From Streptomyces spinoverrucosus (lineage in GTDB: Bacteria; Actinomycetota; Actinomycetes; Streptomycetales; Streptomycetaceae): 64,000 nt of DNA. Below are positions 1 through 64,000 of the stretch, piece by piece. Every line of letters starts with the position of its first letter. Position 1 is the first letter of the stretch. The notes under the pieces were generated by a model. That model searched no databases. It was not told the origin of the DNA and worked only from the letters and a program-made list of their open reading frames with translations. Both the position numbers and the translations under genes were made by a program. The DNA is taken from assembly GCF_015712165.1 (NCBI RefSeq), contig NZ_JADPZX010000001.1, positions 62,001-126,000 on the forward strand. Direction: 5' to 3'.

Positions 1-1828
1 GTTCGGGGACGTCTTGCTCCACGCGCTCCCCGGCGAACAGTCGTACCAGGTCGTGCAGTTGATAGCGGATTCCGGTGGCGTTCGCCGACCCGATCTGCAC
101 GAGGTGTACCTCGACCAGGTCGTCGAGGAGGGCCTCCGCCTCGGAGGCGCCCACGTCCAGCAGCGCGGCCAGTGCCCAGGCGGCGAAGCTCGGTCCAGGC
201 AGCAGGGCGATCATCCGCAGAGCGTGCTGCGTCGCCGCGGTCATCTGGTGGTATGTCAGTTCGAGGCTGGCCCGCACGGCGATGTGGCCGACGGCCAACT
301 CGTCGAGCTTGCGCTGCTCGTCGGCGAGGGCGCGCGCCACCTTGGCCAGGGGCCAGCGCGGTCGAGCGGCCAGCCGTGCACCGGCGACCCATACCGCCAG
401 AGGAAGGCCACCGCAGGTGTCCACGATGGAGCGGGCCGACCCGCACTCCGCGTCGGTCCGATCCCGGCCCAGCATCTCGCGCAGCAGGGCGAGCCCCGTC
501 GCAGGGTCCAGTACGCCCAGAGGGAGCCGGCGGCCGCTCAGTTCCGCCATGGTCGTCCGGCTGGTGATGATGGTGGCACAGCGCACGCCGCTGGGCAGGA
601 GGTCGCTCACCTGCTGGGCGCCGGCGGCGTTGTCCAGGACGACGAGCATCTGCCGCCCTGCCAGCAGGGTGCGGTAGAGATGGATGCGGCCGGTCAGCTC
701 TGTGGGCACGGTACCGCCGGGGATGCCGAGTGCGCGGAGGAAGGTGCCGAGGACCGTGAACGGCTCGGCCGGCTCGTCGCCGAAGCCTCGTAGGTCCGCA
801 TGGAGCTGGCCGTCCGGGAAGCGGGAGGCGAGCAGGTGCCCCGTACGTACGGCAAAGGCGGTTTTGCCCACTCCGGCGGGGCCGGTGATCAGCAGAGTCA
901 CCGGCCCGGGCCGTTCTTCGCCGAGCAGCCGGAGAGCCTCGTCCACCTCGTCCTTGCGGCCGACGAAGAGTGACGGGTCCGCCGGGAGGAGCCGGGGTAC
1001 GAGCTGGCGTGCCATTGGCGGGTTCGCCACCGTGCCGCTCTTGCCGGCCGGTTTCGTGGTGGCGGGCGGTGCAGCGGAGAGGGGCGCGGCCAGCTCCGGA
1101 TGGCCGGCGAGGATCCGTTCGTACAGCCGTCGTAACGCCGCGCCGGGGTCGACACCCAGCTCGTCGGCGAGTCGCCGCCGAGCGCGCTCGTACACCTCCA
1201 GCGCTTCGGCTTGCCTTCCGCACCGGTACAGGGCCAGGACCAGCTGCCCGATCACCCGTTCGTCGAGCGGATACGCCTCGGCCCGGGCGGCCAGTTCGCT
1301 CACCATCCCATCGTGCTGCGCCAGGCGCAGCCGCACATCGACCAGCTCCAGCTGGGCGGCCAGTCGCTCGCCGTCGAGGAGATGGCGCTGCGCGTTGAAC
1401 CACGGGGTGTCCATCCCGGCGAAGGCGCTGCCCCGCCACAGCGCCAAGGCCTCTCGCCACAGTGCCTCCGCCTGCCCGTCACTGCCCGCCTTCCGGGCCC
1501 GGGCCGACAGATCGCGGAAGCGGTGTACGTCCACCATCGAGGGCTCGACCGTCAGCCGATAGCTGCCGCCCCGCTCCCGTGTGATGGCCGCGCCGCAGGC
1601 CGCCAGTGCGCCCCGCAGCCGGGAGACGTATCCGTACAGTGTCCGGCGGCCGTACGTCGGCTCGGCCTCCCCCCATACCCGGTCCACCAGCGCGTCGGGG
1701 GACACCGCCCGGTCCACGTCGACGAGCAACGCGGCCAGCACTCGCCGCTGCATCGCGTGTCCCACGTCGATCGGGACACCGTTCCGCCGTACCTCGATCG
1801 TCCCGAGGAGCCCGAAGCGCGTGGCCAT
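1..1828 (-). CDS. AfsR/SARP-type transcriptional regulator (3' part missing)
   Basis: The minus strand is open from an ATG at 1828 (a GTG at 1831 is also possible) to the window edge, about 609 codons with no stop. Order of domains: OmpR/PhoB-like winged helix (about residues 1-90), bacterial transcriptional activation domain (about 95-240), then an NB-ARC-type ATPase starting near FVGRKDE (about 286) with a Walker A GPAGVGKT near residue 314. This is the AfsR/DnrI/RedD family, which activates secondary-metabolite genes by binding direct repeats near promoter -35 regions. AfsR-like proteins usually continue into TPR repeats, which would lie beyond the window. Family assignment is firm; the target genes cannot be inferred from this sequence. 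Confidence 0.9.
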   Translation of the reverse strand, partial: MATRFGLLGTIEVRRNGVPIDVGHAMQRRVLAALLVDVDRAVSPDALVDRVWGEAEPTYGRRTLYGYVSRLRGALAACGAAITRERGGSYRLTVEPSMVDVHRFRDLSARARKAGSDGQAEALWREALALWRGSAFAGMDTPWFNAQRHLLDGERLAAQLELVDVRLRLAQHDGMVSELAARAEAYPLDERVIGQLVLALYRCGRQAEALEVYERARRRLADELGVDPGAALRRLYERILAGHPELAAPLSAAPPATTKPAGKSGTVANPPMARQLVPRLLPADPSLFVGRKDEVDEALRLLGEERPGPVTLLITGPAGVGKTAFAVRTGHLLASRFPDGQLHADLRGFGDEPAEPFTVLGTFLRALGIPGGTVPTELTGRIHLYRTLLAGRQMLVVLDNAAGAQQVSDLLPSGVRCATIITSRTTMAELSGRRLPLGVLDPATGLALLREMLGRDRTDAECGSARSIVDTCGGLPLAVWVAGARLAARPRWPLAKVARALADEQRKLDELAVGHIAVRASLELTYHQMTAATQHALRMIALLPGPSFAAWALAALLDVGASEAEALLDDLVEVHLVQIGSANATGIRYQLHDLVRLFAGERVEQDVPE

Positions 1829-1959
1829 CACACCCCCTGCGTCACCTGGTCATCTCTACGCCACACTCTGGGCGCCACGGACCTGTGGTTCTAGGCGGAT
1901 TCAAGCTTTTCCGAAGGTTTGCCGATCTCCTCGTCTCGCCGCTGGGTACACGCGACGCT

Positions 1960-2640
1960 TCCAGACGAAATTGCAAGGTCGCAGGTCACGGCCCAGATCG
2001 ACTACGGCTTCCTCGGCGGTGGATCGACCCTCGAACCGGGAACGCCATCGGGTCTGGGCTTTCGTAATGGGCTTGCCGTGCTCGCGGCACATGTCCGTCC
2101 GCCCGGTGCTTCACCTGGACCACCCGCGTGGACGGAAGCTCACATCGCGGCCTTCCGCTACTTCGGCGGCGTCCCGCGCCCGCTCGTCCCGGACAACCTC
2201 AGGACCGGCGTCGACAATCCCGACCTCTACGACCCGAACATCAACAAAGCCTGCGCCGAACCAGCCACCCATTACGGCGCGTTGCAGCGGGCGAAGTTCG
2301 AGAAGCAGGTCACCCTGGAGGAGTTCGACTTCACCGTCGGCGAGTCGGTCATCCTCTTCGGCCCCGTCGGTGTCGGCAAGATCCACACCACATCGCCCAA
2401 ACCCTCGGCCACCTCCCGTCCGCCAGGGCGGCCGCGTACGCTTCGCCAAGCCAGCCGCGTCCTCGCTGACCTCGTCGGCGGCCACGCGGATCGCACCCGG
2501 GAGAAACGGATCCGCGAATGCGTCCGCCCCGACGCCCTCATCCTCGACGAGGGTCACATGCCGGGCCCGCAACTGCAAAGACAGCGGGCCGCGCAGGAGC
2601 TCGGCGAGGGCCTGCAGAATGTTCGAGACGGCCGGTAACT
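1960..2640 (+). pseudogene. Decayed IS21-family element (istA then istB remnants)
   Basis: Pieces of an IstA transposase and an IstB ATPase can be read, but only by moving between frames. QIDYGFLG (near 1996), WIDPRTGN (near 2025), RHRVWAFVMGLPCSRHM (near 2046) and AFRYFGGVPRPLVPDNLRTG (near 2150) are collinear IstA motifs in three frames. They run directly into an IstB segment with a damaged P-loop (FGPVGVGKI near 2358) and GGHADRTREKRIRE (near 2477). An internal deletion joins istA to istB, and several indels follow. It is not functional. It is unrelated in sequence to the intact IS21 element at 41.8-45.1 kb. Confidence 0.8.
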
Positions 2641-2698
2641 GCTTCGACCCGACCCGAACCTCGAACCGCACCCCGCGCCCTCCCCTGATCCGGGGAAA

Positions 2699-3370
2699 TC
2701 ATGGTGTGCCGGGCAGGTAGCCGGGCGCCCACCACGCAGGAGCGCATGCTACGGCCGCATCGACCATGTCGTCCTTCGTGAACGACGTGTCGTTGAGCCA
2801 TGCCTTGATGACTCCGGCGAAGCCGTGAGCCATGAACTGAGCGATGACGTTGCGGCTGGCGTCGGGAAGCTCCGGGAGGTTGCTGTGCGTCATGAACGTC
2901 AGGGCGTAGTTGCGGAAGTGGCGTACGAGCGCCTCGTAGACGCCGCTGTCGGACGGATCGCCGAGGGAGCGCCGGTAGACCGGCCCGAACCGCTCGACGT
3001 GGTCGCCCACCTCCGCAGTGGTCAAGCGCAGCAGTTCCACAGCCGAGCGCCCTTCCTGTGCCCTCTCGGCCTCCAGGCGGTGACCGCGGTCCAGGTCGGC
3101 GTAGAGAACGCTGACCAGGAGGTCCAGCGGGGTGCTGTATCGGTTGTAGAAGGTCGCTCGGGTGATGCCGGCGCGGTCGGCCAGTTCCGCGACGGTGATT
3201 TGGGAAACCGGCCGCTCAGAAGCAAGTTCCACGATGGCCCGTTCCAGGGCCTGGGTCGTCCGGGTGATGCGGGGGTCGATCCGGTCGTTCAGGGTGCTGC
3301 CCTCCTGTCGAGTACGGCGGGCACTGTGCCCCAGCTCGAGAAGCATCTCGTTGTTGTACACCACATCCAT
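2699..3370 (-). CDS. TetR-family transcriptional repressor
   Basis: The protein has 223 residues. The helix-turn-helix lies at about residues 60-79 (AELADRAGITRATFYNRY), followed by an all-helical ligand domain of normal length. No strong ribosome site precedes the ATG at 3370, so a start a few codons downstream is possible. An operator-like motif lies 25 bp upstream (3395-3418), and close copies occur near three further transcription units between 5.8 and 11.3 kb. The simplest reading is an autoregulated repressor controlling those units. Family certain; effector unknown; regulon inferred from the repeated motif. Confidence 0.92.
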   Translation of the reverse strand: MDVVYNNEMLLELGHSARRTRQEGSTLNDRIDPRITRTTQALERAIVELASERPVSQITVAELADRAGITRATFYNRYSTPLDLLVSVLYADLDRGHRLEAERAQEGRSAVELLRLTTAEVGDHVERFGPVYRRSLGDPSDSGVYEALVRHFRNYALTFMTHSNLPELPDASRNVIAQFMAHGFAGVIKAWLNDTSFTKDDMVDAAVACAPAWWAPGYLPGTP

Positions 3371-3394
3371 TGTTGCGCCAGACGGAGACCAATG

Positions 3395-3418
3395 ATTTTA
3401 TACACCTGTCAAATAGTA
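3395..3418. promoter_or_regulatory. Operator-like site A (tetR / 3489 gene promoter)
   Basis: The sequence TATACACCTGTCAAATAG is the reference copy of a motif found four times in the window. It lies between tetR (start 3370, minus) and a hypothetical gene (start 3489, plus). On the minus strand it contains TTGACA and runs into TATAAAAT, so it would overlap the tetR promoter. Partial dyad: TATACA-CC-TGTCAA. Confidence 0.6.
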
Positions 3419-3488
3419 GCGTGAGCTGCTCGACAGGCGCGCGCTGTGTGCCATAGCTGCACCGGACGCGGTACCAAGGGACCCCCTC

Positions 3489-4034
3489 ATGCCCAGCAGA
3501 CGCTGGCAAGTCACCGGCGCCTACCGCGCACTCACCGCCGCCCTTGGCCCCGGAATCCACCACATCGTCATCACGGCCCAGCCGGACGACAGCCCGAACG
3601 CACTCAGCGCGAGGGCCGTGGTCGAAGTCCCGGCCGGGGTCACGCCCGCTGTGCCGTCAGGCGAGTTCGGCGATGTGCTGGCCGAGGCCATCTGGGGCGT
3701 GCCAGGGGAAGTCATCGCCAGCACCTACGGCCCCAGCGGTAGCGGCACCTACGCGGTACGCGGGTGGTTCATCGCGGCCGGATGGTTTCACCCCATGAGC
3801 GCGGCCGAGCTCTGCAACGCCTGTCTCGTCACGGCGGACGGTCGGTGGCGTGGCTCAGGGTGCGGCGTCAGCTACGAGGACGGCCACCTGATCCCCCGGC
3901 CTTCCGGCCCGGACGGCAGTGGGCAAGGAGCTCAGCTCCACCCTCGGCGGCCGGACGAACCGCTCGGCCCGCTACGGGAAAACGCCTCCGCCCACCGCCC
4001 TGTGGGCCGTAGCCATACAGAACAAACGCCCTGA
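3489..4034 (+). CDS. Hypothetical protein, divergent from tetR
   Basis: This is a 181-residue reading frame I do not recognise. The first 145 residues look like genuine coding sequence, with balanced composition and a Cys pair near residues 109-112 (CNACL). The last 35 residues are rich in Arg, Pro and His and read like out-of-frame sequence, so a late frameshift is possible. No signal peptide or membrane segment is evident. It is divergent from tetR across operator site A, which suggests shared control. Confidence 0.5.
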   Translation: MPSRRWQVTGAYRALTAALGPGIHHIVITAQPDDSPNALSARAVVEVPAGVTPAVPSGEFGDVLAEAIWGVPGEVIASTYGPSGSGTYAVRGWFIAAGWFHPMSAAELCNACLVTADGRWRGSGCGVSYEDGHLIPRPSGPDGSGQGAQLHPRRPDEPLGPLRENASAHRPVGRSHTEQTP

Positions 4035-4090
4035 TCACAGTCTCGGCCGCTGCCCACGGCCTCGGACGGTTGACCCGAGGGGTGGGCATG

Positions 4091-5770
4091 TCAGGAAGTG
4101 AAGAGTTGCAGTTCGGAAAGCTGCGCCGCCGGCCAGCCAGTATTGGCCGTGAAGGTCAGCCTCAGGTAGCGCAGGCGGGTCTGTGGAGCCAAGGGAACGG
4201 TCACCGTGTTCCCCTGCGCAGCGTCGAAGAAGTGCGGGGTCGCCGGGGCGACAGTCCGCCACTCGTGACCGTTCGCGCTCCCTTCAACGGCGACGGTCTG
4301 CCGGCGTGCGTTCCAGTCCGCCAGCGGCGGCAGAGCCATCACCAGTCGGCGGACGTCGGCGGCAGAGCCGAGGTCTATCTCGAACCACTGTGGAAATGAG
4401 TGGTTGGCGCTCTCCCAGTAGGTCCTCACGTCTCCGTCCACCGCGTTGGAAGGGACGTAGGTCTGCGTGTGGCTGCTGCCCGTCGCCGTCTTGTGGATCG
4501 CCAGGTTCACGTCGCTCCGAGGGCGCGGGCTGAAGGACGGGGACGGGTGCTGCGACGTCGGTGTGGATGTGGGTGTGGGTATGGGTGTGCTGGATGCGGT
4601 GGTACTGGGGTGGGAGGAGGGGGTACTGGTGGCGCGCGTGGTCGGCAACGACGTGATCGCCACCGTCATGCGGGGCGGCTGAACGGGCTGGGCGATCTGA
4701 TCGGGTTGGCGGTTGTCGTCCGGCAGCACGGCGACCCCGGCTGCGACGACAGCCGCAACGACCGCGACGGCGCTCACCACCCGCCGGCCACGCCGTACCG
4801 GGGCCGCTGTCCGACGCTCAAGTCTCGGCGAGTGTGCGGCAGCGGGAAGAGCGGCGGTCATCGCCGCAGGCGCTGTCACGGCATCGGAACGAGGCGTCTG
4901 ACACTCGGGCCGTACGTGGGTGGGAGCGGTGGCGAGGTAGGCCGCGCTGCCCCACCCGAGAAGGGCGTCGGCCAGGGCGCCGCGCGGATCCTGATTCACC
5001 CGAAACAACTGGGCCACTGCCAGGGTGCAGCAGGAACAGACACTCATGTGCTGTTCCAGATCCAGACTGCGGCGCAGGTCACCTGGTTCTGTGGCGGCTT
5101 CGATGAGACGTTGGAAGCGCCCGCACGTCTGGCTGCCGTTCCGTTTCAGGTGGGCGTTCAGGTAGGCCCTGCGAATCGCCTTGTGAGCCGATGCCCGCAG
5201 CATGTCCACCGCGCTCGCCTCCACACCCAGCAGGACAGCGACCTCGGCGTCGGACTCGTCCTCGATCAGGGCATGCCACAAAACGCCCCGGGTCCGCTCG
5301 GGCAGGCTGTGGAAGGCCTCGAGCATGGCAGCGTCCTGCGGTCGCGTGCCGATGGGCCGCCGCAGCGGTCGGATGCGGAGCGGGCTGCCGGCTGCCTCGA
5401 TGCAGGCGACGAGGCCGGGAGCGAGCTGGCCGCGTCTGCTGTCCGAGGACCAGCTCACGGCGCTCTGCTGGACCAGGACAAGCAGTCGGTGGCGCCAGGC
5501 TCCCGGTGCGTTGATACCGCGGCGTATCCCGCGGATTGCCAACGTGAAGGCCCGGGCGGCCAGTTCGGCGGCCGCGCCGGAACTCCGACTGCACAGTCGG
5601 GCGTAGGCCAGTACGGCGGGAAAGTGACGGCGGCGGAACTCCTGGGCCGCCGGCATCGCGACCGCAACCCGTCCACGCATGCGCTCGACAAGATCGGCGT
5701 CGGGGAGAGTCTCCACTGACCGCAGCCGATCGGTGGCTGGATCGCCGTGGCCTGGTTCCGGCACGCGCAT
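4091..5770 (-). CDS. Sigma-like / anti-sigma-like membrane protein with C-terminal discoidin domain
   Basis: The protein has 559 residues. Residues about 27-90 resemble sigma-70 region 2, and about 150-208 resemble region 4 with a helix-turn-helix (DAEVAVLLGVEASAVDMLRA). A Cys-rich segment follows (LEQHMSVCSCCTLAVAQL, about 238), like the zinc-finger part of anti-sigma factors. A single membrane segment (about 330-350), a Ser/Thr/Pro-rich linker (about 375-420) and an F5/8 type C discoidin domain (about 420-559, with WFEIDLGSAADVRRLVM) complete it. The cytoplasmic half would be DNA- or polymerase-facing and the discoidin half extracellular and probably carbohydrate-binding. Operator site B lies 33 bp upstream of the start. 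Individual domains are fairly clear; the transmembrane signalling role is inference. Confidence 0.8.
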   Translation of the reverse strand: MRVPEPGHGDPATDRLRSVETLPDADLVERMRGRVAVAMPAAQEFRRRHFPAVLAYARLCSRSSGAAAELAARAFTLAIRGIRRGINAPGAWRHRLLVLVQQSAVSWSSDSRRGQLAPGLVACIEAAGSPLRIRPLRRPIGTRPQDAAMLEAFHSLPERTRGVLWHALIEDESDAEVAVLLGVEASAVDMLRASAHKAIRRAYLNAHLKRNGSQTCGRFQRLIEAATEPGDLRRSLDLEQHMSVCSCCTLAVAQLFRVNQDPRGALADALLGWGSAAYLATAPTHVRPECQTPRSDAVTAPAAMTAALPAAAHSPRLERRTAAPVRRGRRVVSAVAVVAAVVAAGVAVLPDDNRQPDQIAQPVQPPRMTVAITSLPTTRATSTPSSHPSTTASSTPIPTPTSTPTSQHPSPSFSPRPRSDVNLAIHKTATGSSHTQTYVPSNAVDGDVRTYWESANHSFPQWFEIDLGSAADVRRLVMALPPLADWNARRQTVAVEGSANGHEWRTVAPATPHFFDAAQGNTVTVPLAPQTRLRYLRLTFTANTGWPAAQLSELQLFTS

Positions 5771-5802
5771 GCCTCCTCATGTCCCTCGTCTTCGAGCGAC
5801 AA

Positions 5803-5822
5803 CTATTTGACAGGTGTATACT
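5803..5822. promoter_or_regulatory. Operator-like site B
   Basis: CTATTTGACAGGTGTATACT is the reverse-oriented copy of the TetR-block motif, 33 bp before the start of the sigma-like/discoidin gene (5770, minus). With site C it brackets the 375-bp divergent intergenic region 5771-6145, in which I see no credible gene. Confidence 0.6.
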
Positions 5823-6098
5823 GCCTCGGCCGTCGCGCGGCAAGCCATAGGTGACCCACCGTCCGCTCACCTACCGCGCGACCAGGGGGCTCGGCAGCTC
5901 GCGCCTGGGCGACATCACGGTCGGCGACCAAACAGGACGCACGCCACCCTTCGCGCAAGGCGCAATCGGATTCTGGGGCTCATGGCGGATGGGCGCGAAG
6001 CGGCGTCCCGACTCCCCCCGCGCGACATCCGGAAATGGATGTTTCAGGACCTGAACGAACACCCACCGACCGAACGGTCACCACGCCAATGCAATGCT

Positions 6099-6118
6099 AA
6101 TATACAGATGTCAAATAG
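6099..6118. promoter_or_regulatory. Operator-like site C
   Basis: AATATACAGATGTCAAATAG matches the motif except for two central bases. It sits 28 bp before the start of the aldo/keto reductase gene, in a position to control the five-gene cluster 6146-11144. Confidence 0.6.
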
Positions 6119-6145
6119 ATGGTTTAGCCATTAGCAGGAGCAGTC

Positions 6146-7129
6146 ATGGAACAACGAGCACTGGGCAGCCAGGGCCTGACCGTCGGCGTGCAGGGTCTTG
6201 GCTGCATGGGAATGAGCGTCTTCTACGGCACCGCGGACGAGGCCGAGTCGCTCGCCACCATCGACCGTGCGCTGGAGCTGGGTGTCACCCTGCTGGACAC
6301 AGCTGAGAGTTACGGCCCCTTCGTCAACGAGCAACTGCTCGGCAAGGCGCTGGCAGGCCGCCGGGAGGCCGCAGTCGTGGCCACCAAGACGGGCGTCGAG
6401 ATCAGCGACGACGGTCAGATGGGCGATCTCAACGGCCGGCCGGAGTATGTGCGCCGGGCGCTGGAGCGTTCGCTGCGGCATCTGGGCATGGAGTATGTCG
6501 ACCTGTACTACCTGCACCGGATCGATCCGAAGGTGCCCGTCGAGGAGACCGTCGGCGCGCTGGCCGAGTTGGTCACCGAGGGCAAGGTGCGCCACATCGG
6601 TGTGTGCGAGGCGTCCGCGAGCACGATCCGGCGTGCGCATGCCGTGCACCCTCTGACCGCGGTGCAGACCGAGTACTCGCTCTTCGAGCGCGGCATCGAG
6701 CAGGACCAAGTCCTTTCCACCCTGAAGGAGTTGGGGATCGGCCTGGTTGCCTACTCCCCGCTGGGCCGCGGATTCCTGTCGGGCGCGATCACCAGCCCGG
6801 ACGACTTCGCCGCAGACGACTGGCGCCGGACCGACCCCCGGTTCCAGGGCGAGAACTTCGGCCGCAACCTGGACGTCGTCCGCGAAGTCCGCCGTCTCGC
6901 GTCCGCCAAGGACATCACTCCCTCTCAGCTGGCGCTCGCCTGGGTTCAGCAGCAAGGCGCCGTCGGGATTCCTGGCACCAAGCGCCGCCCCTATCTGGAG
7001 GAGAACGTCGCCGCGACCGCGGTGACCCTCACCGCCGAGGACATCGCCGCGATCGAGGCGGTCGCGCCGCATGGCGTGGTCTCCGGTGACCGCTACGCGC
7101 CCGAGTTCATGGGCACGCTCAACGGCTGA
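6146..7129 (+). CDS. Aldo/keto reductase
   Basis: The protein has 327 residues, normal for an NADPH-dependent aldo/keto reductase of the TIM-barrel superfamily. The catalytic tetrad is readable as Asp51, Tyr56, Lys81 and His124 (LLDTAESYG, VATKTG, YYLHRID). The C-terminal NADPH site is also present (VGIPGTKRR). Start: ATG with AGGAG about 8 bases upstream. It is the first gene of a plus-strand cluster with metallo-hydrolase, SDR, LtrA and NAD(P)-binding genes. The role is probably reduction of reactive carbonyls or xenobiotics; the substrate is not known. Confidence 0.93.
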   Translation: MEQRALGSQGLTVGVQGLGCMGMSVFYGTADEAESLATIDRALELGVTLLDTAESYGPFVNEQLLGKALAGRREAAVVATKTGVEISDDGQMGDLNGRPEYVRRALERSLRHLGMEYVDLYYLHRIDPKVPVEETVGALAELVTEGKVRHIGVCEASASTIRRAHAVHPLTAVQTEYSLFERGIEQDQVLSTLKELGIGLVAYSPLGRGFLSGAITSPDDFAADDWRRTDPRFQGENFGRNLDVVREVRRLASAKDITPSQLALAWVQQQGAVGIPGTKRRPYLEENVAATAVTLTAEDIAAIEAVAPHGVVSGDRYAPEFMGTLNG

Positions 7130-7218
7130 GAACCGGCCCGCACCTCGGCCCCACGTTCACCGCGGGCCCAAAGCTCTCGAAATATCGCGGCTCAGGCTGT
7201 CGTACGAAAGGACGGGCC

Positions 7219-8106
7219 ATGCCCCACCTGGCCAACCGATCCCGAATCACTGTCGGCGCAACGACGATCACCTATGTTCCCGATGGATACGGCGCCCACA
7301 ATCCCGACGTCCTGTTCCCGGGAGTGGACTGGACGACGCGGCCCGGCCACCTCGAAGACGGCCGCCTCGTCCTGTCGTTCGGGTCCTTCCTGATACGCGC
7401 GGGAGACCGGAAGATCCTTGTGGATCTCGCCGCGGGCAAGATCGACGTGGACGTGCCCGGCGTCGCTCAGCTCAAGAGCGGTGCCCTTCTGCGGAGCCTC
7501 GCCGCGGAAGGGCTGTCAGCCGGCGACATCGATACGGTGGTCTACACCCACCTGCACCTCGATCACGTCGGCTGGACCAGCGACGTCGCGCCGCTCCCGA
7601 ACGCGCCCGCGGCAAAGTCGCCCACCGGCCTCACCTTCGGCCGTGCCCGCCATCTCATGTCGGAGGACGAGTGGCAGTACTGGTCGACGCGGACCGGTGA
7701 AATGGGCGGCCCGGATGCCGAGGCTGTGCTCAAACCACTCGACGGCGTCGTGGAGTTCGTCAAGAGCGGCGACGCGATCGCGCCCGGCGTCACCGTCGAG
7801 GCCACGCCGGGGCACACCCCCGGGCACCTGGCGATCGTCGTCTCGGACCCGTCGGGCGTCAGCAGCGAATCGGTCTACATCGCGGGAGACATCCTTCACT
7901 CTCCGGCGCAGATCCCCGACCCTGCCCTGGTGTTCTCCTCCGATGTCGCTCCGGACCAGGCCCGAGCGGTACGCGACCGTGTGCTCAAGCGGCCGGACAC
8001 CGTCATCGCAGCCGGGCACTTCACCGGCGGTGTGTTCGGGCGTGTCACGTCGGTGGGCGACGCGCACGTGTGGACGCCTGTCGGCGACGTGCCGCCCTCG
8101 CGGTAA
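7219..8106 (+). CDS. Metallo-beta-lactamase-fold hydrolase
   Basis: The protein has 295 residues. The zinc motif HLHLDH lies at residues 111-116, a second metal-binding His sits in GHTPGHLAIV (about 193-202), and the final GHF motif is near residue 269. This resembles lactonase-like members of the MBL superfamily rather than true beta-lactamases. It follows the aldo/keto reductase by 89 bp and probably belongs to the same transcription unit. There is no signal peptide, so it should be cytoplasmic. The substrate is unknown; a lactone or thioester is a guess from the subfamily. Confidence 0.9.
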   Translation: MPHLANRSRITVGATTITYVPDGYGAHNPDVLFPGVDWTTRPGHLEDGRLVLSFGSFLIRAGDRKILVDLAAGKIDVDVPGVAQLKSGALLRSLAAEGLSAGDIDTVVYTHLHLDHVGWTSDVAPLPNAPAAKSPTGLTFGRARHLMSEDEWQYWSTRTGEMGGPDAEAVLKPLDGVVEFVKSGDAIAPGVTVEATPGHTPGHLAIVVSDPSGVSSESVYIAGDILHSPAQIPDPALVFSSDVAPDQARAVRDRVLKRPDTVIAAGHFTGGVFGRVTSVGDAHVWTPVGDVPPSR

Positions 8107-8213
8107 CTCGGCCCAGGGCCGCCCCCATTCTTCAGAGCCGGCGGCGCCGACCGCGATCAGCACACGAGCGCGGGTCGAAGCCCCGGCGTGACCAAGTCAG
8201 GAGTCCCCACGTC

Positions 8214-9170
8214 ATGTCCGTGCCGCAGACGCCTCGTATGTTCGGGGCAAACACAACCGCCGCCGAAGTCGTCGACGGTGTCGACCTGCACGGCCGCCGG
8301 GCCGTGGTGACCGGAGCCAGTTCCGGAATCGGAGTGGAGACGGCCCGGGCGCTGGCATCGGCGGGCGCCGACGTCACCCTGGCCGTGCGGGACACTACAG
8401 CGGGCGCACGCGCGGCCGCGCGCCTTGAGGCAGAACTGCCGCCGACCTCGGGAAAGTTCACGGTGGCGCAGCTCGACCTGGCCGACCGGTCGACAGTCTC
8501 GGCGTTCGTGGCCGACTGGACGGGCCCGCTGCACATCCTGGTCTGCAATGCCGGGGTGATGGCCCTTCCGGACCTCACCCGCACCCCGGACGGCCAGGAA
8601 ACCCAGTTCGCCGTCAACCACCTCGGCCATTTCGCCCTCGCCGTAGGGCTGCACGCGACACTCGCGGCCGCAGAGGGCGCCCGGCTGGTGTCGGTGAGTT
8701 CCATCGGACACCTCTTCTCACCGGTCGTCTTCGACGACCTCGCCTACCGGTTCCGCCCCTACGACCCATGGACCTCCTACGGGCAGTCGAAGACCGCCAA
8801 CGTCCTGTTCGCCGTCGAGGCCGCCCAGCGATGGGCCGACGACGGCATCACCGCCAACGCGCTGATGCCGGGCAACGTGGCAGGTACTTCCCTGGCCCGG
8901 CACATGACCGGCGAACAGCTCTCCGCTTTCGCCGACACCACCGGGCTGGCACTGCCACCGCAGAAGACCGTCCAGCAGGGAGCAGCCACCTCGGTGCTGC
9001 TGGCGGCCTCACCGACAGTGGACGGCGTAACCGGCCGCTACTTCGAGGACTGCGCGCAGGCCGCGCCGGTCGCCCAACGCGCCGGCGCTGTCAGCGGAGT
9101 CGCACGCTACGCACTCGACCCGGACAACGCGGCCCGGCTGTGGGCCGTGTCCGACGCCCTCGTCCGGTAG
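8214..9170 (+). CDS. Short-chain dehydrogenase/reductase
   Basis: The ATG at 8214 is preceded by AGGAG (8199-8203) and gives 318 residues; upstream in-frame starts lack a ribosome site. The Rossmann motif TGASSGIG is at residues 33-40, NAG near 116-118, and the catalytic YGQSK follows a Ser-containing strand. The length and layout fit the retinol-dehydrogenase/WW-domain-oxidoreductase-like SDRs common in actinomycetes. Eight bases separate it from the LtrA gene. It is an oxidoreductase in the redox cluster; its substrate is unknown. Confidence 0.92.
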   Translation: MSVPQTPRMFGANTTAAEVVDGVDLHGRRAVVTGASSGIGVETARALASAGADVTLAVRDTTAGARAAARLEAELPPTSGKFTVAQLDLADRSTVSAFVADWTGPLHILVCNAGVMALPDLTRTPDGQETQFAVNHLGHFALAVGLHATLAAAEGARLVSVSSIGHLFSPVVFDDLAYRFRPYDPWTSYGQSKTANVLFAVEAAQRWADDGITANALMPGNVAGTSLARHMTGEQLSAFADTTGLALPPQKTVQQGAATSVLLAASPTVDGVTGRYFEDCAQAAPVAQRAGAVSGVARYALDPDNAARLWAVSDALVR

Positions 9171-9178
9171 CCGCCGGC

Positions 9179-10390
9179 ATGTCCTCACAGCATGAAGCCT
9201 GGGCCCGGCTGCGCCGACAGCTGTGGCAGCCTCCACGCGCCCACGGACAACAGCCGCAGCACCGGGTGGTCGGGCCCTTGGAGTTGTTCTACGACCTGAT
9301 CGTGGTCGTGCTGGTCGGCCAGGCCGCTCACCACTTCGCCGGACACCTCACCTGGCACGGGCTGGGCGAGTTCGCCACGGTGTTCGCCCTGGTGTGGATC
9401 GCCTGGCTCAACGGCACGCTGCACCATGACCTGCATGGTTACGACGACGCCCGGGGCCGGATCATGTTCCTGCTGCAGATCCTTGTTCTCGTCCCTCTCG
9501 GAGCGTTCATCCCCGAGGCCGGCGGCGAACGAGGAGGCGCCTTCGCCGTCAGTGCGGGAGTTCTTTTCGCCGTACTGGCATTGGTCTGGTTCCTTGCCGG
9601 ACGCGGAGGCCCGGTCGAATTTCGCACGTCCAGCCGGATGTACGTAACCGCGACGGCCGCCTGCGCGGTCGTCCTCGCGGGGAGCGCCTTCCTCCCTGCG
9701 GAAGATCGTGTGCTGGCGTGGGCGCTGCTGGCCGTCGCCTACCTTCTCGGGTTCGCGGCCGTCATAGCCAAAGTTCCTCCGGCCCAGGCGGCTGCCCTCA
9801 CCGTCACGGACGCCCTGACCGAGCGATTCGGGCTGCTCCTCATCATCGTGCTGGGCGAAACCGTCCTGGGCGTGGTCGACGGACTGGCCGAGGTGCCGAC
9901 CAGCGTCATGGGGATCGCGGTCGGGCTTGTCGCCGTCGTGGTCGGTTTCGGCGCATGGTGGACGTACTTCGACTTCGCCGGTCACCGTCAGCCCAGGCGA
10001 ACTCGCGTGGCCACCGTGCAGTGGATGATCCTGCATCTGCCCCTCACGGCAGCCGTGACCGCGATGGGGGCCGCGATGGTCACGCTCGTCGAGCACGCGC
10101 ACGACGACCGGACGCCCCCCGCGACGGCCTGGGTCCTCTGCGTGGGCGTCGGCGTGGTGCTGTGCACGACGATGCTCCTGGCGACAAGCCTGAAAGTCTG
10201 GGAACGCGACCGCGGGCTCTACCGGCCGCTTGCCTACCTCAGCGTCGCCTCGTCCCTCGTGGCCCTGGCTCTCGGCGCCGCGCGTCCGGCGCCTCTGATA
10301 TTGGGGCTCGCGCTCGTCCTTCTTCTCGGAATCCCATGGATGTTCGCCATAGCACACCGTCTCACTCAGGCGGAATCGGCCGCGGCATGA
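9179..10390 (+). CDS. LtrA-family multi-pass membrane protein
   Basis: The ATG at 9179 gives 403 residues. The family signature follows the N-terminal amphipathic stretch (PLELFYDLIVVVLVGQAAHH), then about ten to eleven hydrophobic helices, with an internal GLLLIIVLGETVLGV motif typical of the second LtrA half. LtrA (low temperature requirement A) proteins are of unknown biochemical function despite the name. The start lies 8 bases after the SDR stop, which suggests translational linkage. A second, broken paralogue lies at 19.8-20.3 kb. Confidence 0.92.
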   Translation: MSSQHEAWARLRRQLWQPPRAHGQQPQHRVVGPLELFYDLIVVVLVGQAAHHFAGHLTWHGLGEFATVFALVWIAWLNGTLHHDLHGYDDARGRIMFLLQILVLVPLGAFIPEAGGERGGAFAVSAGVLFAVLALVWFLAGRGGPVEFRTSSRMYVTATAACAVVLAGSAFLPAEDRVLAWALLAVAYLLGFAAVIAKVPPAQAAALTVTDALTERFGLLLIIVLGETVLGVVDGLAEVPTSVMGIAVGLVAVVVGFGAWWTYFDFAGHRQPRRTRVATVQWMILHLPLTAAVTAMGAAMVTLVEHAHDDRTPPATAWVLCVGVGVVLCTTMLLATSLKVWERDRGLYRPLAYLSVASSLVALALGAARPAPLILGLALVLLLGIPWMFAIAHRLTQAESAAA

Positions 10391-10448
10391 CCGCCTGCTC
10401 AGCTACAGAACCCAGCACCCTCCCACTACCTCTACCTGGAGCCCGTCT

Positions 10449-11144
10449 GTGAACGTCACTGTCTTCGGCGCGTCCGGCATGATCGGACACGGCGTACTGC
10501 GCGCCTGTCTCCTCGACCCAGCTGTCACGCGGGTCCAGGTGGTCGCCCGCAGCCCGCTCGGCATCAGCCATCCCAAGCTGCAGGAAGTCATCCACCAGGA
10601 CTTCACTGACCTGTCCCCCATCACCGGGCAACTGGCCGGTCAGGACGCCTGCTTCTACTGTCTCGGCGTCTCCTCCGCCGGCCGCGGCGAGGCCGAGTAC
10701 ACCCGCATCACCTACGACTACACGCTCGCCGCCGCACGTGCCGTCGCCGCGTCCAACCCGGCAGTGACCTTCACGTACGTCTCGGGAGAGGGCACCGACA
10801 GCAGCGAACAGGGCCGGGTCATGTGGGCCCGCGTCAAGGGCCGCACCGAGAACGCCCTGCTGGCCATGCCGATGAACGCGTACATGTTCCGTCCCGGCTA
10901 CATCCACCCCCGCAACGGAGCGGTTTCCAGGACACCGTCGTACCGCGTCCTCTACACCCTCACCTCATGGCTCTACCCACTGCTGCACCGTCTCTCCCCC
11001 GGGCACACGACGACCACCGAGCACATCGGCCGTGCCATGCTCGCCGTCACCCGACCCGGAGTGGTCGAGCAGCGGATCCTGTACAGCCGGGACATCAACC
11101 GCCTGGGCGGTGAGAGCGGGGCCTCCGCGACAAAGTCAGCCTGA
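10449..11144 (+). CDS. NAD(P)-binding epimerase-like protein
   Basis: The GTG start at 10449 gives 231 residues. The N-terminal dinucleotide motif is GASGMIG (residues 7-13). The family position of the catalytic Tyr is not the classical YxxxK; instead YVSGEGTDSSEQGRVMWARVKG (split here by description) contains a Ser/Lys pair, as in atypical NmrA/HSCARG-like SDRs. It ends the plus-strand cluster that starts at 6146, with a 58-bp gap after ltrA. It could be a redox sensor or a reductase; I cannot decide which. Confidence 0.85.
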   Translation: MNVTVFGASGMIGHGVLRACLLDPAVTRVQVVARSPLGISHPKLQEVIHQDFTDLSPITGQLAGQDACFYCLGVSSAGRGEAEYTRITYDYTLAAARAVAASNPAVTFTYVSGEGTDSSEQGRVMWARVKGRTENALLAMPMNAYMFRPGYIHPRNGAVSRTPSYRVLYTLTSWLYPLLHRLSPGHTTTTEHIGRAMLAVTRPGVVEQRILYSRDINRLGGESGASATKSA

Positions 11145-11265
11145 CCCGGGCGACGGCCTTGGGCGGTCACGGCCGGCACGGGCTGGCGTCACACTCCCAT
11201 GGGCACCGCTCGTGGGCAGGTCCGGAGCTCCACGCAACGGGGTGGACAGTCACGCGACCCGAATC

Positions 11266-11285
11266 TAATTGACAGGTGTATATTG
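11266..11285. promoter_or_regulatory. Operator-like site D
   Basis: TAATTGACAGGTGTATATTG is the fourth copy of the TetR-block motif, upstream of the PAS/SpoIIE phosphatase gene. TTGACA inside it could be a -35 hexamer. The rest of the 11145-11438 intergenic region shows no gene. Confidence 0.55.
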
Positions 11286-11438
11286 GCGCTGTAGCGCGTG
11301 ATGGCTGTGGGCTGCGGCGGTCAGCCGGTCCGGCGTCCCGGCGTCCTCGTCGCCGGCCACGACACCGCGGTCCTCCCGGCCAGCGGGCGAAAGTGCGTAT
11401 CTCACCTCCACCGGAACGACCATTACACCGGAACGACC

Positions 11439-13847
11439 ATGAGTCGCTTCAGCTCCCAAGACCCGGGATCACAGGCTCAGGCCAGGGCGTTCCTCCAGCC
11501 GCCGCCACCGGCCGGTAACGCGACCATGGTGCTGGACACCGACATGCGGTTCATCGGATGGAGCCCGGAGGCCGAGAAAATGCTGGGCTACCGCCCAGCC
11601 GAGGTTCTGGGTCAACCTGCCGGCCTGATCTTGGGAGCCCCGACCGGCACCCGTCCCCGCATCACCGGCGACAGCCTGCCGCAGAAGCCCGTGGTGTGCT
11701 CGGTGCGCCACCGTAGCGGCGATCAGGTGTCCGTGGCCCTGTCCGCCAGCCCGCTGTCCCACAGCAAGGACGGGGCAGCATGGTGTGTCACGGTGACGGA
11801 CGCGGAGCTGTTGCACCGACAATCCGTCGAGCACGCCATGCTCACCGGGATCAAAAGCCAGTCACCCCTTCTACTGATCCTCTACGACACCTCCGGCAGG
11901 GTCCGCTGGTTCAACAGCGCCACGGAGAAGCAGTTCGGGATGACGCTCGCGGAGTGCTGCGGAAGATACGCAAGCGACCTCGTTCCTGAGGGCCGACTGT
12001 TCAACGAAGACGGCCTGCTCCCGATGGCCGTGGAAGAGATCGTTCAACAGGTCGTACGGACCGGAGAACCCGCAGTCGATCTCCGCTATGAGGCTCGTAC
12101 GCGCCTCGTCCCGTCTCGTCAGGAGGCGTGGTCCTGCTCGTTCTTCAGGCTGCAAGACGACAGCGGAGAGCCGGTCGGGGTGTGCGAGACCAGCGTCAAC
12201 GTCACCGACAGACATCTGGCTCAGCAGCGCCTGGCGCTACTGAGCCGCGCGAGCGGAAGCATCGTCAGGAGCCTCGACATCCGGCACACCGCGGGTTACT
12301 TGGTAGAGCTCGTGGTCCCCGAATTCGCGGACGTCGCTACCGTGGACCTGCTGGAACCGGTACTGAACGGACATGAGCCCGAGCCGGTTCCCGGCCGTAA
12401 CGTGCCCCCCGTACTGCGCCGGGTAGCGCCTCCTTCCGACCCGACGGCCCTGGGCAACGTGGAAGCCGATGGCCTTGCCGCCGAGCGCCTGAGCTGCCTG
12501 AGGGACGCGGCAGCGGTCGCCGATCCGGCCGCCGGCACACTCATCGTTCCCTTGCAGGCCCGCGGGGTTGTCCTGGGCGTGGCCACCTTTGTGCGGGACG
12601 AATCCCGCACCCCTTTCGACCGTGAGGAGATCGCTCTCGCCGATGAACTTGTCTCCCGTACTGCGATCTGCGTGGACAACGTCCGCCGTTACGTCCTCGA
12701 GCGCGCGACTGCCCTGACGTTGCAACATGATCTTCTTCCCCGCGCTCTCCTCCCGCCGCACGGTATTGAAGTCGGGTACCGGTACCTGCCCGCAGCGGGC
12801 CCCGTCGGCGTCGGAGGGGACTGGTACGACCTGATCCCGCTCTCGGGAACACGCGTAGGACTGGTAGTGGGAGATGTCGTGGGGCACGGTATGCGGGCGG
12901 CCGCAACCATGGGGCGCCTCCGCACAACGGTCGCCGCGCTCGCAGCCCTCGACCTCGCGCCGGACGAACTGCTCGCCCGCCTGGACAACGTGGTCACCCG
13001 CGTCGGTAACCCACAGCCGACGGACTTCGAGGACGAAGACCAGGCACTGGGCGTGACCTGTCTGTACGCGATCTACGATCCGATCTCCCGGCACTGCGTC
13101 ATGGCTCGCGCAGGCCACGTGCCTCCGGTGCTGGCCACTGCCGACGGAAACGCCGAACTGGTCGATCTTCCCGCGGGACCACCGCTGGGCGTGGGTGGTC
13201 TGCCCTTCGAAAGCACCGACATCGAATTGCCCGAGAGGAGCGTGCTCGCCTTGTTCACCGACGGACTCGTCGAGAACCGCACAGAGGATATCGACGCCGG
13301 GATACACGCCCTCTGCGGCGCGCTTTCGCGGCCCGTGGACGGCCCGCTGGACGAGACCTGCGACGCCGTCGTCCGCACACTGCTGCCCCAGGCGCCCGAG
13401 GACGACGCGGCCCTCATGCTGATCCGCGCCGATGCTCTTGCCGAAGACCTGGTGGCGACATGGGACCTTGACACAGAAGCCGGGGAAGTCGCCCGGGCCC
13501 GATCACTGGCCGGCGACCAATTGCTCGAGTGGGGTATCGACGAGGCCGCCCGCTTCGTCGCCGAGCTCGTCGTCAGCGAACTGGTCACCAATGCCATCCG
13601 GTATGGCGGTGCCCCGGTCCGACTTCGACTCATCCGCATGCACAGCCTCATCATCGAGGTCTCGGACGGCGGCCTCACCTCCCCCCACCTACGGCAGGCA
13701 GCGGCCGAAGACGAGGGAGGCCGGGGCCTGTTCCTGGTCGCGCAGCTGACCCAGCGCTGGGGGACTCGCTACTCGCCACCAGGCAAGACGATCTGGACCG
13801 AGGTCTCTGCCAACGGCGCCGAAGGTGCCGAGCACCTGCGCGGCTGA
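11439..13847 (+). CDS. PAS-PAS-GAF-SpoIIE phosphatase with HATPase domain
   Basis: With the ATG at 11439 the protein has 802 residues. The frame is open further upstream to 11298, but a PAS domain starts soon after residue 28. Order: PAS (about 28-130), second PAS (about 140-255), GAF-like (about 280-420), PP2C-type SpoIIE (about 445-640; GGDWYDLIPL and VGDVVGHGMRAAATM), and an RsbW-like HATPase (about 670-795; ELVTNAIRYGG, GGRGLFLV). Such proteins sense a signal, dephosphorylate anti-anti-sigma factors and may themselves act as anti-sigma kinases. No STAS partner gene is nearby. Site D suggests control by the local TetR. Confidence 0.9.
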   Translation: MSRFSSQDPGSQAQARAFLQPPPPAGNATMVLDTDMRFIGWSPEAEKMLGYRPAEVLGQPAGLILGAPTGTRPRITGDSLPQKPVVCSVRHRSGDQVSVALSASPLSHSKDGAAWCVTVTDAELLHRQSVEHAMLTGIKSQSPLLLILYDTSGRVRWFNSATEKQFGMTLAECCGRYASDLVPEGRLFNEDGLLPMAVEEIVQQVVRTGEPAVDLRYEARTRLVPSRQEAWSCSFFRLQDDSGEPVGVCETSVNVTDRHLAQQRLALLSRASGSIVRSLDIRHTAGYLVELVVPEFADVATVDLLEPVLNGHEPEPVPGRNVPPVLRRVAPPSDPTALGNVEADGLAAERLSCLRDAAAVADPAAGTLIVPLQARGVVLGVATFVRDESRTPFDREEIALADELVSRTAICVDNVRRYVLERATALTLQHDLLPRALLPPHGIEVGYRYLPAAGPVGVGGDWYDLIPLSGTRVGLVVGDVVGHGMRAAATMGRLRTTVAALAALDLAPDELLARLDNVVTRVGNPQPTDFEDEDQALGVTCLYAIYDPISRHCVMARAGHVPPVLATADGNAELVDLPAGPPLGVGGLPFESTDIELPERSVLALFTDGLVENRTEDIDAGIHALCGALSRPVDGPLDETCDAVVRTLLPQAPEDDAALMLIRADALAEDLVATWDLDTEAGEVARARSLAGDQLLEWGIDEAARFVAELVVSELVTNAIRYGGAPVRLRLIRMHSLIIEVSDGGLTSPHLRQAAAEDEGGRGLFLVAQLTQRWGTRYSPPGKTIWTEVSANGAEGAEHLRG

Positions 13848-13988
13848 CGCGTCCTTGGTTCTGCCGGCGGGCAGGGCCTGGCGGCCGCCGTCGGGCCTGC
13901 CGGGTCTGGCCTCGCGGGTGAGGTGTCGTCGCTGGATTCGAGTGATCTCCGTGAATTACGGTAGTGCTCGCCTGGAGGAGAGAGCGCC

Positions 13989-16610
13989 ATGGCCGATGTG
14001 CCGGGTGGAGTCGGGCTGATCGATCGGCACGACTTGGTCGCGACCCTGGATCTCGCCGCACGGCAGCGAGTGACGATCATCTCGGCGCCCGCGGGCAGCG
14101 GGAAAACGTCTGTGTTGCGTGCCTGGGCCGCTCAGTCGGGTCAGCAGCGCCGCATCGCGTTCGTCTCGGTCCGGGGCGGCCAGAACGACGCGCAGTTGTT
14201 CTGGCTCGATCTGATCGGCGCGATCCGTGGTGCTCTGGACGAGGGGGCGGAGCCGCCGGCTGCGTCGCCGGACTTCGACGGCACTGCCATGGTGGACCGG
14301 GTGCTCTCAGAGCTCGCCGCGACCGACGATCCCGTAACGCTGATCATCGACGATCTTCATTGGCTCAGTTCGCCGGACACCCTGGAACAACTTGGGTCGC
14401 TCCTGACCCACCTGCCCCGCCGTGCTCACGCGATCCTCGCCACCCGCCGCGATCTTCCCCTCGGGCTGCACCGGCTACGTCTCACGGGAGAGCTCGTCGA
14501 GATCCGCGGCCCACGACTGCGCTTCACCGAGGCCGAGACTCGTGCGTTGCTCGTGGCGTCCGGCTTGGACCTCCCCGACCACCTCACCGCGACACTGCAT
14601 GAACGGACCGAGGGCTGGGCCGCCGGCCTGCGGCTCGCGGCACTCTCCCTTGCCGGCCACCCGGATCCTGAGCGCTTCGTCGCCGAATTCTCGGGCAGCG
14701 AGCGCACGGTCGCCGAGTACCTCATGGCCGAAATGCTGGAGCGGCAGCCCAAGGACGTCCAGCGAATGCTGCTGCGCACTTCAGTGCTGGACCGCGTCAA
14801 CGGCGACCTCGCGGATCTGTTGACCGACTCCACCGGCTCGGAGCGGATCCTGCTGGAACTGGAGGACGCGAACGCCTTCGTCATGTCCCTCGACCCGCAA
14901 CGGAGCTGGTTCCGCTACCACCACCTGTTCGGCGGGCTCCTGAGGCTGGAACTGCGCCGGTCGCAACCCGAGGAAGTACCTGACCTGCACAGACTCGCCG
15001 CTCATTGGTTGGCGGAGCGAGCCCGCATCACCGATGCCGTCCGGCATCTGCAGGCCGCGGGTGACTGGTCCGAGGCCGCCCAGCTGCTCACCGACCATGC
15101 CCTGAGCCTGACACTCGACGGCCAGGCGGACACCATCCAGGCGCTGCTGCGTTCCTTCCCCACCAGGACGAACGAGAGCGAGCTGGCACTGGCGCAGGCG
15201 ATCGCCGATCTCGACCGGCTCCGTCTGGAGGAGGCGTCCGCCCATCTGGAGATCGCGCGGAACTATGCCAAGACCATGCCGCCGGAGCGCTGCGGCCGCC
15301 TGACCGTGGCGATCGCCTCCCTTGAGTTGCTGCTGGCCCGACTGCGCGGTCATTTCGACGGCGTGTTCGAGCAGCTGGAGGCGCTACCGACGCCCGCGAC
15401 GGGCTGGACCAACGCCGACATCGCCCTCGGGAGCGATCTGCGTGCCATCGCGCTGCTCAATCGCGGCGTCACCGAAGCGTGGTTGCTGCGGTTGTCCGAC
15501 AGCGAGCGTCATCTTGAGGAGGGCGCCGCTCTCGCCCGTGCCATCGAGCGGCCCTATCTGGAGGTCGCCTGCCTTGCCCATCTCGGTTTCGCGGCCACGA
15601 TCCACTCCTTCTCCCTGGCCCGGCAACGCTGCGAGGAGGCGATCGCAGTGGCCGCGCGGCATGGCTGGGACGACCAGCTCGTCATCGCGCCCGCGCTGGC
15701 GACACTCGCCGGGGCCAAGATCTGGATGGGTGAGTTCGACGACGGCGAACACTGGTTGGACCGCGCCACGCAGGCAGGCCGGTCGGGCGTCGAACCAGGT
15801 ATCCGACTGGTGGTGCATCTGGTCACCGGCGTGATGCACGCGGCGCGCGGTCACCTCGACCGGGCGTTGGCGGAGTTCGAAGCGGCCACGCAGGTCAACG
15901 CCCGGATGGTCGGGGAGCACGCGCTGTCGGCCCGGGTGGCGTCCTGGACCATCGCGACGCAGGCCCGACTCGGGAGGTCCGACCGGGCCCTGGCGGGGCT
16001 CGCGGCGCTCACCGACCGGCAGCGGGCCAGGGGCGAGATCCGCAACGCGCTCGCGACGCTCCGTCTGGCTGAGCATGATCCCGCCGGTGCCCGGAGCGCG
16101 CTCGCACCCGTGCTGGATGGAACCGCGCCTGTAAACCCTCATCTCACACTGATCGAAGCTCACCTCCTGGACGCCCTCGCCCACCGTGAGTTGGGCGGGG
16201 AACGCGCGGCAGGAGCGTCCGTCGAGCGGGCACTCGAACTCGCCGAGCCGGACGCACTGGTCCTCCCCTTCGCCATGACCGGTGCGTGGGAGCTGCTGGA
16301 AACGCTGCCGCTGGGAGGGAGCGCGCACCAGGCGCTGATCACCCGCATCCTCGAAGCCGTCCACGGCGCCGCCGTCTCCGTCGACACGGTCCAGGCCCAG
16401 GCCGCGCCGCTCAGCCCGAGTGAACTGCGCGTGCTGCGCTACCTGCCGACCAACCTCACACGGCAGGAGATCGCCGACGAACTGTCGGTCTCGCTGAACA
16501 CCGTCAGCACCCACATGCGCAAGATCTACACCAAGCTCGGTGTCACCGACCGCTCCGCCGCCGTGCAGCGCGGCCGTGCCCTGCGCCTCCTGTCGGCCGG
16601 CAGGGTCTGA
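13989..16610 (+). CDS. Large LuxR-family (LAL/MalT-like) regulator
   Basis: The protein has 873 residues. A P-loop lies near the N-terminus (SAPAGSGKTSVLRAW, about residues 33-48), with a Walker-B-like LIIDDLHWL at about 118-126. A long helical TPR-like middle follows, and then a C-terminal LuxR helix-turn-helix (LTRQEIADELSVSLNTVSTH, about 820-845). Start: ATG with GGAGGAGAG 8 bases upstream. MalT-like regulators bind ATP and an inducer and activate transcription. No operon partner is evident; the next gene belongs to the MarR block. Confidence 0.92.
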   Translation: MADVPGGVGLIDRHDLVATLDLAARQRVTIISAPAGSGKTSVLRAWAAQSGQQRRIAFVSVRGGQNDAQLFWLDLIGAIRGALDEGAEPPAASPDFDGTAMVDRVLSELAATDDPVTLIIDDLHWLSSPDTLEQLGSLLTHLPRRAHAILATRRDLPLGLHRLRLTGELVEIRGPRLRFTEAETRALLVASGLDLPDHLTATLHERTEGWAAGLRLAALSLAGHPDPERFVAEFSGSERTVAEYLMAEMLERQPKDVQRMLLRTSVLDRVNGDLADLLTDSTGSERILLELEDANAFVMSLDPQRSWFRYHHLFGGLLRLELRRSQPEEVPDLHRLAAHWLAERARITDAVRHLQAAGDWSEAAQLLTDHALSLTLDGQADTIQALLRSFPTRTNESELALAQAIADLDRLRLEEASAHLEIARNYAKTMPPERCGRLTVAIASLELLLARLRGHFDGVFEQLEALPTPATGWTNADIALGSDLRAIALLNRGVTEAWLLRLSDSERHLEEGAALARAIERPYLEVACLAHLGFAATIHSFSLARQRCEEAIAVAARHGWDDQLVIAPALATLAGAKIWMGEFDDGEHWLDRATQAGRSGVEPGIRLVVHLVTGVMHAARGHLDRALAEFEAATQVNARMVGEHALSARVASWTIATQARLGRSDRALAGLAALTDRQRARGEIRNALATLRLAEHDPAGARSALAPVLDGTAPVNPHLTLIEAHLLDALAHRELGGERAAGASVERALELAEPDALVLPFAMTGAWELLETLPLGGSAHQALITRILEAVHGAAVSVDTVQAQAAPLSPSELRVLRYLPTNLTRQEIADELSVSLNTVSTHMRKIYTKLGVTDRSAAVQRGRALRLLSAGRV

Positions 16611-16680
16611 GCCCCGAGCCGGGCGCCCCGGCTCCGGCATCACCGCACCCGTGTCCCGCCCACGCGACTGCCCGACCACG

Positions 16681-16728
16681 ATAGGCAGGCAGCCTGCTAA
16701 TATTTACGTCAGGCAGCCTGCTTAAATT
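16681..16728 (+). promoter_or_regulatory. MarR double operator / promoter of the MFS gene
   Basis: Two copies of the palindrome GCAGGCAGCCTGC (16685-16697, perfect) and TCAGGCAGCCTGC (16709-16721) are spaced 24 bp apart in AT-rich DNA. The right copy ends in CTTAAAT, which could serve as a -10. The whole 48-bp block recurs, inverted, at 19705-19752. Confidence 0.7.
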
Positions 16729-16773
16729 TTCGCCACGCGGGGCCGAGTCTTCCGCAAGTTGACGGGGAGTCGC

Positions 16774-18267
16774 ATGGATGACATAGGCAGTACGGGGCCG
16801 GCACGGAACCGCGGGTCAGTCGGCACGGGCCGGAGACCGTTCGACCCTCGCTTCGTCACGCCGCTGTATGCGGGTGCCGCACTCAACCCGGTGAACAGTT
16901 CCATGATCGCCACAGCGCTGGTGCCCATCGCGGCCGCGATGGGCACAGGCGTGGGCCAGACGGCGGTTTTGATCTCGAGCCTGTACTTGACCAGCGCGAT
17001 AGCGCAGCCTGCCGCAGGACGCCTCGCTGAGGAGTTCGGCGCCCGGCGGGTGTTCGTGGCCGGCACCACCGTCGTGCTCGTAGCGGGAATTCTTGGCGGC
17101 TTCGCATGGGGCATGACCCCTTTGATCATCGCCCGTGTACTGATTGGCGCCGGCACTTCCGCCTGCTACCCCTCCGCGATGCTGCTGATCCGGCAGCACG
17201 CGGCGGCAGCCGGGATGAAGGAGCCACCCAGCAGCGTTCTCGGCGGCCTGGCGGTCGCCGGTGCCGCGACCGTGGCGGTCGGTCCAGCAGTGGGTGGCCT
17301 CCTCATTGGCTGGCTCGGCTGGAGAACCGCGTTCCTGATCAACGTTCCCGCCGCACTCATCGCTCTGGCCATGGCTCTGAGGTGGATCGCCAAGGACCCG
17401 GACCGCACACAAGGGCGCTCCCTGCGTACCACTGCCCAGCGTCTCGACCTGCCGGGCATGGTCACCTTCGCCGGCGCCTTGACCACGCTGCTGATCTTTC
17501 TTGATGGCTTGCCGCAGCCGAACTGGATCCTCCTGGGCGTGACCGTTGTCCTGGCGGGCGTGCTTGTCGGCTGGGAGCTCAAGGCGGTCAATCCGTTCCT
17601 CGACGTTCGCCTACTGGCCTCGAACCCCGCGTTGACCAGAACCTACCTGCGCAACGGCCTGACCCTGCTGGGCACATACGTGATCCTCTACGGGCTGACC
17701 CAGTGGCTCCAGGCCGCACGTGGCCTGACGAGCTTTCAGGCGGGTCTGATCCTCATTCCGATGGGAGCCCTGTCCGCCGTCACGGCACGGATTGCCTCCC
17801 GCAGTAGCGCAGTCAGAGGCTGGCTCATCGCTTCCGCTGCTTTGTTGCTGGTGGGAGCCGTTGCCACCTTGCCACTGACCACCGGAAGTCCGATTGTCGC
17901 CTTGGTCGCCGTCACGGCCCTGTTCGGCCTCACCTCGGGTGCGAGCACCGTCGCAAACCAGACCGTCCTGTACCGAAAGGCGCCGGCCTCGACCATCGGG
18001 ACCGCGTCAGGGCTACTCCGTACCTTCGGATACGTCGGCTCCATCGCCTCGGCAGCCGTCACCGGCATCGCATTCCGCGACCGTGTCGACGACGCAGGCT
18101 TGCACCACATCTCGTGGGCCCTCGTCGTCATTGGTTCCCTCGCCCTTCTGATGACGGTGATCGACCGTCACCTGGCCGACGCCGCAGGTAAAGGATCCGC
18201 TGGTCGCCGGCGACGGCCGACGGCGTCTGCCGATGCTTCCCAAGGTGCCACCGACGAAGTCGCCTGA
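16774..18267 (+). CDS. MFS transporter, DHA2 (EmrB/QacA) type
   Basis: The ATG at 16774 has GGGGAG five to ten bases upstream and gives about 497 residues. About 14 hydrophobic helices are visible. Motif A-like GRLAEEFGARRVF follows helix 2, and a motif-C-like GPAVGGLLIGWLGWR lies near helix 5, as in drug:H+ antiporters. It is preceded by two palindromes matching the site at the convergent marR gene. The family is firm: a proton-driven exporter of hydrophobic compounds. The substrate is unknown, and control by MarR is inferred. Confidence 0.93.
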   Translation: MDDIGSTGPARNRGSVGTGRRPFDPRFVTPLYAGAALNPVNSSMIATALVPIAAAMGTGVGQTAVLISSLYLTSAIAQPAAGRLAEEFGARRVFVAGTTVVLVAGILGGFAWGMTPLIIARVLIGAGTSACYPSAMLLIRQHAAAAGMKEPPSSVLGGLAVAGAATVAVGPAVGGLLIGWLGWRTAFLINVPAALIALAMALRWIAKDPDRTQGRSLRTTAQRLDLPGMVTFAGALTTLLIFLDGLPQPNWILLGVTVVLAGVLVGWELKAVNPFLDVRLLASNPALTRTYLRNGLTLLGTYVILYGLTQWLQAARGLTSFQAGLILIPMGALSAVTARIASRSSAVRGWLIASAALLLVGAVATLPLTTGSPIVALVAVTALFGLTSGASTVANQTVLYRKAPASTIGTASGLLRTFGYVGSIASAAVTGIAFRDRVDDAGLHHISWALVVIGSLALLMTVIDRHLADAAGKGSAGRRRRPTASADASQGATDEVA

Positions 18268-18328
18268 GCCGCAGCGTGTTGGACAGAGACCTACTCGTAC
18301 GAGACAACCTCACCGAACGGAGCGGACG

Positions 18329-18346
18329 GCCGGCCATCGGGCCGGC
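18329..18346. terminator. Hairpin between convergent MFS and marR genes
   Basis: GCCGGCC - ATCG - GGCCGGC forms a perfect 7-bp stem between two convergent genes. There is no U-tract, which is usual in this type of genome. A bidirectional terminator role is inferred from its position. Confidence 0.4.
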
Positions 18347-18358
18347 GGCATCAGGCCC

Positions 18359-18808
18359 TCATGAGGGGCTGTCAGCGATCCGGTTCATGAGAGCGGCGGC
18401 CTTGAGCAGCGTCTTGCGTTCATCTGCCCGAAGCCGCGTCCGCAGCGTTTCCTCAAGCCACGCTTCCCGGGCCGCAGGCATTGTGGCAACCAACGCCCGC
18501 CCCTTGGCAGTGGCGTCGATGAGCGTCTTACGTCGGTCGCTGGGATCCTCGCCGGCCGTTACCAGTCCGCCCGCGCGTAGGACCGCGAGTGTCTCCGCCA
18601 TTGACTGGCGACGTACATGTTCTGCGGCCGCGAGTGCACTTGTCGTCGTCGGACCTTCGTCGACCACACGCGCCAAGGTACTGATCTGTGACCAGGTCCA
18701 CCGCATGTCCTCGGGTGCCGATTCGGTACGCAACCGGGCACGCAGGCGAACCATCGCCTTCATCAACTCGACGGCGATCTCTGCTTCCGGTGTCGGTGTA
18801 CTGCCCAC
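18359..18808 (-). CDS. MarR-family transcriptional regulator
   Basis: I favour the GTG at 18808 (149 residues) over the ATG at 18844. The ATG would place its first codons inside the operator palindrome, and TACTCT lies exactly 6 bases before the GTG, the spacing of a leaderless start. A winged helix-turn-helix is visible (SALAAAEHVRRQSMAETLAV, then DPSDRRKTLIDATAKGRAL, the wing). MarR proteins are dimeric repressors released by small ligands or oxidation. No Cys remains in the shorter form. It is convergent with the MFS gene it probably represses. Confidence 0.88.
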   Translation of the reverse strand: MGSTPTPEAEIAVELMKAMVRLRARLRTESAPEDMRWTWSQISTLARVVDEGPTTTSALAAAEHVRRQSMAETLAVLRAGGLVTAGEDPSDRRKTLIDATAKGRALVATMPAAREAWLEETLRTRLRADERKTLLKAAALMNRIADSPS

Positions 18809-18828
18809 GCGGCAAGAGTAGCTGGTGG

Positions 18829-18841
18829 GCAGGCTGCCTGC
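18829..18841. promoter_or_regulatory. Single MarR operator at its own promoter
   Basis: GCAGGCTGCCTGC is a perfect palindrome of the same family as the sites at 16685 and 19711. It sits between the -35 region and TACTCT of the marR promoter, fitting autorepression. Confidence 0.65.
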
Positions 18842-18885
18842 CATTCTCGCTGCTGAGTGTCCTCGTCGGCGGGCCGGAAGAACCT

Positions 18886-18927
18886 CCAGGGCTCCGGCGT
18901 GTGTTGCAGTACACGCCGGAGCCCTGG
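18886..18927. terminator. 17-bp perfect hairpin downstream of the isochorismatase gene
   Basis: The arms at 18886-18902 and 18911-18927 are exactly complementary with an 8-base loop. It lies 38 bp after the stop of the minus-strand isochorismatase-family gene, a good factor-independent terminator candidate despite lacking a U-tract. Confidence 0.7.
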
Positions 18928-18964
18928 ACGAAGGGTGTTGTGGGGAAACCGCAGGCGCGCAGAA

Positions 18965-19525
18965 TCAGCGCGAGCCCCGCACGAGCTTGATGATCTCCTC
19001 GGTGGTGCCCGTCTCGCCCAGCATCGGGAAGATCCGCTCGACAGCGTTGTGGTGCGCCTCGGCGTTGAGGTCGGTCATGGCGTCGGTGGCCAGGGCCACG
19101 TTGTAGCCAAGCGCGTATGCGGAGCGTGCGGTGGACTCGACTCCGATGCTCGTCGCGATTCCGGCCAGAACGACCTGAGTCACCTTCCGCGACTGCAAGT
19201 AGCTGTACAGGTCGGTGCCGGGGAAGGCATCCCATGTCGTCTTGGTGACGACGTGATCGCCGGCCTCGGCCTTCATCTGCGGAACCAGTTCGGTCCAGTT
19301 GGGCGCCAGCGCCCGCGAGGACGGGGGAAGCTCATTGCGTCCCGGGGCGCCGCCTGCGACGTTGATCAGTACGACCGGCAGTCCCTGCGAGCGGAAGGCG
19401 GCGACCAGCTCAGCCGCGCGGTCGACGATTTCATGGGCGGGGTGCACGGTCGGCAGCCCCACAGTGCCTTCCTGAAGGTCGACAACCAGGAGCGCGGTCC
19501 GCGCGTCGAGGGCGGTCAGAGACAT
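18965..19525 (-). CDS. Isochorismatase-family hydrolase lacking the usual catalytic Cys
   Basis: The ATG at 19525, with AAAGG upstream, gives 186 residues. The fold motifs are clear: ALLVVDLQ (Asp16), TKTTWDAF (Lys95) and AGIATSIGVESTARSA. In most cysteine hydrolases of this superfamily the last motif carries Cys; here Gly128 takes that place, as in the true isochorismatases PhzD and EntB, which use only the acid residue. It could therefore cleave an enol ether rather than an amide. The duplicated double operator lies 180 bp upstream, so it probably belongs to the MarR regulon. Confidence 0.88.
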   Translation of the reverse strand: MSLTALDARTALLVVDLQEGTVGLPTVHPAHEIVDRAAELVAAFRSQGLPVVLINVAGGAPGRNELPPSSRALAPNWTELVPQMKAEAGDHVVTKTTWDAFPGTDLYSYLQSRKVTQVVLAGIATSIGVESTARSAYALGYNVALATDAMTDLNAEAHHNAVERIFPMLGETGTTEEIIKLVRGSR

Positions 19526-19704
19526 GCCACAACCTTTCGGAGTCAGATCGTTGGAAGTCGGCGGTGTGCATTTCGTACGGAATCCGATGCCCCCGACCGA
19601 GCGTGATCGGCTCGCGGACGCAGCTGAGTCACGCGGGCAGCCTGCCCGGATCAACCGGCTCGTGGCGCCCTGCCGGGTCTGCGCGGCCTCCTCGGGCCAA
19701 CCAG

Positions 19705-19752
19705 ATATTTAAGCAGGCTACCTGACGAAAAGATTAGCAGGCTGGCTGCCTA
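19705..19752 (-). promoter_or_regulatory. MarR double operator / promoter of the isochorismatase gene
   Basis: On the minus strand this block matches 16681-16728 almost base for base. It has two palindromes (GCAGGCTACCTGA at 19711-19723 and GCAGGCTGGCTGCC at 19735-19748) and the same TTAAAT tail. A weaker palindrome, GGGCAGCCTGCCC, follows at 19635-19647, nearer the gene. The 180-bp leader holds no gene. Confidence 0.65.
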
Positions 19753-19798
19753 TTTTTGATGCCATGCAGGGTGAGGCACGTCACCGGCGGTGGTGTCC

Positions 19799-20290
19799 TT
19801 ACTGGAACACGAACACGAGGCTGGAGCGGCGATACTCCGCTGCGGTGCCCCGCCCGGCGAGACGCCAGACCAGGGCAAGGACCGCGAAGAGCACGGCGGC
19901 GCTGACCGAGAAGGCGAAGCCGTCCGAACCACCGGCTTCGGGGATGAACGCGCCCAACGGGACCAGAGCGAGAATCTGCACGAGCAGGACCGTCCGGCCG
20001 CGGGCGTCCTCGCGGCCGTGCAGATCGTGGTACAGGCTGCCGTTGAGCCAGGCGATCCAGATCAGCGTGAAAACGGCGCCGAACTCCACGAGTCCACGCC
20101 ATGTCACGTGTTCGGACAGGTGATGGGCGGCCTGTTGCACCAGCACGACCACGACCAGGTCGTAGAACAGCTCAAGGGGCTGACGGTGCGTTCGAGCGGC
20201 TGCTCACCGTGCGGGCGCGGCGGCTGCCACAGCCGCCGGCTCAGCCGCGTCCAGGGCCCTGGGAATCGGGCCCGGCGGGCGAGGGCACGG
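19799..20290 (-). pseudogene. Broken LtrA-family gene
   Basis: The N-terminal third of an LtrA protein can be read: TRLSRRLWQPPRPHGEQP, then a one-base deletion near 20178 (CCTTGAG for CCTTGGAG in the intact copy), then FYDLVVVVLVQQAAHHLSEH and about 100 further residues. The frame stops at 19799 after about 150 residues; the intact paralogue at 9179 has 403. So the gene is both frameshifted and truncated, and its 3' end has been replaced by the MarR promoter block. Confidence 0.8.
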
Positions 20291-20291
20291 T

Positions 20292-20759
20292 TCAGGGTTG
20301 GGTCGGCCGGGTGTCGGTCCAGTTGACCATCAGGCGGCGCTCGGCGAACAGCCACTCCCCGTCCTGCTTGACCATGGTGTCGAGGTAGCGGATCGAGGCG
20401 ATCATCATCGTTCGTGACCCGTCCTCGGCCTCCGTGAGGTGGTGGGCGAGGCAGTAGGTCTCCCCGGTCGCGCGGTCGCCTTCCAGCTCGATCGTGCTCT
20501 GGCCGTTGAAGTGCATGGTCGCGGCGTAGGCGTTGAGTGCGTCGAAGACGGGTGCCAGCGCCTCACGGTCATGCAGTTCCTGAGTGGGCTCGCGGTCCCG
20601 GGCGTCCATGTACACCACGAAGTGGGTGTCCTCGGTGAACAGGGCCATCTGACCCTTGGCGTCGCGCTGGTCGGCGCAGCGCGCGTAAGCGTCGATCAGC
20701 TCGCGGATGGCGAGGCGGTCGGCGGCCTCCGCTCCGGTGATGGGCGCGTGGATACTCAT
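20292..20759 (-). CDS. SnoaL-like / NTF2-fold protein
   Basis: The protein has 155 residues with the alpha+beta cone pattern of SnoaL_4 proteins: RLAIRELIDAYARCADQRD, MALFTEDTHFVVYM, GDRATGETYCLAHHL. Members include ring-hydroxylating dioxygenase small subunits, polyketide cyclases and ketosteroid-isomerase-like enzymes, as well as many of unknown role. A ribosome-like AGAGAG precedes the ATG at 20759. A 39-bp element shared with the xanthine-dehydrogenase operon lies 128 bp upstream. The function is not assignable beyond the fold. Confidence 0.85.
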   Translation of the reverse strand: MSIHAPITGAEAADRLAIRELIDAYARCADQRDAKGQMALFTEDTHFVVYMDARDREPTQELHDREALAPVFDALNAYAATMHFNGQSTIELEGDRATGETYCLAHHLTEAEDGSRTMMIASIRYLDTMVKQDGEWLFAERRLMVNWTDTRPTQP

Positions 20760-20886
20760 GGCGGCACTCTCTCTTCAGGCCGCAGTGCCATCGGCACACA
20801 ACGGCGTTCAAACACCACTTGACGTGCGGGCCCGGACAGCCCATGCAACATCGCGAGCCGTGCCCGTGTTCACACTGGCCGCCGGA

Positions 20887-20925
20887 CAGGTGATTGGTCG
20901 TCACCGGATTCCGGTGATTCACCTG
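20887..20925. promoter_or_regulatory. 39-bp repeated upstream element, copy 1
   Basis: It starts CAGGTGA and ends TCACCTG (perfect outer arms), with an inner dyad CACCGGATTCCGGTG. Copy 2 at 25865-25903 agrees at 30 of the first 33 bases and has the same orientation relative to a minus-strand start. It is probably a regulator-binding site. Confidence 0.5.
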
Positions 20926-21029
20926 ACCGCCCTCGTCACGGATGCTCGGACGTGACCCGGCCGGCCTTGCTTGGTGGCTGAGGGCTATCCACCGACCGGA
21001 TTCGTCTCGGACACCAGCCGCCCTACGAA

Positions 21030-21866
21030 TCAGGCCACAGCAACCGACGCGGTGTGGCCGTGGTGGATCGGTCCGTTGGTCTGCGTGAGGGGTAGGGCGG
21101 TGCCTCCGCGGTGTTCGGCGACGAGTTCCGCTGCGATGGCCACGGCCGTCTCCTCGGGGTGTGGGCACCGAGGTCGAGACCGATGGGCGAGCGCAGGCGC
21201 GCCAGTTCCCTTTCGGTCAGGCCGACTTGGCGAAAGGTAGCGGGGCGGCCAGTCGACGACGATCTCGTCGGCGTCGGGGAACCGGGCACGGGTGGCGAAC
21301 AGCGGGCGTGCGTCGCAGATCGTCACCTGGAAGCCCAGGAGCTTGCCGAGCGTCGCCACCGCGGCCACGTAGTCGATCGCGCCGCAGATGAGGAGCCTCG
21401 GCTTGGTCGCGCACGACTGGATGAAGACGTGCTTGCCGGGACGGCAGCGGGCCGACCGGATGCCGGTCGTGCCGAGGTCCGGCATGGCTCTCGCGTGTCC
21501 GACCACCTCGGCGTCGAGATCGGCCAGGCCAGTGGTGCCGTGGACGCGCTCGGGCCAGACGGCGAGGGTCGCGCCCGCGCCGTCGAGAAGACGTGCCACG
21601 GCTACCGGAGACGCGTCGAAGGCCGCCTCGACGACCTGCGGTGAGGGTGCGGGCTGCACGAACACCTCGATGGTGCCGCCGCAGGTCAGGCCCACGGCGA
21701 ATGCGGTGTCGCCGCAGTAGCCGAAGCTCTCGCGCACCGCCACGCCGGTCTCCATGACCTCGTGGCACAACTCGTACACCGCGCCCTCGACGCAGCCGCC
21801 CGACACACTGCCCACCGCCTCGCCGTCCTGGGCGACGGCCATGGCCGCACCGGGCTGTCGCGGGCC
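21030..21866 (-). pseudogene. xdhC-like gene, truncated and internally deleted
   Basis: XdhC proteins insert or mature the molybdenum cofactor of xanthine dehydrogenases. Readable here: RQPGAAM then GSVSGGCVEGAVYE (CoxI part) and LLICGAIDYVAAVATLGKLL (Rossmann part; the family has GAxDxA). The first 30-40 codons are missing at the MITE edge near 21867. After DWPPRYL (near 21230) the conserved block ending in the AMGSRRT region is gone. LTERELARLRSPIGLDLGA is present only in another frame, after which the original frame resumes at EETAVAIAAEL. Translation could begin at the ATG at 21842, but activity is unlikely. Confidence 0.75.
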
Positions 21867-21870
21867 CTAG

Positions 21871-22040
21871 GGCCTGTTGCGAAAGTGGCCTCTGCCGCGC
21901 GACGCCCGGCACGCACTCTCGGCGCACCGCCCGAAAGCCCGAGTACCCCAGTACGAGGGCTTCCGGGCGGCACGCCGAGAGCACGCACCGGACGCCGCGC
22001 GGCCGCCCTCCGGGCGACGAGGCCACTTTCGCAACAGGCC
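21871..22040. mobile_element. 170-bp hairpin MITE
   Basis: Terminal inverted repeats of 22 bp begin GGCCTGTTGCGAAAGTGGCC and are identical at both ends (21871-21892 and 22019-22040). CTAG flanks each side (21867-21870 and 22041-22044), which fits an IS5-type YTAR target duplication. The interior is also largely self-complementary, so the single strand could fold almost end to end. It encodes no protein. It abuts the stop codon of the molybdopterin-subunit gene and the broken start of xdhC. Confidence 0.85.
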
Positions 22041-24173
22041 CTAGACGAGTTTGTCGGGGGTGATCGGGAGTTCGCGGATTCGTCTGCCGGTCGCGTGGAA
22101 GACGGCATCGGCGACAGCCGCGTCTACGCCGGTGGCGGCGATCTCGCCGATGCCCTTGCCGCCGATCGGGCCGGCGTGCTCGTCGACCTCGTCGATGAAC
22201 CCGACGTCGATGTCGGACGGGATGTCGGCGTTGACGGGCAGCGCGACCCCGGCGAGGTTCTTGGACAGCCAGCGGCCCAGACGCTCTTCGTGGCGACTGG
22301 CTTCCATCGTCGCCTTGCCCCAGCCCCACACGATGCCGCCGACGATCTGCGCGCGCGCAGTGCGCGGGTTGACGATCCGTCCGACGCTGTAGCGGCCGAC
22401 GGCGCGGCGCAGCCGCAGGATCCCCAGGTCGGGGTCGAACCCGACCTCCACGAAGATCGCGCCGAAGGTGTGCAGCGCGTACTCGCTGTCCTGCGGCGTG
22501 AACGAGCCGGCACCTACCAGCTCCTGAGCGCCGACTGCTCGCATCGCCACCGCCAGGGCATCGGCTCCCGGCGCCTCTCGCAGTTCCTGCCCGGAGCGCT
22601 CGCGCAGTTTTGCCAGAACGTCCTTGGCGGCGTTCATCACGGCGGCGCCGACACCCATGGTCGACGACGACCCGAAGGTCGGGCCGGCTTCCGGAAGCTC
22701 GGTGTCGCCGATCTCGCACCGCACCTGGTCGGGCTTGAGCCCCAGCACGTCACACGCGACCTGAGTCATGATCGTCACGATGCCGGTGCCGATGTCCTGC
22801 GTGCCGGACTGGACCACCGCCCGGCCGTCCGCCAGCAGGCGCACGTGCGCGCTGGAGGCGAACCGATACGTGCCCATGGCGCAGTCGGCCATGCCCTGGC
22901 CCACAACCCACGGTCCGTCGCGCTCGGGCTCGTTCGGACGTCGGCGCCAGCCGAACGCGCGTGCGCCCTGCTCGTAACACTCGCGCAGCTTCTTCGACGA
23001 CCACGGCTGCCCGGTGAACGGATGCACGTCGGCGTAGTTGGCCAGGCGCAGGTCGATCGGGTCGATCCGCAACTGCGCCGCGAGCTCGTTCATGGCGCTT
23101 CCCAGCGCCCACAGCCCGGCCCCTTCGACCGGTGCCCGCATCGCCGTACCCAGGTTGATGTTGGCGCGCTGGACGCGCTGGCTCACCCGGATCGCCGGTG
23201 CCGCATACGTCGTCCGGGACGCCTGGGTGGCGTACTCGACGAAGTCGTCGTCCACCGATGTCACGTTGACCGACTCGTGCTCGATCGCCGCAAGGCGCCC
23301 GCTGTCCGCGGCTGCCAGAGTCACGGTCTGCACCATCTGCGGCTGGTAGGGGATGATGCTGTACATCTGCGCCCGCGACAGGGCGATCCGCACGGGGCGA
23401 CCGCTGACCCGTGCCGCCACCGCGGCGATGATCTGGTGGGGCCAGACAGTCCCCTTGCAACCGAAGGCGCCTCCGGTGTGCGGCGAGCGCACACGCACCT
23501 GCTCCGGCGCGAGGTCGAACAGCGCGCACATCACCACGCGTACGCCGTAGGACCACTGGGTCGCGTCGACCAGGGTCAGCGTGTCGTCGCGCCATTCGGC
23601 GAGCGTTGCCGAGGTCTCCATCGGGTTGTGGTGACGCGAAGGCGATACGTAGGTCCCCGTGTGACGCGCCTGCGCTCCGGCGACCGCCCCCTCGACATCG
23701 CCGCGCTCGGCATCCGGCGCGTCGAACAGGTATCCGCTCTCGCGCGGTATCACGGCGCCGGCGCGTTCCCCGCTCGGGTGGGCCGCGAACGGCGCCGACT
23801 CGATGTCCGGGCGCACCAGTGACGCAGCGTACTCGGCGGCTTCGAGCGACTGCGCCAGCACGACCGCGATCGGCTCACCCTCGTAGTGGATCTCGTCATC
23901 GAGCATCGGCACGCGTGCCGAGGACGCCGGCGGCACCGGAGGAACGCCGAGCTTCGGCATCTCGGCATGCGTGAGTACGTACGTCACGCCGGGCACCGCC
24001 AGCGCGTCATCGGCGTCGATCCCGCGTACCCGTCCCGCCGGGACCGGCGCGCCGACCAGAACGCCGTAGAGCATGCCTTCGGCCACGTGGTCCGCCGCAT
24101 ACAGCGCAGCACCGGTCACCTTGGCGAAACCGTCCTGCCGCAGCAGCCCGGCCCCTGATCCCACGCTGTTCAT
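22041..24173 (-). CDS. Xanthine-dehydrogenase-family molybdopterin-binding subunit
   Basis: The protein has 710 residues, the usual length of the large subunit in three-subunit enzymes. It opens with the a/b hammerhead (KVTGAALYAADHVAEGMLYG), and later motifs include GGAFGCKG, MRAPVEGAGLWALGSAMNE and the C-terminal GKGIGEIAATGVDAAVADAV. It catalyses hydroxylation of an aldehyde or N-heterocycle at a molybdenum cofactor. The ATG overlaps the FAD-subunit stop by ATGA. Its TAG stop shares bases with the CTAG beside the MITE, so the insertion touched but did not shorten the conserved end (RIRELPITPDKL). Confidence 0.93.
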   Translation of the reverse strand: MNSVGSGAGLLRQDGFAKVTGAALYAADHVAEGMLYGVLVGAPVPAGRVRGIDADDALAVPGVTYVLTHAEMPKLGVPPVPPASSARVPMLDDEIHYEGEPIAVVLAQSLEAAEYAASLVRPDIESAPFAAHPSGERAGAVIPRESGYLFDAPDAERGDVEGAVAGAQARHTGTYVSPSRHHNPMETSATLAEWRDDTLTLVDATQWSYGVRVVMCALFDLAPEQVRVRSPHTGGAFGCKGTVWPHQIIAAVAARVSGRPVRIALSRAQMYSIIPYQPQMVQTVTLAAADSGRLAAIEHESVNVTSVDDDFVEYATQASRTTYAAPAIRVSQRVQRANINLGTAMRAPVEGAGLWALGSAMNELAAQLRIDPIDLRLANYADVHPFTGQPWSSKKLRECYEQGARAFGWRRRPNEPERDGPWVVGQGMADCAMGTYRFASSAHVRLLADGRAVVQSGTQDIGTGIVTIMTQVACDVLGLKPDQVRCEIGDTELPEAGPTFGSSSTMGVGAAVMNAAKDVLAKLRERSGQELREAPGADALAVAMRAVGAQELVGAGSFTPQDSEYALHTFGAIFVEVGFDPDLGILRLRRAVGRYSVGRIVNPRTARAQIVGGIVWGWGKATMEASRHEERLGRWLSKNLAGVALPVNADIPSDIDVGFIDEVDEHAGPIGGKGIGEIAATGVDAAVADAVFHATGRRIRELPITPDKLV

Positions 24174-25159
24174 GGCCGCACTCCCGCCGCCGTCATCAGC
24201 GCACGCCGCGCGGCGCCGCGGGCGATCGCCAGTTTGTAGGCGCTGCCCGCGACAGGTCGGGCCTGAGCGAGCGCCGCTTCGATCGCGCTGGTCACAGCGT
24301 CGTCATCGGGCGCGAGGCCCACGACCCGGCGCTCGGCCTCAGCCAGGCGCCAGGGGCGCATCGCGACCGACCCCAACGCGATCCTCGCGCTGTCGATCAC
24401 GCCGTCGTCGCGGAGCCGCAACGCCACCGCCGCCGACACGATCGCGTACTCGTACGACTCGCGCTCGCGCACCTTGACGTAGGCCGAACACGGTGCGGGA
24501 GCGTCCAGCTCGATCGCCTCGACCAGCTCACCAGGTTCGAGCACCGTGTCGCGGTCGACACCGTCGGCCGGCAGCACGTGGAACTCCGTCACCGCGATGC
24601 GCCGCCCGCCGGTGGCGGTGCGCGTCACCACGTGTGCGTCCAGCGCGGCGAGTGCCACAGCCGGGTCGGAGGGCTGAGTGGCGATGCAGTCGTCCGTCCA
24701 GCCGAACAGCGCGTGACGGTCGTCGTGGCCCTCCCGGGCCGCACATCCCGAGCCCGGTACGCGCCGGTTGCACGGCACCGGCTCTTCCGAGCGGAAGTAC
24801 GCGCACCTCGTCTTCTGGAGCAGGTTGGCGCCGATCGTCGCGAGGTTGCGCAGCTGGGCCGAGGCCGACTTGTGGATCGCCATCCTGAGCACCGGCCAGT
24901 CCCGGGCGACGCTCGGGTGGGCCGCGACGTCGTTGAGGCGGACGAGGGTACCGATGCGCAGTCCGCCGCCGGGCAGCGGCTCGATCCGGTCGAGGCCGGG
25001 AACGCGGGAGATGTCGACCACGCGGTCAGCGTCGGTGATGCCGAGGCGCAACCAGTTGAGCAGCTCGGTCCCGCCGGCGAGTACGGCGGTCCCCGGGTCG
25101 TGCGCCGCGTCCAGGGCCTCGTCGAGGGTCGTGGCGCGGGCGTAGGTGAGCGGGATCAT
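24170..25159 (-). CDS. Xanthine-dehydrogenase-family FAD-binding subunit
   Basis: The ATG at 25159 gives 329 residues. The FAD loops are clear: VLAGGTELLNWLRLGI (about 29-44) and TIGANLLQKTRCAYFR (about 110-125), followed by a Cys-containing loop typical of the YagS-like subgroup. Electrons pass from the 2Fe-2S subunit to FAD and then to the final acceptor. The start overlaps the 2Fe-2S subunit stop (TGATG) and the stop overlaps the next start (ATGA), so the three subunits are translationally coupled. Confidence 0.94.
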   Translation of the reverse strand: MIPLTYARATTLDEALDAAHDPGTAVLAGGTELLNWLRLGITDADRVVDISRVPGLDRIEPLPGGGLRIGTLVRLNDVAAHPSVARDWPVLRMAIHKSASAQLRNLATIGANLLQKTRCAYFRSEEPVPCNRRVPGSGCAAREGHDDRHALFGWTDDCIATQPSDPAVALAALDAHVVTRTATGGRRIAVTEFHVLPADGVDRDTVLEPGELVEAIELDAPAPCSAYVKVRERESYEYAIVSAAVALRLRDDGVIDSARIALGSVAMRPWRLAEAERRVVGLAPDDDAVTSAIEAALAQARPVAGSAYKLAIARGAARRALMTAAGVRP

Positions 25160-25665
25160 CAGCTCGGAATCCTCTCGTTCTCGGACGCCGCGGCGGCCTG
25201 GACCGCTTCCACGATCTGCGGGTACGAGCTGCACCGGCAGATGTTCCCGCTCATCCACTCGCGGATCTCGTGCTCGTCGGTCGTGTGGCCCTCCGCGATG
25301 CAGGCGACAGCGGAGATCACCTGGCCGGGTGTGCAGAACCCGCACTGGAACGCGTCGCAGTCGATGAACGCGCGCTGGACCGGGTGCAACTGCTCACCGT
25401 CGGAAAGACCCTCTACCGTCACGACCTCGCGCCCATCCACGGCCGCCGCAAGCACGAGGCACCCGTTCACGCGGCGGCCGTCGAGCAGCACCGTGCACGC
25501 GCCGCACTCGCCGTGGTTGCAGCCCTTCTTCGCGCCGGTCAGCCCGACGTGCTCGCGCAGCAGATCGAGCAGCGAGGTCCGCGCGTCAATCGCCTCCAGG
25601 TGCGTGTCGATGTCATTGATGCGAAGACGAAGATCGATGCGGTCGGTGAATTTCAGATCGCTCAT
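25159..25665 (-). CDS. Xanthine-dehydrogenase-family 2Fe-2S subunit
   Basis: The protein has 168 residues. The plant-ferredoxin-type cluster is at GCNHGECGACTVLLDG (about 48-63) and the second, all-helical cluster at CGFCTPGQ (about 108-115) and ICRCSSYP (about 142-149). All eight cluster Cys residues are present. A short N-terminal extension carries no twin-arginine signal, so the enzyme should be cytoplasmic. It is the first gene of the operon; copy 2 of the 39-bp element lies 200 bp upstream. Confidence 0.95.
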   Translation of the reverse strand: MSDLKFTDRIDLRLRINDIDTHLEAIDARTSLLDLLREHVGLTGAKKGCNHGECGACTVLLDGRRVNGCLVLAAAVDGREVVTVEGLSDGEQLHPVQRAFIDCDAFQCGFCTPGQVISAVACIAEGHTTDEHEIREWMSGNICRCSSYPQIVEAVQAAAASENERIPS

Positions 25666-25864
25666 CGGACATCACCCAACGGAACCGGTACCGCACGTAC
25701 GGTGTTCGAGCATCTCATGGCCCACTCCGTTGTCTCGATGGAGGAACTGCGGGGCGGTGCCGAGGCGGGCCCACACTTGTTGACTCCGGAGGTGCCGGCC
25801 AGGACCCAGCCGCGCAGGGCCGGGATACGCGGGCTGCCCGACCGGGTTCAGGGTCGCGGCCGGG

Positions 25865-25903
25865 CAGGTGAAAGGTCGTCACCGGATTCAGGTGATTTTG
25901 GTG
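25865..25903. promoter_or_regulatory. 39-bp repeated upstream element, copy 2
   Basis: It contains GGTCGTCACCGGATTC identical to copy 1 and lies in the 305-bp gap between the pucR-like stop and the 2Fe-2S gene start. The PucR-type regulator encoded next door is the obvious candidate to bind it. No gene is seen in the gap. Confidence 0.5.
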
Positions 25904-25970
25904 CGCGGTGCACCTTGACGGGTTCCGCATCGCCGGCGGTGAGGGAACGGCGGTCACCGGTCCGGCGCGT

Positions 25971-27215
25971 TCAGCGCCACGTTCCCGACAGGCGCCGGGT
26001 GACGACGGCACTGAGCGTGCGCACGCCCCGTGTCGAGCCAGGGTCGATACCCGTGAGCTCGCGGACCCGGCGCAGGCGGTAGTCCAGGGTGCGGGTGTGG
26101 ACGTTGAGCGCGGTCGCCGTGGCGCCGCGGTGCATGTCGTGGCGGTAGTACGCGTCGAGGGTGGCGAGGAGGTCGGGGCCGGCCTCCAGGCGCCGGGCCA
26201 CCGTGCGGAGCCAGTCGTCGACGAACGGCACGTCCGCCACGGCGAGTTCGACGAACACGTCTGCCAGGGTGTGCGGCCGCAGCCGGGCGGACGGCCGGCG
26301 CAGCGGGGCTGCCCGACTGATCCGCCGGGCGCGGTCGAGAGCGTCGGCCAGCTCCGGCAGCGGTGCGGTGGCCGTGCCGACGGCGCAGGGGCGGTCGAGG
26401 GCGCGCGCGAAATCTCGTACGAGATCCGGCAGGTGGTCGGGGATGAGGTCGGGAACAGCGTGCGGCGGTGCACTATCCGCCGCCGCGGCGTCGGAGAACG
26501 GGGGAATCAGGGCGATCAGCTCACCGCTTCCGTCGCCGCCCTCCGGTCCCCACATGACCGGCACCTGGTGGCTCTTCACCAGCGCCGCGATCTCGTTTTC
26601 CAGGAAACGATCGACGGTGGGCCGGTCCGGGAGCCGGAACACCGTCACCGCGCAGTGATCCGGCAGTTCCATGTCGACGGCCGCGGCGAGTTCCACCGAA
26701 ATCGGATCTCCGCTCAGTAATGACCGGGCCAGCAGTGCGACCTGCTCGGTATACGGAATTCGGCGGCGCAGTACGCGCACGAATCCCTGGCGGTAGGCGC
26801 CGATGCCGCGTTCGCCCTGCGGTGCGAACCAGGTCATCATGCGCATGAGTTCGTCGACACCGCCCCCGCGCTGGACCTCGGTCGCCTCGTTGATCTCACG
26901 CAGCATGAGCGCGGTGTGCACGCGCAGCACCCGCTGCCGCGCGTCGAGCGACATCCCGGCACCAGCCCGCAGCTCCCCCATCGACGCGATGTAGCCGAGA
27001 TCGTCTCCGCTCAACTCGCTGTTGTCCGGGGACAGTTCGACGGTACGACGCCGGAACCACATCGAGTATTCCAGCGTCTCGGCCCGCGCCCGGGCGTCCT
27101 TGTCCAGGAACCCGAACTCCGGGATCTCACGTGCGTATGTCTCGACCTCACGGCGGGCGTTGGTCGACGCCTGCCGGGCCAGCTCGGCGAAGAGGCTCCC
27201 CATGAACGCGAGCAT
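25971..27215 (-). CDS. PucR/CdaR-type transcriptional regulator
   Basis: I place the start at the ATG at 27215 (414 residues); the frame is open to 27272 but those codons look non-coding. A middle GGDEF-like/ligand region precedes the C-terminal PucR helix-turn-helix (YYRHDMHRGATATALNVHTR then TLDYRLRRVRELTGIDP, about 365-402). The family takes its name from the Bacillus purine-catabolism activator and often sits beside xanthine-dehydrogenase genes, as here. It is the natural candidate regulator of the downstream operon; this is inference. Confidence 0.88.
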   Translation of the reverse strand: MLAFMGSLFAELARQASTNARREVETYAREIPEFGFLDKDARARAETLEYSMWFRRRTVELSPDNSELSGDDLGYIASMGELRAGAGMSLDARQRVLRVHTALMLREINEATEVQRGGGVDELMRMMTWFAPQGERGIGAYRQGFVRVLRRRIPYTEQVALLARSLLSGDPISVELAAAVDMELPDHCAVTVFRLPDRPTVDRFLENEIAALVKSHQVPVMWGPEGGDGSGELIALIPPFSDAAAADSAPPHAVPDLIPDHLPDLVRDFARALDRPCAVGTATAPLPELADALDRARRISRAAPLRRPSARLRPHTLADVFVELAVADVPFVDDWLRTVARRLEAGPDLLATLDAYYRHDMHRGATATALNVHTRTLDYRLRRVRELTGIDPGSTRGVRTLSAVVTRRLSGTWR

Positions 27216-27534
27216 GGCATTCAGGACGAACGGCCGACAGAGGAGATCCGGACGGCGTTCATCACTCCGCACAAAACGGCGGCAAGTATATCGACAGGGC
27301 TTTTGTCACAGTGCGCAAAATTCCCGGATCGGGGCGTTCTCGTCAACCCTTCTGCTTGTGAAGGAGCTGTGAAACGGCCTTAATGAGAACCGCACACGCG
27401 CCCGCAGGGGGAACATCGCCGGAAACATTCCGGCGCGACTCCGGCATGACTGCGGTAATCAGTGCGGGCGGGAACAGCGGAATTCTCAGCCACGCGCCTC
27501 GAATGGCGCTCGCTCAAACGGGAGGGAAACTCAG

Positions 27535-28410
27535 ATGAAAGCAGGCACGAGAAAGAGAATCATGGCGGCGGTCGCGGTCGTGGTCACGTCGACGGCGCTC
27601 ATGATCGGCACGCCGGGCACCGGCTCGGCCGCCCCTGCCGCCACGCCCAGCCTGCGCGCGTTCGGGATCAGCGGCGACGGCACCCTGATGGCCACCTTCT
27701 GGACCGACCAGCCGCAGGTCCTCGGCTGGGTCAGGGTCATCGCCGGCCTCAGCGGCGACGCGGGCCTGGTCGGCATCGACTTCCGACCGCAGGACGGCCT
27801 GATGTACGGCGTCGGCAACAAGGGCGGCATCTACACGATCAAGACCCCGCCGGCCACCACGGACGTCGTGGTCACCAAGGTGTCCCAGCTCCAGTACGCG
27901 CTGCACGGCACGAACTTCGGCGTCGACTTCAACCCGGCGGCCGACCGCTTGCGCGTGATCAGCGACAACGGCCAGAACCTGCGGCACAACCTCAACGACC
28001 ACAGCACCATCCAGGACCTGAACCTCTCCACTCCGCCGATCGAGGGCACGACGAAGGGTGTCTCGGCCGCCGCCTACACGAACAACGACCTCAACGCGGC
28101 CACCGCGACCACGCTGGTCGACATCAACACGACCACCGATCAGGTCGTTCTCCAGTCCCCGGCGAACAACGGCACGCTCGCCCCGACCGGCAGCCTCGGC
28201 ATCGACGCCGGGATCAACGCCGGCATGGACATCTACAGCACCCTGTCCGGCGGAAAGACGGTCGACAACGCCGCCTTCGCGACCCTCACCCCGTACGGCG
28301 CCGGCACCCCCTCGCTGTACAGCATCAACGTCTTCACCGGCCAGGCGACCTCCATCGGCCAGTTCCCGCTGAACATCACGGACCTGGCCATCTCCCTCAC
28401 CGGATCCTGA
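27535..28410 (+). CDS. Secreted DUF4394 protein
   Basis: The protein has 291 residues. A Sec-type signal is clear: KAGTRKR, a hydrophobic run to about residue 28, then GSAAPA. The rest is a beta-rich domain with the DUF4394 repeats (GLVGIDFRPQDGLMYGVGN, FGVDFNPAADRLRVISDNGQ, GIDAGINAGMDIYS). These proteins are predicted propeller-like and of unknown function. A ribosome site (GGAGGGA) precedes the ATG. It is divergent from the pucR-like gene across about 320 bp without another gene, and is followed by a strong hairpin. Confidence 0.9.
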   Translation: MKAGTRKRIMAAVAVVVTSTALMIGTPGTGSAAPAATPSLRAFGISGDGTLMATFWTDQPQVLGWVRVIAGLSGDAGLVGIDFRPQDGLMYGVGNKGGIYTIKTPPATTDVVVTKVSQLQYALHGTNFGVDFNPAADRLRVISDNGQNLRHNLNDHSTIQDLNLSTPPIEGTTKGVSAAAYTNNDLNAATATTLVDINTTTDQVVLQSPANNGTLAPTGSLGIDAGINAGMDIYSTLSGGKTVDNAAFATLTPYGAGTPSLYSINVFTGQATSIGQFPLNITDLAISLTGS

Positions 28411-28431
28411 TCCCCAGCCGTCGACCGACCC

Positions 28432-28465
28432 TCGCCGCGGCCCGGTCACCACCGGACCGCGGCGA
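28432..28465. terminator. Terminator hairpin after the DUF4394 gene
   Basis: The 15-base arms (28432-28446 and 28451-28465) pair at 14 positions plus one G-U, with loop CACC. It lies 22 bp after the stop. The following 265 bp (28466-28730) show no credible gene. Confidence 0.7.
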
Positions 28466-28730
28466 ACCGGCGCCACCGTCGTGGTGCGGCGCGTCCACCA
28501 CAGCCGCGCGTTGGAGTGCCGCATCCGGGACTGGGCGCTCGCGTCACGTTGCCGATGCGGTGCTGCCGGGAGCGGTGCCGACGGGACTGCCCGGAGGTGT
28601 GGCGGCGGATCCCGGCCTCCCGGAGCCGCTACGGACGCTGCGCCGGACCAAAGCCCGCCGCCGAGCAGGCCGCCACACCCCGCCCCGCGATCGAGCGCCG
28701 TCGGGCGACCCACTCTGACGGGCCGGTGCC

Positions 28731-29564
28731 TCAACGGAAGACGTCGGCATTCTCCGCAGCCCACTGCCGGAACGGTCTGGCCGGGGAGCCGGTGACCCGT
28801 GAAACCGTCTCGCGCACCGCCAGCAGCTCGTCATTGACGTCTCCGCCCGTGACGTCGAGCACCGCGTCCGCGGCCTCGTCCCCGAAGACCGCGGCCATCT
28901 GAGCGTGGGCCTCCTGCCGGCTGATCTCGACGAAGGGCACATCCCGCCCGAGTGCTGCCGCGATGGCCTCGACCTGCTGTCGGGCCGTCATCGGCTCTGG
29001 ACCGGTCAGGGCATACGTCCGCCCCTGGTGGCCGGGCTCGGTCAGCGCCACCCGCGCCACCGACGCGATGTCCGCAGGGTGGATCGTGGGCAGCCCGGTG
29101 TCCGCATACGGCGCACGGACCGCCTCACGGGCGCGGATCGACGCCGCCCACATCACAGTGTTCGAGGCGAACTGCGTCGGCCGCAGGATCGTCCAGGCCA
29201 TGCCGCTTTCCTTGAGCAGCCGCTCGACAGCCAGGTTCTCGCCGGCGGGGCCCAGGTGCGGGTGGGTCTGGACGGTAATGGACGACACCAGCACAACGTG
29301 CTCCACACCCGCCGACCGGGCGGCTTCGAGGATGTCGGCATCGGGCCCCAGCCGCGACACGAGGAACAGTGAGCGCACCCCCTCCAGAGCGGGCTTCAAT
29401 GACTCCGGCTCGGCGAAGTCACCCTCAACGACCTCGACCCCCTCGGGGAACGTGGCCCGTGTGGCGTCACGGGTGAGCGCTCTCAACGGCCCCGCAACAC
29501 CCGCGTGCACCTCTCTCAGCAGTGCACTTCCTATGTTTCCGGTGGCTCCGGTCACAAGGATCAC
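28731..29564 (-). CDS. NmrA-like NAD(P)-binding protein
   Basis: The protein has 277 residues. It opens with MILVTGATGNIG, the NAD(P) motif, and has VVLVSSITV and WTILRPTQFASN in the usual NmrA/atypical-SDR positions. The classical catalytic Tyr-Lys pair is absent. Members act as redox-sensing regulators or as quinone/ketone reductases (for example the QorB group). The gene stands alone between a terminator region and a decayed monooxygenase. Specific role unknown. Confidence 0.88.
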   Translation of the reverse strand: MILVTGATGNIGSALLREVHAGVAGPLRALTRDATRATFPEGVEVVEGDFAEPESLKPALEGVRSLFLVSRLGPDADILEAARSAGVEHVVLVSSITVQTHPHLGPAGENLAVERLLKESGMAWTILRPTQFASNTVMWAASIRAREAVRAPYADTGLPTIHPADIASVARVALTEPGHQGRTYALTGPEPMTARQQVEAIAAALGRDVPFVEISRQEAHAQMAAVFGDEAADAVLDVTGGDVNDELLAVRETVSRVTGSPARPFRQWAAENADVFR

Positions 29565-29653
29565 GAGCGCGTTCTCCTGCCGTCAGATGATCAACTCAAG
29601 GAGACGCTAGAAGCTCAATCGCACTTCAGGTCAACCCGTCCGGGTACCTGGAG

Positions 29654-29920
29654 TCACCCCATGGGCGCGAAGTCGAGCAGGGTGAGGGCCGAATGGGCCG
29701 GTCGTCCCTCCGTGGAGGGCATCGTGCTGAGATTGCGCAGCATGTCGTTGCGCCGCCGCAGGGCCCGAGCCGTGGTGGGGAAGAGGGTGGCGCCGCCCTC
29801 GCCGATCTGCCGCTGGTTCATGGTCACAAACTCACGGGTGCTGTGTTCGTAGGCGGCGAAGCCCGCGGCGGCGTCCCGGTCGGCCAGGGAACCGGCGAGC
29901 ATGTACTGAAGATCGGCCGC
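29654..29920 (-). pseudogene. C-terminal fragment of an FAD-dependent monooxygenase
   Basis: About 85 residues read like the C-terminal helix region of PheA/TfdB-type flavin monooxygenases: MLAGSLADRDAAAGFAAYEH, then TREFVTMNQRQIGEGG and PTTARALRRRNDMLRNL. Nothing before about 29920 continues the family (no GDAA FAD motif in any frame). The codons upstream to 30139 are open but unrelated, and the stretch 29921-30265 holds no gene I can support. Confidence 0.55.
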
Positions 29921-30265
29921 GCGGGGAGGCCGACGCCTCCCCGACTCGTTACGGGCTGGTTGGTTCCTGGCGCTCCACAGCCCGCAGCCGATCTCGCCGC
30001 CCTCCTGAGCTTCGCCAGCCACCGCAACCACTGACCCGCCGTGCGCGCGAAGGCGTGGCCTCAGGCGGAAGTCCACCATCGCGACTACCTGATGGTGATC
30101 TCGGGTGGCGAGGTCGCCTGCCGCCGCGCGGACGGGCACCGTTGCAGGCAGGTCGATTCCCGCGCCCTGCCTCGCCCATCGGCGGGCGGGCGCGGGCCCG
30201 ACCAGGTGACGCCGGAGGGCGGGCTCCCCCTCAGACCTGGCGAAGGCTCAGCGTCAGCACCAGGC

Positions 30266-31000
30266 TCAGCCCGCTTCCGGGCGCTGTGCGACAAAAACGA
30301 ACTCCCGGCCCGGCCGGTCAGGAGCGTCACGCACACCGTCGACCACATACCCCTGCGCGAGCAGCTGCGACTCGACCTCGTTGCGCTCACGGAAGCGCAA
30401 CGTCGAATCCGACGTCAGCACTTGCCCGTCCGCAGCGAAGACATAGGTCCAACGGAACGTCACCAGCGGCCAACTTACGTCGGTCACCTCGACCCAGCTC
30501 TCGACGGCGCCAACACCCGGGATCTCCTTCACGCGGTACGAATCCTTCCGGTTCCACTCCTCCCAGGCTCGCCTGGCCGGATCCCGCGTCTCGAACACAA
30601 GGCGCCCGCCTGGTCGGAGTGATTCGTACGCCCTCCGCAGAGTCTCCTGCCAGATTTTCGGATCCACGATGGCCTGAGCGACGTTCGCCGTCATGGTCGC
30701 CAGATCGACCCGCAGCGGCGGGAGTGCCGACACGTCACCGCAGATCCACCGCACCCGTTCACTGCCCGGCTTGCCCTCGGCTACTTCAATCGACGCCTCG
30801 GCGGGGTCGACCCCGACAACCTCGATCCCGCGATCAGCCAAGAGAAGGGCGAACACCCCTGTCCCACAGCCGATGTCCAGCACTCGACGTGCTCCGAACT
30901 CTTCCGCCATGCGCACGTACGCATCGAGATCGCTGCGATCAGGATCGAGCGGGTCATAGATCGCGGCGAGCCGTGGATGCCCGAAGCACTCGTCAGCCAT
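30266..31000 (-). CDS. Class I SAM-dependent methyltransferase
   Basis: The ATG at 31000 (MADECFGHP) gives 244 residues. Motif I is VLDIGCGTGVFALLLA (about 40-55), followed by VVGVDPAEASIEVA (motif post I) and LRPGGRLVFETRDP (motif III region). This layout is common to small-molecule methyltransferases. The substrate cannot be read from the sequence. It ends 735 bp later with no partner in the same orientation close by, apart from the upstream ankyrin gene. Confidence 0.9.
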   Translation of the reverse strand: MADECFGHPRLAAIYDPLDPDRSDLDAYVRMAEEFGARRVLDIGCGTGVFALLLADRGIEVVGVDPAEASIEVAEGKPGSERVRWICGDVSALPPLRVDLATMTANVAQAIVDPKIWQETLRRAYESLRPGGRLVFETRDPARRAWEEWNRKDSYRVKEIPGVGAVESWVEVTDVSWPLVTFRWTYVFAADGQVLTSDSTLRFRERNEVESQLLAQGYVVDGVRDAPDRPGREFVFVAQRPEAG

Positions 31001-31055
31001 GCAGTCGAGGGTATGCGGCACCAACTCCGCTCCTCCACGCGTTGGCCTTCCATTG

Positions 31056-31499
31056 CTACGACGTCGAACTGGGCCCCCGGGTGGCTTTTGCTCCTGCTGT
31101 GATGAGGAGTTCCGCGGTCTCAGGGTGGGGGCCGTTGTTCGCCCAGTCCAACGGTGACCAGCCCGTTCCGTAATCTTCACGAAGGTTCGGGTCGGCTCCG
31201 TGCGTCAACAGTTCCCGCACTGTCTCGGTGTGTCCCCAGCAAGCGGCTGCGCACAACGGGGTGCCTTCCGAGCCGACTCCCTTGCTCTCAGTATCGGGAG
31301 AGGCACCCGCCTTCATGAGCAAGCGTGCAACCTCGGCTTCTCCCTGCACACACGCCAGATATAGAGGGGTGGTGCCGTCGCTGTTCCCTCGCTCTGGGTT
31401 CGCTCCCACCCGCAGAAGCGCCTTCACGCGTGCGGGGTCGGCTGCCAGAATTGCCTCGAAGAGATGACGGGAGAGCTTCTTTTGCCGTCGGTGTTTCAT
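31056..31499 (-). CDS. Ankyrin-repeat protein
   Basis: The ATG at 31499 (MKHRRQKKL) gives 147 residues. Three to four ankyrin repeats are visible: HLFEAILAADPARVKALL, GTTPLYLACVQGEAEVARLL, GTPLCAAACWGHTETVRELL and WSPLDWANNGPHPETAELL. Such small proteins mediate protein contacts; no partner is evident. It precedes the methyltransferase gene by 55 bp in the same orientation and could share its transcript. Confidence 0.88.
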   Translation of the reverse strand: MKHRRQKKLSRHLFEAILAADPARVKALLRVGANPERGNSDGTTPLYLACVQGEAEVARLLMKAGASPDTESKGVGSEGTPLCAAACWGHTETVRELLTHGADPNLREDYGTGWSPLDWANNGPHPETAELLITAGAKATRGPSSTS

Positions 31500-31538
31500 G
31501 GTCCGCGAGGCTAGCGACGGTGGACGCGATGCATCCAC

Positions 31539-31760
31539 TCATATCCAGTCGTTGAGGACTGCGACCAGCACGGTCGCCTCGTAGCGGACGGCGAGCTTGT
31601 CAGATCTCGTGACACGGCCCGGTGGCACTTGGGGCGGTTGATCCCGCACTCGACGGCATGCCGCCAGGCCCGAAGAATCGGCGTCCGCGCCGAGGACGAA
31701 CAGCACCGCGCCTGGGGCCGAGCCGTCTCCGAGCCGCATCCGTCCGGCACGGGCGTCAAG
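31539..31760 (-). pseudogene. C-terminal remnant of an IS5-group transposase
   Basis: Two overlapping frames together give the usual end of this transposase type: ACRRAVECGIN-like sequence (frame around 31640), then TRSDKLAVRYEATVLVAVLN in the other frame, ending at 31539. A frameshift separates them, and the N-terminal catalytic part is absent. Confidence 0.65.
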
Positions 31761-31800
31761 CCTCTCCGGTCGCCGTTCTGACGTGCGCAGCCAGGTGCTC

Positions 31801-33099
31801 CTACTCCGATTCCGGTCGCGGGCGCCACGTGCCGTCGAGCGGAACGCCGGCGGCCGCAGCGATCCGGTTGCGGGACTCGAGCAGGCGGGTCCGCAGCGCC
31901 GGCAAGTCCACGTCCACCAGTGCGCCGTCGCGTTTGACGACGCGGCCGGCGACGAGGACGGTGTCCACCAGGCCGGGATGGCCGGCGCTGACGATGGTGC
32001 CGGCCGGGTCGGTGACCGGGAACACGGTCAGGTCGTCGGTGCGCAGGAGGATGACGTCGGCGTCCTTACCGGGCGTGATGCTGCCCGTTCGGGCGTCGAG
32101 TCCGCACGACTGGGCGGCATCGACGGTGGCGAACTCCAGCAGGTCCCGGGAGCGCAGGCCGCCGTCCAGGCCGCGCTGCGCGGCGAAGGCCGTACGCATC
32201 GTGGAGAACATGTCGCCGCCGACCGACGGGACGTCGTCGATGGACAGCGTCGGGCGCAGGCCGGCGGCCAACACCCGGCCGGTCATCGGCGATCCGAACC
32301 CCATCTTCAACTCGACGTCCGGGCTGATCGACACCGAACTGCCCGCGTCGGCGAGCATCCGCAGCTCTTCGTCGCTGATCCCGTTGGCGTGCACGAACGT
32401 GGTGGTGACCCGCAGCAGACCGTGCTCGCGCAGATCGGCGACCGGGCGCTGCGTCCCGTCGGAGGCGATGTGCAGGCTGGTGCGCAGGCCGAGTTCGGCC
32501 GCCAGCTTCAGCTCCCGGGCGACGGTGTCCATGCCGGTGTCGTCGGCTCCGCGCAGGCCGAACGCCATGGTGACCAGGCCGTCCCCGGCCAGCTCGGAGC
32601 GGACACGGCGGATGTCGGCGTCGACGGGGTCGGGGGTGCCCCACCCGGCGCCGAGGCAGAAGATCGACCGTCCCGGCGCGTCCCGCAGCGCGGCGATGGC
32701 TGCGTCCTCGTGCTCGGGGCCCTGCGCGACGTGGTACCAGTCCAGCATCGTGGTCACGCCAGTGTGCAGGGCCTCCAGGCGGCCGAGCAGGGTGCCCGCG
32801 TAGACGTCCTCGGGCTGGTAGTGGGGTTTGACGGTGCCGTGCATGGCCACCGCCCACTCGGGGAACGTCCAGTCCGCGCCGACGCCTCGGAACGCGGTCT
32901 GCCAGGTGTGGCGGTGGTTGTCGACGAAGCCGGGCATGACGATCCGGTCGGTCGCGTCGATCACCTCGGCGTCCGGCGCGTCGATGCGCTCGGCCACCTC
33001 GACGATCACGCCGTCCTCGATCAGCACGTCACCGCGGGGGAGATCGCCGACAGCCGGGTCCATGGTGACCACGGTGCCGCCAGTGAGCAGCGTCTTCAT
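31801..33099 (-). CDS. Amidohydrolase (TRZ/ATZ, cytosine-deaminase-like)
   Basis: The ATG at 33099 with AAGGAG gives 432 residues. Metal-binding signatures of the superfamily are present: VMPGFVDNHRHTWQ (HxH), HIASDG, FVHANGISDEEL, and the catalytic Asp in SIDDVPSVGGDMF, with the composite beta-sandwich at both ends (TGGTVVTMDP; GKDADVILL). Members deaminate or dechlorinate N-heterocycles such as 8-oxoguanine, melamine or triazines. The upstream neighbour is the trans-sulfuration gene, 0.67 kb away. Confidence 0.92.
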   Translation of the reverse strand: MKTLLTGGTVVTMDPAVGDLPRGDVLIEDGVIVEVAERIDAPDAEVIDATDRIVMPGFVDNHRHTWQTAFRGVGADWTFPEWAVAMHGTVKPHYQPEDVYAGTLLGRLEALHTGVTTMLDWYHVAQGPEHEDAAIAALRDAPGRSIFCLGAGWGTPDPVDADIRRVRSELAGDGLVTMAFGLRGADDTGMDTVARELKLAAELGLRTSLHIASDGTQRPVADLREHGLLRVTTTFVHANGISDEELRMLADAGSSVSISPDVELKMGFGSPMTGRVLAAGLRPTLSIDDVPSVGGDMFSTMRTAFAAQRGLDGGLRSRDLLEFATVDAAQSCGLDARTGSITPGKDADVILLRTDDLTVFPVTDPAGTIVSAGHPGLVDTVLVAGRVVKRDGALVDVDLPALRTRLLESRNRIAAAAGVPLDGTWRPRPESE

Positions 33100-33555
33100 G
33101 GGATGAACTCCTTCACATGCGCTTTCGGATTGTTCGAGATCATGTTGTGGTGGCCGCCGCGGCTCTGCTGGCGAACGACGCGGTTCTTCTCGCGGCCGCG
33201 CAGACCAGCCGCGGGCGCTCAGGGCCTTCTGCCGCAGGCGGCCGATGAGGGAGAGCGCCATCGCCAGGCCGCCGGTGAAGTACAGCTGCACGCGGGTGCC
33301 GGGCCGGCGCGCCATGAGGCCAGGATCGCCAGGACTGCGGCCGGCGGAATCCAGTCCGGCCGGCGCAATCCAGGTCGGGGCCGGGAAAGCCGACATCTTC
33401 ACGACCAGCTTCTCGGGCGCCCCCGCTCCAGCCGCCGGCGCATCCGCAGCCGGGCGGCGGCGATGGAGCCCCCACCTCGAGCACGGCCGAACCGACCATG
33501 TTGAGCAGCCAGACGAAGACGTCTCGGCAGGCGTGCAACGGCGTCGCCGCTGCGG
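33100..33555. other. Intergenic region without a supportable gene
   Basis: Frames on both strands are open but none has a recognisable protein. A minus-strand stretch near 33500 (HACRDVFVWLLNMVGSAVLE) and one near 33290 (VQLYFTGGLAMALSLIGRL) read like pieces of real proteins in different frames, so decayed coding sequence is likely. Confidence 0.4.
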
Positions 33556-33785
33556 CGCGAACGGTCGCTCAGGTGGTCGCGGCTTCGGCGCAAACCGTGG
33601 CTCGGTGGTCGCGGCCTCGGCGCAAACCGTCACTCAGGTGGCCGCGGCCTCGGCGCAAACCGTGGCTCAGGTGGCCGCGGCCTCGGCGTAAACCGTCACT
33701 CAGGTGGTCGCGGCCTCGGCGCAAACCGTCACTCAGGTGGCCGCGGCCTCGGCGCGAACCATCGCTCAGGTGGCCGCGGCCTCGG
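33556..33785. repeat. Seven tandem copies of a 33-bp repeat
   Basis: Units start at 33556, 33589, 33621, 33654, 33687, 33720 and 33753. Copy 2 is 32 bp. The core GGTGGCCGCGGCCTCGG contains the palindrome GGCCGCGGCC. The last copy supplies the final codons and the stop of the minus-strand trans-sulfuration gene, so the array extends downstream of that gene. Confidence 0.9.
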
Positions 33786-34950
33786 CGAGCACCGCGTCGG
33801 CCGCGGCGAGCGCGTCGGCGACCAGGTCGGCCGTGTCCTCCGTGCCCGCGGCCAGCCGGACCAGGCCCAGCGGAACCGACTCCGCGAGCTGTTCCTCGCT
33901 GAGCATCCCGCGCCACATGGACGCCGGATGCACGGCCAGCGATTCCACGCCGCCGAGGCTGGCCGACCGGCGGGGGTAGCGGAGCCGACCGAGGAAGGCG
34001 TCGGCCATCCCAAAACCACCGGCGAACTCGATGCCGAGCACCCCGCCGAAGCCGCTCATCTGGTCGGCGGCCAGCGTGTGCTGCGGGTGGGTCGCCAGAC
34101 CGGGATAGTGCACCTTCGCCACTGCTGGATGCTCGTTCAGCGCCTCCGCGAGCGCCAGGCCGTTGGCGTTGTGCCGCGGCACCCGCAGCGGCAGGGTGCG
34201 CATGCCGCGCAGCAGCAGCCACGCGTCGATCGGGCCGAGCGTGGCACCGGTGAGCAGGCCGACGTCCCAGACGCGGTCCAGGATCTCCGCCGACCCGGCC
34301 AGCACTCCGGCGGAGACGTCCGAATGGCCGTTGAGGTACTTCGTCGCACTGTGCCAGACCAGATCGATGCCGAAGTCCGCCGGTCGCTGGTTCAGCGGAG
34401 TGGCGAAGGTGTTGTCCGCCATGGTCAGCACGTTGTGCGCGCGGGCCAGATCCGCTACGGCGCGCAGGTCGGTGATCTGCAGCAGCGGATTGCTCGGGGA
34501 TTCCACCAGGATCAGGCGGGTCTGCGGGGTCAGTGCCTTCGCGAACGCCTCCGGGTCGGTCTGGTCCACCAGGGTGGTCGACACGCCGAGGCGCGGCAGC
34601 AGGTTGAGCAGCACCGACGCCGTGCCCCCGTAGGTGGACTTCTGCCCGATGACGTGGTCTCCCGCGGACACCAGGGCCAGCACGGCGGTGGTGACCGCGG
34701 CCATCCCGGACGCGGTGACCATGGCCGCCTCGGTGTTCTCCAGTTCGGCGACGACGGCGGCGACCTGTGCGTGGTTCGGGTTGCCGAAGCGGGTGTAGAA
34801 GTCCTTGCCCCGCGGGTCGACGGCGACCTGCGCGAACGTCTCCGCATCCTCGGCCGAGAACGTCGCCGTCTGGTAGATGGGCGGTGCCACGGCACGGCTG
34901 GGATGGACGTCGCGATCGGCGTGAACGGTGATGGTGCTCTTGCCCGGCAT
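33766..34950 (-). CDS. PLP-dependent trans-sulfuration enzyme (cystathionine gamma-synthase / methionine gamma-lyase type)
   Basis: The protein has 394 residues. Typical motifs: YTRFGNPN (about 53-60), YGGTASVLLNLLPRLGV with the PLP-stacking Tyr, DNTFATPLNQRP, and the Schiff-base Lys in SATKYLNGHSD (about 208). C-terminal residues SLGGVESLAVHPASMW are well conserved. It breaks or forms the C-gamma-S bond of Met, homocysteine or cystathionine. Divergent from an Lrp-type gene, which suggests amino-acid-responsive control. Its last six codons (AEAAAT) lie in the 33-bp repeat array. Confidence 0.93.
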   Translation of the reverse strand: MPGKSTITVHADRDVHPSRAVAPPIYQTATFSAEDAETFAQVAVDPRGKDFYTRFGNPNHAQVAAVVAELENTEAAMVTASGMAAVTTAVLALVSAGDHVIGQKSTYGGTASVLLNLLPRLGVSTTLVDQTDPEAFAKALTPQTRLILVESPSNPLLQITDLRAVADLARAHNVLTMADNTFATPLNQRPADFGIDLVWHSATKYLNGHSDVSAGVLAGSAEILDRVWDVGLLTGATLGPIDAWLLLRGMRTLPLRVPRHNANGLALAEALNEHPAVAKVHYPGLATHPQHTLAADQMSGFGGVLGIEFAGGFGMADAFLGRLRYPRRSASLGGVESLAVHPASMWRGMLSEEQLAESVPLGLVRLAAGTEDTADLVADALAAADAVLAEAAAT

Positions 34951-35034
34951 GGCTGCCCTTCCGTGGACCGTAAATGTGACTCCTTGAAGCGTGGTCGATC
35001 GGCACTCTGATGTGACCGGATCTCGGCAACTTTG

Positions 35035-35099
35035 GCAGCAAATTGCGCTCAGAGCAGGCGCACGATTGTGATAGGCGGGCTACCGGCGCAATAATCTGC
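35035..35099. promoter_or_regulatory. Inverted repeat in the Lrp / trans-sulfuration divergent promoter
   Basis: GCAGCAAATTGCGC (35035-35048) and GCGCAATAATCTGC (35086-35099) are inverted and agree at 11 of 14 positions. Spacing between centres is 51 bp, about five helical turns, as expected for an Lrp oligomer. The right arm lies just before the lrp start. Confidence 0.5.
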
Positions 35100-35102
35100 C
35101 TC

Positions 35103-35546
35103 ATGGATGAGGTGGACCGGTCGATTCTGGCCGTGCTCGAACAGCACGGCCGTATCAGCAACAGCGAGCTCGCCGCCCGGGTCGGCCTGTCGCCGTCACC
35201 CTGCCTGCGGCGCGTGCGTCAGCTGGAGGAGGCCGGGGTCATCCGCGGTTACCGGGCACTGATCGATCCCGCCGCGGTCGGCCGCGGTCTGCGCGTGTTC
35301 GCGGGTGTCCGGCTGATGCGGCACACCCGCCCGGACGTGGTCGCGTTCGAGCGTGAGGTCACCCGGCTGCCCGAGGTGGTCGCCTGCCACCACATCACCG
35401 GCAACTTCGACTACCTGCTCCAGGTCGAGGTCGCCGACCTGCCCGCCTACGAGGACTTCCACGCCAACCAGTTGGCCACCCTGCCCGGCGTGGCCACGGT
35501 GACCAGCTACGTCAGCATGAAGACGCTCTCCCCCGACGCCACGTGA
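35103..35546 (+). CDS. Lrp/AsnC-family regulator
   Basis: The ATG at 35103 gives 147 residues. The helix-turn-helix (NSELAARVGLSPSPCLRRVR, about 20-39) and the RAM domain (GVATVTSYVSMKT at the end; ITGNFDYLLQVEV in the middle) are complete. Lrp-type proteins bind amino acids and often control the divergent gene, here the trans-sulfuration enzyme. An inverted repeat in the shared promoter supports this. Confidence 0.93.
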   Translation: MDEVDRSILAVLEQHGRISNSELAARVGLSPSPCLRRVRQLEEAGVIRGYRALIDPAAVGRGLRVFAGVRLMRHTRPDVVAFEREVTRLPEVVACHHITGNFDYLLQVEVADLPAYEDFHANQLATLPGVATVTSYVSMKTLSPDAT

Positions 35547-35645
35547 CGTCCCGTCGCGATGCCGGTGGTCCCGCGCATGGATCGCCGCGTAGCCGCCCGC
35601 GCTCCGGCGACTGCTGCGGAAGCGCGGGCGGCGGGACGGGTGAGT

Positions 35646-35685
35646 CGGTGGAGCGGTGGAGCGGTGGAGCGGTGGAGCGGTGGAG
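35646..35685. repeat. Five copies of CGGTGGAG
   Basis: An exact 8-bp repeat, five units plus a partial sixth, in the 142-bp gap between the convergent lrp and phzF-like genes. It stops 3 bp before the phzF stop codon and lies outside both reading frames. Confidence 0.9.
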
Positions 35686-35688
35686 CGG

Positions 35689-36537
35689 TCAGAGAGTGAT
35701 GGTGCCGCGGATGCAGATGGTTGCGGTGCCGCTGACCCAGATGGTGCCGTCCGTATCGGCGGTGATCTCGATACTCGCGGCCCGTCCCAGTCTCGTGCCC
35801 TGGGAGACCCGGTAGGTGGAGGGTGCGGCGCCGGTGGAGGTGAGCCACTGACCGACGGCGGCGTTCATGCTGCCGCACGCGGGGTCCTCGGGCACGCCGG
35901 CGCCAGGGGCGAAGGTGCGCATCTCGAACTGGTGCGGGGATCCGTCGGGATAGGCCCCGATCGCGCCGACCATGGCTGTCGGGATGAGGGCCAGGTCGGG
36001 TTCGAGGGCGAGGACCTCCTCGGCAGTGGGTAGGTGGATCACGGCCCAGCCGGGACCGTTGTCGACCCACTGGTGGGCCACGACTCGGTCACGCGTGATG
36101 CCGAATGCGGCCACGATCCGGTGCAGATAGTCGTCGTCAAGCGCGCCCTCACGAACGCGAGGCGGGGCGGCGAAGGACAGAGTGTCCTCGCCGCGGCGCA
36201 CGGTGACCAGGCCGGCGGCGCACTCCTGCACGATGCGGTCGGCATGCTGCGGTACGCCACCACCGTCCAGCCAGGCGCGCGCGGAGCCGAGGGTGGGGTG
36301 CCCGGCGAACGGGAGTTCACCCTGGGGAGTGAAGATCCGCAACCGGTAGTCCGCCTCAGGGGCGGTGGGGGGCAGCACAAACGTCGTCTCGGACAGATTC
36401 GTCCAACGCGCCAGGCGCTGCATCTCCTCATCGGTCAGGTCCGTCCCGTCCAGAACGACCGCGACCGGGTTGCCGGAATAGGGGCTCGTGGAAAACACGT
36501 CGACCTGCACGAACGAGCGGGTACGCGGCATGGTCAT
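35689..36537 (-). CDS. PhzF-family isomerase
   Basis: The protein has 282 residues, normal for the family. Signatures: FVQVDVFSTSPYSGNPVAVV, the catalytic-Glu region LARWTNLSETTFVLPP, FAGHPTLGSARAW, and EDPACGSMNAAVGQWL in the second half. PhzF of phenazine synthesis isomerises trans-2,3-dihydro-3-hydroxyanthranilate; most homologues have unknown substrates. It stands alone, and no other phenazine gene is present in the window. Confidence 0.92.
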   Translation of the reverse strand: MTMPRTRSFVQVDVFSTSPYSGNPVAVVLDGTDLTDEEMQRLARWTNLSETTFVLPPTAPEADYRLRIFTPQGELPFAGHPTLGSARAWLDGGGVPQHADRIVQECAAGLVTVRRGEDTLSFAAPPRVREGALDDDYLHRIVAAFGITRDRVVAHQWVDNGPGWAVIHLPTAEEVLALEPDLALIPTAMVGAIGAYPDGSPHQFEMRTFAPGAGVPEDPACGSMNAAVGQWLTSTGAAPSTYRVSQGTRLGRAASIEITADTDGTIWVSGTATICIRGTITL

Positions 36538-37249
36538 CAGGGGCGCCTTTCAAGCGGCTGCAACGGAATCTGTACGTCCCACCCGTCGGCGGAAGCAGGT
36601 CCATCACAACGGGCGCCCGCGCGGCCAGGACAGGGCCAGCCACAACAAAGTGGATTGATTGGCCGGGCCCTGAGCTGAGGATGGGTCGTAGACCCGTGGT
36701 GGTCCAGGACAAGTCGTCGGCAGTGGCCACCGCACACTCACGCCTGCACGACCTCGCGCCACGCGTCGCCGCCGGGGTGAAGGTGGCACGCAGGTTCTCC
36801 TCGCAGCACAGGCGGGCGGGGTTGGCGGTATTCAGGGTGAGGGTTTCGGCGTAGGTGACGGGATGTTCGGGGCCCTTGGGGCCGATGACGGTCCGGCGGG
36901 CGGGTGGTCCAGCCACAGACGAAGCACATGTCGCAGACCAGTCCTCAGAGCCAACAGAGCTCGACGAGGCGCCGGTTCAGAGAAGTGACCAGGCCAAACG
37001 AGATGGCGCCGGACCAGATCGTGTGGTGGCATGACGAACCTCCACACTAGCCCCGAGCATGGCCGACGTACCGGACCAGCGGCGCCGCACCCGCGGCGCG
37101 CGGTTGCGCCGGAGATGCCGCGGACCCCACCGACAGCGACCAAAGCGACTGCAGCACCGATCCCCTTGCGAACCCGTCGAACGGCTCATCCGGATATCGG
37201 CGACCGCAGACGGCAGATCATGGCGCGAACGCGGAACTGGTGGGTGTGG
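36538..37249. other. 712-bp region without a recognised gene
   Basis: Open frames overlap on both strands without a consistent one. A minus-strand stretch near 36860 (TYAETLTLNTANPARLCCEE) has protein-like composition but neither start nor family. The region lies at the edge of the insertion hot spot, and decayed sequence is likely. Confidence 0.35.
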
Positions 37250-37477
37250 GCTACTGCGTCAGTGTTCCGATCGCCTGCTCGGCCATCTGGATACCGACCG
37301 TCGCAGCCATGGTCGCCGCGCTTCCAGCAACCGGTCCTTGATCCGACCAGCTAGCCGACGCAGCTCACTCTCCTCGGGATTGCCCGAGGTGGCTTCCTCG
37401 TGCAGTTCCTCAGTCACGCGCTCCAGTTCCACACGATCCGGCTCGTCCAAGCCTGTTGTAGACGGTGACCGGGTCAC
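37250..37477 (-). pseudogene. Small hypothetical gene with one frameshift
   Basis: The GTG at 37477 would overlap the end of the preceding gene (GTGA). Reading: LDEPDRVELERVTEELHEEA, then ELRRLAGRIKDRLLEA. One extra base near 37315 then moves the natural end (ATMAATVGIQMAEQAIGTL) to the next frame, with stop at 37250. I know no name for this helical protein of about 75 residues. It is the third member of the gene string interrupted by insertion sequences. Confidence 0.45.
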
Positions 37478-37621
37478 GTCGTTTCCCTCGTCCTGAGTCC
37501 TCCGCGTACTTGGGCATGAGTTCCAGCAGCCCTGCCAGGTAGGCGCCACCGCCTCGAAATAGTCGCCCTGCCCGAGGCCTTTGAGCTGCCCCGAGTTTCG
37601 TAGAGTCCGATCTTGATTGGT

Positions 37622-38506
37622 TCAGGCGGACTGCGGGGTTTGCTCCTGGCTGCGCCAGAAGGCTTCCTCGTACTCGGCCGGCGGCACGTAGTCGAGCGCG
37701 GAGTGAAGACGCTCTTCGTTGTACCAGGTGATCCACTGGAAGATCGCCCGCTCGACCTGGTCGACGTCCTTCCAGGGTCCCTGCATCTCGATCAGCTCGG
37801 CCTTGAAGGTGCCGTTCAGCGCCTCGGCCATCGCGTTGTCATACGAGTCCGCGACGGAGCCGACGGAGGCTGAGGCGCCGATGTCGGCGAGCCGGTCGGT
37901 ATACCGAATTGATACGTATTGCGACCCGCGATCGCTGTGGTGTATCAGTCCGGAGTCCTTCTTGATCCGACGCCGCCAGAGCGCCATCTCCAGGGCGTCC
38001 AGAGGGAGTTCGGTCCGCATGTGGTTCGCGACCTGCCAGCCGACGATCATCCGCGAGTACACATCCAGGACGAACGCCACATACGCCCATCCCGACCAGG
38101 TGCGGACATACGTCATGTCCGCGACCCACAGCTGATCGGGCCGGGAGGCGGTGAAGTCGCGGTCGACCAGGTCCGGCGGACGCGGCGCCGACGGTTCCGG
38201 AATCGTGGTCCGACGCCGCCGGCCACGGATGACGCCCTCCAGGCCCAGCTCGGCCATCAGCCTCTCGACGGTGCAGCGGGCCACCCCGTGGCCCTTGCGC
38301 CGAAGCGCGCGGGTGATCCGGCGGGCGCCATAGGTGCCGCCCGACTCCGCGTGGACCTCCTCGATCAGCGGCATGAGCTGCTCGTCCCGGAGCCGGCGGG
38401 CCGACTTCGGCCGCTTCTTGCGGGCGAAGTACGTCGACGGCGACAGCTCCAGCACCCGGCAGACGGGATCGACCCCAAGGCCCCTCTCGCGCAGGTGGTC
38501 GATCAC
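37622..38506 (-). CDS. IS3 transposase OrfB (integrase catalytic part)
   Basis: The protein has 294 residues from a GTG at 38506 that overlaps the OrfA stop (GTGA). It has an HTH_21-like start (SGGTYGARRITRALRRKGHG), then the rve DDE core: LWVADMTYVRT (first Asp), FVLDVYSRMIVGW, the second Asp in HHSDRGSQY, and the Glu in NAMAEALNGTFKAEL. It is normally made as an OrfAB fusion by frameshifting; here reinitiation at the overlap is also possible. Confidence 0.93.
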   Translation of the reverse strand: MIDHLRERGLGVDPVCRVLELSPSTYFARKKRPKSARRLRDEQLMPLIEEVHAESGGTYGARRITRALRRKGHGVARCTVERLMAELGLEGVIRGRRRRTTIPEPSAPRPPDLVDRDFTASRPDQLWVADMTYVRTWSGWAYVAFVLDVYSRMIVGWQVANHMRTELPLDALEMALWRRRIKKDSGLIHHSDRGSQYVSIRYTDRLADIGASASVGSVADSYDNAMAEALNGTFKAELIEMQGPWKDVDQVERAIFQWITWYNEERLHSALDYVPPAEYEEAFWRSQEQTPQSA

Positions 38507-38814
38507 CTGCTCGGCCTCGTCCGGGGACGGTCGATCTCCTGGGCAAAAAACACCGAGGCGGCTTTCAAGATCTCGTTCGCCCGCCGCAACTCCGCTACCT
38601 CTTTCCGGAGTTGCTTCAACTCGTCCAGCTCGGCGGTGGTGAGCCGGTCGTCCCGCTCGCCGCGGTCGGCCTCGGCCTGGCGGACCCAGCCTCGCAGGGC
38701 TTCCTTGTGGATGCCGAGGTCCTTCGCGACGTGCGCGATCGGGCGGCCGGTGGTGCGGACCTCGCGAATCGCGCGCTCGCGCAGTTCGTCCGGATATTTA
38801 CGGGGTGCTGCCAT
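38503..38814 (-). CDS. IS3 transposase OrfA (helix-turn-helix part)
   Basis: The ATG at 38814 (MAAPRKYPDELRERAIREV) gives 103 residues. It has a HTH_Tnp_1 domain (GRPIAHVAKDLGIHKEALRGW) followed by a leucine-zipper-like coiled coil (LDELKQLRKEVAELRRANEIL), typical of OrfA. It overlaps orfB by four bases. Confidence 0.92.
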   Translation of the reverse strand: MAAPRKYPDELRERAIREVRTTGRPIAHVAKDLGIHKEALRGWVRQAEADRGERDDRLTTAELDELKQLRKEVAELRRANEILKAASVFFAQEIDRPRTRPSR

Positions 38815-39065
38815 GGTGCTGGTGGATCTCCTTCGCCAGGACCGTAACCCTGGCATCAGGGACTCCACAAATCTCAGTACAGCTCACTTCCACAAATCTG
38901 ATCCCGTCGGTCGCGGCTCGGTATCGCGCGCAGACCTCCGTTGTGAGAAACGTGCCCAGCGACTCCTCGAAGAGCTGGGTCAACGCAGGTCCAGGCTTAG
39001 AACTCCTAACGAAATGATCTTCGAGGTGGTTGGATCACTCCGAGACTGGTGATCTGGGGGTGCGG

Positions 39066-39886
39066 GTGGCTCGGCCGAAGCCGTGGGAAGTCGACGACGA
39101 GCTGTGGGCGGTGATCGAGCCGCTGTTGCCGAAGGTTGAGCGCCGGATACGGCATCCGGGTCGCAAGCGGCATCCGGACCGGCTGGTGTTCCAGGGCATC
39201 CTGTTCGTGCTGCACACCGGAATCACCTGGGAACACCTGCCGCAGGAACTCGGCTTCGGCTCGGGCATGACCTGCTGGCGCCGCCTGGCCGAGTGGACCG
39301 AGGACGGCGTGTGGCCCCGACTGCACGAGGTCCTCCTCGCCGACCTCCGCGCCGCGAACGCCCTGGACCTCTCCCGGGCGGCGGTCGACGGCTCCCACAT
39401 CCGGGCGTTAAAGGGGAGCCAAGACCGGACGAAGCCCTGTCGACCGGGGCAGGACGGGCAGCAAGCACCACCTGATCACCGACGCCACGGGCATTCCGCT
39501 CGCCGCGCCCCTGACCGGCGGCAACCGCAACGATGTCACCCAGCTGATCCCGCTCCTGCAGGCCGTACCGCCCGTGCGGGGCAAGCGCGGCCGGCCCCCG
39601 GCGCCGCCCGGATGTGGTGCTGGCCGACCGCGGCTACGACCACGACAAGTACCGCCGCCTGGTCTGGGACCTCGGCGTGAAGCCGCAGATCGCCGGCCGC
39701 GGCACCGAGCACGGCTCCGGCCTGGGCACCCAACGCTGGGTCGTCGAGCGAGCGTTCGCCCACCTGCACTGGTTCCGCCGCCTGCGCATCCGCTGGGAGA
39801 TACGCGATGACATCCACGAAGCCTTCCTCAGCCTCGCTTGCAGCATCATCTGCTGGCGACGGCTGAAGAAGCTCCAGCCGACTTAA
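39066..39886 (+). pseudogene. IS5-type transposase, two frame changes
   Basis: Part 1 (GTG at 39066 or a TTG at 39030) reads RPKPWEVDDELWAVIEPLLP ... DLSRAAVDGSHIRALKG. At TTAAAGGGGAGCC (about 39408) the frame must shift to continue AKTGRSPVDRGRTGSKHHLI and GNRNDVTQLIPLL. At a run of five C (about 39597) it must shift again to reach RRRPDVVLADRGYDHDKYRR and the C-terminal ERAFAHLHWFRRLRIRWE. The first change may be ribosomal slippage, known in this IS family; the second looks like a mutation. Confidence 0.8.
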
Positions 39887-40251
39887 CTGTCGTTGTCCTT
39901 GGCGGCCCTGAAGCCGCGATCTTGGATCACCGGGAAGACTTGCTGTGTGGTGGTGATCCAGGCATCGATGTCGGCATGGGACGACCTGATGGCGCTGATC
40001 AGCGCCTCGATCACGTCCAGCTTCGGCTTGCCGACGTTCAGGCTGAGCTCGTCCATCGACACCTCCTGGTACGACATGACCAGCTGCCACCAGAACCGCA
40101 TGAGGCAGCGGCATTCCTGCGGGTCACGGTCGTCTGCGAGGCGATCATGAATGACCCTCTGGACGCGCCGCCGCTGCTCATCATCACGAAAGCCGTTGTT
40201 GAGGTCGGTCAAGGCCACGTCCGGACAGTAGCAACCGCGCTCGTTCACGAC
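39883..40251 (-). CDS. Passenger gene inside the IS5-type element (hypothetical)
   Basis: The GTG at 40251, preceded by CGGGGG, gives 122 residues; an ATG at 40284 lies within the terminal repeat. The protein is acidic and helical (ALTDLNNGFRDDEQRRRVQR, CRCLMRFWWQLVMSYQEVSM, KLDVIEALISAIRSSHADID) and of unknown family. It runs antisense and convergent to the transposase: the two stop codons overlap (TTAA region 39883-39886). Its place between the inverted repeats makes it cargo of the element. Confidence 0.6.
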   Translation of the reverse strand, partial: VVNERGCYCPDVALTDLNNGFRDDEQRRRVQRVIHDRLADDRDPQECRCLMRFWWQLVMSYQEVSMDELSLNVGKPKLDVIEALISAIRSSHADIDAWITTTQQVFPVIQDRGFRAAKDNDS

Positions 40252-40301
40252 CCCCGGCGTAGCCCTCAAGTCCGCGTGGAGCATTCCGTTAGGAGTTCTT
40301 A

Positions 40302-41176
40302 GAGGATGTCTCACGTGGTGAGTTTGGCGAGTCTCTTGTAGCAGGTGAGGGCTGCGGCGAGGCCGAGGAAAGCGAGGAAGTGGCTGCCTTTTCGCTCGTA
40401 CCGGACAGTGAGGCGGCGGTAGCCAAGGAGCCAGGCGATCGACCGCTCGATCTTCCAGCGGTGCCGGCCAAGTCGCTCACCGGACTCGATGCCGGGCCGG
40501 GCGATCCGAGGAACGAGGCGGCGATCGCGGAGCCAGCGCAGGTGTTTCGCGGAGTAGTACGCCTTATCCGCGCGGACCTTCACCGGTCGGCTGCGGCTGG
40601 GTCCGCGCCGGGAGCGGACGGCCGGTATCCCCAGGATGAGCGGCGTGAACGCCTGGCTGTCGTGCAGGTTCGCACCCGACACCGCCACGACCAGCGGCAG
40701 GCCCTGCCCCTCGGACAGCACGTGTAATTTGCTGCCCTTCTTACCGCGATCGACCGGATTCGGCCCGGTCAGCGAGCCCCCCTTTTTTGCCCGCACCGAC
40801 GCGGCATCGACGATCACGGACGACCAGTCCAACTCACCCCTGGCGCCGAGTTCGTCCAGCACCGCCCGGTGCAGTCTGCGCCACAGCCCGGCCTCGGTCC
40901 ACACGCTGAACCGACAGTGCGCGGTGGTCGGCGATACACCGAACGACTCGGGCAGATACCGCCACGCACACCCACTCGTCAGTATGTACGCCACAGCCGT
41001 GAACACCGCCCGCTCGTCACGCGGAGCGGTCCCGCCACCTTGTGGTCGAGCCGCGAACGACGGCAGTAGCGGGGCGACCAGCTCCCAGAGCTCATCAGGA
41101 ACCAGACGCTTCGACAGATCAGCCCTCACGGCCGCCATCATGCCGCTCGAACCTCAAGTCACGTGGCACAGACCTC
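40302..41176 (-). mobile_element. IS427-type (IS5 family) insertion sequence
   Basis: Ends GAGGATGTCTCACGTGG (from 40302) and, reversed, GAGGTCTGTGCCACGTG (from 41176); TA lies outside both ends (40300-40301 and 41177-41178). The 875-bp element holds one intact transposase gene. It abuts the previous element with only the three bases TTA between them. Confidence 0.85.
40311..41141 (-). CDS. IS5-family transposase (intact)
   Basis: The protein has 276 residues in a single frame. N-terminal LVPDELWELVAPLLP; DDE motifs: the first Asp in WSSVIVDAASVRAKKGG, the second in KVRADKAYYS, and the Glu in GRHRWKIERSIAWLLGYRRL. The end is KGSHFLAFLGLAAALTCYKR. The whole enzyme is present. Related C-terminal fragments occur at 45.15 kb and 54.2 kb in the window. 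Confidence 0.94.
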   Translation of the reverse strand: MMAAVRADLSKRLVPDELWELVAPLLPSFAARPQGGGTAPRDERAVFTAVAYILTSGCAWRYLPESFGVSPTTAHCRFSVWTEAGLWRRLHRAVLDELGARGELDWSSVIVDAASVRAKKGGSLTGPNPVDRGKKGSKLHVLSEGQGLPLVVAVSGANLHDSQAFTPLILGIPAVRSRRGPSRSRPVKVRADKAYYSAKHLRWLRDRRLVPRIARPGIESGERLGRHRWKIERSIAWLLGYRRLTVRYERKGSHFLAFLGLAAALTCYKRLAKLTT

Positions 41177-41778
41177 TATGCTCTGGCCGATGCGGCCGAT
41201 CTGGCGGCCTGCTCGATCTTCGCGTAGTAGGCGGCGCGGGCTTCCTCATCGATCTGCATCTCATGTTCGGGGCGCATCCCGGTTCGGCCGTCGACGCCTT
41301 CGCGCAGGATGTCGGCGTGCCCGGCATGCCGGTTGGTCTCGCCGAGGACGTGGACCATGACGGCGAACAGGTTCGTGTTGGAATGGGGATCCGGCCACCA
41401 GGGCACGTGGCCGGGGGCATCGAGGGGAAACTCGTTGATCGTCGCGTCCGAGTGTTCCCACGTCCGCCGGTAGAACTCGATGATCTGATCGCGGGTCTCG
41501 CCCTCAGTCGCCCACAGATCGCTGCCGTCGTAGTCCTGCCACCGGGGCAGCGGTTCCGGGAAAGGGCGGTCGAAGACCTCGCCAAAGTACCTGGCCTCGA
41601 CGCTGGCCACGTGTTTGACCAGGCCGAGGAGGTTGCTCCCGGTCACTGTCAACGGTCGGCGGGCGTCGTATTCGGACAAACCGTCGAGCTTCCAGAGCAG
41701 CGCCTCGCGGTCCCGCCGCAGTCTCCCGTGCAGGTTGTCCTTCGCGAATTCATCGATCACGCAGCATGAGCCTGCCAT
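41176..41778 (-). CDS. DUF664 / DinB-superfamily protein
   Basis: The ATG at 41778 gives 200 residues; the family more often starts at the equivalent of the GTG at 41760 (VIDEFAKDNL). DinB-fold motifs: LLGLVKHVASVEARYFGEVF (first metal His), then VHVLGETNRHAGHADILREG (second and third His). These four-helix proteins are often mycothiol- or metal-dependent transferases. The stop TAG is formed from the TA duplication plus the first G of the neighbouring IS; before either insertion the same place would have read TAA, so the protein is full length. Confidence 0.88.
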   Translation of the reverse strand: MAGSCCVIDEFAKDNLHGRLRRDREALLWKLDGLSEYDARRPLTVTGSNLLGLVKHVASVEARYFGEVFDRPFPEPLPRWQDYDGSDLWATEGETRDQIIEFYRRTWEHSDATINEFPLDAPGHVPWWPDPHSNTNLFAVMVHVLGETNRHAGHADILREGVDGRTGMRPEHEMQIDEEARAAYYAKIEQAARSAASARA

Positions 41779-41842
41779 GGGGTAGTCGCGGCCTCAAGAT
41801 CCCGTGCGTGGACTGCAACAACCGGCAGAGCCGCAGTCTGGC

Positions 41843-41926
41843 TGGCTTTGTTCATGTTCAGCAGCAGCGATTGTCTGCCGGTTTGGGCGTCAGTTGGTGA
41901 TCACTGCGCCTCGGAATGTTCACGAG
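41843..41926. repeat. Left-end internal repeats of the IS21 element
   Basis: TTGTTCATG at the tip and ATGTTCACGAG at 41916-41926 are the left counterparts of right-end repeats at 45065-45075, 45108-45117 and 45131-45140. Multiple terminal repeats are a known feature of IS21 ends and are presumed IstA binding sites. Confidence 0.7.
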
Positions 41927-42050
41927 AGATAGCGTCAGCGCATGGACCAGCGTGGCCTGGACCGCTGGCTCGGGTGGCAGGGGGAGATGTTGGAGCCCCG
42001 GAGAGACGTTCGCCGCCTGCCGCCTAACCTCTCCTCTTGGGGGTGGGATT

Positions 42051-42476
42051 ATGGAAAAGTCGATCTTGGTTGAGTCGATCAGGTACTCCGCTGTGTGCCA
42101 GGAGTGCGGCGCCGAGGCAGAGTCGTGCGGTGTTCAGGCGCTGGTGGGCGAGGTGCTGAGGTGGGATGTTGAGTCGACGTGTCCGGCCTGCGGGTTTGCC
42201 CTGGCTGTGTGTGGCGATGACCTGTCGGAGGAACTGCGTGGCCGACTGCTCTCCGAGCACGGGCGGGCAAGGTTGCGGGTAGCCCCGCCGACGAAGAACG
42301 CCGCCATCATGCGGGTGCTGCGGGCGGAATTCGGCATCGGCCTCGACGGCGTCCGGGCTGTGCTGGAGCAGGTCTTGACCGGGCAGTACTCCGGGACCCT
42401 GCCCGAGATGGAGCTCCTGGCGCGGAAGCTGCGGGCATCAGGCATCGAAGCGGCCGCTTCACGGACGGCGGATTGA
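42051..42476 (+). CDS. IS21 cargo gene: zinc-ribbon protein of unknown function
   Basis: The ATG at 42051 follows GGGGGTGGG and gives 141 residues; codons upstream to 41916 overlap the terminal repeat and are unlikely to be used. Two Cys pairs form a probable zinc ribbon (VCQECGAE, about 17-24; STCPACGFAL, about 42-51). The C-terminal half (AAIMRVLRAEFGIGLDGVRAV then MELLARKLRASGIEA) is helical and vaguely like the L7/L12-type C-terminal fold. It is convergent with istB and lies inside the target duplication, so it moves with the element. No family name is known to me. Confidence 0.75.
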   Translation: MEKSILVESIRYSAVCQECGAEAESCGVQALVGEVLRWDVESTCPACGFALAVCGDDLSEELRGRLLSEHGRARLRVAPPTKNAAIMRVLRAEFGIGLDGVRAVLEQVLTGQYSGTLPEMELLARKLRASGIEAAASRTAD

Positions 42477-42565
42477 GTGAACCTGCCGGGCGGAACGACT
42501 GGGTTCGGCGAGGAAGGCCCGGCGCCCGGAGGGCGGCGGGCCGTCGAGGTAGGTAGCGGCAGGGA

Positions 42566-43363
42566 TCAGCCGGCCTTGGCCGACTCCTCGGCGCGGGCTC
42601 GGGTGCTGGCGAGGCGGTAGGAGTCGGTGCCGGTCTCGATGATGGTGCCGTTGAAGGTGAGGCGGTCGACGATGGCCGCGCAGAGGCGGGGGTCGGTGAA
42701 CGTCTTGGTCCAGCCGCCGAAGGACTCGTTGGAGGCGATGGCGACGCTGTTCTTCTCTTCGCGTTCAGTCAGCACCTGAAAGAGGAGTTCGGCGCCGCGG
42801 CGGTCCAGTTCCATGTAACCGAGTTCGTCGATGCAGAGCAGGTCGACGCGGCCGTAGCGGGCGATCGTCTTGGAGAGCTGCTTCTCGTCGGCGGCCTCGA
42901 CGAGCTCGTTGACCAGCTTCGTGGCCAGCACGTACTTGACCCGGTAGCCGGCCATCGCGGCCTCGGTGCCGAGCGCGATCAGCATGTGGGACTTGCCGGT
43001 CCCGGAGTCGCCGATCAGGCAGAGCGGCTGGCTCTTCTTGATCCATTCGCAGCTGGCGAGTGTGTGGATGGTGGCCGCGTCGATGTTCGGGTTCGCGTCG
43101 AAGTCGAAGGTCCGCAACGACTTGTCCCGGGGGAACCCGGCCGCCTTGATCCGCCGTTCCGAACGGCGCCGGGACCGGTCGTCGCACTCGGCCATCAGCA
43201 GCTCGGCCAGGAAGCCGCGGTAGGTCATCTGGTCCTTCAACGCCCGGTCGGCGATGTCGGAGAACTCGTTTCTGATCGAGGGGAGCCGCAGCAGGCGGCA
43301 GGCGGTGTCGATGGCCGTGTTGGCGGCCTGCTCGGTCAATCCTCGCTGGCGGGGCAGGGTCAC
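42566..43363 (-). CDS. istB: IstB-like ATPase of the IS21 element
   Basis: The GTG at 43363 overlaps the istA stop (GTGA); 265 residues. AAA+ motifs: Walker A LIGDSGTGKSHMLIALG (about 115), Walker B VDLLCIDELGY (about 173-183) and sensor-like SVAIASNESFGGW. IstB assists IstA in strand transfer and target choice. The enzyme is complete, unlike the fragment near 2.4 kb. Confidence 0.94.
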   Translation of the reverse strand: MTLPRQRGLTEQAANTAIDTACRLLRLPSIRNEFSDIADRALKDQMTYRGFLAELLMAECDDRSRRRSERRIKAAGFPRDKSLRTFDFDANPNIDAATIHTLASCEWIKKSQPLCLIGDSGTGKSHMLIALGTEAAMAGYRVKYVLATKLVNELVEAADEKQLSKTIARYGRVDLLCIDELGYMELDRRGAELLFQVLTEREEKNSVAIASNESFGGWTKTFTDPRLCAAIVDRLTFNGTIIETGTDSYRLASTRARAEESAKAG

Positions 43364-45000
43364 TGTGCTTCTCCCTCGCGGTGTTCACCGCCGCTGGCGC
43401 GGCGGCGGCGGAGCAGTTGGTCGTAGTGGGTCACCGAGGGCAGCGGCCTGGTGTCCGGGGGGAGATGCGCGAGCCGCCACTCGTGCAGAAACGTCACGGT
43501 GGCCGCGCCGCCGGCGTCCGCCGGCGAAGGATGCCTGGCGGGCTCGTCCTCGGCCTGGGCGACCTTGCGGGCCTCCAGCGCGACCGCGTCCGCAGTCAGG
43601 GCCCCGGCCCGCAGAGCCATCGCGAGGCCGGCGACCAAGTGCTCGTGCGAGACGTGGCGGGCCAGCAGCAACACCTCGATCAAGGCCCTGGTGCCAGCGG
43701 TGTCTCCGTGAGCCTTGACCGCTGCGGCCCACCAGGCGTCGTGGACCGGGGTGAACTTGCCCGCCGAGCGGGCCTGTTCGAGCGCCGTCGCGCCGGGGAA
43801 GGCTCCCGGCTTGCGGATCAGGGCCTCCAGGTAGTGGTCCAGATCCAGGCGGCAGCCGCCCTTCGCGATCAGACGCTCGTGCCGGGCCACTTCCACGTTC
43901 CGGTCGTAAACCACCAGGTGAGACGCGTGCAGCACGACCCGGACCCGCTTGCCGATCAGCCGGACCGGCACCGAGTAACGGTTTGTGCGGACCGCGATCT
44001 GGCTGTAGCGGTCGACCCTCGGAGTGAAGAGCCGGCCTGTCTCGAACGGCTCCTCGGGCAGCGGCATCAGCAGCGGCCGCTCGACCTGGAAGTACTCGTC
44101 GATCGTCCGCGGCCGCGAACCGATCCGGCGCCGTCCGTCCCGCAGGTCCCACTGATCGACGAGCTCGTTCAGCTCGGCCAGCGAGTCGACCTCGGGCACC
44201 GGCGTGAAGTGGTTGCGGCGGAAGTAGCCGATCTGCCCTTCGACTCCGCCTTTCTCGTGGGCGCCCTCGATGCCGGGCCGGCAGTAGAAGCTCTCGATCC
44301 CGAAGTGCGACCTGAACGCGATCCACCGGTCGGCCTCGACCCTCGCCCGGCTCAGCCCCAGCACCTGGGCGACGGCGGCCTTCAGGTTGTCGTAGCGGAC
44401 CTTGCTCCGCGGGACTCCGCCCAGCGTTCGAAGCGCGTGCACGTGCCCTTCGAAGAACGCCTCCTGGCCGCAGGACGCGAAGACCCGGTGGACGGCCTTA
44501 CCCGAGTAGGACAGACGGAAAGAGAACAAATAGCAGGTCACAAGCTCGCCAGCGAGCCGGACGGTCACGTCGCCGAAATCAACCTCGGCCTCCATGCCAG
44601 GCTGGTGGGTCTGCGGCACGAACGCCTCGACCGGCGCCTTCCCCGACTCGACGAGGATCTGCGGCTTCCGGTCAGCGACGTAGCGCCGGACCATCTGGTA
44701 GGAGACGTCCGCAGCATGTTCCTCGACCAAGCGGTGGAAGATCCGCGTGATCGTGTGCCGCTGCTTGCGCGGCGCGTCCAGATCCGCCAGGAGCATCCCG
44801 TCGATCAACGACTTGTACGGATCCAGGGCAGTCGGCCGCGGTGGCAACTGCTTCCTCGGCTCCGGCCAGACCGAGTCGACGGCCTTGCGGACCGTCCGCC
44901 ACGACACGTTGTACTTGCGCTCGATCTCTCGAATCTTCATACCGCCGCGGTGGTCGCGACGGATCGCCGCGTACAGCTCGACCTTCGACATCTGCGGCAT
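43360..45000 (-). CDS. istA: IstA-like transposase of the IS21 element
   Basis: The protein has 546 residues. An N-terminal helix-turn-helix (MKIREIERKYNVSWRTVRKAVD) is followed by the integrase core: VDFGDVTVRLAG (first Asp), the second Asp in VRYDNLKAAV, and the Glu in HEKGGVEGQIGYFRR. The Mu-type C-terminal domain follows (RYSQIAVRTNRYSVPVRLIG). It is intact and, with istB, forms the transposition module. The start ATG is 145 bp inside the right end. Confidence 0.94.
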   Translation of the reverse strand: MPQMSKVELYAAIRRDHRGGMKIREIERKYNVSWRTVRKAVDSVWPEPRKQLPPRPTALDPYKSLIDGMLLADLDAPRKQRHTITRIFHRLVEEHAADVSYQMVRRYVADRKPQILVESGKAPVEAFVPQTHQPGMEAEVDFGDVTVRLAGELVTCYLFSFRLSYSGKAVHRVFASCGQEAFFEGHVHALRTLGGVPRSKVRYDNLKAAVAQVLGLSRARVEADRWIAFRSHFGIESFYCRPGIEGAHEKGGVEGQIGYFRRNHFTPVPEVDSLAELNELVDQWDLRDGRRRIGSRPRTIDEYFQVERPLLMPLPEEPFETGRLFTPRVDRYSQIAVRTNRYSVPVRLIGKRVRVVLHASHLVVYDRNVEVARHERLIAKGGCRLDLDHYLEALIRKPGAFPGATALEQARSAGKFTPVHDAWWAAAVKAHGDTAGTRALIEVLLLARHVSHEHLVAGLAMALRAGALTADAVALEARKVAQAEDEPARHPSPADAGGAATVTFLHEWRLAHLPPDTRPLPSVTHYDQLLRRRRASGGEHREGEAQ

Positions 45001-45057
45001 GACCAGGCCCTTTCACCAGAAGCATCCCGATGCTCCCGTGGCAAGCACCCCGGCGAC

Positions 45058-45145
45058 TTCAAAACTCGTGAACATCACCCGACCGTGGATCTGGGCGCCT
45101 CCCAAACCCGTGAACAACGGGCTTCACAACCCGTGAACAAAGCCA
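45058..45145. repeat. Right-end internal repeats of the IS21 element
   Basis: Three copies of CGTGAACA-type sequence (CTCGTGAACAT at 45065, CCGTGAACAA at 45108 and 45131) precede the terminal AAAGCCA. They match the left-end repeats in inverted orientation. Confidence 0.75.
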
Positions 45146-45152
45146 GTCTGGC

Positions 45153-45216
45153 CATGGCCAGTGCCCTGAGCTGCCACAAGAAGCCGAGGAACTTGCCACG
45201 TGAGACAACGCCTTAG
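45153..45216 (+). pseudogene. 3' end of an IS5/IS427-type transposase remnant
   Basis: LAMASALSCHKKPRNL, ending in TAG at 45216, and the DNA TGTCTCACGTGG on the opposite strand match the end of the intact element at 40302 (LGLAAALTCYKRLAKL; TGTCTCACGTGG). The 5' continuation lies left of the IS21 element before 41836, so the IS21 inserted into an older IS remnant. Confidence 0.6.
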
Positions 45217-45629
45217 GGTGACCGGGCCCGTGGCCCGCACGGTGAGGTCCTCGGCGACCGCCTCCACCACGACTTCGTCCCGGAGCCGGGCGTAGGTGGG
45301 CGGATGCTTGGCTGGGGGGGGCGGGCGCGGCAGCGCCCCCGGCAGGTTGTCTGCCAGAGCGACACGTTTCGCACCTCCGGCAGTGTCGCCAGCGCCGGGT
45401 GGAGTTCTTCACCGATCCGGCGGACGCCTGTGAAACGGGCACCTCACTCCTGGACGCCCACAGCCAACGCTTCTCCAGGAACGGGCGCACGGCCTTCGGC
45501 GGAGTAGTTGTCAATACGTGTGGATCAGTTGAGTTCGCTCAGGCGGCGATAATGGCCTGTCCATCTTCCAGGGAAGCCCCGCTTTCGGCCGGTCGATGCG
45601 GGGGCGGACGCCTGTGCGAAGATCGCGGC
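45217..45629 (-). pseudogene. Decayed unidentified coding sequence
   Basis: Minus-strand segments in different frames read like real protein: IGEELHPALATLPEVRNVSL (near 45400) and YARLRDEVVVEAVAEDLTVR (near 45270). No start or single frame links them. I do not recognise the family. Nothing else is seen before the GNAT gene. Confidence 0.3.
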
Positions 45630-46154
45630 GTGAACGATCTACGCTTCCGTCTCGCTGCCGACGCCGACCTTGCCGCCGTCGTGCGTCTGCGCGACGACGC
45701 GGCCCGCTGGATGCTTGCTCAAGGCGTTACTGGTCAGTGGCAGCCTGGTGAGCTGGGCGGGGACCACTTCCGCCGGATCATGGAGAGCGGGGAGGTATGG
45801 CTCGCGGAGGTTGCCGATCGTGTGGTCGGGGCTTGGGAGCTCTGGTGGGAGGACGAGGACGCCTGGGGGCCGCAGCCGCCGACGGCTGGCTATGTGCACC
45901 GGCTGATGGTGGACCGCAGAAGTGTCCCGCCCGGGACAGGGAGGCAGCTTCTGCGAGTCGCGGAGCGACGCGTGACCGAGGCGGGCCGGCCGTTGGTTCG
46001 TCTGGACTGCTTGGCCACCAACGCACGCCTGAGTGCGTACTACCTCAACGCCGGCTATCGGATTGTGGGACGCAAGGAGGGTAAGCCGCAGCCGGGCGGT
46101 ACGCCCAAGTCGTTCACGCTCCTCGAAAAGTCCGTACGGGATGAGTTGAGGTAG
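45630..46154 (+). CDS. GNAT-family N-acetyltransferase
   Basis: The GTG at 45630 gives 174 residues. Acetyl-CoA-binding motif A: VHRLMVDRRSVPPGTGRQLL, with the RxxGxG-like loop; motif B: LDCLATNARLSAYYLNAGYRI. Substrate unknown. The upstream open frame to 45399 reads as decayed sequence, and the GTG is the first start that gives a family-like N-terminus (NDLRFRLAADADLAAVVRLR). It stands alone between pseudogenes. Confidence 0.9.
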   Translation: MNDLRFRLAADADLAAVVRLRDDAARWMLAQGVTGQWQPGELGGDHFRRIMESGEVWLAEVADRVVGAWELWWEDEDAWGPQPPTAGYVHRLMVDRRSVPPGTGRQLLRVAERRVTEAGRPLVRLDCLATNARLSAYYLNAGYRIVGRKEGKPQPGGTPKSFTLLEKSVRDELR

Positions 46155-46157
46155 GTC

Positions 46158-46560
46158 AAGCGGCGATGGCCTCGGGACGTTCAACGAGCTGGCCGCGTTC
46201 GAAGCGGGCTCCGGCGCGGACGAGGGCAACGAGGTGGGGGTCCGTTCACGGCCCGCCAGCGGGACTGGGCGGACTCGACGAGCTTGAAGACCATGGCCAG
46301 GGCGGCGGCCGCGCTGCCAGAGCCCTGGTGACCTTGGTCCGCAAGCGGACGGTGGCGAAGGTCGACTCAATCGGATTCGTGGTGCGCAAGTGGATCCAGT
46401 GCTCGGCGGGGAAGTCGTAAAACGCCGGCAGTTCGTCCGTGTCGTCGGTGATCTTCTTGACGGCCTTGGGGAACTTCGCGCCGTAACTCTTCTCGAACGC
46501 GGCGACGGCCTGCACACCGCCGTTTCGCCGGATGACGTGGTGAATGAGATCGAACGAAGC
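46158..46560 (-). pseudogene. C-terminal fragment of an IS256-type transposase
   Basis: AVAAFEKSYGAKFPKAVKKI, then EHWIHLRTTNPIESTFATVR and RLRTKVT, are characteristic of the C-terminal third of mutator-type transposases. After KVT the frame breaks, and the usual end (FERGQLVERPEAIAA, stop at 46158) is read in another frame. No catalytic N-terminal part is present. Confidence 0.75.
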
Positions 46561-46616
46561 GGCCTGGCCGGCACCAGCGAGGCTCTGTCACCGGCTCCGC
46601 GAGGGTCAGTGGCAGT

Positions 46617-47684
46617 TCATTGGATCAGGTCGGTGTGCGGATGCTCGGGGGAAGTCGGGCAGACGTAGAGCTGCATATTGTCGGTGCTGCCGACTTCCAC
46701 CTTGGTCGGCTGCGCAGGGTTCTGGCCGGCGCGATGACTGGCGGCGTAGGCGGCAGCTTCGTCCTCGTATGGCGCCCAGCCGCGCTTGCCGTAGTCCCAT
46801 TCGAAGGAGGCAATGGCCAGCAGCGGGACCATCTGCACCTCGCAGACACTGCAGTATCGGGGACTGGGATCAGTGCGGCCCCACGGGGGCCAGCCGCCGA
46901 CCTTCCAGCCGGGAGCGATTGCCAGATTGCCGTCGTAGAACTCCGCCGGACAGCTCGCGTACGAGCTGTCCACGCCGGCGCCGGCGGCCTGCCATCTGCT
47001 CCAGTCCCCCACCATCAGCCGCACCTCCGGGCTGAGATCGAGGCTGTGGGGATACTCGGTGATCGCTTCTGGCGCCAGTCGACAGGGCTCCGGCACGTAG
47101 CCGTCCCAGTCCGCCTCGTACGGGTCCGGCGGCAGAGCCAGGACATCGTCGACATCGGCCGCGGATCGCCAGAACAGCGCAGTGGCGGGCTTGGCATACG
47201 GTTCGTGGTCGTAGGGACACCACAGAACTTGGAGCACGTCGGCTTTCCCGGGCGGCCGCAGGAGAGGGACATCGCGCACGTACAGCTGGGCGACAGGCAG
47301 CATGGGGACTGGACTCTCCGCGGGCCAGGGAGGGCCGGCTTCGAGTCGCTCCATGAACGTTGCGTCGTTGCGGTGCTGGATCGCCGTCTCCTCCGGCGTG
47401 GAGTGAGGACCATGGGGATCACGGTGGAGTCGGGCTCGTCGGCGCCTCTCAAGGCGTATGTCTGCCGGCGACTTACTCCGTCCGGTGCCGCGGTGCACGG
47501 CTTCGCAGTGTGGCCAAGGCTCCTCAGCGGGCCACAGCAACGAGCCACCCACAGAGCTGTCCCGTACCGAGGGCGACCCGGCACGTGGATGCAGCCGAAT
47601 CGCCGCACGGGCCAACGGAGCCAGCTCGGGAAAGACCGCGGTGACGTCGACAGGCCGCGGCGGAGTAGTACGTGCGAAGACCAT
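46617..47684 (-). CDS. Hypothetical protein, DUF1963-like
   Basis: I choose the ATG at 47684 (355 residues) because VFARTTPPRPVDVTAVFPEL looks like a natural N-terminus; the frame is open to 47921. GGSLLWPAEEPWPHC near residue 62 and the Trp-rich DGYVPEPCRL ... WPPWGRTDPSPRYCSVCEVQ region resemble DUF1963/YwqG-type proteins, which are of unknown function. A CxxC pair and the late motif LLAIASFEWDYGKRGW are notable. No operon partner. Confidence 0.6.
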   Translation of the reverse strand: MVFARTTPPRPVDVTAVFPELAPLARAAIRLHPRAGSPSVRDSSVGGSLLWPAEEPWPHCEAVHRGTGRSKSPADIRLERRRRARLHRDPHGPHSTPEETAIQHRNDATFMERLEAGPPWPAESPVPMLPVAQLYVRDVPLLRPPGKADVLQVLWCPYDHEPYAKPATALFWRSAADVDDVLALPPDPYEADWDGYVPEPCRLAPEAITEYPHSLDLSPEVRLMVGDWSRWQAAGAGVDSSYASCPAEFYDGNLAIAPGWKVGGWPPWGRTDPSPRYCSVCEVQMVPLLAIASFEWDYGKRGWAPYEDEAAAYAASHRAGQNPAQPTKVEVGSTDNMQLYVCPTSPEHPHTDLIQ

Positions 47685-47917
47685 ACTGGCAATCTTGTCA
47701 CCGGCCACTGACAAGGCCCCACAGCCTGAACGGCCGACAGGGACTGTCACTCTTCCCGCAGTTGTGGTCAGCCCGAGCCCCGCCAGGATCTCTTGACGAT
47801 CAGCCTCCGTACGGTGCTCATGGTGGAACTCCTGGGCTTGAGCCGTTGCCGACACGACTCGTGCCGTGAGCTCGATGGCACCGACCCCGGGCTTCCTCGC
47901 AGTCGCCTTGAACCGGC

Positions 47918-48382
47918 TCACCAGCTCACCAGCTCAGACGCCGGTAGCAGATGAGCCCGCAAGTAGGCCGTCTCTGCTGGCTCGTGGTCGCTGGTCGACT
48001 CCTCAACACCGATGTAGTGACCGTGCTCGTCGCGATCGGCGGGGTCGTTACTTGGTGATCCGGTAGACGAAAGGCAGCAAGCTGCTCCCTGTGGTTGTTG
48101 ACGACGCACGCGATCAGCGGTCGATCTCGTGACCGGAGAACGTAAGGCGGGATGCGGCAGCGCATTACCTGCATTTACTCGGAGGGCAGGGTCCCCGCCC
48201 GTACCCTCCAAGTCGCCGCGTTCGAGATGCAGATGGGCACTGAGCAGGCCGGACGCCTGCGCCGACCGCGGCGCGGGCCGCGATCGGGTCCACCGCCACC
48301 TTCTCTGGGCCCACCGAACGGGGGCTGCGGTCCGCTGTAGCTCTCTACCTCCAGGCGCACGCAGGGGCTTTACCGAGAGCAT
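47918..48382 (-). other. Possible decayed small gene
   Basis: Two frames each look partly coding: MRCRIPPYVLRSRDRPLIAC (frame with ATG near 48174) and, further on in another frame, YIGVEESTSDHEPAETAYLR to the stop at 47918. A single indel near 48050 would join them into a protein of about 85 residues. No family recognised. Confidence 0.3.
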
Positions 48383-48418
48383 GGTCAGGACGGGACGCCG
48401 ATGTCCGCGGGTGCCGGT

Positions 48419-49663
48419 CTACTGTGCCGGGCACAACGCATGGTCGATCAGCGCGCTGGCGGCGTTTTCCTGCTCAAGTATGTTCTCCTCGCGGTCTGAG
48501 CGTGCCGTGGACATGGAGACCACGGCGCTGCGCGTACCGTCGTCGGTGACACCGTTCAAGGCCACGTACCCTCCATCACCGCCCTCGTGGCTCCAGTAAC
48601 TTCCGCCGCACGACAGCGGACGCTGGACCAGCCCGAGTCCGTACCGCCCACCCGGCCACAACCTCTCCGCGTCCTTGCTGACAGCAACGGTCTGTTTCAT
48701 CTGCTCCAGTTGCCCGGGGCGCAGCAGTCGGCCTCCGAGCAGCGAACGAAAGAAGCGGTTGATGTCCGCGGTGGTGGAGACGAAGGAGGTCCCGGAGTCA
48801 TTCAGGACCTGCTCGGTGACGTTCACGAGAGCGCCCTTGCTGAAGAGTTGGTAGGCGTCTGCGTGCGGGCGCGGCAACGTGGGCGATGTTCCAGTCCACC
48901 GGGTGTGCGTGAGGCCGAGCGGACGGATGACACGGTTGGTGATCTCCTGGTGGACCGGGTTCCCGGTGATCCGCTCGATGATCATGTCGAGCAGGAGATA
49001 GCCGGTGTTGGAGTACGCCCACCCCTGGCCGGGTTGGAAGTCCGGCCGGTGCCGCATCGCGCGCGCCACCAGTTGCTGGGGCTGGTACACGTCGTAGCGG
49101 TGTTTGTAGTAGTCCCGGGGCGAGGAGAAGTCCGGGTAGTCGTCGTGGATGCCGCTGGTGTGCTGGAGCAACTGCCGGATGGTGATCTTGGAGCCGTCAT
49201 TGCCGTTGCCCTGCACCACACCGGGCAGCCGGCGTTCCACGGTGTCGTCCAGGGACAGCCTGCCTTCCTCCTCCAGTTGCAGGATCACGGTGGCCACGAA
49301 GGCTTTGGACGTACTCGCCATGCGGAAGTAGCTATCGGGTACGAGGGGCCGTTGGGTCCGAAGATCGGCGACACCGCTGGTGGCGACCAGGTGCCGGCCG
49401 TCGGCGGTGACCGCACGAGCCTGGACGCCGACGACTCCCAGAGCGCGGATTGCGTCGGCATCGCGCTGTAACCGAGCCTGGCCGTCACTCTTCCAGTCGG
49501 GCTCGGCCGACACGCTCTGGGAGGTGGCTGCGGCAAGGACAGCAGCCAGTGCGGCGGCGGCCGTCGCGGTACGACGCCACGCCATCCGGCCGCGCGTTCG
49601 GGCCGTGCCATGCATACGGGTGTTTACCGACAAGGGGTCACGCATCTGCGACAGTTTTCCCAT
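48419..49663 (-). CDS. Secreted serine hydrolase (beta-lactamase / DD-carboxypeptidase fold)
   Basis: The protein has 414 residues; internal ATGs at residues 17 and 27 are alternative starts. It has an Arg-rich leader, a hydrophobic run (TATAAAALAAVLAAA) and SVSA before the mature part. Catalytic motifs: STSK (SxxK), YSN in GWAYSNTGYLLLD, and HEGG near the C-terminus. This matches R61-type D-alanyl-D-alanine carboxypeptidases and class C-like hydrolases. It is probably exported and acts on cell-wall peptides or esters. The 282 bp before the next gene hold nothing recognisable. Confidence 0.92.
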   Translation of the reverse strand: MGKLSQMRDPLSVNTRMHGTARTRGRMAWRRTATAAAALAAVLAAATSQSVSAEPDWKSDGQARLQRDADAIRALGVVGVQARAVTADGRHLVATSGVADLRTQRPLVPDSYFRMASTSKAFVATVILQLEEEGRLSLDDTVERRLPGVVQGNGNDGSKITIRQLLQHTSGIHDDYPDFSSPRDYYKHRYDVYQPQQLVARAMRHRPDFQPGQGWAYSNTGYLLLDMIIERITGNPVHQEITNRVIRPLGLTHTRWTGTSPTLPRPHADAYQLFSKGALVNVTEQVLNDSGTSFVSTTADINRFFRSLLGGRLLRPGQLEQMKQTVAVSKDAERLWPGGRYGLGLVQRPLSCGGSYWSHEGGDGGYVALNGVTDDGTRSAVVSMSTARSDREENILEQENAASALIDHALCPAQ

Positions 49664-49945
49664 ACCTGAACGCTAGGTCGAAGTGATCAATCGGGTCGAT
49701 ACGGGGCACCCGAGGCTTCGTGGTGGGGCTTTCCCTACCTGTCCGGCGCGCAATCGGCCAGTCCCGTGCGTCGCTAAGTGCTGCCCAACACCTCGACATT
49801 CCAGCAGCGGGTCAGGATGTCGGCAACGCAGTGCAAGGTGGAGGAGGGATTCTGCCGTTTCGACGACCTTATCTTCGGCACGGAACCAGCGGTCCGACGC
49901 GTCCGACCACCGCGTCGGCCGCCTACGCTGCCCGCGACTCAACCG

Positions 49946-50473
49946 ATGACGTGCGAGGTGCCCTTGAGCAGGATGCTGGATGTTTTCGAAACCGTGATTT
50001 CTCCAAGTTATCGCATCTTTGGGCTGGTTGACACCAGTGTCGATACGTATTCACCACCTGCCGATCGCACGAATTGGCTGCTTTCCGCCCCCGGCATGGT
50101 CTATCTACAGGTGCCGCCACAAGTAATCCGGGCGTCTGTGCGGTTGGAAAGTTGGTCAACCGTGCCTCCGGCAGGCGATGCTCAGTGGTCCGGTGCCGAG
50201 AACGTGGAGGTGGAGCTTCCCGGCGGCGACCTCGCGCTGGAAACCATCGACGGGGGACGGAAAGAAGTCCCCTTGATCCTGCCCTCGTCCGGCTTGTACG
50301 GGATGCGCTGGCAGTGGATATTCAATCGTGAGGGCGGGCCTTTCACCTCTCCGTTGGGGGGACTCCGGGAACCCTTGCCCATGCCGCCTGGGCACGAAGA
50401 GAAACTGAATGGCGCAGATCAATACTGCCTGGTCCAGATCTGGCGCACAGCCGCCAGTGAAATGGCTGAGTGA
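49946..50473 (+). CDS. Hypothetical protein
   Basis: The ATG at 49946 gives 175 residues of normal composition (TVISPSYRIFGLVDTSVDTY; LYGMRWQWIFNREGGPF; YCLVQIWRTA). It is predicted cytoplasmic and beta-rich, without Cys clusters. I do not recognise it. The frame continues upstream to 49778 but those codons look non-coding. No neighbour suggests a role. Confidence 0.6.
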   Translation: MTCEVPLSRMLDVFETVISPSYRIFGLVDTSVDTYSPPADRTNWLLSAPGMVYLQVPPQVIRASVRLESWSTVPPAGDAQWSGAENVEVELPGGDLALETIDGGRKEVPLILPSSGLYGMRWQWIFNREGGPFTSPLGGLREPLPMPPGHEEKLNGADQYCLVQIWRTAASEMAE

Positions 50474-50608
50474 AAGCAATGCGGGGCCGGTCTGGTAGGT
50501 CGGCCCCGTACACGTACTGCCGCCCGGCCGTGGACGGCGGGTGGCGGCCCCGCTGCGGGTGCGGCGAGCGATTCACGCCGTTGCCTTTGCGGAGGGGTAC
50601 CCAGTGGA

Positions 50609-51100
50609 TCACTCGGGGAGGGTGTCACGGCCGGTGCCGTCCCGGCTTGCCGTGGCGCACTGCGCGGCACGGCCGTCCCAGTGACTCGGGCGGCAGGGCT
50701 GCCCAGTGCCTCGCCTCAGGTCTCCGAATGTCGGTAGGCCACACCGGACCAATTTCCTCCGGCTGGAGCCCCGCTTGGCCACCGCTCGTAGCACCGCGCG
50801 CCGCAGGCGCAGGGTGCGGATCTGCGCGTCCAGAGCGTCAGCATGCGCGGCCGCGACCTCGGGCACCGAGATCTCCCGGTCCAGCACCTGCCGGATGACG
50901 GCAAGATCGAGTCCCAGATCACGCAATGTCCGCACCAGATCCAGTCGCGCGAGCGCATCGAGGTCGTAGAGCCGGTAGCCAGCCGGGCTGCGGTCAGTCG
51001 ACGGCACGATTCCGGTGTCGGAGTAGAACCGTATGGCCTTCACCGTCAGCCCGGTCCGCCGGGCCAACGCCCCGATCGTGTAAAGCGTGTCGCCGTCCAT
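50609..51100 (-). CDS. MerR-family regulator with altered C-terminus
   Basis: Residues 1-75 are a standard MerR DNA-binding domain (YTIGALARRTGLTVKAIRFY, then SPAGYRLYDLDALARL). The dimerisation helix follows (to about 105). After AVAKRGSS the sequence turns into low-quality Arg/Gly-rich residues and ends at 163. Homologues of this type continue into an effector-binding domain, so this gene is probably truncated or frameshifted near 50780. It may still bind DNA. Confidence 0.75.
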   Translation of the reverse strand: MDGDTLYTIGALARRTGLTVKAIRFYSDTGIVPSTDRSPAGYRLYDLDALARLDLVRTLRDLGLDLAVIRQVLDREISVPEVAAAHADALDAQIRTLRLRRAVLRAVAKRGSSRRKLVRCGLPTFGDLRRGTGQPCRPSHWDGRAAQCATASRDGTGRDTLPE

Positions 51101-51204
51101 GCCCCCACCCTCGTGTCTCCCCTTACGGGAGACTCAAGTCCGTCCTTCAGGAGACCCAGTCAGCCTGGGTGCGGGCTTTTCGACCCGATCCACAGGCCTT
51201 GACA

Positions 51205-51450
51205 ATTGCTCCGGCCGCGCAAGGACACCGTCTACATCGTTGACGGCACTTTGGTACCCACCCGAGGCGACGGCATCGCCGCCGCGTCCCGCAAGTACTG
51301 CCGCCGTCAACGAACGCGCACGTCGTCATCGACGCGAACAGTCGGCTCGTAGTGGCGATCGGCATCGCTGCCTGGCAGCCGTAACGACTGTCAGGCGTTC
51401 AGCGAATCAGGCATGGACCGGGCTTGTCGTGGGCACGGGTCCCCCACCGC
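51205..51450 (+). pseudogene. DDE transposase fragment (IS5/HARBI1-like)
   Basis: KDTVYIVDGTLVPTRG (first Asp), then a frame change, HVVIDANSRLVVAIG, and in a further frame RNDCQAFSESGMDRACRG. This is the catalytic core of a small IS transposase broken by at least two indels. No terminal repeats were recognised. Confidence 0.65.
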
Positions 51451-51566
51451 AAACGGCGTGGCCAGCACATCTGAGCCGTCAGCAGGAAGCGGAGAACAAG
51501 GTGCACCGCCGGGCCCGAGCCCAGTGGAAGACGCTCGCCGAAAGCTCGCAACGGTTGACTGGACCG

Positions 51567-51797
51567 CTATGGCCGGGAGTCACGGTCCCGCAGGGCGCTG
51601 ACGCCGTTGAGATCGGCGAAATGTCTACGGGCATGAGCGTGGCGGCGCGCAACGCGAAGCCCCCGGGTGTGCGCCGCTTCGATCCGATGTGCTTCGGGAT
51701 TGAGCGGCATCCGCCGTCGCTCCCGGCGTACGAGCACGGTCATGGAGGCGGCCAGAATTGACGCAACGGCCGCCAGCGCAGCCACCATGTAACTCAT
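51567..51797 (-). CDS. Small membrane protein
   Basis: The ATG at 51797 follows GCGGGGG and gives 76 residues. One N-terminal transmembrane helix (MVAALAAVASILAASMTVLV) is followed by a basic, Arg/His-rich tail. It would sit in the membrane with the tail in the cytoplasm. No family recognised, and composition alone supports it, so confidence is moderate. Confidence 0.45.
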   Translation of the reverse strand: MSYMVAALAAVASILAASMTVLVRRERRRMPLNPEAHRIEAAHTRGLRVARRHAHARRHFADLNGVSALRDRDSRP

Positions 51798-52043
51798 CGT
51801 CCCCCGCAATGGCCTCAGACCCTGATCACGATCGGCGGACTCTGCTTCGCTCACGGAGAGCCGCCCGACCAACCGTACTCACCTAGTTGGCCAACGTGAA
51901 CGGCAGCTTCCGGCATCGAGACTCGGCTGAACTCTGCCGCCTTCCGGCAACGCCCCGCCAACTCAGCCAGGCGCTGTGCCTGCCGACCGAGGGCTGGCCG
52001 GACGAACGCTCCGAAGTCGACGCTGCCGGTGTTGTGAGCCGGT

Positions 52044-52070
52044 GCCTGGGCCGACGTAGTCGGCCCAGGC
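52044..52070. terminator. 12-bp perfect hairpin
   Basis: GCCTGGGCCGAC - GTA - GTCGGCCCAGGC. It lies about 80 bp beyond the 3' end of the broken aldo/keto reductase gene (minus strand), the usual place for a terminator. Otherwise 51800-52150 shows no gene. Confidence 0.55.
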
Positions 52071-52150
52071 GATGCCCGCTGGTCCGGCCGGGAACACGGT
52101 CTGGCACGGTTGTCCGTATCGAAGGATGGTCCTGCGGGTGGCCGGTCGTG

Positions 52151-52585
52151 TCAGCGTTCGATCATCCGCACCTGCTCGTCGTTTTGGTCCCGACCGGCGG
52201 TCGGAGGCAGGCTGTCGAGCTGGGCCAGCTGCTCGGGGGGCCAGTTCGACGGTGTCAGCAGCGGCGTTCTCCTCCACGCGGGCGACCCGCTTGGTGCCCG
52301 GGATGGGGACGATGTGCTCGCCCTTGGCCGGCAGCCAGGCCAGGGCTACCTGAGCCGGCGTAGTGCCTGCCTCGTCGGCGAGGGCCAGGTTGCGCCGGAA
52401 GTTCCCGCCCGAAAAGCGCGGGCTGATCCTTCGCCAGTCGCCCTCGTCGAACTGCTCGGGAGAGCGGAGCGTGCCGGTCAGGAAGGAAGCCGTGGGCGAG
52501 CGGCGAGTGCGGTACGAAAATCCGATGCCGAGTTCGCGCAGCGCGGGCAGGACCCGCTCCTCCATGTCGCGGGTCCACAGCGAGC
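52151..52585 (-). pseudogene. Aldo/keto reductase remnant (3' half)
   Basis: [20 protein letters not shown], then frameshifts near 52510 ([10 protein letters not shown] read in another frame), [39 protein letters not shown], and another shift in the run of six G at 52235-52240 before [19 protein letters not shown]. The N-terminal barrel with the catalytic tetrad is missing. It is not the same protein as the intact reductase at 6146. Confidence 0.8.
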
Positions 52586-52587
52586 AC

Positions 52588-52890
52588 GACAGCTCGCGGC
52601 CGTCGTGGTGGGCCACCCGGCCGGCGGTGTGAAGGGGCAAACCGCCGACCGCTACGCCGTGGAGCTCTCCCGGCACGGCTTCGCCGCTCTGGCTTATGAC
52701 GCGGCCTACCAGGGTGAGAGCGAGGGCGAGCCGCGCGGCCTGGGGGATCCCTTCCAGCGCGCCGAGGACGTCCCCGCCGCGGCGTCGTACCTCACCACCC
52801 GTAGCGACATCGATCCGCGGCTCATCGGGGGCAGGGCATCTGCGCCTCAGGCAGCTACGTCCCCCATGCCGCACAGGCCGACCCGGCGTG
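52588..52890 (+). pseudogene. Alpha/beta-hydrolase remnant (middle part)
   Basis: [20 protein letters not shown], then [20 protein letters not shown] and [19 protein letters not shown], are typical of dienelactone-hydrolase-like proteins. Near 52830 a deletion removes the residues before the nucleophile elbow ([14 protein letters not shown] continues in a shifted frame) and the frame then stops. Both ends of the gene are gone. It starts where the reductase remnant on the other strand stops. Confidence 0.7.
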
Positions 52891-53065
52891 ATGCAGGATT
52901 CGGATCGCCCGGAAGGTAGGCCGCGCGCCCGCCTGACCGAATCGTCGTCGCCACCCGCCGCACAGGACCTGGGAATCGCCATTCCCGCTCCCCTCCCCTA
53001 CCGCCTACCGCCTACCGCCTACTGGGCACAACGCAGCCAAAGCGCGGACGATAGTGTCCAGGCGC

Positions 53066-53497
53066 ATGAGCAGCGTTGAAATGACAGGCACCGTCGAGGA
53101 CTTCGGGCATCTGGTCGCCCTGGTGGAGCAGACCGGCGAGCGCGTGACCCTCACTACGGACGGCCAGCCAGTGAGCGTGCTTTTCCCGGCGGCCGAGCTG
53201 GCCGAGCTGGAGCACTTCGCGCAGCGCGCTGACAGGGCGCCGATACCGGTGCCGGACGCGGCCGAGGAACGCCCACCGGGCCCGGAGCAGCATGGCCCAT
53301 ACACCCGGTACGTGCACGCGGACGGCGAGCGTATGACGTTCACACGGGACCGGGTGGTCGTGGCCGAGCTGCGGACCGCGGGCTGGGTCGAGTGGCTGGA
53401 GGAACGGGCCATGTACGGACGCCAGACATACATGGACCCCAAGCAGTCCAAGGCGTTCGCCGAGTTCCTCGCCCGTCAGCCCCCGGTCGGGGAGTAG
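53066..53497 (+). CDS. Phd/YefM-like antitoxin-type protein without adjacent toxin
   Basis: The ATG at 53066 gives 143 residues. The N-terminal half matches the Phd/YefM DNA-binding fold (FGHLVALVEQTGERVTLTTD, GQPVSVLFPAAELAELEHF). The C-terminal half is longer than in classical antitoxins and carries HADGERMTFTRDRVVVAELR. No RelE, Doc or PIN gene follows; the next gene encodes an acetyltransferase. It may be a stand-alone regulator. Confidence 0.6.
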   Translation: MSSVEMTGTVEDFGHLVALVEQTGERVTLTTDGQPVSVLFPAAELAELEHFAQRADRAPIPVPDAAEERPPGPEQHGPYTRYVHADGERMTFTRDRVVVAELRTAGWVEWLEERAMYGRQTYMDPKQSKAFAEFLARQPPVGE

Positions 53498-53532
53498 TGA
53501 AGAGGGCTGATTCGATCGGCTGCCTCACTCTC

Positions 53533-54072
53533 ATGTCCTCACTGTCCGCCGCTGCGGTCTGGCCATGCGTCATCGAGACCCCCAGACTGATCCTGCGTCC
53601 CGCCCAACTCACCGACGTGCCCGCCTTCACCCGGCTGTGGACCGACGACGATGTCCGGCGCTTCCTGGGCGGGCCTGTCGCCGAAGACCAACTCGCCACC
53701 TATCAGCAGAAGTTCGCGAGCCGTCCCAATCTCTTCACCGTGGTCACGCGGCAAGACGCAGTCACGCTGGGCTCGGTGTCGATCGATCCGAAGTCCCGGT
53801 TCGACGGCCGACGAGAGGTGTCATACTCCTTTCTTCCGGAACACTGGGGACAGGGCTATGCCCGTGAGGCTGTAACGGCCGTAGTCAGCTGGGCCTTCGA
53901 CCACATCCCCTCGGACGATCCCTCCATCATCGCGGTCACCCAGGAGGCCAACAGCCGCTCACGGCGCCTTCTTGAAGCCATCGGCATGCGCCCGATCGGC
54001 AGTTTCATCGAGTGGGATGCTCCGCAGACGATGTACTCCACGCAGCGCAAAGACCTCCGCGCCGGCCTGTGA
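53533..54072 (+). CDS. GNAT-family N-acetyltransferase (RimJ/RimL-like)
   Basis: The ATG at 53533 gives 179 residues. ETPRLILRPAQLTDVPAFTR at the N-terminus, YSFLPEHWGQGYAREAVTAV (acetyl-CoA loop) and TQEANSRSRRLLEAIGMRPI are characteristic of the RimJ/RimL-type Acetyltransf_3 group. The substrate could be a protein N-terminus or a small molecule. It follows the Phd-like gene by 35 bp. Confidence 0.92.
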   Translation: MSSLSAAAVWPCVIETPRLILRPAQLTDVPAFTRLWTDDDVRRFLGGPVAEDQLATYQQKFASRPNLFTVVTRQDAVTLGSVSIDPKSRFDGRREVSYSFLPEHWGQGYAREAVTAVVSWAFDHIPSDDPSIIAVTQEANSRSRRLLEAIGMRPIGSFIEWDAPQTMYSTQRKDLRAGL

Positions 54073-54089
54073 CCTTCATGCCGAACGGC

Positions 54090-54265
54090 TTATGACGAGC
54101 TGTGGCAGTTGTTCCAGGACCTGGCGTCGGAGGCGCCGACGCGCCCGCGGGGCGGGGGACGGCGGCGGTGCGACGACTGTGCGGGGCGAGCACTTCCTGG
54201 CCTTCGTCGGCATCGCCGGCGCCCTCTTCTGTTACCGCCGCATGCATCAACTGAGGCGACCTCTT
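54090..54265 (+). pseudogene. Internally deleted IS5-type transposase
   Basis: The first residues (YDELWQLFQDLASEAPTRPR) are followed within 100 bp, in another frame, by the last (GEHFLAFVGIAGALFCYRRM). About 200 codons between them are missing. This is what an internal-deletion derivative of an IS427-type element looks like. Confidence 0.6.
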
Positions 54266-54308
54266 TATTGGTTTGCCGCCGACCAGCCTGTGTGGATAGG
54301 AAGCCTGC

Positions 54309-54851
54309 ATGCTAAGAGGCAACAAGGTCGGACTCAGGGCCCGGCACGAGGACGACATTCCGATCCTGCGGGCCGAGCTCTACGACGACGTGGTCAACGC
54401 CTCCCGGTCCGAAGGCCGGCCGTGGCGGCCGATCACGCCTGGCTCGAAGGACTCGCGGCTCGTGGTGGACGACAAGGAGCAGGCGCACGTCCCGTTCTCC
54501 GTGGTGGAGCTGGACGGCGGCACGCTGGTCGGCACCGCGACGCTGTGGGGCATCGACAACCACAACCGGTCCGCGCACATCGGACTCGGGCTGCTGCCGT
54601 CATCCCGCGGCAAGGGCTACGGCACCGACGTGGTCGCGGTGCTGTGCCACTACGGTTTCGTCGTACGCGGCCTGCAACGGCTGCAGATCGAGACGCTGTC
54701 GGACAACTTCGCCATGCTGCGCTCCGCCGAGCGCAACGGCTTCGTCCGCGAGGGCGTGCTGCGCTCCGCGGCCTGGGTGATGGGCGAGTTCCTGGACGAG
54801 GTGCTGCTCGGGCTCCTAGTCCATGACTGGAAGCCGGACTCGAAGGGCTAG
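54309..54851 (+). CDS. GNAT-family N-acetyltransferase
   Basis: The protein has 180 residues. NKVGLRARHEDDIPILRAEL, then LGLLPSSRGKGYGTDVVAVL (the acetyl-CoA binding loop RGKGYG) and LSDNFAMLRSAERNGFVREG, are complete. It is another RimJ/RimL-like protein, only distantly related to the one at 53533. Residue substrate unknown. It stands alone. Confidence 0.92.
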   Translation: MLRGNKVGLRARHEDDIPILRAELYDDVVNASRSEGRPWRPITPGSKDSRLVVDDKEQAHVPFSVVELDGGTLVGTATLWGIDNHNRSAHIGLGLLPSSRGKGYGTDVVAVLCHYGFVVRGLQRLQIETLSDNFAMLRSAERNGFVREGVLRSAAWVMGEFLDEVLLGLLVHDWKPDSKG

Positions 54852-55517
54852 GCTGCCTGCCACCCGACGGTCAAGGGCAGGCCGGCGAGCCGACATGGAC
54901 GACCGAGGGTCGGACGGCGTCGTTGTGCCCGCGCGGGCCGTGGGCCCTGTCAGCCGACCAACAAGCGATACGCCCAGGGCGGCAGCCCTCTTCCAAGCCA
55001 TGGCGTCCCTTGACGGGCCGCCTCCACTTGGTGGTCGAGCGCACCATGGCCAGCTACATCACCGCAGGCGGGCGGCCCTTGCGCGCAGCTCGGGCCAAAG
55101 CCCGAACACCAGCCGCTGCTCAAGGCGCTCATCGGTACCTACGTCACGTTCATCCGCCTGGCGCGAGACCCGGTGTTCGGCCCGGGCGTAGTCCTCGTCG
55201 GTTCGAAGAGCAGCGCCTGCGGCGTGAAACCGGTCAACTATGTCTTGGCAACGACGCGCTCAGCATGCTCCCAAGGCGGCTCAGCGAAGTCCGCCTCCTC
55301 CGCGAGTGAAGCCTCTGACGGCGCCCCCTGGCTCTGCGATCTGTTCAGGTTCTCGCCGTCGGGGCGGCGCTTCACTGCATCTCCGCCGTCGACCTGCACG
55401 GCATCGTCGGGGTTGACTGGCTCAGATCATCGATTCCATGGAGTGGCTGTCGTCTGAAGGCAGTCGACGGGAGTGGATACTGGTCCCGAATGCAGGCGCG
55501 GACGAGGAGCACGACCG
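54852..55517. other. 666-bp region without a recognised gene
   Basis: Short open frames overlap on both strands; none has a family signature or a consistent frame. A plus-strand stretch near 55110 (PLLKALIGTYVTFIRLARDP) is protein-like but isolated. Confidence 0.35.
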
Positions 55518-56027
55518 GTGACCAGCGACAACCGCATAGGGCCGCCCAGTTGTGGCAGCGAACGCGACATGCTGCGGGCTTACCTCGACTACCACCGTGC
55601 AACCCTCGCCATGAAGTGCGAAGGGCTTACCACCGGGGAGCTGCGGAAGCGGTCGATGCCGCCTTCGACGCTTTCGTTGCTCGGTCTGGTGCGGCACATG
55701 GCGGAGGTGGAACGTGCTTGGTTCCGTCGAGTGTTCGAGGACAACGACGCGCCCATGGTCTGGTCCGACAAGATCGATTTTCAGGCGGCGTACGACGCGA
55801 GCGCGTCGACCAGGGAGGAGGCGTTCGCGGTCTGGGAGGCCGAGGTGGAGAACTCACGACGTATCGAGCGGGCGGCCGAGTCCCTGGACCGTGCCGGCTA
55901 CCAGCCCAGATGGGGCAAGGAGGTGTCACTGCGGATGGTGATGCTGCACGTGCTCCTGGAGTATGGCCGTCACAACGGGCACGCGGACTTTCTGCGTGAG
56001 GGTATCGACGGGACGGTGGGCGCCTGA
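55518..56027 (+). CDS. DUF664 / DinB-superfamily protein
   Basis: The GTG at 55518 gives 169 residues. MLRAYLDYHRATLAMKCEGL starts helix 1; SLLGLVRHMAEVERAWFRRV carries the first metal-binding His; EYGRHNGHADFLREGIDG carries the other two. This resembles mycothiol-dependent DinB enzymes. It is a distant paralogue of the protein at 41176. No partner gene nearby. Confidence 0.92.
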   Translation: MTSDNRIGPPSCGSERDMLRAYLDYHRATLAMKCEGLTTGELRKRSMPPSTLSLLGLVRHMAEVERAWFRRVFEDNDAPMVWSDKIDFQAAYDASASTREEAFAVWEAEVENSRRIERAAESLDRAGYQPRWGKEVSLRMVMLHVLLEYGRHNGHADFLREGIDGTVGA

Positions 56028-56059
56028 ACGGCCTCCGATTTCAAAAGCCGTTCCCTTCA

Positions 56060-56190
56060 GGAGGATCACCGAAGACCGACGACCTGCTGAAGGACGCACC
56101 GCATCTCGCTTCGTGGCGGCCCGCAGTGGGCATCGCCGCGGCTCACCGAGGCCAAGCTGGTCACGCTCGCCATGGTGCGGGCAATGCTCG
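56060..56190 (+). pseudogene. N-terminal transposase fragment (IS982-like)
   Basis: KTDDLLKDAPHLASWRPAVG and, one frame away, LTEAKLVTLAMVRAMLG match the first 60 residues of IS982-type transposases. The remainder is absent. Confidence 0.5.
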
Positions 56191-56314
56191 GATTGGCTTT
56201 GCACGTGGAATCTGGTTCTGGTCCAACTTCTGTGGAGCTCTCACGCTCTGCAACATCTCGGGATTGGATGGAGCTTCGTGACTCGTTGACAGACCTGTTT
56301 GGGATCATGCCCGC

Positions 56315-56614
56315 ATGGACTTCGAGCTCGCCCCACCAATCGGCGTTGGCCCGTTGCGGATCGGTATGACTCGGCAATCAGCCAACACGGCGTTGGACTC
56401 GCTCCGCGATCTCTCCGCGGTCTCGGAGTCCGACCGGCCGGGTCAGCACGTTTTCCGTCCCAGTGGACTGATGATCAGCATCCACTGCACGCGAGACATG
56501 CTCGAAGCCATTGAGCTCGGGAGGCCGTCGACTCAGACAGACCGAGTCATCTTTCGGGGGCTGGACGTGTTCGCGATCCCGGCCCGCGAGCTGGTGCAAC
56601 GCATGGGCGAGTAG
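56315..56614 (+). CDS. Small hypothetical protein
   Basis: The protein has 99 residues from an ATG at 56315 (MDFELAPPIGVGPLRIGMTR). The pattern GVGPLRIGMTRQSANTALDS, an apparent beta-hairpin plus helix, recurs in small actinobacterial proteins of unknown role. VFRPSGLMISIHCTRDMLEA and GLDVFAIPARELVQRM follow. It ends cleanly and could be complete or the first half of a longer ancestor. Confidence 0.6.
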   Translation: MDFELAPPIGVGPLRIGMTRQSANTALDSLRDLSAVSESDRPGQHVFRPSGLMISIHCTRDMLEAIELGRPSTQTDRVIFRGLDVFAIPARELVQRMGE

Positions 56615-56651
56615 ACCTCGATCGGGGCAGACTCCGACGACCCAGCGTCTT

Positions 56652-56897
56652 TCACAAGGGCGGGTCTTCCGCCGGCCTGACGTTCTTGCGCACGCGTTCC
56701 TGTTCCATGGCGCGTTTGACGGCCTGGGCTCCGGGGTCACCCTCCTGGATGAGGTCGACACCGATGGACGACAGGCCCTTGGTCTTGCGCCAGTAGATCC
56801 AGCCCCGAGCCTCTACCGCCAGCAGAACCCGATCCGCCAGGAACACAGCAACGCCCAGCCCAACGGCTACTCCGGCGGCCCGCAACACAGTGTCCAC
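56652..56897 (-). CDS. Small membrane-anchored hypothetical protein
   Basis: The protein has 81 residues from an ATG at 56897. An N-terminal transmembrane helix (LRAAGVAVGLGVAVFLADRV) is followed by a hydrophilic tail (SSIGVDLIQEGDPGAQAVKR). It is probably a cytoplasm-facing membrane peptide. Not recognised. Convergent with the 56315 gene. The 364 bp to the next gene (56898-57261) show nothing credible. Confidence 0.55.
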   Translation of the reverse strand: MDTVLRAAGVAVGLGVAVFLADRVLLAVEARGWIYWRKTKGLSSIGVDLIQEGDPGAQAVKRAMEQERVRKNVRPAEDPPL

Positions 56898-57261
56898 CAG
56901 TCAGCGACCATGTCTCAGCCGATCGACCCAGCGGCCGAGCCCCCGACGTGACCGGCGGGGACGCGGCTGAAGGGGCCGACGCTCCTCTACTTCAGGGGGC
57001 GCATCACTTCGACGTCCGGACCCCCCAACAGTCGTCCGGATCGCGCCGGCTGCCGTGCGGAACGTGACCTGATCCCAGCTACGCCGGATGCAATCGGCAG
57101 GCTGACCTCCCGCGCCCGGCTCCCCGTTCCCGGCCCCCGGCCCCCGCCCCGCAACGGTTCATCGACCACGCGCTGAGCCGGGCGCCCGAAGCCGGTGGCG
57201 CGGTCGCAAGCCGCCACCGACAAGTGGTCCCCCGTCAGTCCTTGGCCTCGGTGCGCTCCCC

Positions 57262-58482
57262 TCACTGCTCCCGCATGCCCCAAGGAGACCCGTACTCAGT
57301 GAGCAGGTCCAGGAAGGGGCGGGCCGGGAAGGCCTCCGGGCCCAGCACGCCCTTGCCGGTCCAGTTGCCCGACGCCAGGAGTTCCAGGGCGATGACGGGG
57401 TTGATCGCGGTCTGCCACACCACGGCCTGGCAGCCGTACTCCGCCATGGACCACTGGTTGTCGACGACGTGGTACAGGTACACCTCGCGCCGCTTCCCGT
57501 CCTTGAGGCCGCGCACCAGGGTGCCGGCGCAGGTCTTGCCCCGCATGCGTTCGCCCAGTGTGGCGGGGTCGGGGAGGCATGCTGCGACGACGTCACGGGG
57601 CGAGACGGCGACCGTGCCGTCGGGGCCGGGTACGGTGACGGGTTCCGTGCGGTCGAGTCCCAGCAGATGCAGGGTCTTCAGGGTGTCGATGAATTCGGTG
57701 CCCAGGCCGTACTTGAAGGTGACCCGCCGCGCGTCGATCCACCGTGGCACGAGCAGGACCTCCTCGTGCTCGACGTTCACGCACTCGACCGGGCCGATGC
57801 CCTCGGGGAAGTCGAAGACCTCGGGTTCGCTGAAGGGCGCGGTGGTGAACCAGCCGCGCTCCGCCTCGTAGATCACCGGCGGGTTGAGGCATTCTTCGAT
57901 CGTCGTCCAGATGCTGAAGGACGGCGCGAAGGCGAGGCCGTCGACGGTGAGATCGGCTCCGTCGCGAATGCCGATCTCGTCGATCCGGTCGAAGAGTTCG
58001 TCGGCCGCGTGGCGGGCGAAGACGTCGGACAGGCCCGGTTCCACGCCCATGCCGACCAGCGCCAGGGCGCCGCTCTCCTCCCACTGGGCCGCCTGCGCGA
58101 ACTGCGCGTCGCCGAGCTTCACCCCGCACTCCTCGTACGGGCGCTCGGGATGCGGCCGGGACAGCGACATGGCCATGTCCAGGTACGTGACGCCCGCGGT
58201 GCGCGCCGCCTGGAACAGGGGCATCACGAAGCGCGGGTCGGTGGCGTTGAGCAGGACGTCGCACGAGTGGCGACGCAGCAGTGACGCGACCGCCTGCTCG
58301 TCTCCGGCATCCACCTGCTCCGCCCGGAAGCGGTCGCCGCGGTCCCCCAGGGACGCGACGGCCGCCTCGGCCCGTGCCGGGTCGTAGTCGGCCACGATCA
58401 TGGTGTCGAGGAACGGCCGGCGGGCCGCGATCCGGGTGATCGCCGTGCCCACGCCACCGGCTCCCACGAGAAGTACGCGCAT
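57262..58482 (-). CDS. Saccharopine-dehydrogenase-family oxidoreductase
   Basis: The protein has 406 residues. It has an N-terminal NAD(P) motif (VLLVGAGGVGTAITRIAARR), CDVLLNATDPRFVMPLFQAA, GVTYLDMAMS and VGMGVEPGLSDVFARHAADE, then a catalytic domain ending with AVVWQTAINPVIALELLAS. This matches the Lys9/saccharopine-dehydrogenase-like group, which reduces or oxidises amino-acid imines. It is divergent from a TetR gene whose operator-like inverted repeat lies between them. Confidence 0.93.
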   Translation of the reverse strand: MRVLLVGAGGVGTAITRIAARRPFLDTMIVADYDPARAEAAVASLGDRGDRFRAEQVDAGDEQAVASLLRRHSCDVLLNATDPRFVMPLFQAARTAGVTYLDMAMSLSRPHPERPYEECGVKLGDAQFAQAAQWEESGALALVGMGVEPGLSDVFARHAADELFDRIDEIGIRDGADLTVDGLAFAPSFSIWTTIEECLNPPVIYEAERGWFTTAPFSEPEVFDFPEGIGPVECVNVEHEEVLLVPRWIDARRVTFKYGLGTEFIDTLKTLHLLGLDRTEPVTVPGPDGTVAVSPRDVVAACLPDPATLGERMRGKTCAGTLVRGLKDGKRREVYLYHVVDNQWSMAEYGCQAVVWQTAINPVIALELLASGNWTGKGVLGPEAFPARPFLDLLTEYGSPWGMREQ

Positions 58483-58520
58483 GGTCGGTATCGCCTCTCA
58501 GTTGTGTGTCGATCGGAGTT

Positions 58521-58556
58521 GAGCGGGACCTGAACGGAATCAAAGGCGTCCCGCTC
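58521..58556. promoter_or_regulatory. Inverted repeat in the tetR / dehydrogenase promoter
   Basis: GAGCGGGAC (58521-58529) and GTCCCGCTC (58548-58556) are perfect 9-bp arms separated by 18 bp, in the 128-bp divergent intergenic region. A TetR dimer site is the likely use. Confidence 0.5.
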
Positions 58557-58610
58557 GTTTAAGGTCAATCGCGTTGGCATAAGACGCGCCCGCGTTTGAG
58601 GAGCCTGAAG

Positions 58611-59330
58611 TTGCCGAAGCCCGTCGTCCCCGAGGAACTCCGGCGGCGCCGCCGCCCCACCAGGAGCGGCACCGTCCTGTCCGAGGAACTGTTCGTCGAG
58701 GCGGCCCTGCGTCTGCTGCGGGAGCACGGCAGCGCAGGGCTCACCGCCCGTCGCCTGGGCCTGGTCCTCGACTGCGACCCCAGCACGCTGTACCGCTACT
58801 TCCGGGGAATGGACGATCTGATCCTCGCCATCGGCGACCGACTCATCGGGCAGGCGCTGGACGGCTGGCAGCCCACGGGGAAGTGGCGGCCGGATCTGTA
58901 CGACGTGGGCCTGCGCATCCACGCCGCGTACGTCGCCCATCCTCAGGCGGCCCAGCTGACCGCGAGCCGTGTCTCGGGGCGGGCCAACGAGCTGGCCGCC
59001 GACGAGGCGGTCCTTGACGTCCTCCGCACGGCGGGCTTCCCCATGCCGGACACCGTGCGCATCTACCACGCGTTCATCGACCAGACGCTGGCCTTCGCCG
59101 CCCTCGACGCCGCGTCGCTGGCCCTGCCGAAGCAGTCGTTGCGCGCGGACGAGGACATGTGGCGTTCGACGTACGCGACACTGCCCGCCAGCGCGTACCC
59201 CCGTATCGCCGAGGCGGCGCCCCTCCTTGCCTCCCGCATGATCACCAGTGCGTTCCCGACCGCCCTGCGGATGCTCCTGGACGGCGTGGCCACTCAGCGG
59301 GAGCGGCTGCGAGGCAGGGACGGCCGGTGA
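58611..59330 (+). CDS. TetR-family transcriptional regulator
   Basis: I place the start at the TTG at 58611, 9 bases after AGGAG, rather than the TTG at 58596; 239 residues. Helix-turn-helix: SAGLTARRLGLVLDCDPSTL then YRYFRGMDDLILAIGDRLIG. The C-terminal domain (TetR_C-like) ends with ITSAFPTALRMLLDGVATQR. It is divergent from the saccharopine-dehydrogenase-like gene and probably controls it. Confidence 0.92.
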   Translation: MPKPVVPEELRRRRRPTRSGTVLSEELFVEAALRLLREHGSAGLTARRLGLVLDCDPSTLYRYFRGMDDLILAIGDRLIGQALDGWQPTGKWRPDLYDVGLRIHAAYVAHPQAAQLTASRVSGRANELAADEAVLDVLRTAGFPMPDTVRIYHAFIDQTLAFAALDAASLALPKQSLRADEDMWRSTYATLPASAYPRIAEAAPLLASRMITSAFPTALRMLLDGVATQRERLRGRDGR

Positions 59331-59493
59331 GCGGCCGTCGCCGAGTCCGTTCTGTCGGCCTGCCACCACGGTCGCCGGGCTCGTCGGTCCCGCGGTGAGC
59401 GTCTCCGCGGAGCTGCGTCGACTCCGCGCCGGGCGGGCCGATTGAGGGATTGGTGCTCGCCGGGCATGGGCAGGCAGCACGGCAGAACGTGAC

Positions 59494-60087
59494 ATGAACA
59501 CGCCCACCTTCCCCCACAGGAGGCCGACCTTGCACGCACGCACGTTCGTCCCCATCCTCACCGCAGCCTTAGCAGCGGCCCTGATGACCGCCGGTCAGGC
59601 GCACGCCGCGCCGACGGACGCCGATGCGTCGGCCCTCGCGGCCCGCGTCGTCACGTACGACGCCAGTGCGTCGGCGGAGTTCAGGGCCGCCGTCGACCGG
59701 GGTGCGGCTGTCTGGAACGAGAGCGTGGACAGTGTCGAGCTGCGCCCCGCCGCGGCCGGACAGCGCGCCAACATCAGGATCCTGGCCGACAACGGCTGGC
59801 CCCGGGCCGTGACCACCTCGCTCGGCAACGGAACCGTCTACATGGGTCGGCAGGCCGTCGACCAGGGCTATGACACGGTCCGGATATCGGCGCACGAACT
59901 CGGCCACATCCTGGGCCTGCCCGACCGCAAGCCCGGCCCCTGCACCAGCCTCATGTCCGGTTCCAGCGCGGGCGTGTCGTGCACCAACCCGTATCCCGAC
60001 GCGGCCGAGAGGGCGGAGGTCGAGGACAACTTCGGTCTCGCACTCGCGCATCCGGCAGGCGTCGTGGGCGATGTGGTGGTCGACTGA
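59494..60087 (+). CDS. Secreted zinc metalloprotease, snapalysin-like
   Basis: The protein has 197 residues with a Sec signal (TFVPILTAALAAALMTAGQA then HAAP). The mature part carries VTYDASASAEFRAAVDRGAA near the start, and the zinc site HELGHILGLPD (about 132-142), the Met-turn CTSLMSGSSAG and two Cys that could form a disulfide (CTS, CTN). This is the M7 family of small neutral proteases of Streptomyces. The usual adjacent LysR-type activator gene is not present. Confidence 0.93.
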   Translation: MNTPTFPHRRPTLHARTFVPILTAALAAALMTAGQAHAAPTDADASALAARVVTYDASASAEFRAAVDRGAAVWNESVDSVELRPAAAGQRANIRILADNGWPRAVTTSLGNGTVYMGRQAVDQGYDTVRISAHELGHILGLPDRKPGPCTSLMSGSSAGVSCTNPYPDAAERAEVEDNFGLALAHPAGVVGDVVVD

Positions 60088-60202
60088 CACACCGAGGTGC
60101 GGGGCGGGTCGGCCGTCCCCGCGCACTTCGCCGAATGAGCTGGCACAACGCATCGGTGGAGGCGGGATCCTGAAGTTCTGAAGCGTTCTCTTTGAGAAGC
60201 CC

Positions 60203-60418
60203 TCAGTCGGTCCCGCGCTCCATGACGCGGCGGGCGGCCTCGGCTTCCGCCGCCGGAGGCGACAACTCGTCCAGGGTGTCGAGCTCGTCGTCCGCTTCGA
60301 GCTCCCGCTCCCAGGCGGCCGCGAGGCGTTCCTGTTCCTCGCGAGGCCTGGCCCTGACAGCCTCCCGGTGATCCGGGTCCAGAGCCATCAGGAATCGTCC
60401 GACCGAATCTGCCGGCAT
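60203..60418 (-). CDS. Small acidic hypothetical protein
   Basis: The ATG at 60418 with AAGGAG gives 71 residues. It is helical and very acidic toward the end (REEQERLAAAWERELEADDE, LDTLDELSPPAAEAEA). It could be a stress-related or regulatory peptide; not recognised. It lies between the protease and GH92 genes, with no shared transcript evident. Confidence 0.6.
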   Translation of the reverse strand: MPADSVGRFLMALDPDHREAVRARPREEQERLAAAWERELEADDELDTLDELSPPAAEAEAARRVMERGTD

Positions 60419-60580
60419 GCCGTGCTCCTTGTCGCTGGACTGAGTGCCGCCGCTCCTGGCCAGCATGGGCAACCAAGCCCGCGCCGGACGCCCGACACGG
60501 CCTGCGACCACCCTGATGGCCCTCCGTTCCTGGCTTCGCTCACACGGAGTTGGATCGGCCCGCGGCCGTACGCCGCGCTG

Positions 60581-63500
60581 CTAGCCGGTCGCGACCGCGA
60601 AGATGTGCATCGCCCCGCCCTCCGCCTTCTCCGGGAGGGTGACGCTGACGAGTCGCTTGCCGCTGGGGAGGGTGATCGGTGCGGTGGCGAAGACGTGGGT
60701 GTCGACCTCGTCCCTGCCGTCGGCTCCGATGCGGTAGGCCGTGGTGACGGCGACCGTGTTGTCGTGTTCGGGCTGCTGCCTGCCGCCTCCGAGGGTCCAG
60801 TCGCTGAAACCGATCCGCTCCTTCTGGACGGTTCCGTCGGAGAAAGTAAGGGTCAGCGTGCCGGTGGCGGAGCCGTTGCTCGCGGCGCCGAGGAGGCTGA
60901 GCCGGGTGCCGCTGCCCTGGTTGACGTTGAGGGTCTGGCGGGGACTTCCGGCGACGATGTTGTCCAGGTCGCCGGGGCCGACGTCGGGCCAGGTGAAGGT
61001 GAAGTCGCCGGCTGTGACCTTGCCGCCCGGTCTGACCCCCGCGTCCGCCAGCGCCTTGGCGGAGTAACTGACGCCGCCGCCGTCGAAGTCGCCGGTCGGG
61101 TTGGCGACGTCCGGCGAGATTCCGTTGTTGTTGAGGTTCCACAGCACGCTGCCCGGGTTGCCGGCGACGACGTCGAGCACCGTCCTGGGCAACGCGGTGC
61201 CGTCCTGGCCGGTGAGGGTGAGCGGTACTGAGGTGAAGCCCTCCGTCGTACCCGCGGCCGCCGCCAGTCGGACGCTCGCCGTGCCCGTACCGCGTGGCGG
61301 GACGGTGATGTCGCCCTCGACCGGGGTGACGGTGACGCCGTCCGGCGGGACCGCCTTCCAGTGCACGGTGGTACCGGTGTCCTTCAGGGACCGCACGGTG
61401 ACCTTGGCGCGCTGGGCGTCGCCACCCGGCCGGAGTTTCACGTGTCCGGGGCCGGTGCTGGTGAAGTACGAGGTCTCGCCGGCGCGGAAGGACGGCGGGG
61501 CGTCCTCCGGTGCCGCGCCCCAGGTCCTGTCGGGTGTGTCCCCGAGCGTGTAGTCGAGGGTGCCGCCGTCCCGGACGAAGGATTCCGGGAGCCAAGCCCT
61601 GGAGGATGGGGTGCCGTTGACCTTCAAGGCGTGCACATAGCGCGTGTCCGTGTCCGCCCCGGGTGCCTTGATCGTTATTGACCGGCCGCCGTCGCGGTGC
61701 ACGGTGACAGCCGGGAAAAGGGGGCTGGCCAGCACCAGTTCGGCGCGGCCGGGCACCTGCGGGTACATGCCGAGCGCCGACCAGACGTACCAGGACGACA
61801 TGGTGCCCAGGTCGTCGTTGCCCGCCTCGCCGTCGGGGCCGGGACCGTACAGGGTGTTGACGGCGCGGCGGACCACGTCCTGGGTGCGATAGGGGGCGCC
61901 CGCGTAGACGTAGGTCCAGGGGGAGTTCAGGGACGGCTGGTTGCCGAGGAAGGCATGTGGCTTGTGCGGCCCGGCGTTGAGCTCGGTGAAGAACTCGTCG
62001 AGGCGGGCGACAGTCCTGTCGCTGCCGCCCATCGCCGTGAACAGCCCGGCGAGGTCGTACGGCACCATCCAGTGGTACTGGGCGCCGTTGCCCTCGACAT
62101 ATCGACTGGCATCGGCCGGGTCGAAAGGCGTGACGAAGGAGCGGTCGCGGTTGCGGGGCTGGAGCCAGGAGTTGGCGGGGTTGAACAGGTTCTGCCAGTT
62201 CTGCGCCCGCTTCATGAACCTCGCCCGGGTCCTGGTGTCGCCGAGCCGTCCGGCCAGTTGCGCGATGCCGAAGTCGGCGGTGGTGTACTCCAGGGTGGTC
62301 GACACGTCGCCGGGTACGTAGCCGAGCGACTGGTAGTCGGCGAGACCGGGCCGCTCGACGTAACGGGCGCTGGACTTCTGGAGGGTGGTGGCACCCTTGA
62401 CCATGGAAGCCAGGGCTGCCTTGGCAGGGAAGTCGGTGGCCCCGAAGGCGTACATGCTTGCGAGGATCGAGTGGTACGGGTCGCCGTTCATGACGCCCGC
62501 GAAGTCGTTGTTGACCGACCACCGGTCCCACACGTCACCGGCCTGGTGGGCCTGGTTGTACATGGAGCGGGCGATGTCCGACGCCACGTCCGGCGCCAGC
62601 AGCGCGAGCAGCTGCACCTGGGAGCGGTAGATGTCCCAGCCGGAGAAGTTGGCGTACTGGTGGTGGCCGTGGGCGACCTTGTGGATCCTGCCGTCGAAGC
62701 CGATGTACTCGCCGTTCACGTCGTCGAAGACGTTGGGCTGGAGGAGCGAGTGGTAGAGGGCCGTGTAGAACGTGGTCCGCTGGGCGTCGGTGCCGCCGCT
62801 GACCTCGATCTGGCGGAGACGGGAGTTCCACTTCATCCGGGTCTCTTCGGCGATCGCGTCGAACGATGCCGGTCCCTGCTCCTTCTTCGCGTTCTCGGCG
62901 GCGCCGGCGATGCTCACGTACGACAGCCCGACCTTGACGCCCACCGGCCTCGACCGGGCGTTGTCGAAGGTGACGTAGGCGCCGGAGCCGGTCCCCGAGA
63001 CGCTGACCTTCTCGTGCCTCTTCCTGTCGCCCTTGCCGCCGGGCGTCACGATGTCGTTGTGCCAGGTGCCGACGGTGGCGAAGGGCTGGTCGAAGGTGGC
63101 CGAGAAGTAGACGCGGTAGCGGTTGTCACTGCGGCAGAAGTGGCCGCTGGCGACGTAGCCGGTGATGGTGCGGCGGTCCTCGTCAATGGTCACCTGGGCG
63201 TCGGACGCCCCGCCGATCGAGCCGGAGACGTTGATGAGAAGGGACGCCGTGCTGCCGGAGGGGTAGGTGAAGCGCCCGGCGCCGGAGCGCTGTGTCGCGG
63301 TCAGCTCGACCTTGGTGCCGGAGGCGAGCTCGACTCCGTAGTAGCCGGGGCGCGCCGACTCGGCGTCGTGCGAGAAACCGTCCAGGTAGGTGTCGGGCTC
63401 GGTGGCCGGCGATGTGGTGACTGTGCCCGCGTAGGGCATGAACGGCAGGTCCTGGGCGCCGTCGCAGCCGGCGCCGGAGAGGTGGGTCAGGCTGAAGCCG

Positions 63501-63799
63501 CGGATCTTGTCGTCGGTGTGGGCATAGCCGCCGGGCTGCGACCTGTGGGTGTCGGGGCTCCACTGCACCATGCCGAAGGGCGCGTCGGCGCCCGGGAAGG
63601 TGTTGCCCGCGCCGTGCTTCGAGGCGGGTCGTGTGCCGATGAACGGGTTGACGTACTGGGTGAGGTCCTGCGGGGGGCTGGTACCGCCATCCGGTATCAC
63701 CCCGACGGGGCCCCTGGCCGCGGCTGCCGGTATTCCCGCAGCGGCGGCCAGGGCCAGGAGTAACGGACCCCATCGTCTCGCTCCCGCCGTCACCGGCAT
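60581..63799 (-). CDS. Secreted GH92 alpha-1,2-mannosidase
   Basis: The protein has 1072 residues. It has a signal-like N-terminus (LLLALAAAAGIPAAAA), then the GH92 two-domain catalytic part: VNPFIGTRPASKHGAGNTFP, FSLTHLSGAGC, QYANFSGWDIYRSQVQLLAL and DLGTMSSWYVWSALGMYPQV. A NEW3-like module (about 780-870) and a C-terminal beta-sandwich resembling NPCBM/carbohydrate-binding modules follow. GH92 enzymes are calcium-dependent inverting exo-mannosidases acting on yeast or N-glycan mannose. The start overlaps a small upstream frame by eight bases. Confidence 0.94.
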   Translation of the reverse strand: MPVTAGARRWGPLLLALAAAAGIPAAAARGPVGVIPDGGTSPPQDLTQYVNPFIGTRPASKHGAGNTFPGADAPFGMVQWSPDTHRSQPGGYAHTDDKIRGFSLTHLSGAGCDGAQDLPFMPYAGTVTTSPATEPDTYLDGFSHDAESARPGYYGVELASGTKVELTATQRSGAGRFTYPSGSTASLLINVSGSIGGASDAQVTIDEDRRTITGYVASGHFCRSDNRYRVYFSATFDQPFATVGTWHNDIVTPGGKGDRKRHEKVSVSGTGSGAYVTFDNARSRPVGVKVGLSYVSIAGAAENAKKEQGPASFDAIAEETRMKWNSRLRQIEVSGGTDAQRTTFYTALYHSLLQPNVFDDVNGEYIGFDGRIHKVAHGHHQYANFSGWDIYRSQVQLLALLAPDVASDIARSMYNQAHQAGDVWDRWSVNNDFAGVMNGDPYHSILASMYAFGATDFPAKAALASMVKGATTLQKSSARYVERPGLADYQSLGYVPGDVSTTLEYTTADFGIAQLAGRLGDTRTRARFMKRAQNWQNLFNPANSWLQPRNRDRSFVTPFDPADASRYVEGNGAQYHWMVPYDLAGLFTAMGGSDRTVARLDEFFTELNAGPHKPHAFLGNQPSLNSPWTYVYAGAPYRTQDVVRRAVNTLYGPGPDGEAGNDDLGTMSSWYVWSALGMYPQVPGRAELVLASPLFPAVTVHRDGGRSITIKAPGADTDTRYVHALKVNGTPSSRAWLPESFVRDGGTLDYTLGDTPDRTWGAAPEDAPPSFRAGETSYFTSTGPGHVKLRPGGDAQRAKVTVRSLKDTGTTVHWKAVPPDGVTVTPVEGDITVPPRGTGTASVRLAAAAGTTEGFTSVPLTLTGQDGTALPRTVLDVVAGNPGSVLWNLNNNGISPDVANPTGDFDGGGVSYSAKALADAGVRPGGKVTAGDFTFTWPDVGPGDLDNIVAGSPRQTLNVNQGSGTRLSLLGAASNGSATGTLTLTFSDGTVQKERIGFSDWTLGGGRQQPEHDNTVAVTTAYRIGADGRDEVDTHVFATAPITLPSGKRLVSVTLPEKAEGGAMHIFAVATG

Positions 63800-63957
63800 G
63801 CGAAGTCCCAGAAGCCCCCGAGTATGTCTGCGGTCCGGCAGGGCCGGGGGTGGCTGCGGACATGGCCTCTGATCTTCAGCCCGAGCTGCTCACTCCGCGC
63901 CACCAGCGGCACTGGACCTCCACCTCGCTGGTCACGCAGGCGGCTCGACCCGGTCAT
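63790..63957 (-). CDS. Small upstream open reading frame before the GH92 gene
   Basis: The ATG at 63957 is preceded by AAGGAG, the best ribosome site in the region, and encodes 55 residues (TGSSRLRDQRGGGPVPLVAR at the start) without known motifs. Its stop TGA lies eight bases inside the GH92 gene, whose own ATG lacks a good ribosome site. It may serve translational coupling; as a protein it is unproven. Confidence 0.4.
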   Translation of the reverse strand: MTGSSRLRDQRGGGPVPLVARSEQLGLKIRGHVRSHPRPCRTADILGGFWDFACR

Positions 63958-64000
63958 GGAGACACTCCTTGATCAAATTGCCTTTCAGGCTGTCCCGCTA

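Follow-up and report, generated by a model that had tools for sequence, protein, structure and literature searches.

A tetR gene is most likely to regulate its divergent neighbour when less than 200 bp separates the two, according to the excerpts of Ahn et al. 2012 (PMC3511530) on which we draw. We analyzed a 64,000-nucleotide stretch of the Streptomyces spinoverrucosus genome (hereafter, the window) in which a tetR gene (tetR1) stands in such an arrangement. As in the local Streptomyces TetR regulons of those excerpts, the divergent neighbour is within 200 bp, an operator motif occupies the shared gap, and the putative targets are mostly enzymes. The locus differs from them in that its four sites extend over 8 kb and include two at signalling genes, and in that its divergent neighbour is the near-orphan hypA. 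A palindromic operator between divergent genes is likewise found in the TetR/tetA paradigm, as outlined in the same excerpts, and repression by a dimer is assumed here by analogy; however, the gap holds one site here rather than two, and Pfam names no pump among the targets. One of the signalling genes, sigF5, resembles the ECF52 proteins (e.g. SCO4117), which, in the portion of PMC5826349 used here, likewise combine a sigma-like N-terminus with a C-terminal sugar-binding discoidin-type domain. Unlike the ECF52 proteins described there, sigF5 gives no Pfam match to sigma region 2, scores below the cut-off for region 4, and is preceded by a TetR-type operator, which was not found at the 11 relatives fetched. 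No account of this regulon was found in our searches of an open-access library. By title, neither PMC7347384 nor PMC12857756 deals with such a regulon, and among the matches listed for a piece of the operator string in open-access texts, none is on Streptomyces by title. The features of the locus are collected in Table 1.

Table 1. Genes and operator sites of the cluster (window positions), and the paralogue TetR2 (genome position)
Feature	Position	Strand	Remarks
tetR1, TetR-family repressor	2699..3370	-	PF00440; C-terminus TetR_C_8-like, below cut-off
Operator site 1	3399..3416	+	between tetR1 and divergent hypA; motif scan, matrix 36.2
hypA, near-orphan gene, divergent from tetR1	3489..4034	+	one homologue besides itself, 54% identity
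sigF5, degenerate ECF-sigma-like N-terminus + C-terminal F5/8 type C (discoidin)	4091..5770	-	ECF52-like layout
Operator site 2	5803..5820	-	in front of sigF5; motif scan, matrix 36.2
Operator site 3	6101..6118	+	TATACAGATGTCAAATAG, one mismatch; before enzyme operon; matrix 35.5
AKR, aldo/keto reductase	6146..7129	+	PF00248, 249 bits
MBL-fold hydrolase, weakly AidB/YtnP lactonase-like	7219..8106	+	PF00753; NCBIfam 69.5 bits, cut-off 360
SDR oxidoreductase	8214..9170	+	PF00106
LtrA-family membrane protein	9179..10390	+	PF06772
NAD(P)-binding protein	10449..11144	+	PF13460 below cut-off, 22.8 of 27.2 bits
Operator site 4	11265..11282	-	TATACACCTGTCAATTAG; in front of PAS/SpoIIE gene; matrix 30.4
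PAS-PAS-GAF-SpoIIE(PP2C)-HATPase_c_2 signalling protein	11298..13847	+	Pfam; PF07228 167 bits
MalT-like (LAL) LuxR regulator	13989..16610	+	141 bp downstream of PAS/SpoIIE gene
TetR2	C1:4681382-4681960		65% identical to TetR1 over residues 24-216

The first-pass annotation had read a single motif at four places, each in a promoter region, and no additional copy in the window. Each of the four was confirmed, its true ends falling 0–2 bases from those given, and each lies between the genes that had been named. Matches to the 18-bp motif, TATACA-NN-TGTCAA-W-TAG, number four in the window, compared to 0.02 expected (the mean of shuffled sequences, the largest shuffle giving one), and a scan of the whole 64 kb with TATACANNTGTCAANTAG, allowing up to three mismatches, yielded no match beyond them. 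Site 1 is 29 bp from the tetR ATG, 107 bp from the likely CTG start of tetR, and 73 bp from the hypA ATG. The corresponding distances are 33 bp to sigF5 for site 2, 28 bp to AKR for site 3, and, for site 4, 16 bp to the SpoIIE GTG or 157 bp to its ATG. A consensus scan for sigma-70-like promoters found none in 2600–11500, which counts against the explanation we favour; because that scan was empty, overlap of the operators with promoter elements was judged by eye only.

To determine how far the motif extends beyond the cluster, we scanned the entire genome (8.85 Mb in five contigs, the window being C1:62001-126000). With TATACANNTGTCAAW and up to two mismatches, nine places were found (reversed control, seven). 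Exact matches were limited to the four window sites; of the other places, one had one mismatch and four had two. A relaxed pattern, TATNCANNTGTMAAWTAG, at up to three mismatches gave 10 places, versus 13 for the reversed control. Five of these are perfect, namely the four window sites and C1:4682016, which stands before a second TetR gene (TetR2). The remaining five all carry three mismatches, and two of them fall inside the window cluster (C1:68097, which is site 3 read on the opposite strand, and C1:69272). Hence, four of the five perfect sites in the genome lie within 8 kb. Frequent occurrence at unrelated places, the outcome that would have spoken against the motif, was not found, since there are only five perfect sites genome-wide and the fifth stands at a paralogous TetR.

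If the motif is the operator of TetR1, it should accompany this gene in other species. TetR1 has a TetR_N helix-turn-helix (PF00440, 30 bits, cut-off 24), and its comparison by sequence with solved structures gave only four weak matches, of up to 25 bits. The probable start codon is a CTG near 3292, preceded by AGGAGGGC, as judged from the leader and start region in relatives. TetR matches of at least 48% identity occur in 8 of 295 Streptomyces genomes, counting the home genome and excluding one (G161) with broken TetR pieces only. The motif, at no more than one mismatch, occurs at 13 places in seven of the 295 genomes (reversed control, 0), and six of these seven carry the TetR with a motif copy directly before tetR. 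The motif is thus present in 6/8 genomes with the TetR versus 1/287 others (Fisher P = 2e-10, in a count that takes in the home genome, where the motif was first found). The seventh motif genome (G239) is without this TetR, and its site faces a different TetR; this sole exception among the 13 places could be due to chance.

Among distinct tetR loci outside the home genome, 16 of 18 have a site before tetR (up to three mismatches). These 18 include named records; L065 and L066, which duplicate the contigs of L054 and L056, were dropped, and L054 and L055 belong to one genome. Of the two exceptions, G105 has a diverged site at the expected position (TATTCAAGCGTCCGATAG, matrix score 14.6), and G161, where tetR is broken, has no site in place. 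Reading in the tetR direction, most loci show the block CTATTTGACANNTGTATA, further down GGAGGGC, and then CTG or another start. In the protein, the recognition segment RATFYNR is invariant in 29 aligned sequences, a choice from 120 listed that includes the window's own. Site 1 also places the motif, as a dyad, in the promoter region of tetR1 itself; its symmetry is modest (4/6 pairs, P = 0.04 against shuffled cores), a point that weighs against our reading. The comparisons across genomes support the motif as the operator of the TetR encoded at 2699, whose gene it follows across species. The regulator named as binder in the first-pass annotation thereby gains a comparative link, from which we infer binding.

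We built a matrix from the sites at 15 tetR promoters elsewhere, leaving out the near-duplicate L063 and every site of the home genome. It ranks the window's four sites first (30.4 to 36.2; Table 1). The next scores in the window are 15.9 (site 3 on its reverse strand) and 15.3, and the maximum over 20 random 64-kb sequences is 17.9. One caveat here is that the test is not fully independent, because the training sites were located with the window's motif.

The positions and orientations of the sites bear on two other explanations for the motif. One is that it represents a promoter element for the sigma-like protein of 4091–5770, given that the sites are near start codons and one precedes the sigma-like gene itself. 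However, the orientation of the motif relative to the gene is mixed, the motif is partly palindromic, it occurs in relatives' loci that have no sigF5 match, and the sigma domain of sigF5 is degenerate. We reject this explanation as very improbable. The other, which we consider more improbable still and likewise reject, takes the motif for a mobile element's terminal repeat, with sites 1 and 4, 7.9 kb apart and in inverted order, marking its ends; an IS21-like remnant, below cut-off, does lie to the left of the cluster. Arguing against this, the same sequence in other genomes stands before tetR and AKR/SDR, not at element ends.

Evidence for an operator before the enzyme genes comes from relatives as well. 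Genes were named by tblastn and Pfam, because our home-made gene caller chose some wrong frames and missed the window's SDR gene. A site precedes AKR or SDR in three of the five distinct loci with a close AKR/SDR (L054, L068, L071). In L068 and L071 it stands before SDR-LtrA, the L071 SDR being in pieces; in the other two loci, L059 and L062, the close AKR or SDR is not preceded by a site. The site before AKR is that of genome G122, TATACAAGTGTCAAATAG, preceded by caatgctaa as in the window, and 'caatgctaaTATACA' is common to this promoter and site 3. These data support the AKR or SDR operon as a predicted target in three relatives too. The first-pass annotation called this operon a five-gene redox cluster. 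That is a loose term for an aldo/keto reductase, an MBL-fold hydrolase, an SDR, an LtrA membrane protein and an NAD(P)-binding protein, and the 'detoxification' role ascribed to it is a guess.

In relatives, the gene across the operator from tetR is SnoaL-like (PF13577), whereas the window has hypA there. The window does contain a SnoaL homologue (70%), at 20292–20759, with no motif site in front. We are cautious about hypA as a target, because the excerpts of Ahn et al. report TetR regulators that bind without regulating (PMC3511530).

The two signalling genes set this cluster apart. In sigF5, the F5/8 type C domain scores 71.7 bits, and this carbohydrate-binding-type domain is predicted to bind sugar. 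The sigma domain is much less distinct, with Sigma70_r4_2 at 20.1 bits (cut-off 25.7), no Pfam region 2 match, and NCBIfam TIGR02983 at 20.5 bits (cut-off 141.55). As to the zinc finger and transmembrane segment of ECF52-type proteins, a sequence HMSVCSCC and a hydrophobic run were noticed by eye; Pfam gave no zinc-finger match. The best protein homologue, from S. collinus, is 68% identical. At E 1e-65, no close sigF5 orthologue was found other than its own genome's copy (1/392 genomes), and looser relatives of the N-terminus occur in 184/199 genomes (E 1e-20). The PAS/SpoIIE protein has a clear SpoIIE/RsbU-type phosphatase domain (Table 1), and its relatives occur in 90/199 genomes (E 1e-150), from which eight loci were drawn for comparison, one being the window's own and seven relatives. 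No operator was found within 1.5 kb of any of the 11 sigF5-like or 7 SpoIIE relatives fetched, the best score being 8.0. Judged by this absence, sites 2 and 4 are gains for which this genome is so far the one example. The LAL LuxR gene beyond the PAS/SpoIIE gene is a possible read-through member of the regulon; a 51% homologue lies near a tetR1 relative in Pseudofrankia (L070).

It follows that the case for the two signalling genes as targets, claimed in the first-pass annotation, is uneven: the sites are indeed in front of them, but control is predicted from the sequence of one genome. Conceivably, function is limited to the sites at tetR and the enzyme operon, with the sigF5 and SpoIIE sites bound to no effect or having arisen without selection. 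Relatives showed just the former two classes of site, and the excerpts of Ahn et al. describe TetR regulators that bind the gap yet do not regulate their divergent neighbours (PMC3511530). On the other hand, sites 2 and 4 add two more near-perfect copies of the 18-bp motif at promoters within 8 kb; elsewhere in the genome the motif is found only at TetR2, and the probability of such copies by chance is tiny. We therefore regard idle sites as unlikely.

Whether the four sites answer to one repressor, as the first-pass annotation had it, is uncertain, because the genome also encodes a paralogue, TetR2, whose recognition segment is the same and whose site is nearly so. TetR1 and TetR2 share the recognition segment TRATFYNRYSTP, which makes cross-talk likely, at least as predicted from the proteins. 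TetR2's own site, TATGCATATGTCAAATAG, pairs at 3/6 dyad positions and has a matrix score of 34.3. The neighbours of TetR2 are a benzoylformate decarboxylase (752 bits to 4q9d), an FMN enzyme nearest to lactate 2-monooxygenase, an SDR and a tautomerase. These enzymes recur in G122 at 81–91% identity, 3–7 kb from a TetR2-type site of the TATGCA type (TATGCATGTGTCAAATAG), where the site's own tetR appears broken. TetR2 could thus control the window sites as well as TetR1, making of the two clusters one linked network with a shared operator. The similarity of the proteins (Table 1) and of their sites, and the recurrence in G122, are in line with such a network. Two observations count against it: position 4 is G in both TetR2-type sites and A in the window sites, which may separate the two types, and in six of the eight genomes with a close TetR one close copy only was found among the 10 candidates scored per genome. 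We give joint control slightly less than an even chance.

Overall, we consider it highly likely that the TetR encoded at 2699 has the motif as its operator and represses tetR, the enzyme operon, sigF5 and PAS/SpoIIE until released by a ligand. Comparison of genomes shows where the site stands and that it is kept with the TetR and, in three relatives, with an enzyme operon; binding, repression and the ligand are inferred. A TetR dimer would bind the imperfect dyad TTGACA-NN-TGTATA, which would overlap the promoter or start region of each target gene, and so keep tetR, the AKR-MBL-SDR-LtrA-NAD operon, sigF5 and PAS/SpoIIE low. The releasing ligand would be a small molecule, either a carbonyl or an aromatic compound, and perhaps one that the AKR/SDR enzymes clear. 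TetR2 probably recognizes an operator almost identical to this one, so that cross-talk may occur. The ligand class is weakly suggested by the fact that both paralogues adjoin enzymes whose substrates are carbonyls or aromatic keto acids, and a carbonyl or aromatic keto acid remains a doubtful assignment.

Very probably, the cluster forms a small, self-contained and autoregulated local TetR regulon; regulons of this kind are ordinary, and two of its targets are unusual. Because the regulon is sharply bounded and its operator can be read across the genus, its targets and, through the enzymes encoded nearby, the ligand class of this TetR group are directly testable, and the operator-repressor pair may find use as a tool. 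More tentatively, a metabolite-sensing TetR, perhaps together with TetR2, may have recently captured sigF5 and PAS/SpoIIE through gain of an operator before each, although we lean against this rather than for it. If sites 2 and 4 work, the cluster would show cleanly how a local metabolic repressor can take over signalling genes. Were such capture true, carbonyl stress would, via one repressor, both reset sigma-factor signalling and clear the compound.

Translation of tetR1, the TetR-family repressor gene predicted to act at the 18-bp operator motif, probably begins at a CTG codon (CTGAACGACCGG, window 3280-3300, minus strand). An AGGAGG lies ∼8 nt upstream of this candidate start, and a comparable GGAGGGC...CTG arrangement is seen at many of the relatives' tetR loci. 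To the left of tetR1 is an IS21-like remnant.

In one compared genome (G239, locus L061, 9157-9192), the motif occurs as two adjacent copies with 3 and 1 mismatches. This pair faces a TetR of the TetR_C_8 type, different from tetR1, and an ABC transporter gene lies on its opposite side.

Window 18359-20759 (minus strand) holds a second, incomplete version of the relatives' cluster, and the operator is absent from this partial MarR/LtrA/SnoaL set. Farther right, the putative oxidase large-subunit ORF is followed by an ORF that appears XdhC-like by eye.

Features in the window
Feature	Position	Strand	Remark
IS21-like remnant	1919-2638	+	IstB 21 bits, below cut-off 24.1
MalT-like LuxR (LAL) regulator	13989-16610	+	
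MarR gene	within 18359-20759	-	69% to G122 MarR
LtrA, truncated	about 19808-20256	-	
SnoaL homologue	within 18359-20759	-	70%
ORF	22041-24173	-	by-eye likeness to molybdenum-containing aldehyde/xanthine oxidase large subunit

Two further copies of the LAL regulator lie right of the window on the same contig (C1:137726, 64%; C1:129611, 55%). At E 1e-150 the regulator has matches in 5 of 199 genomes, home genome counted, and among these five tetR1 is also present in G122 and G183. A Pseudofrankia locus (L070) carries a 51% LAL homologue near SnoaL and tetR.
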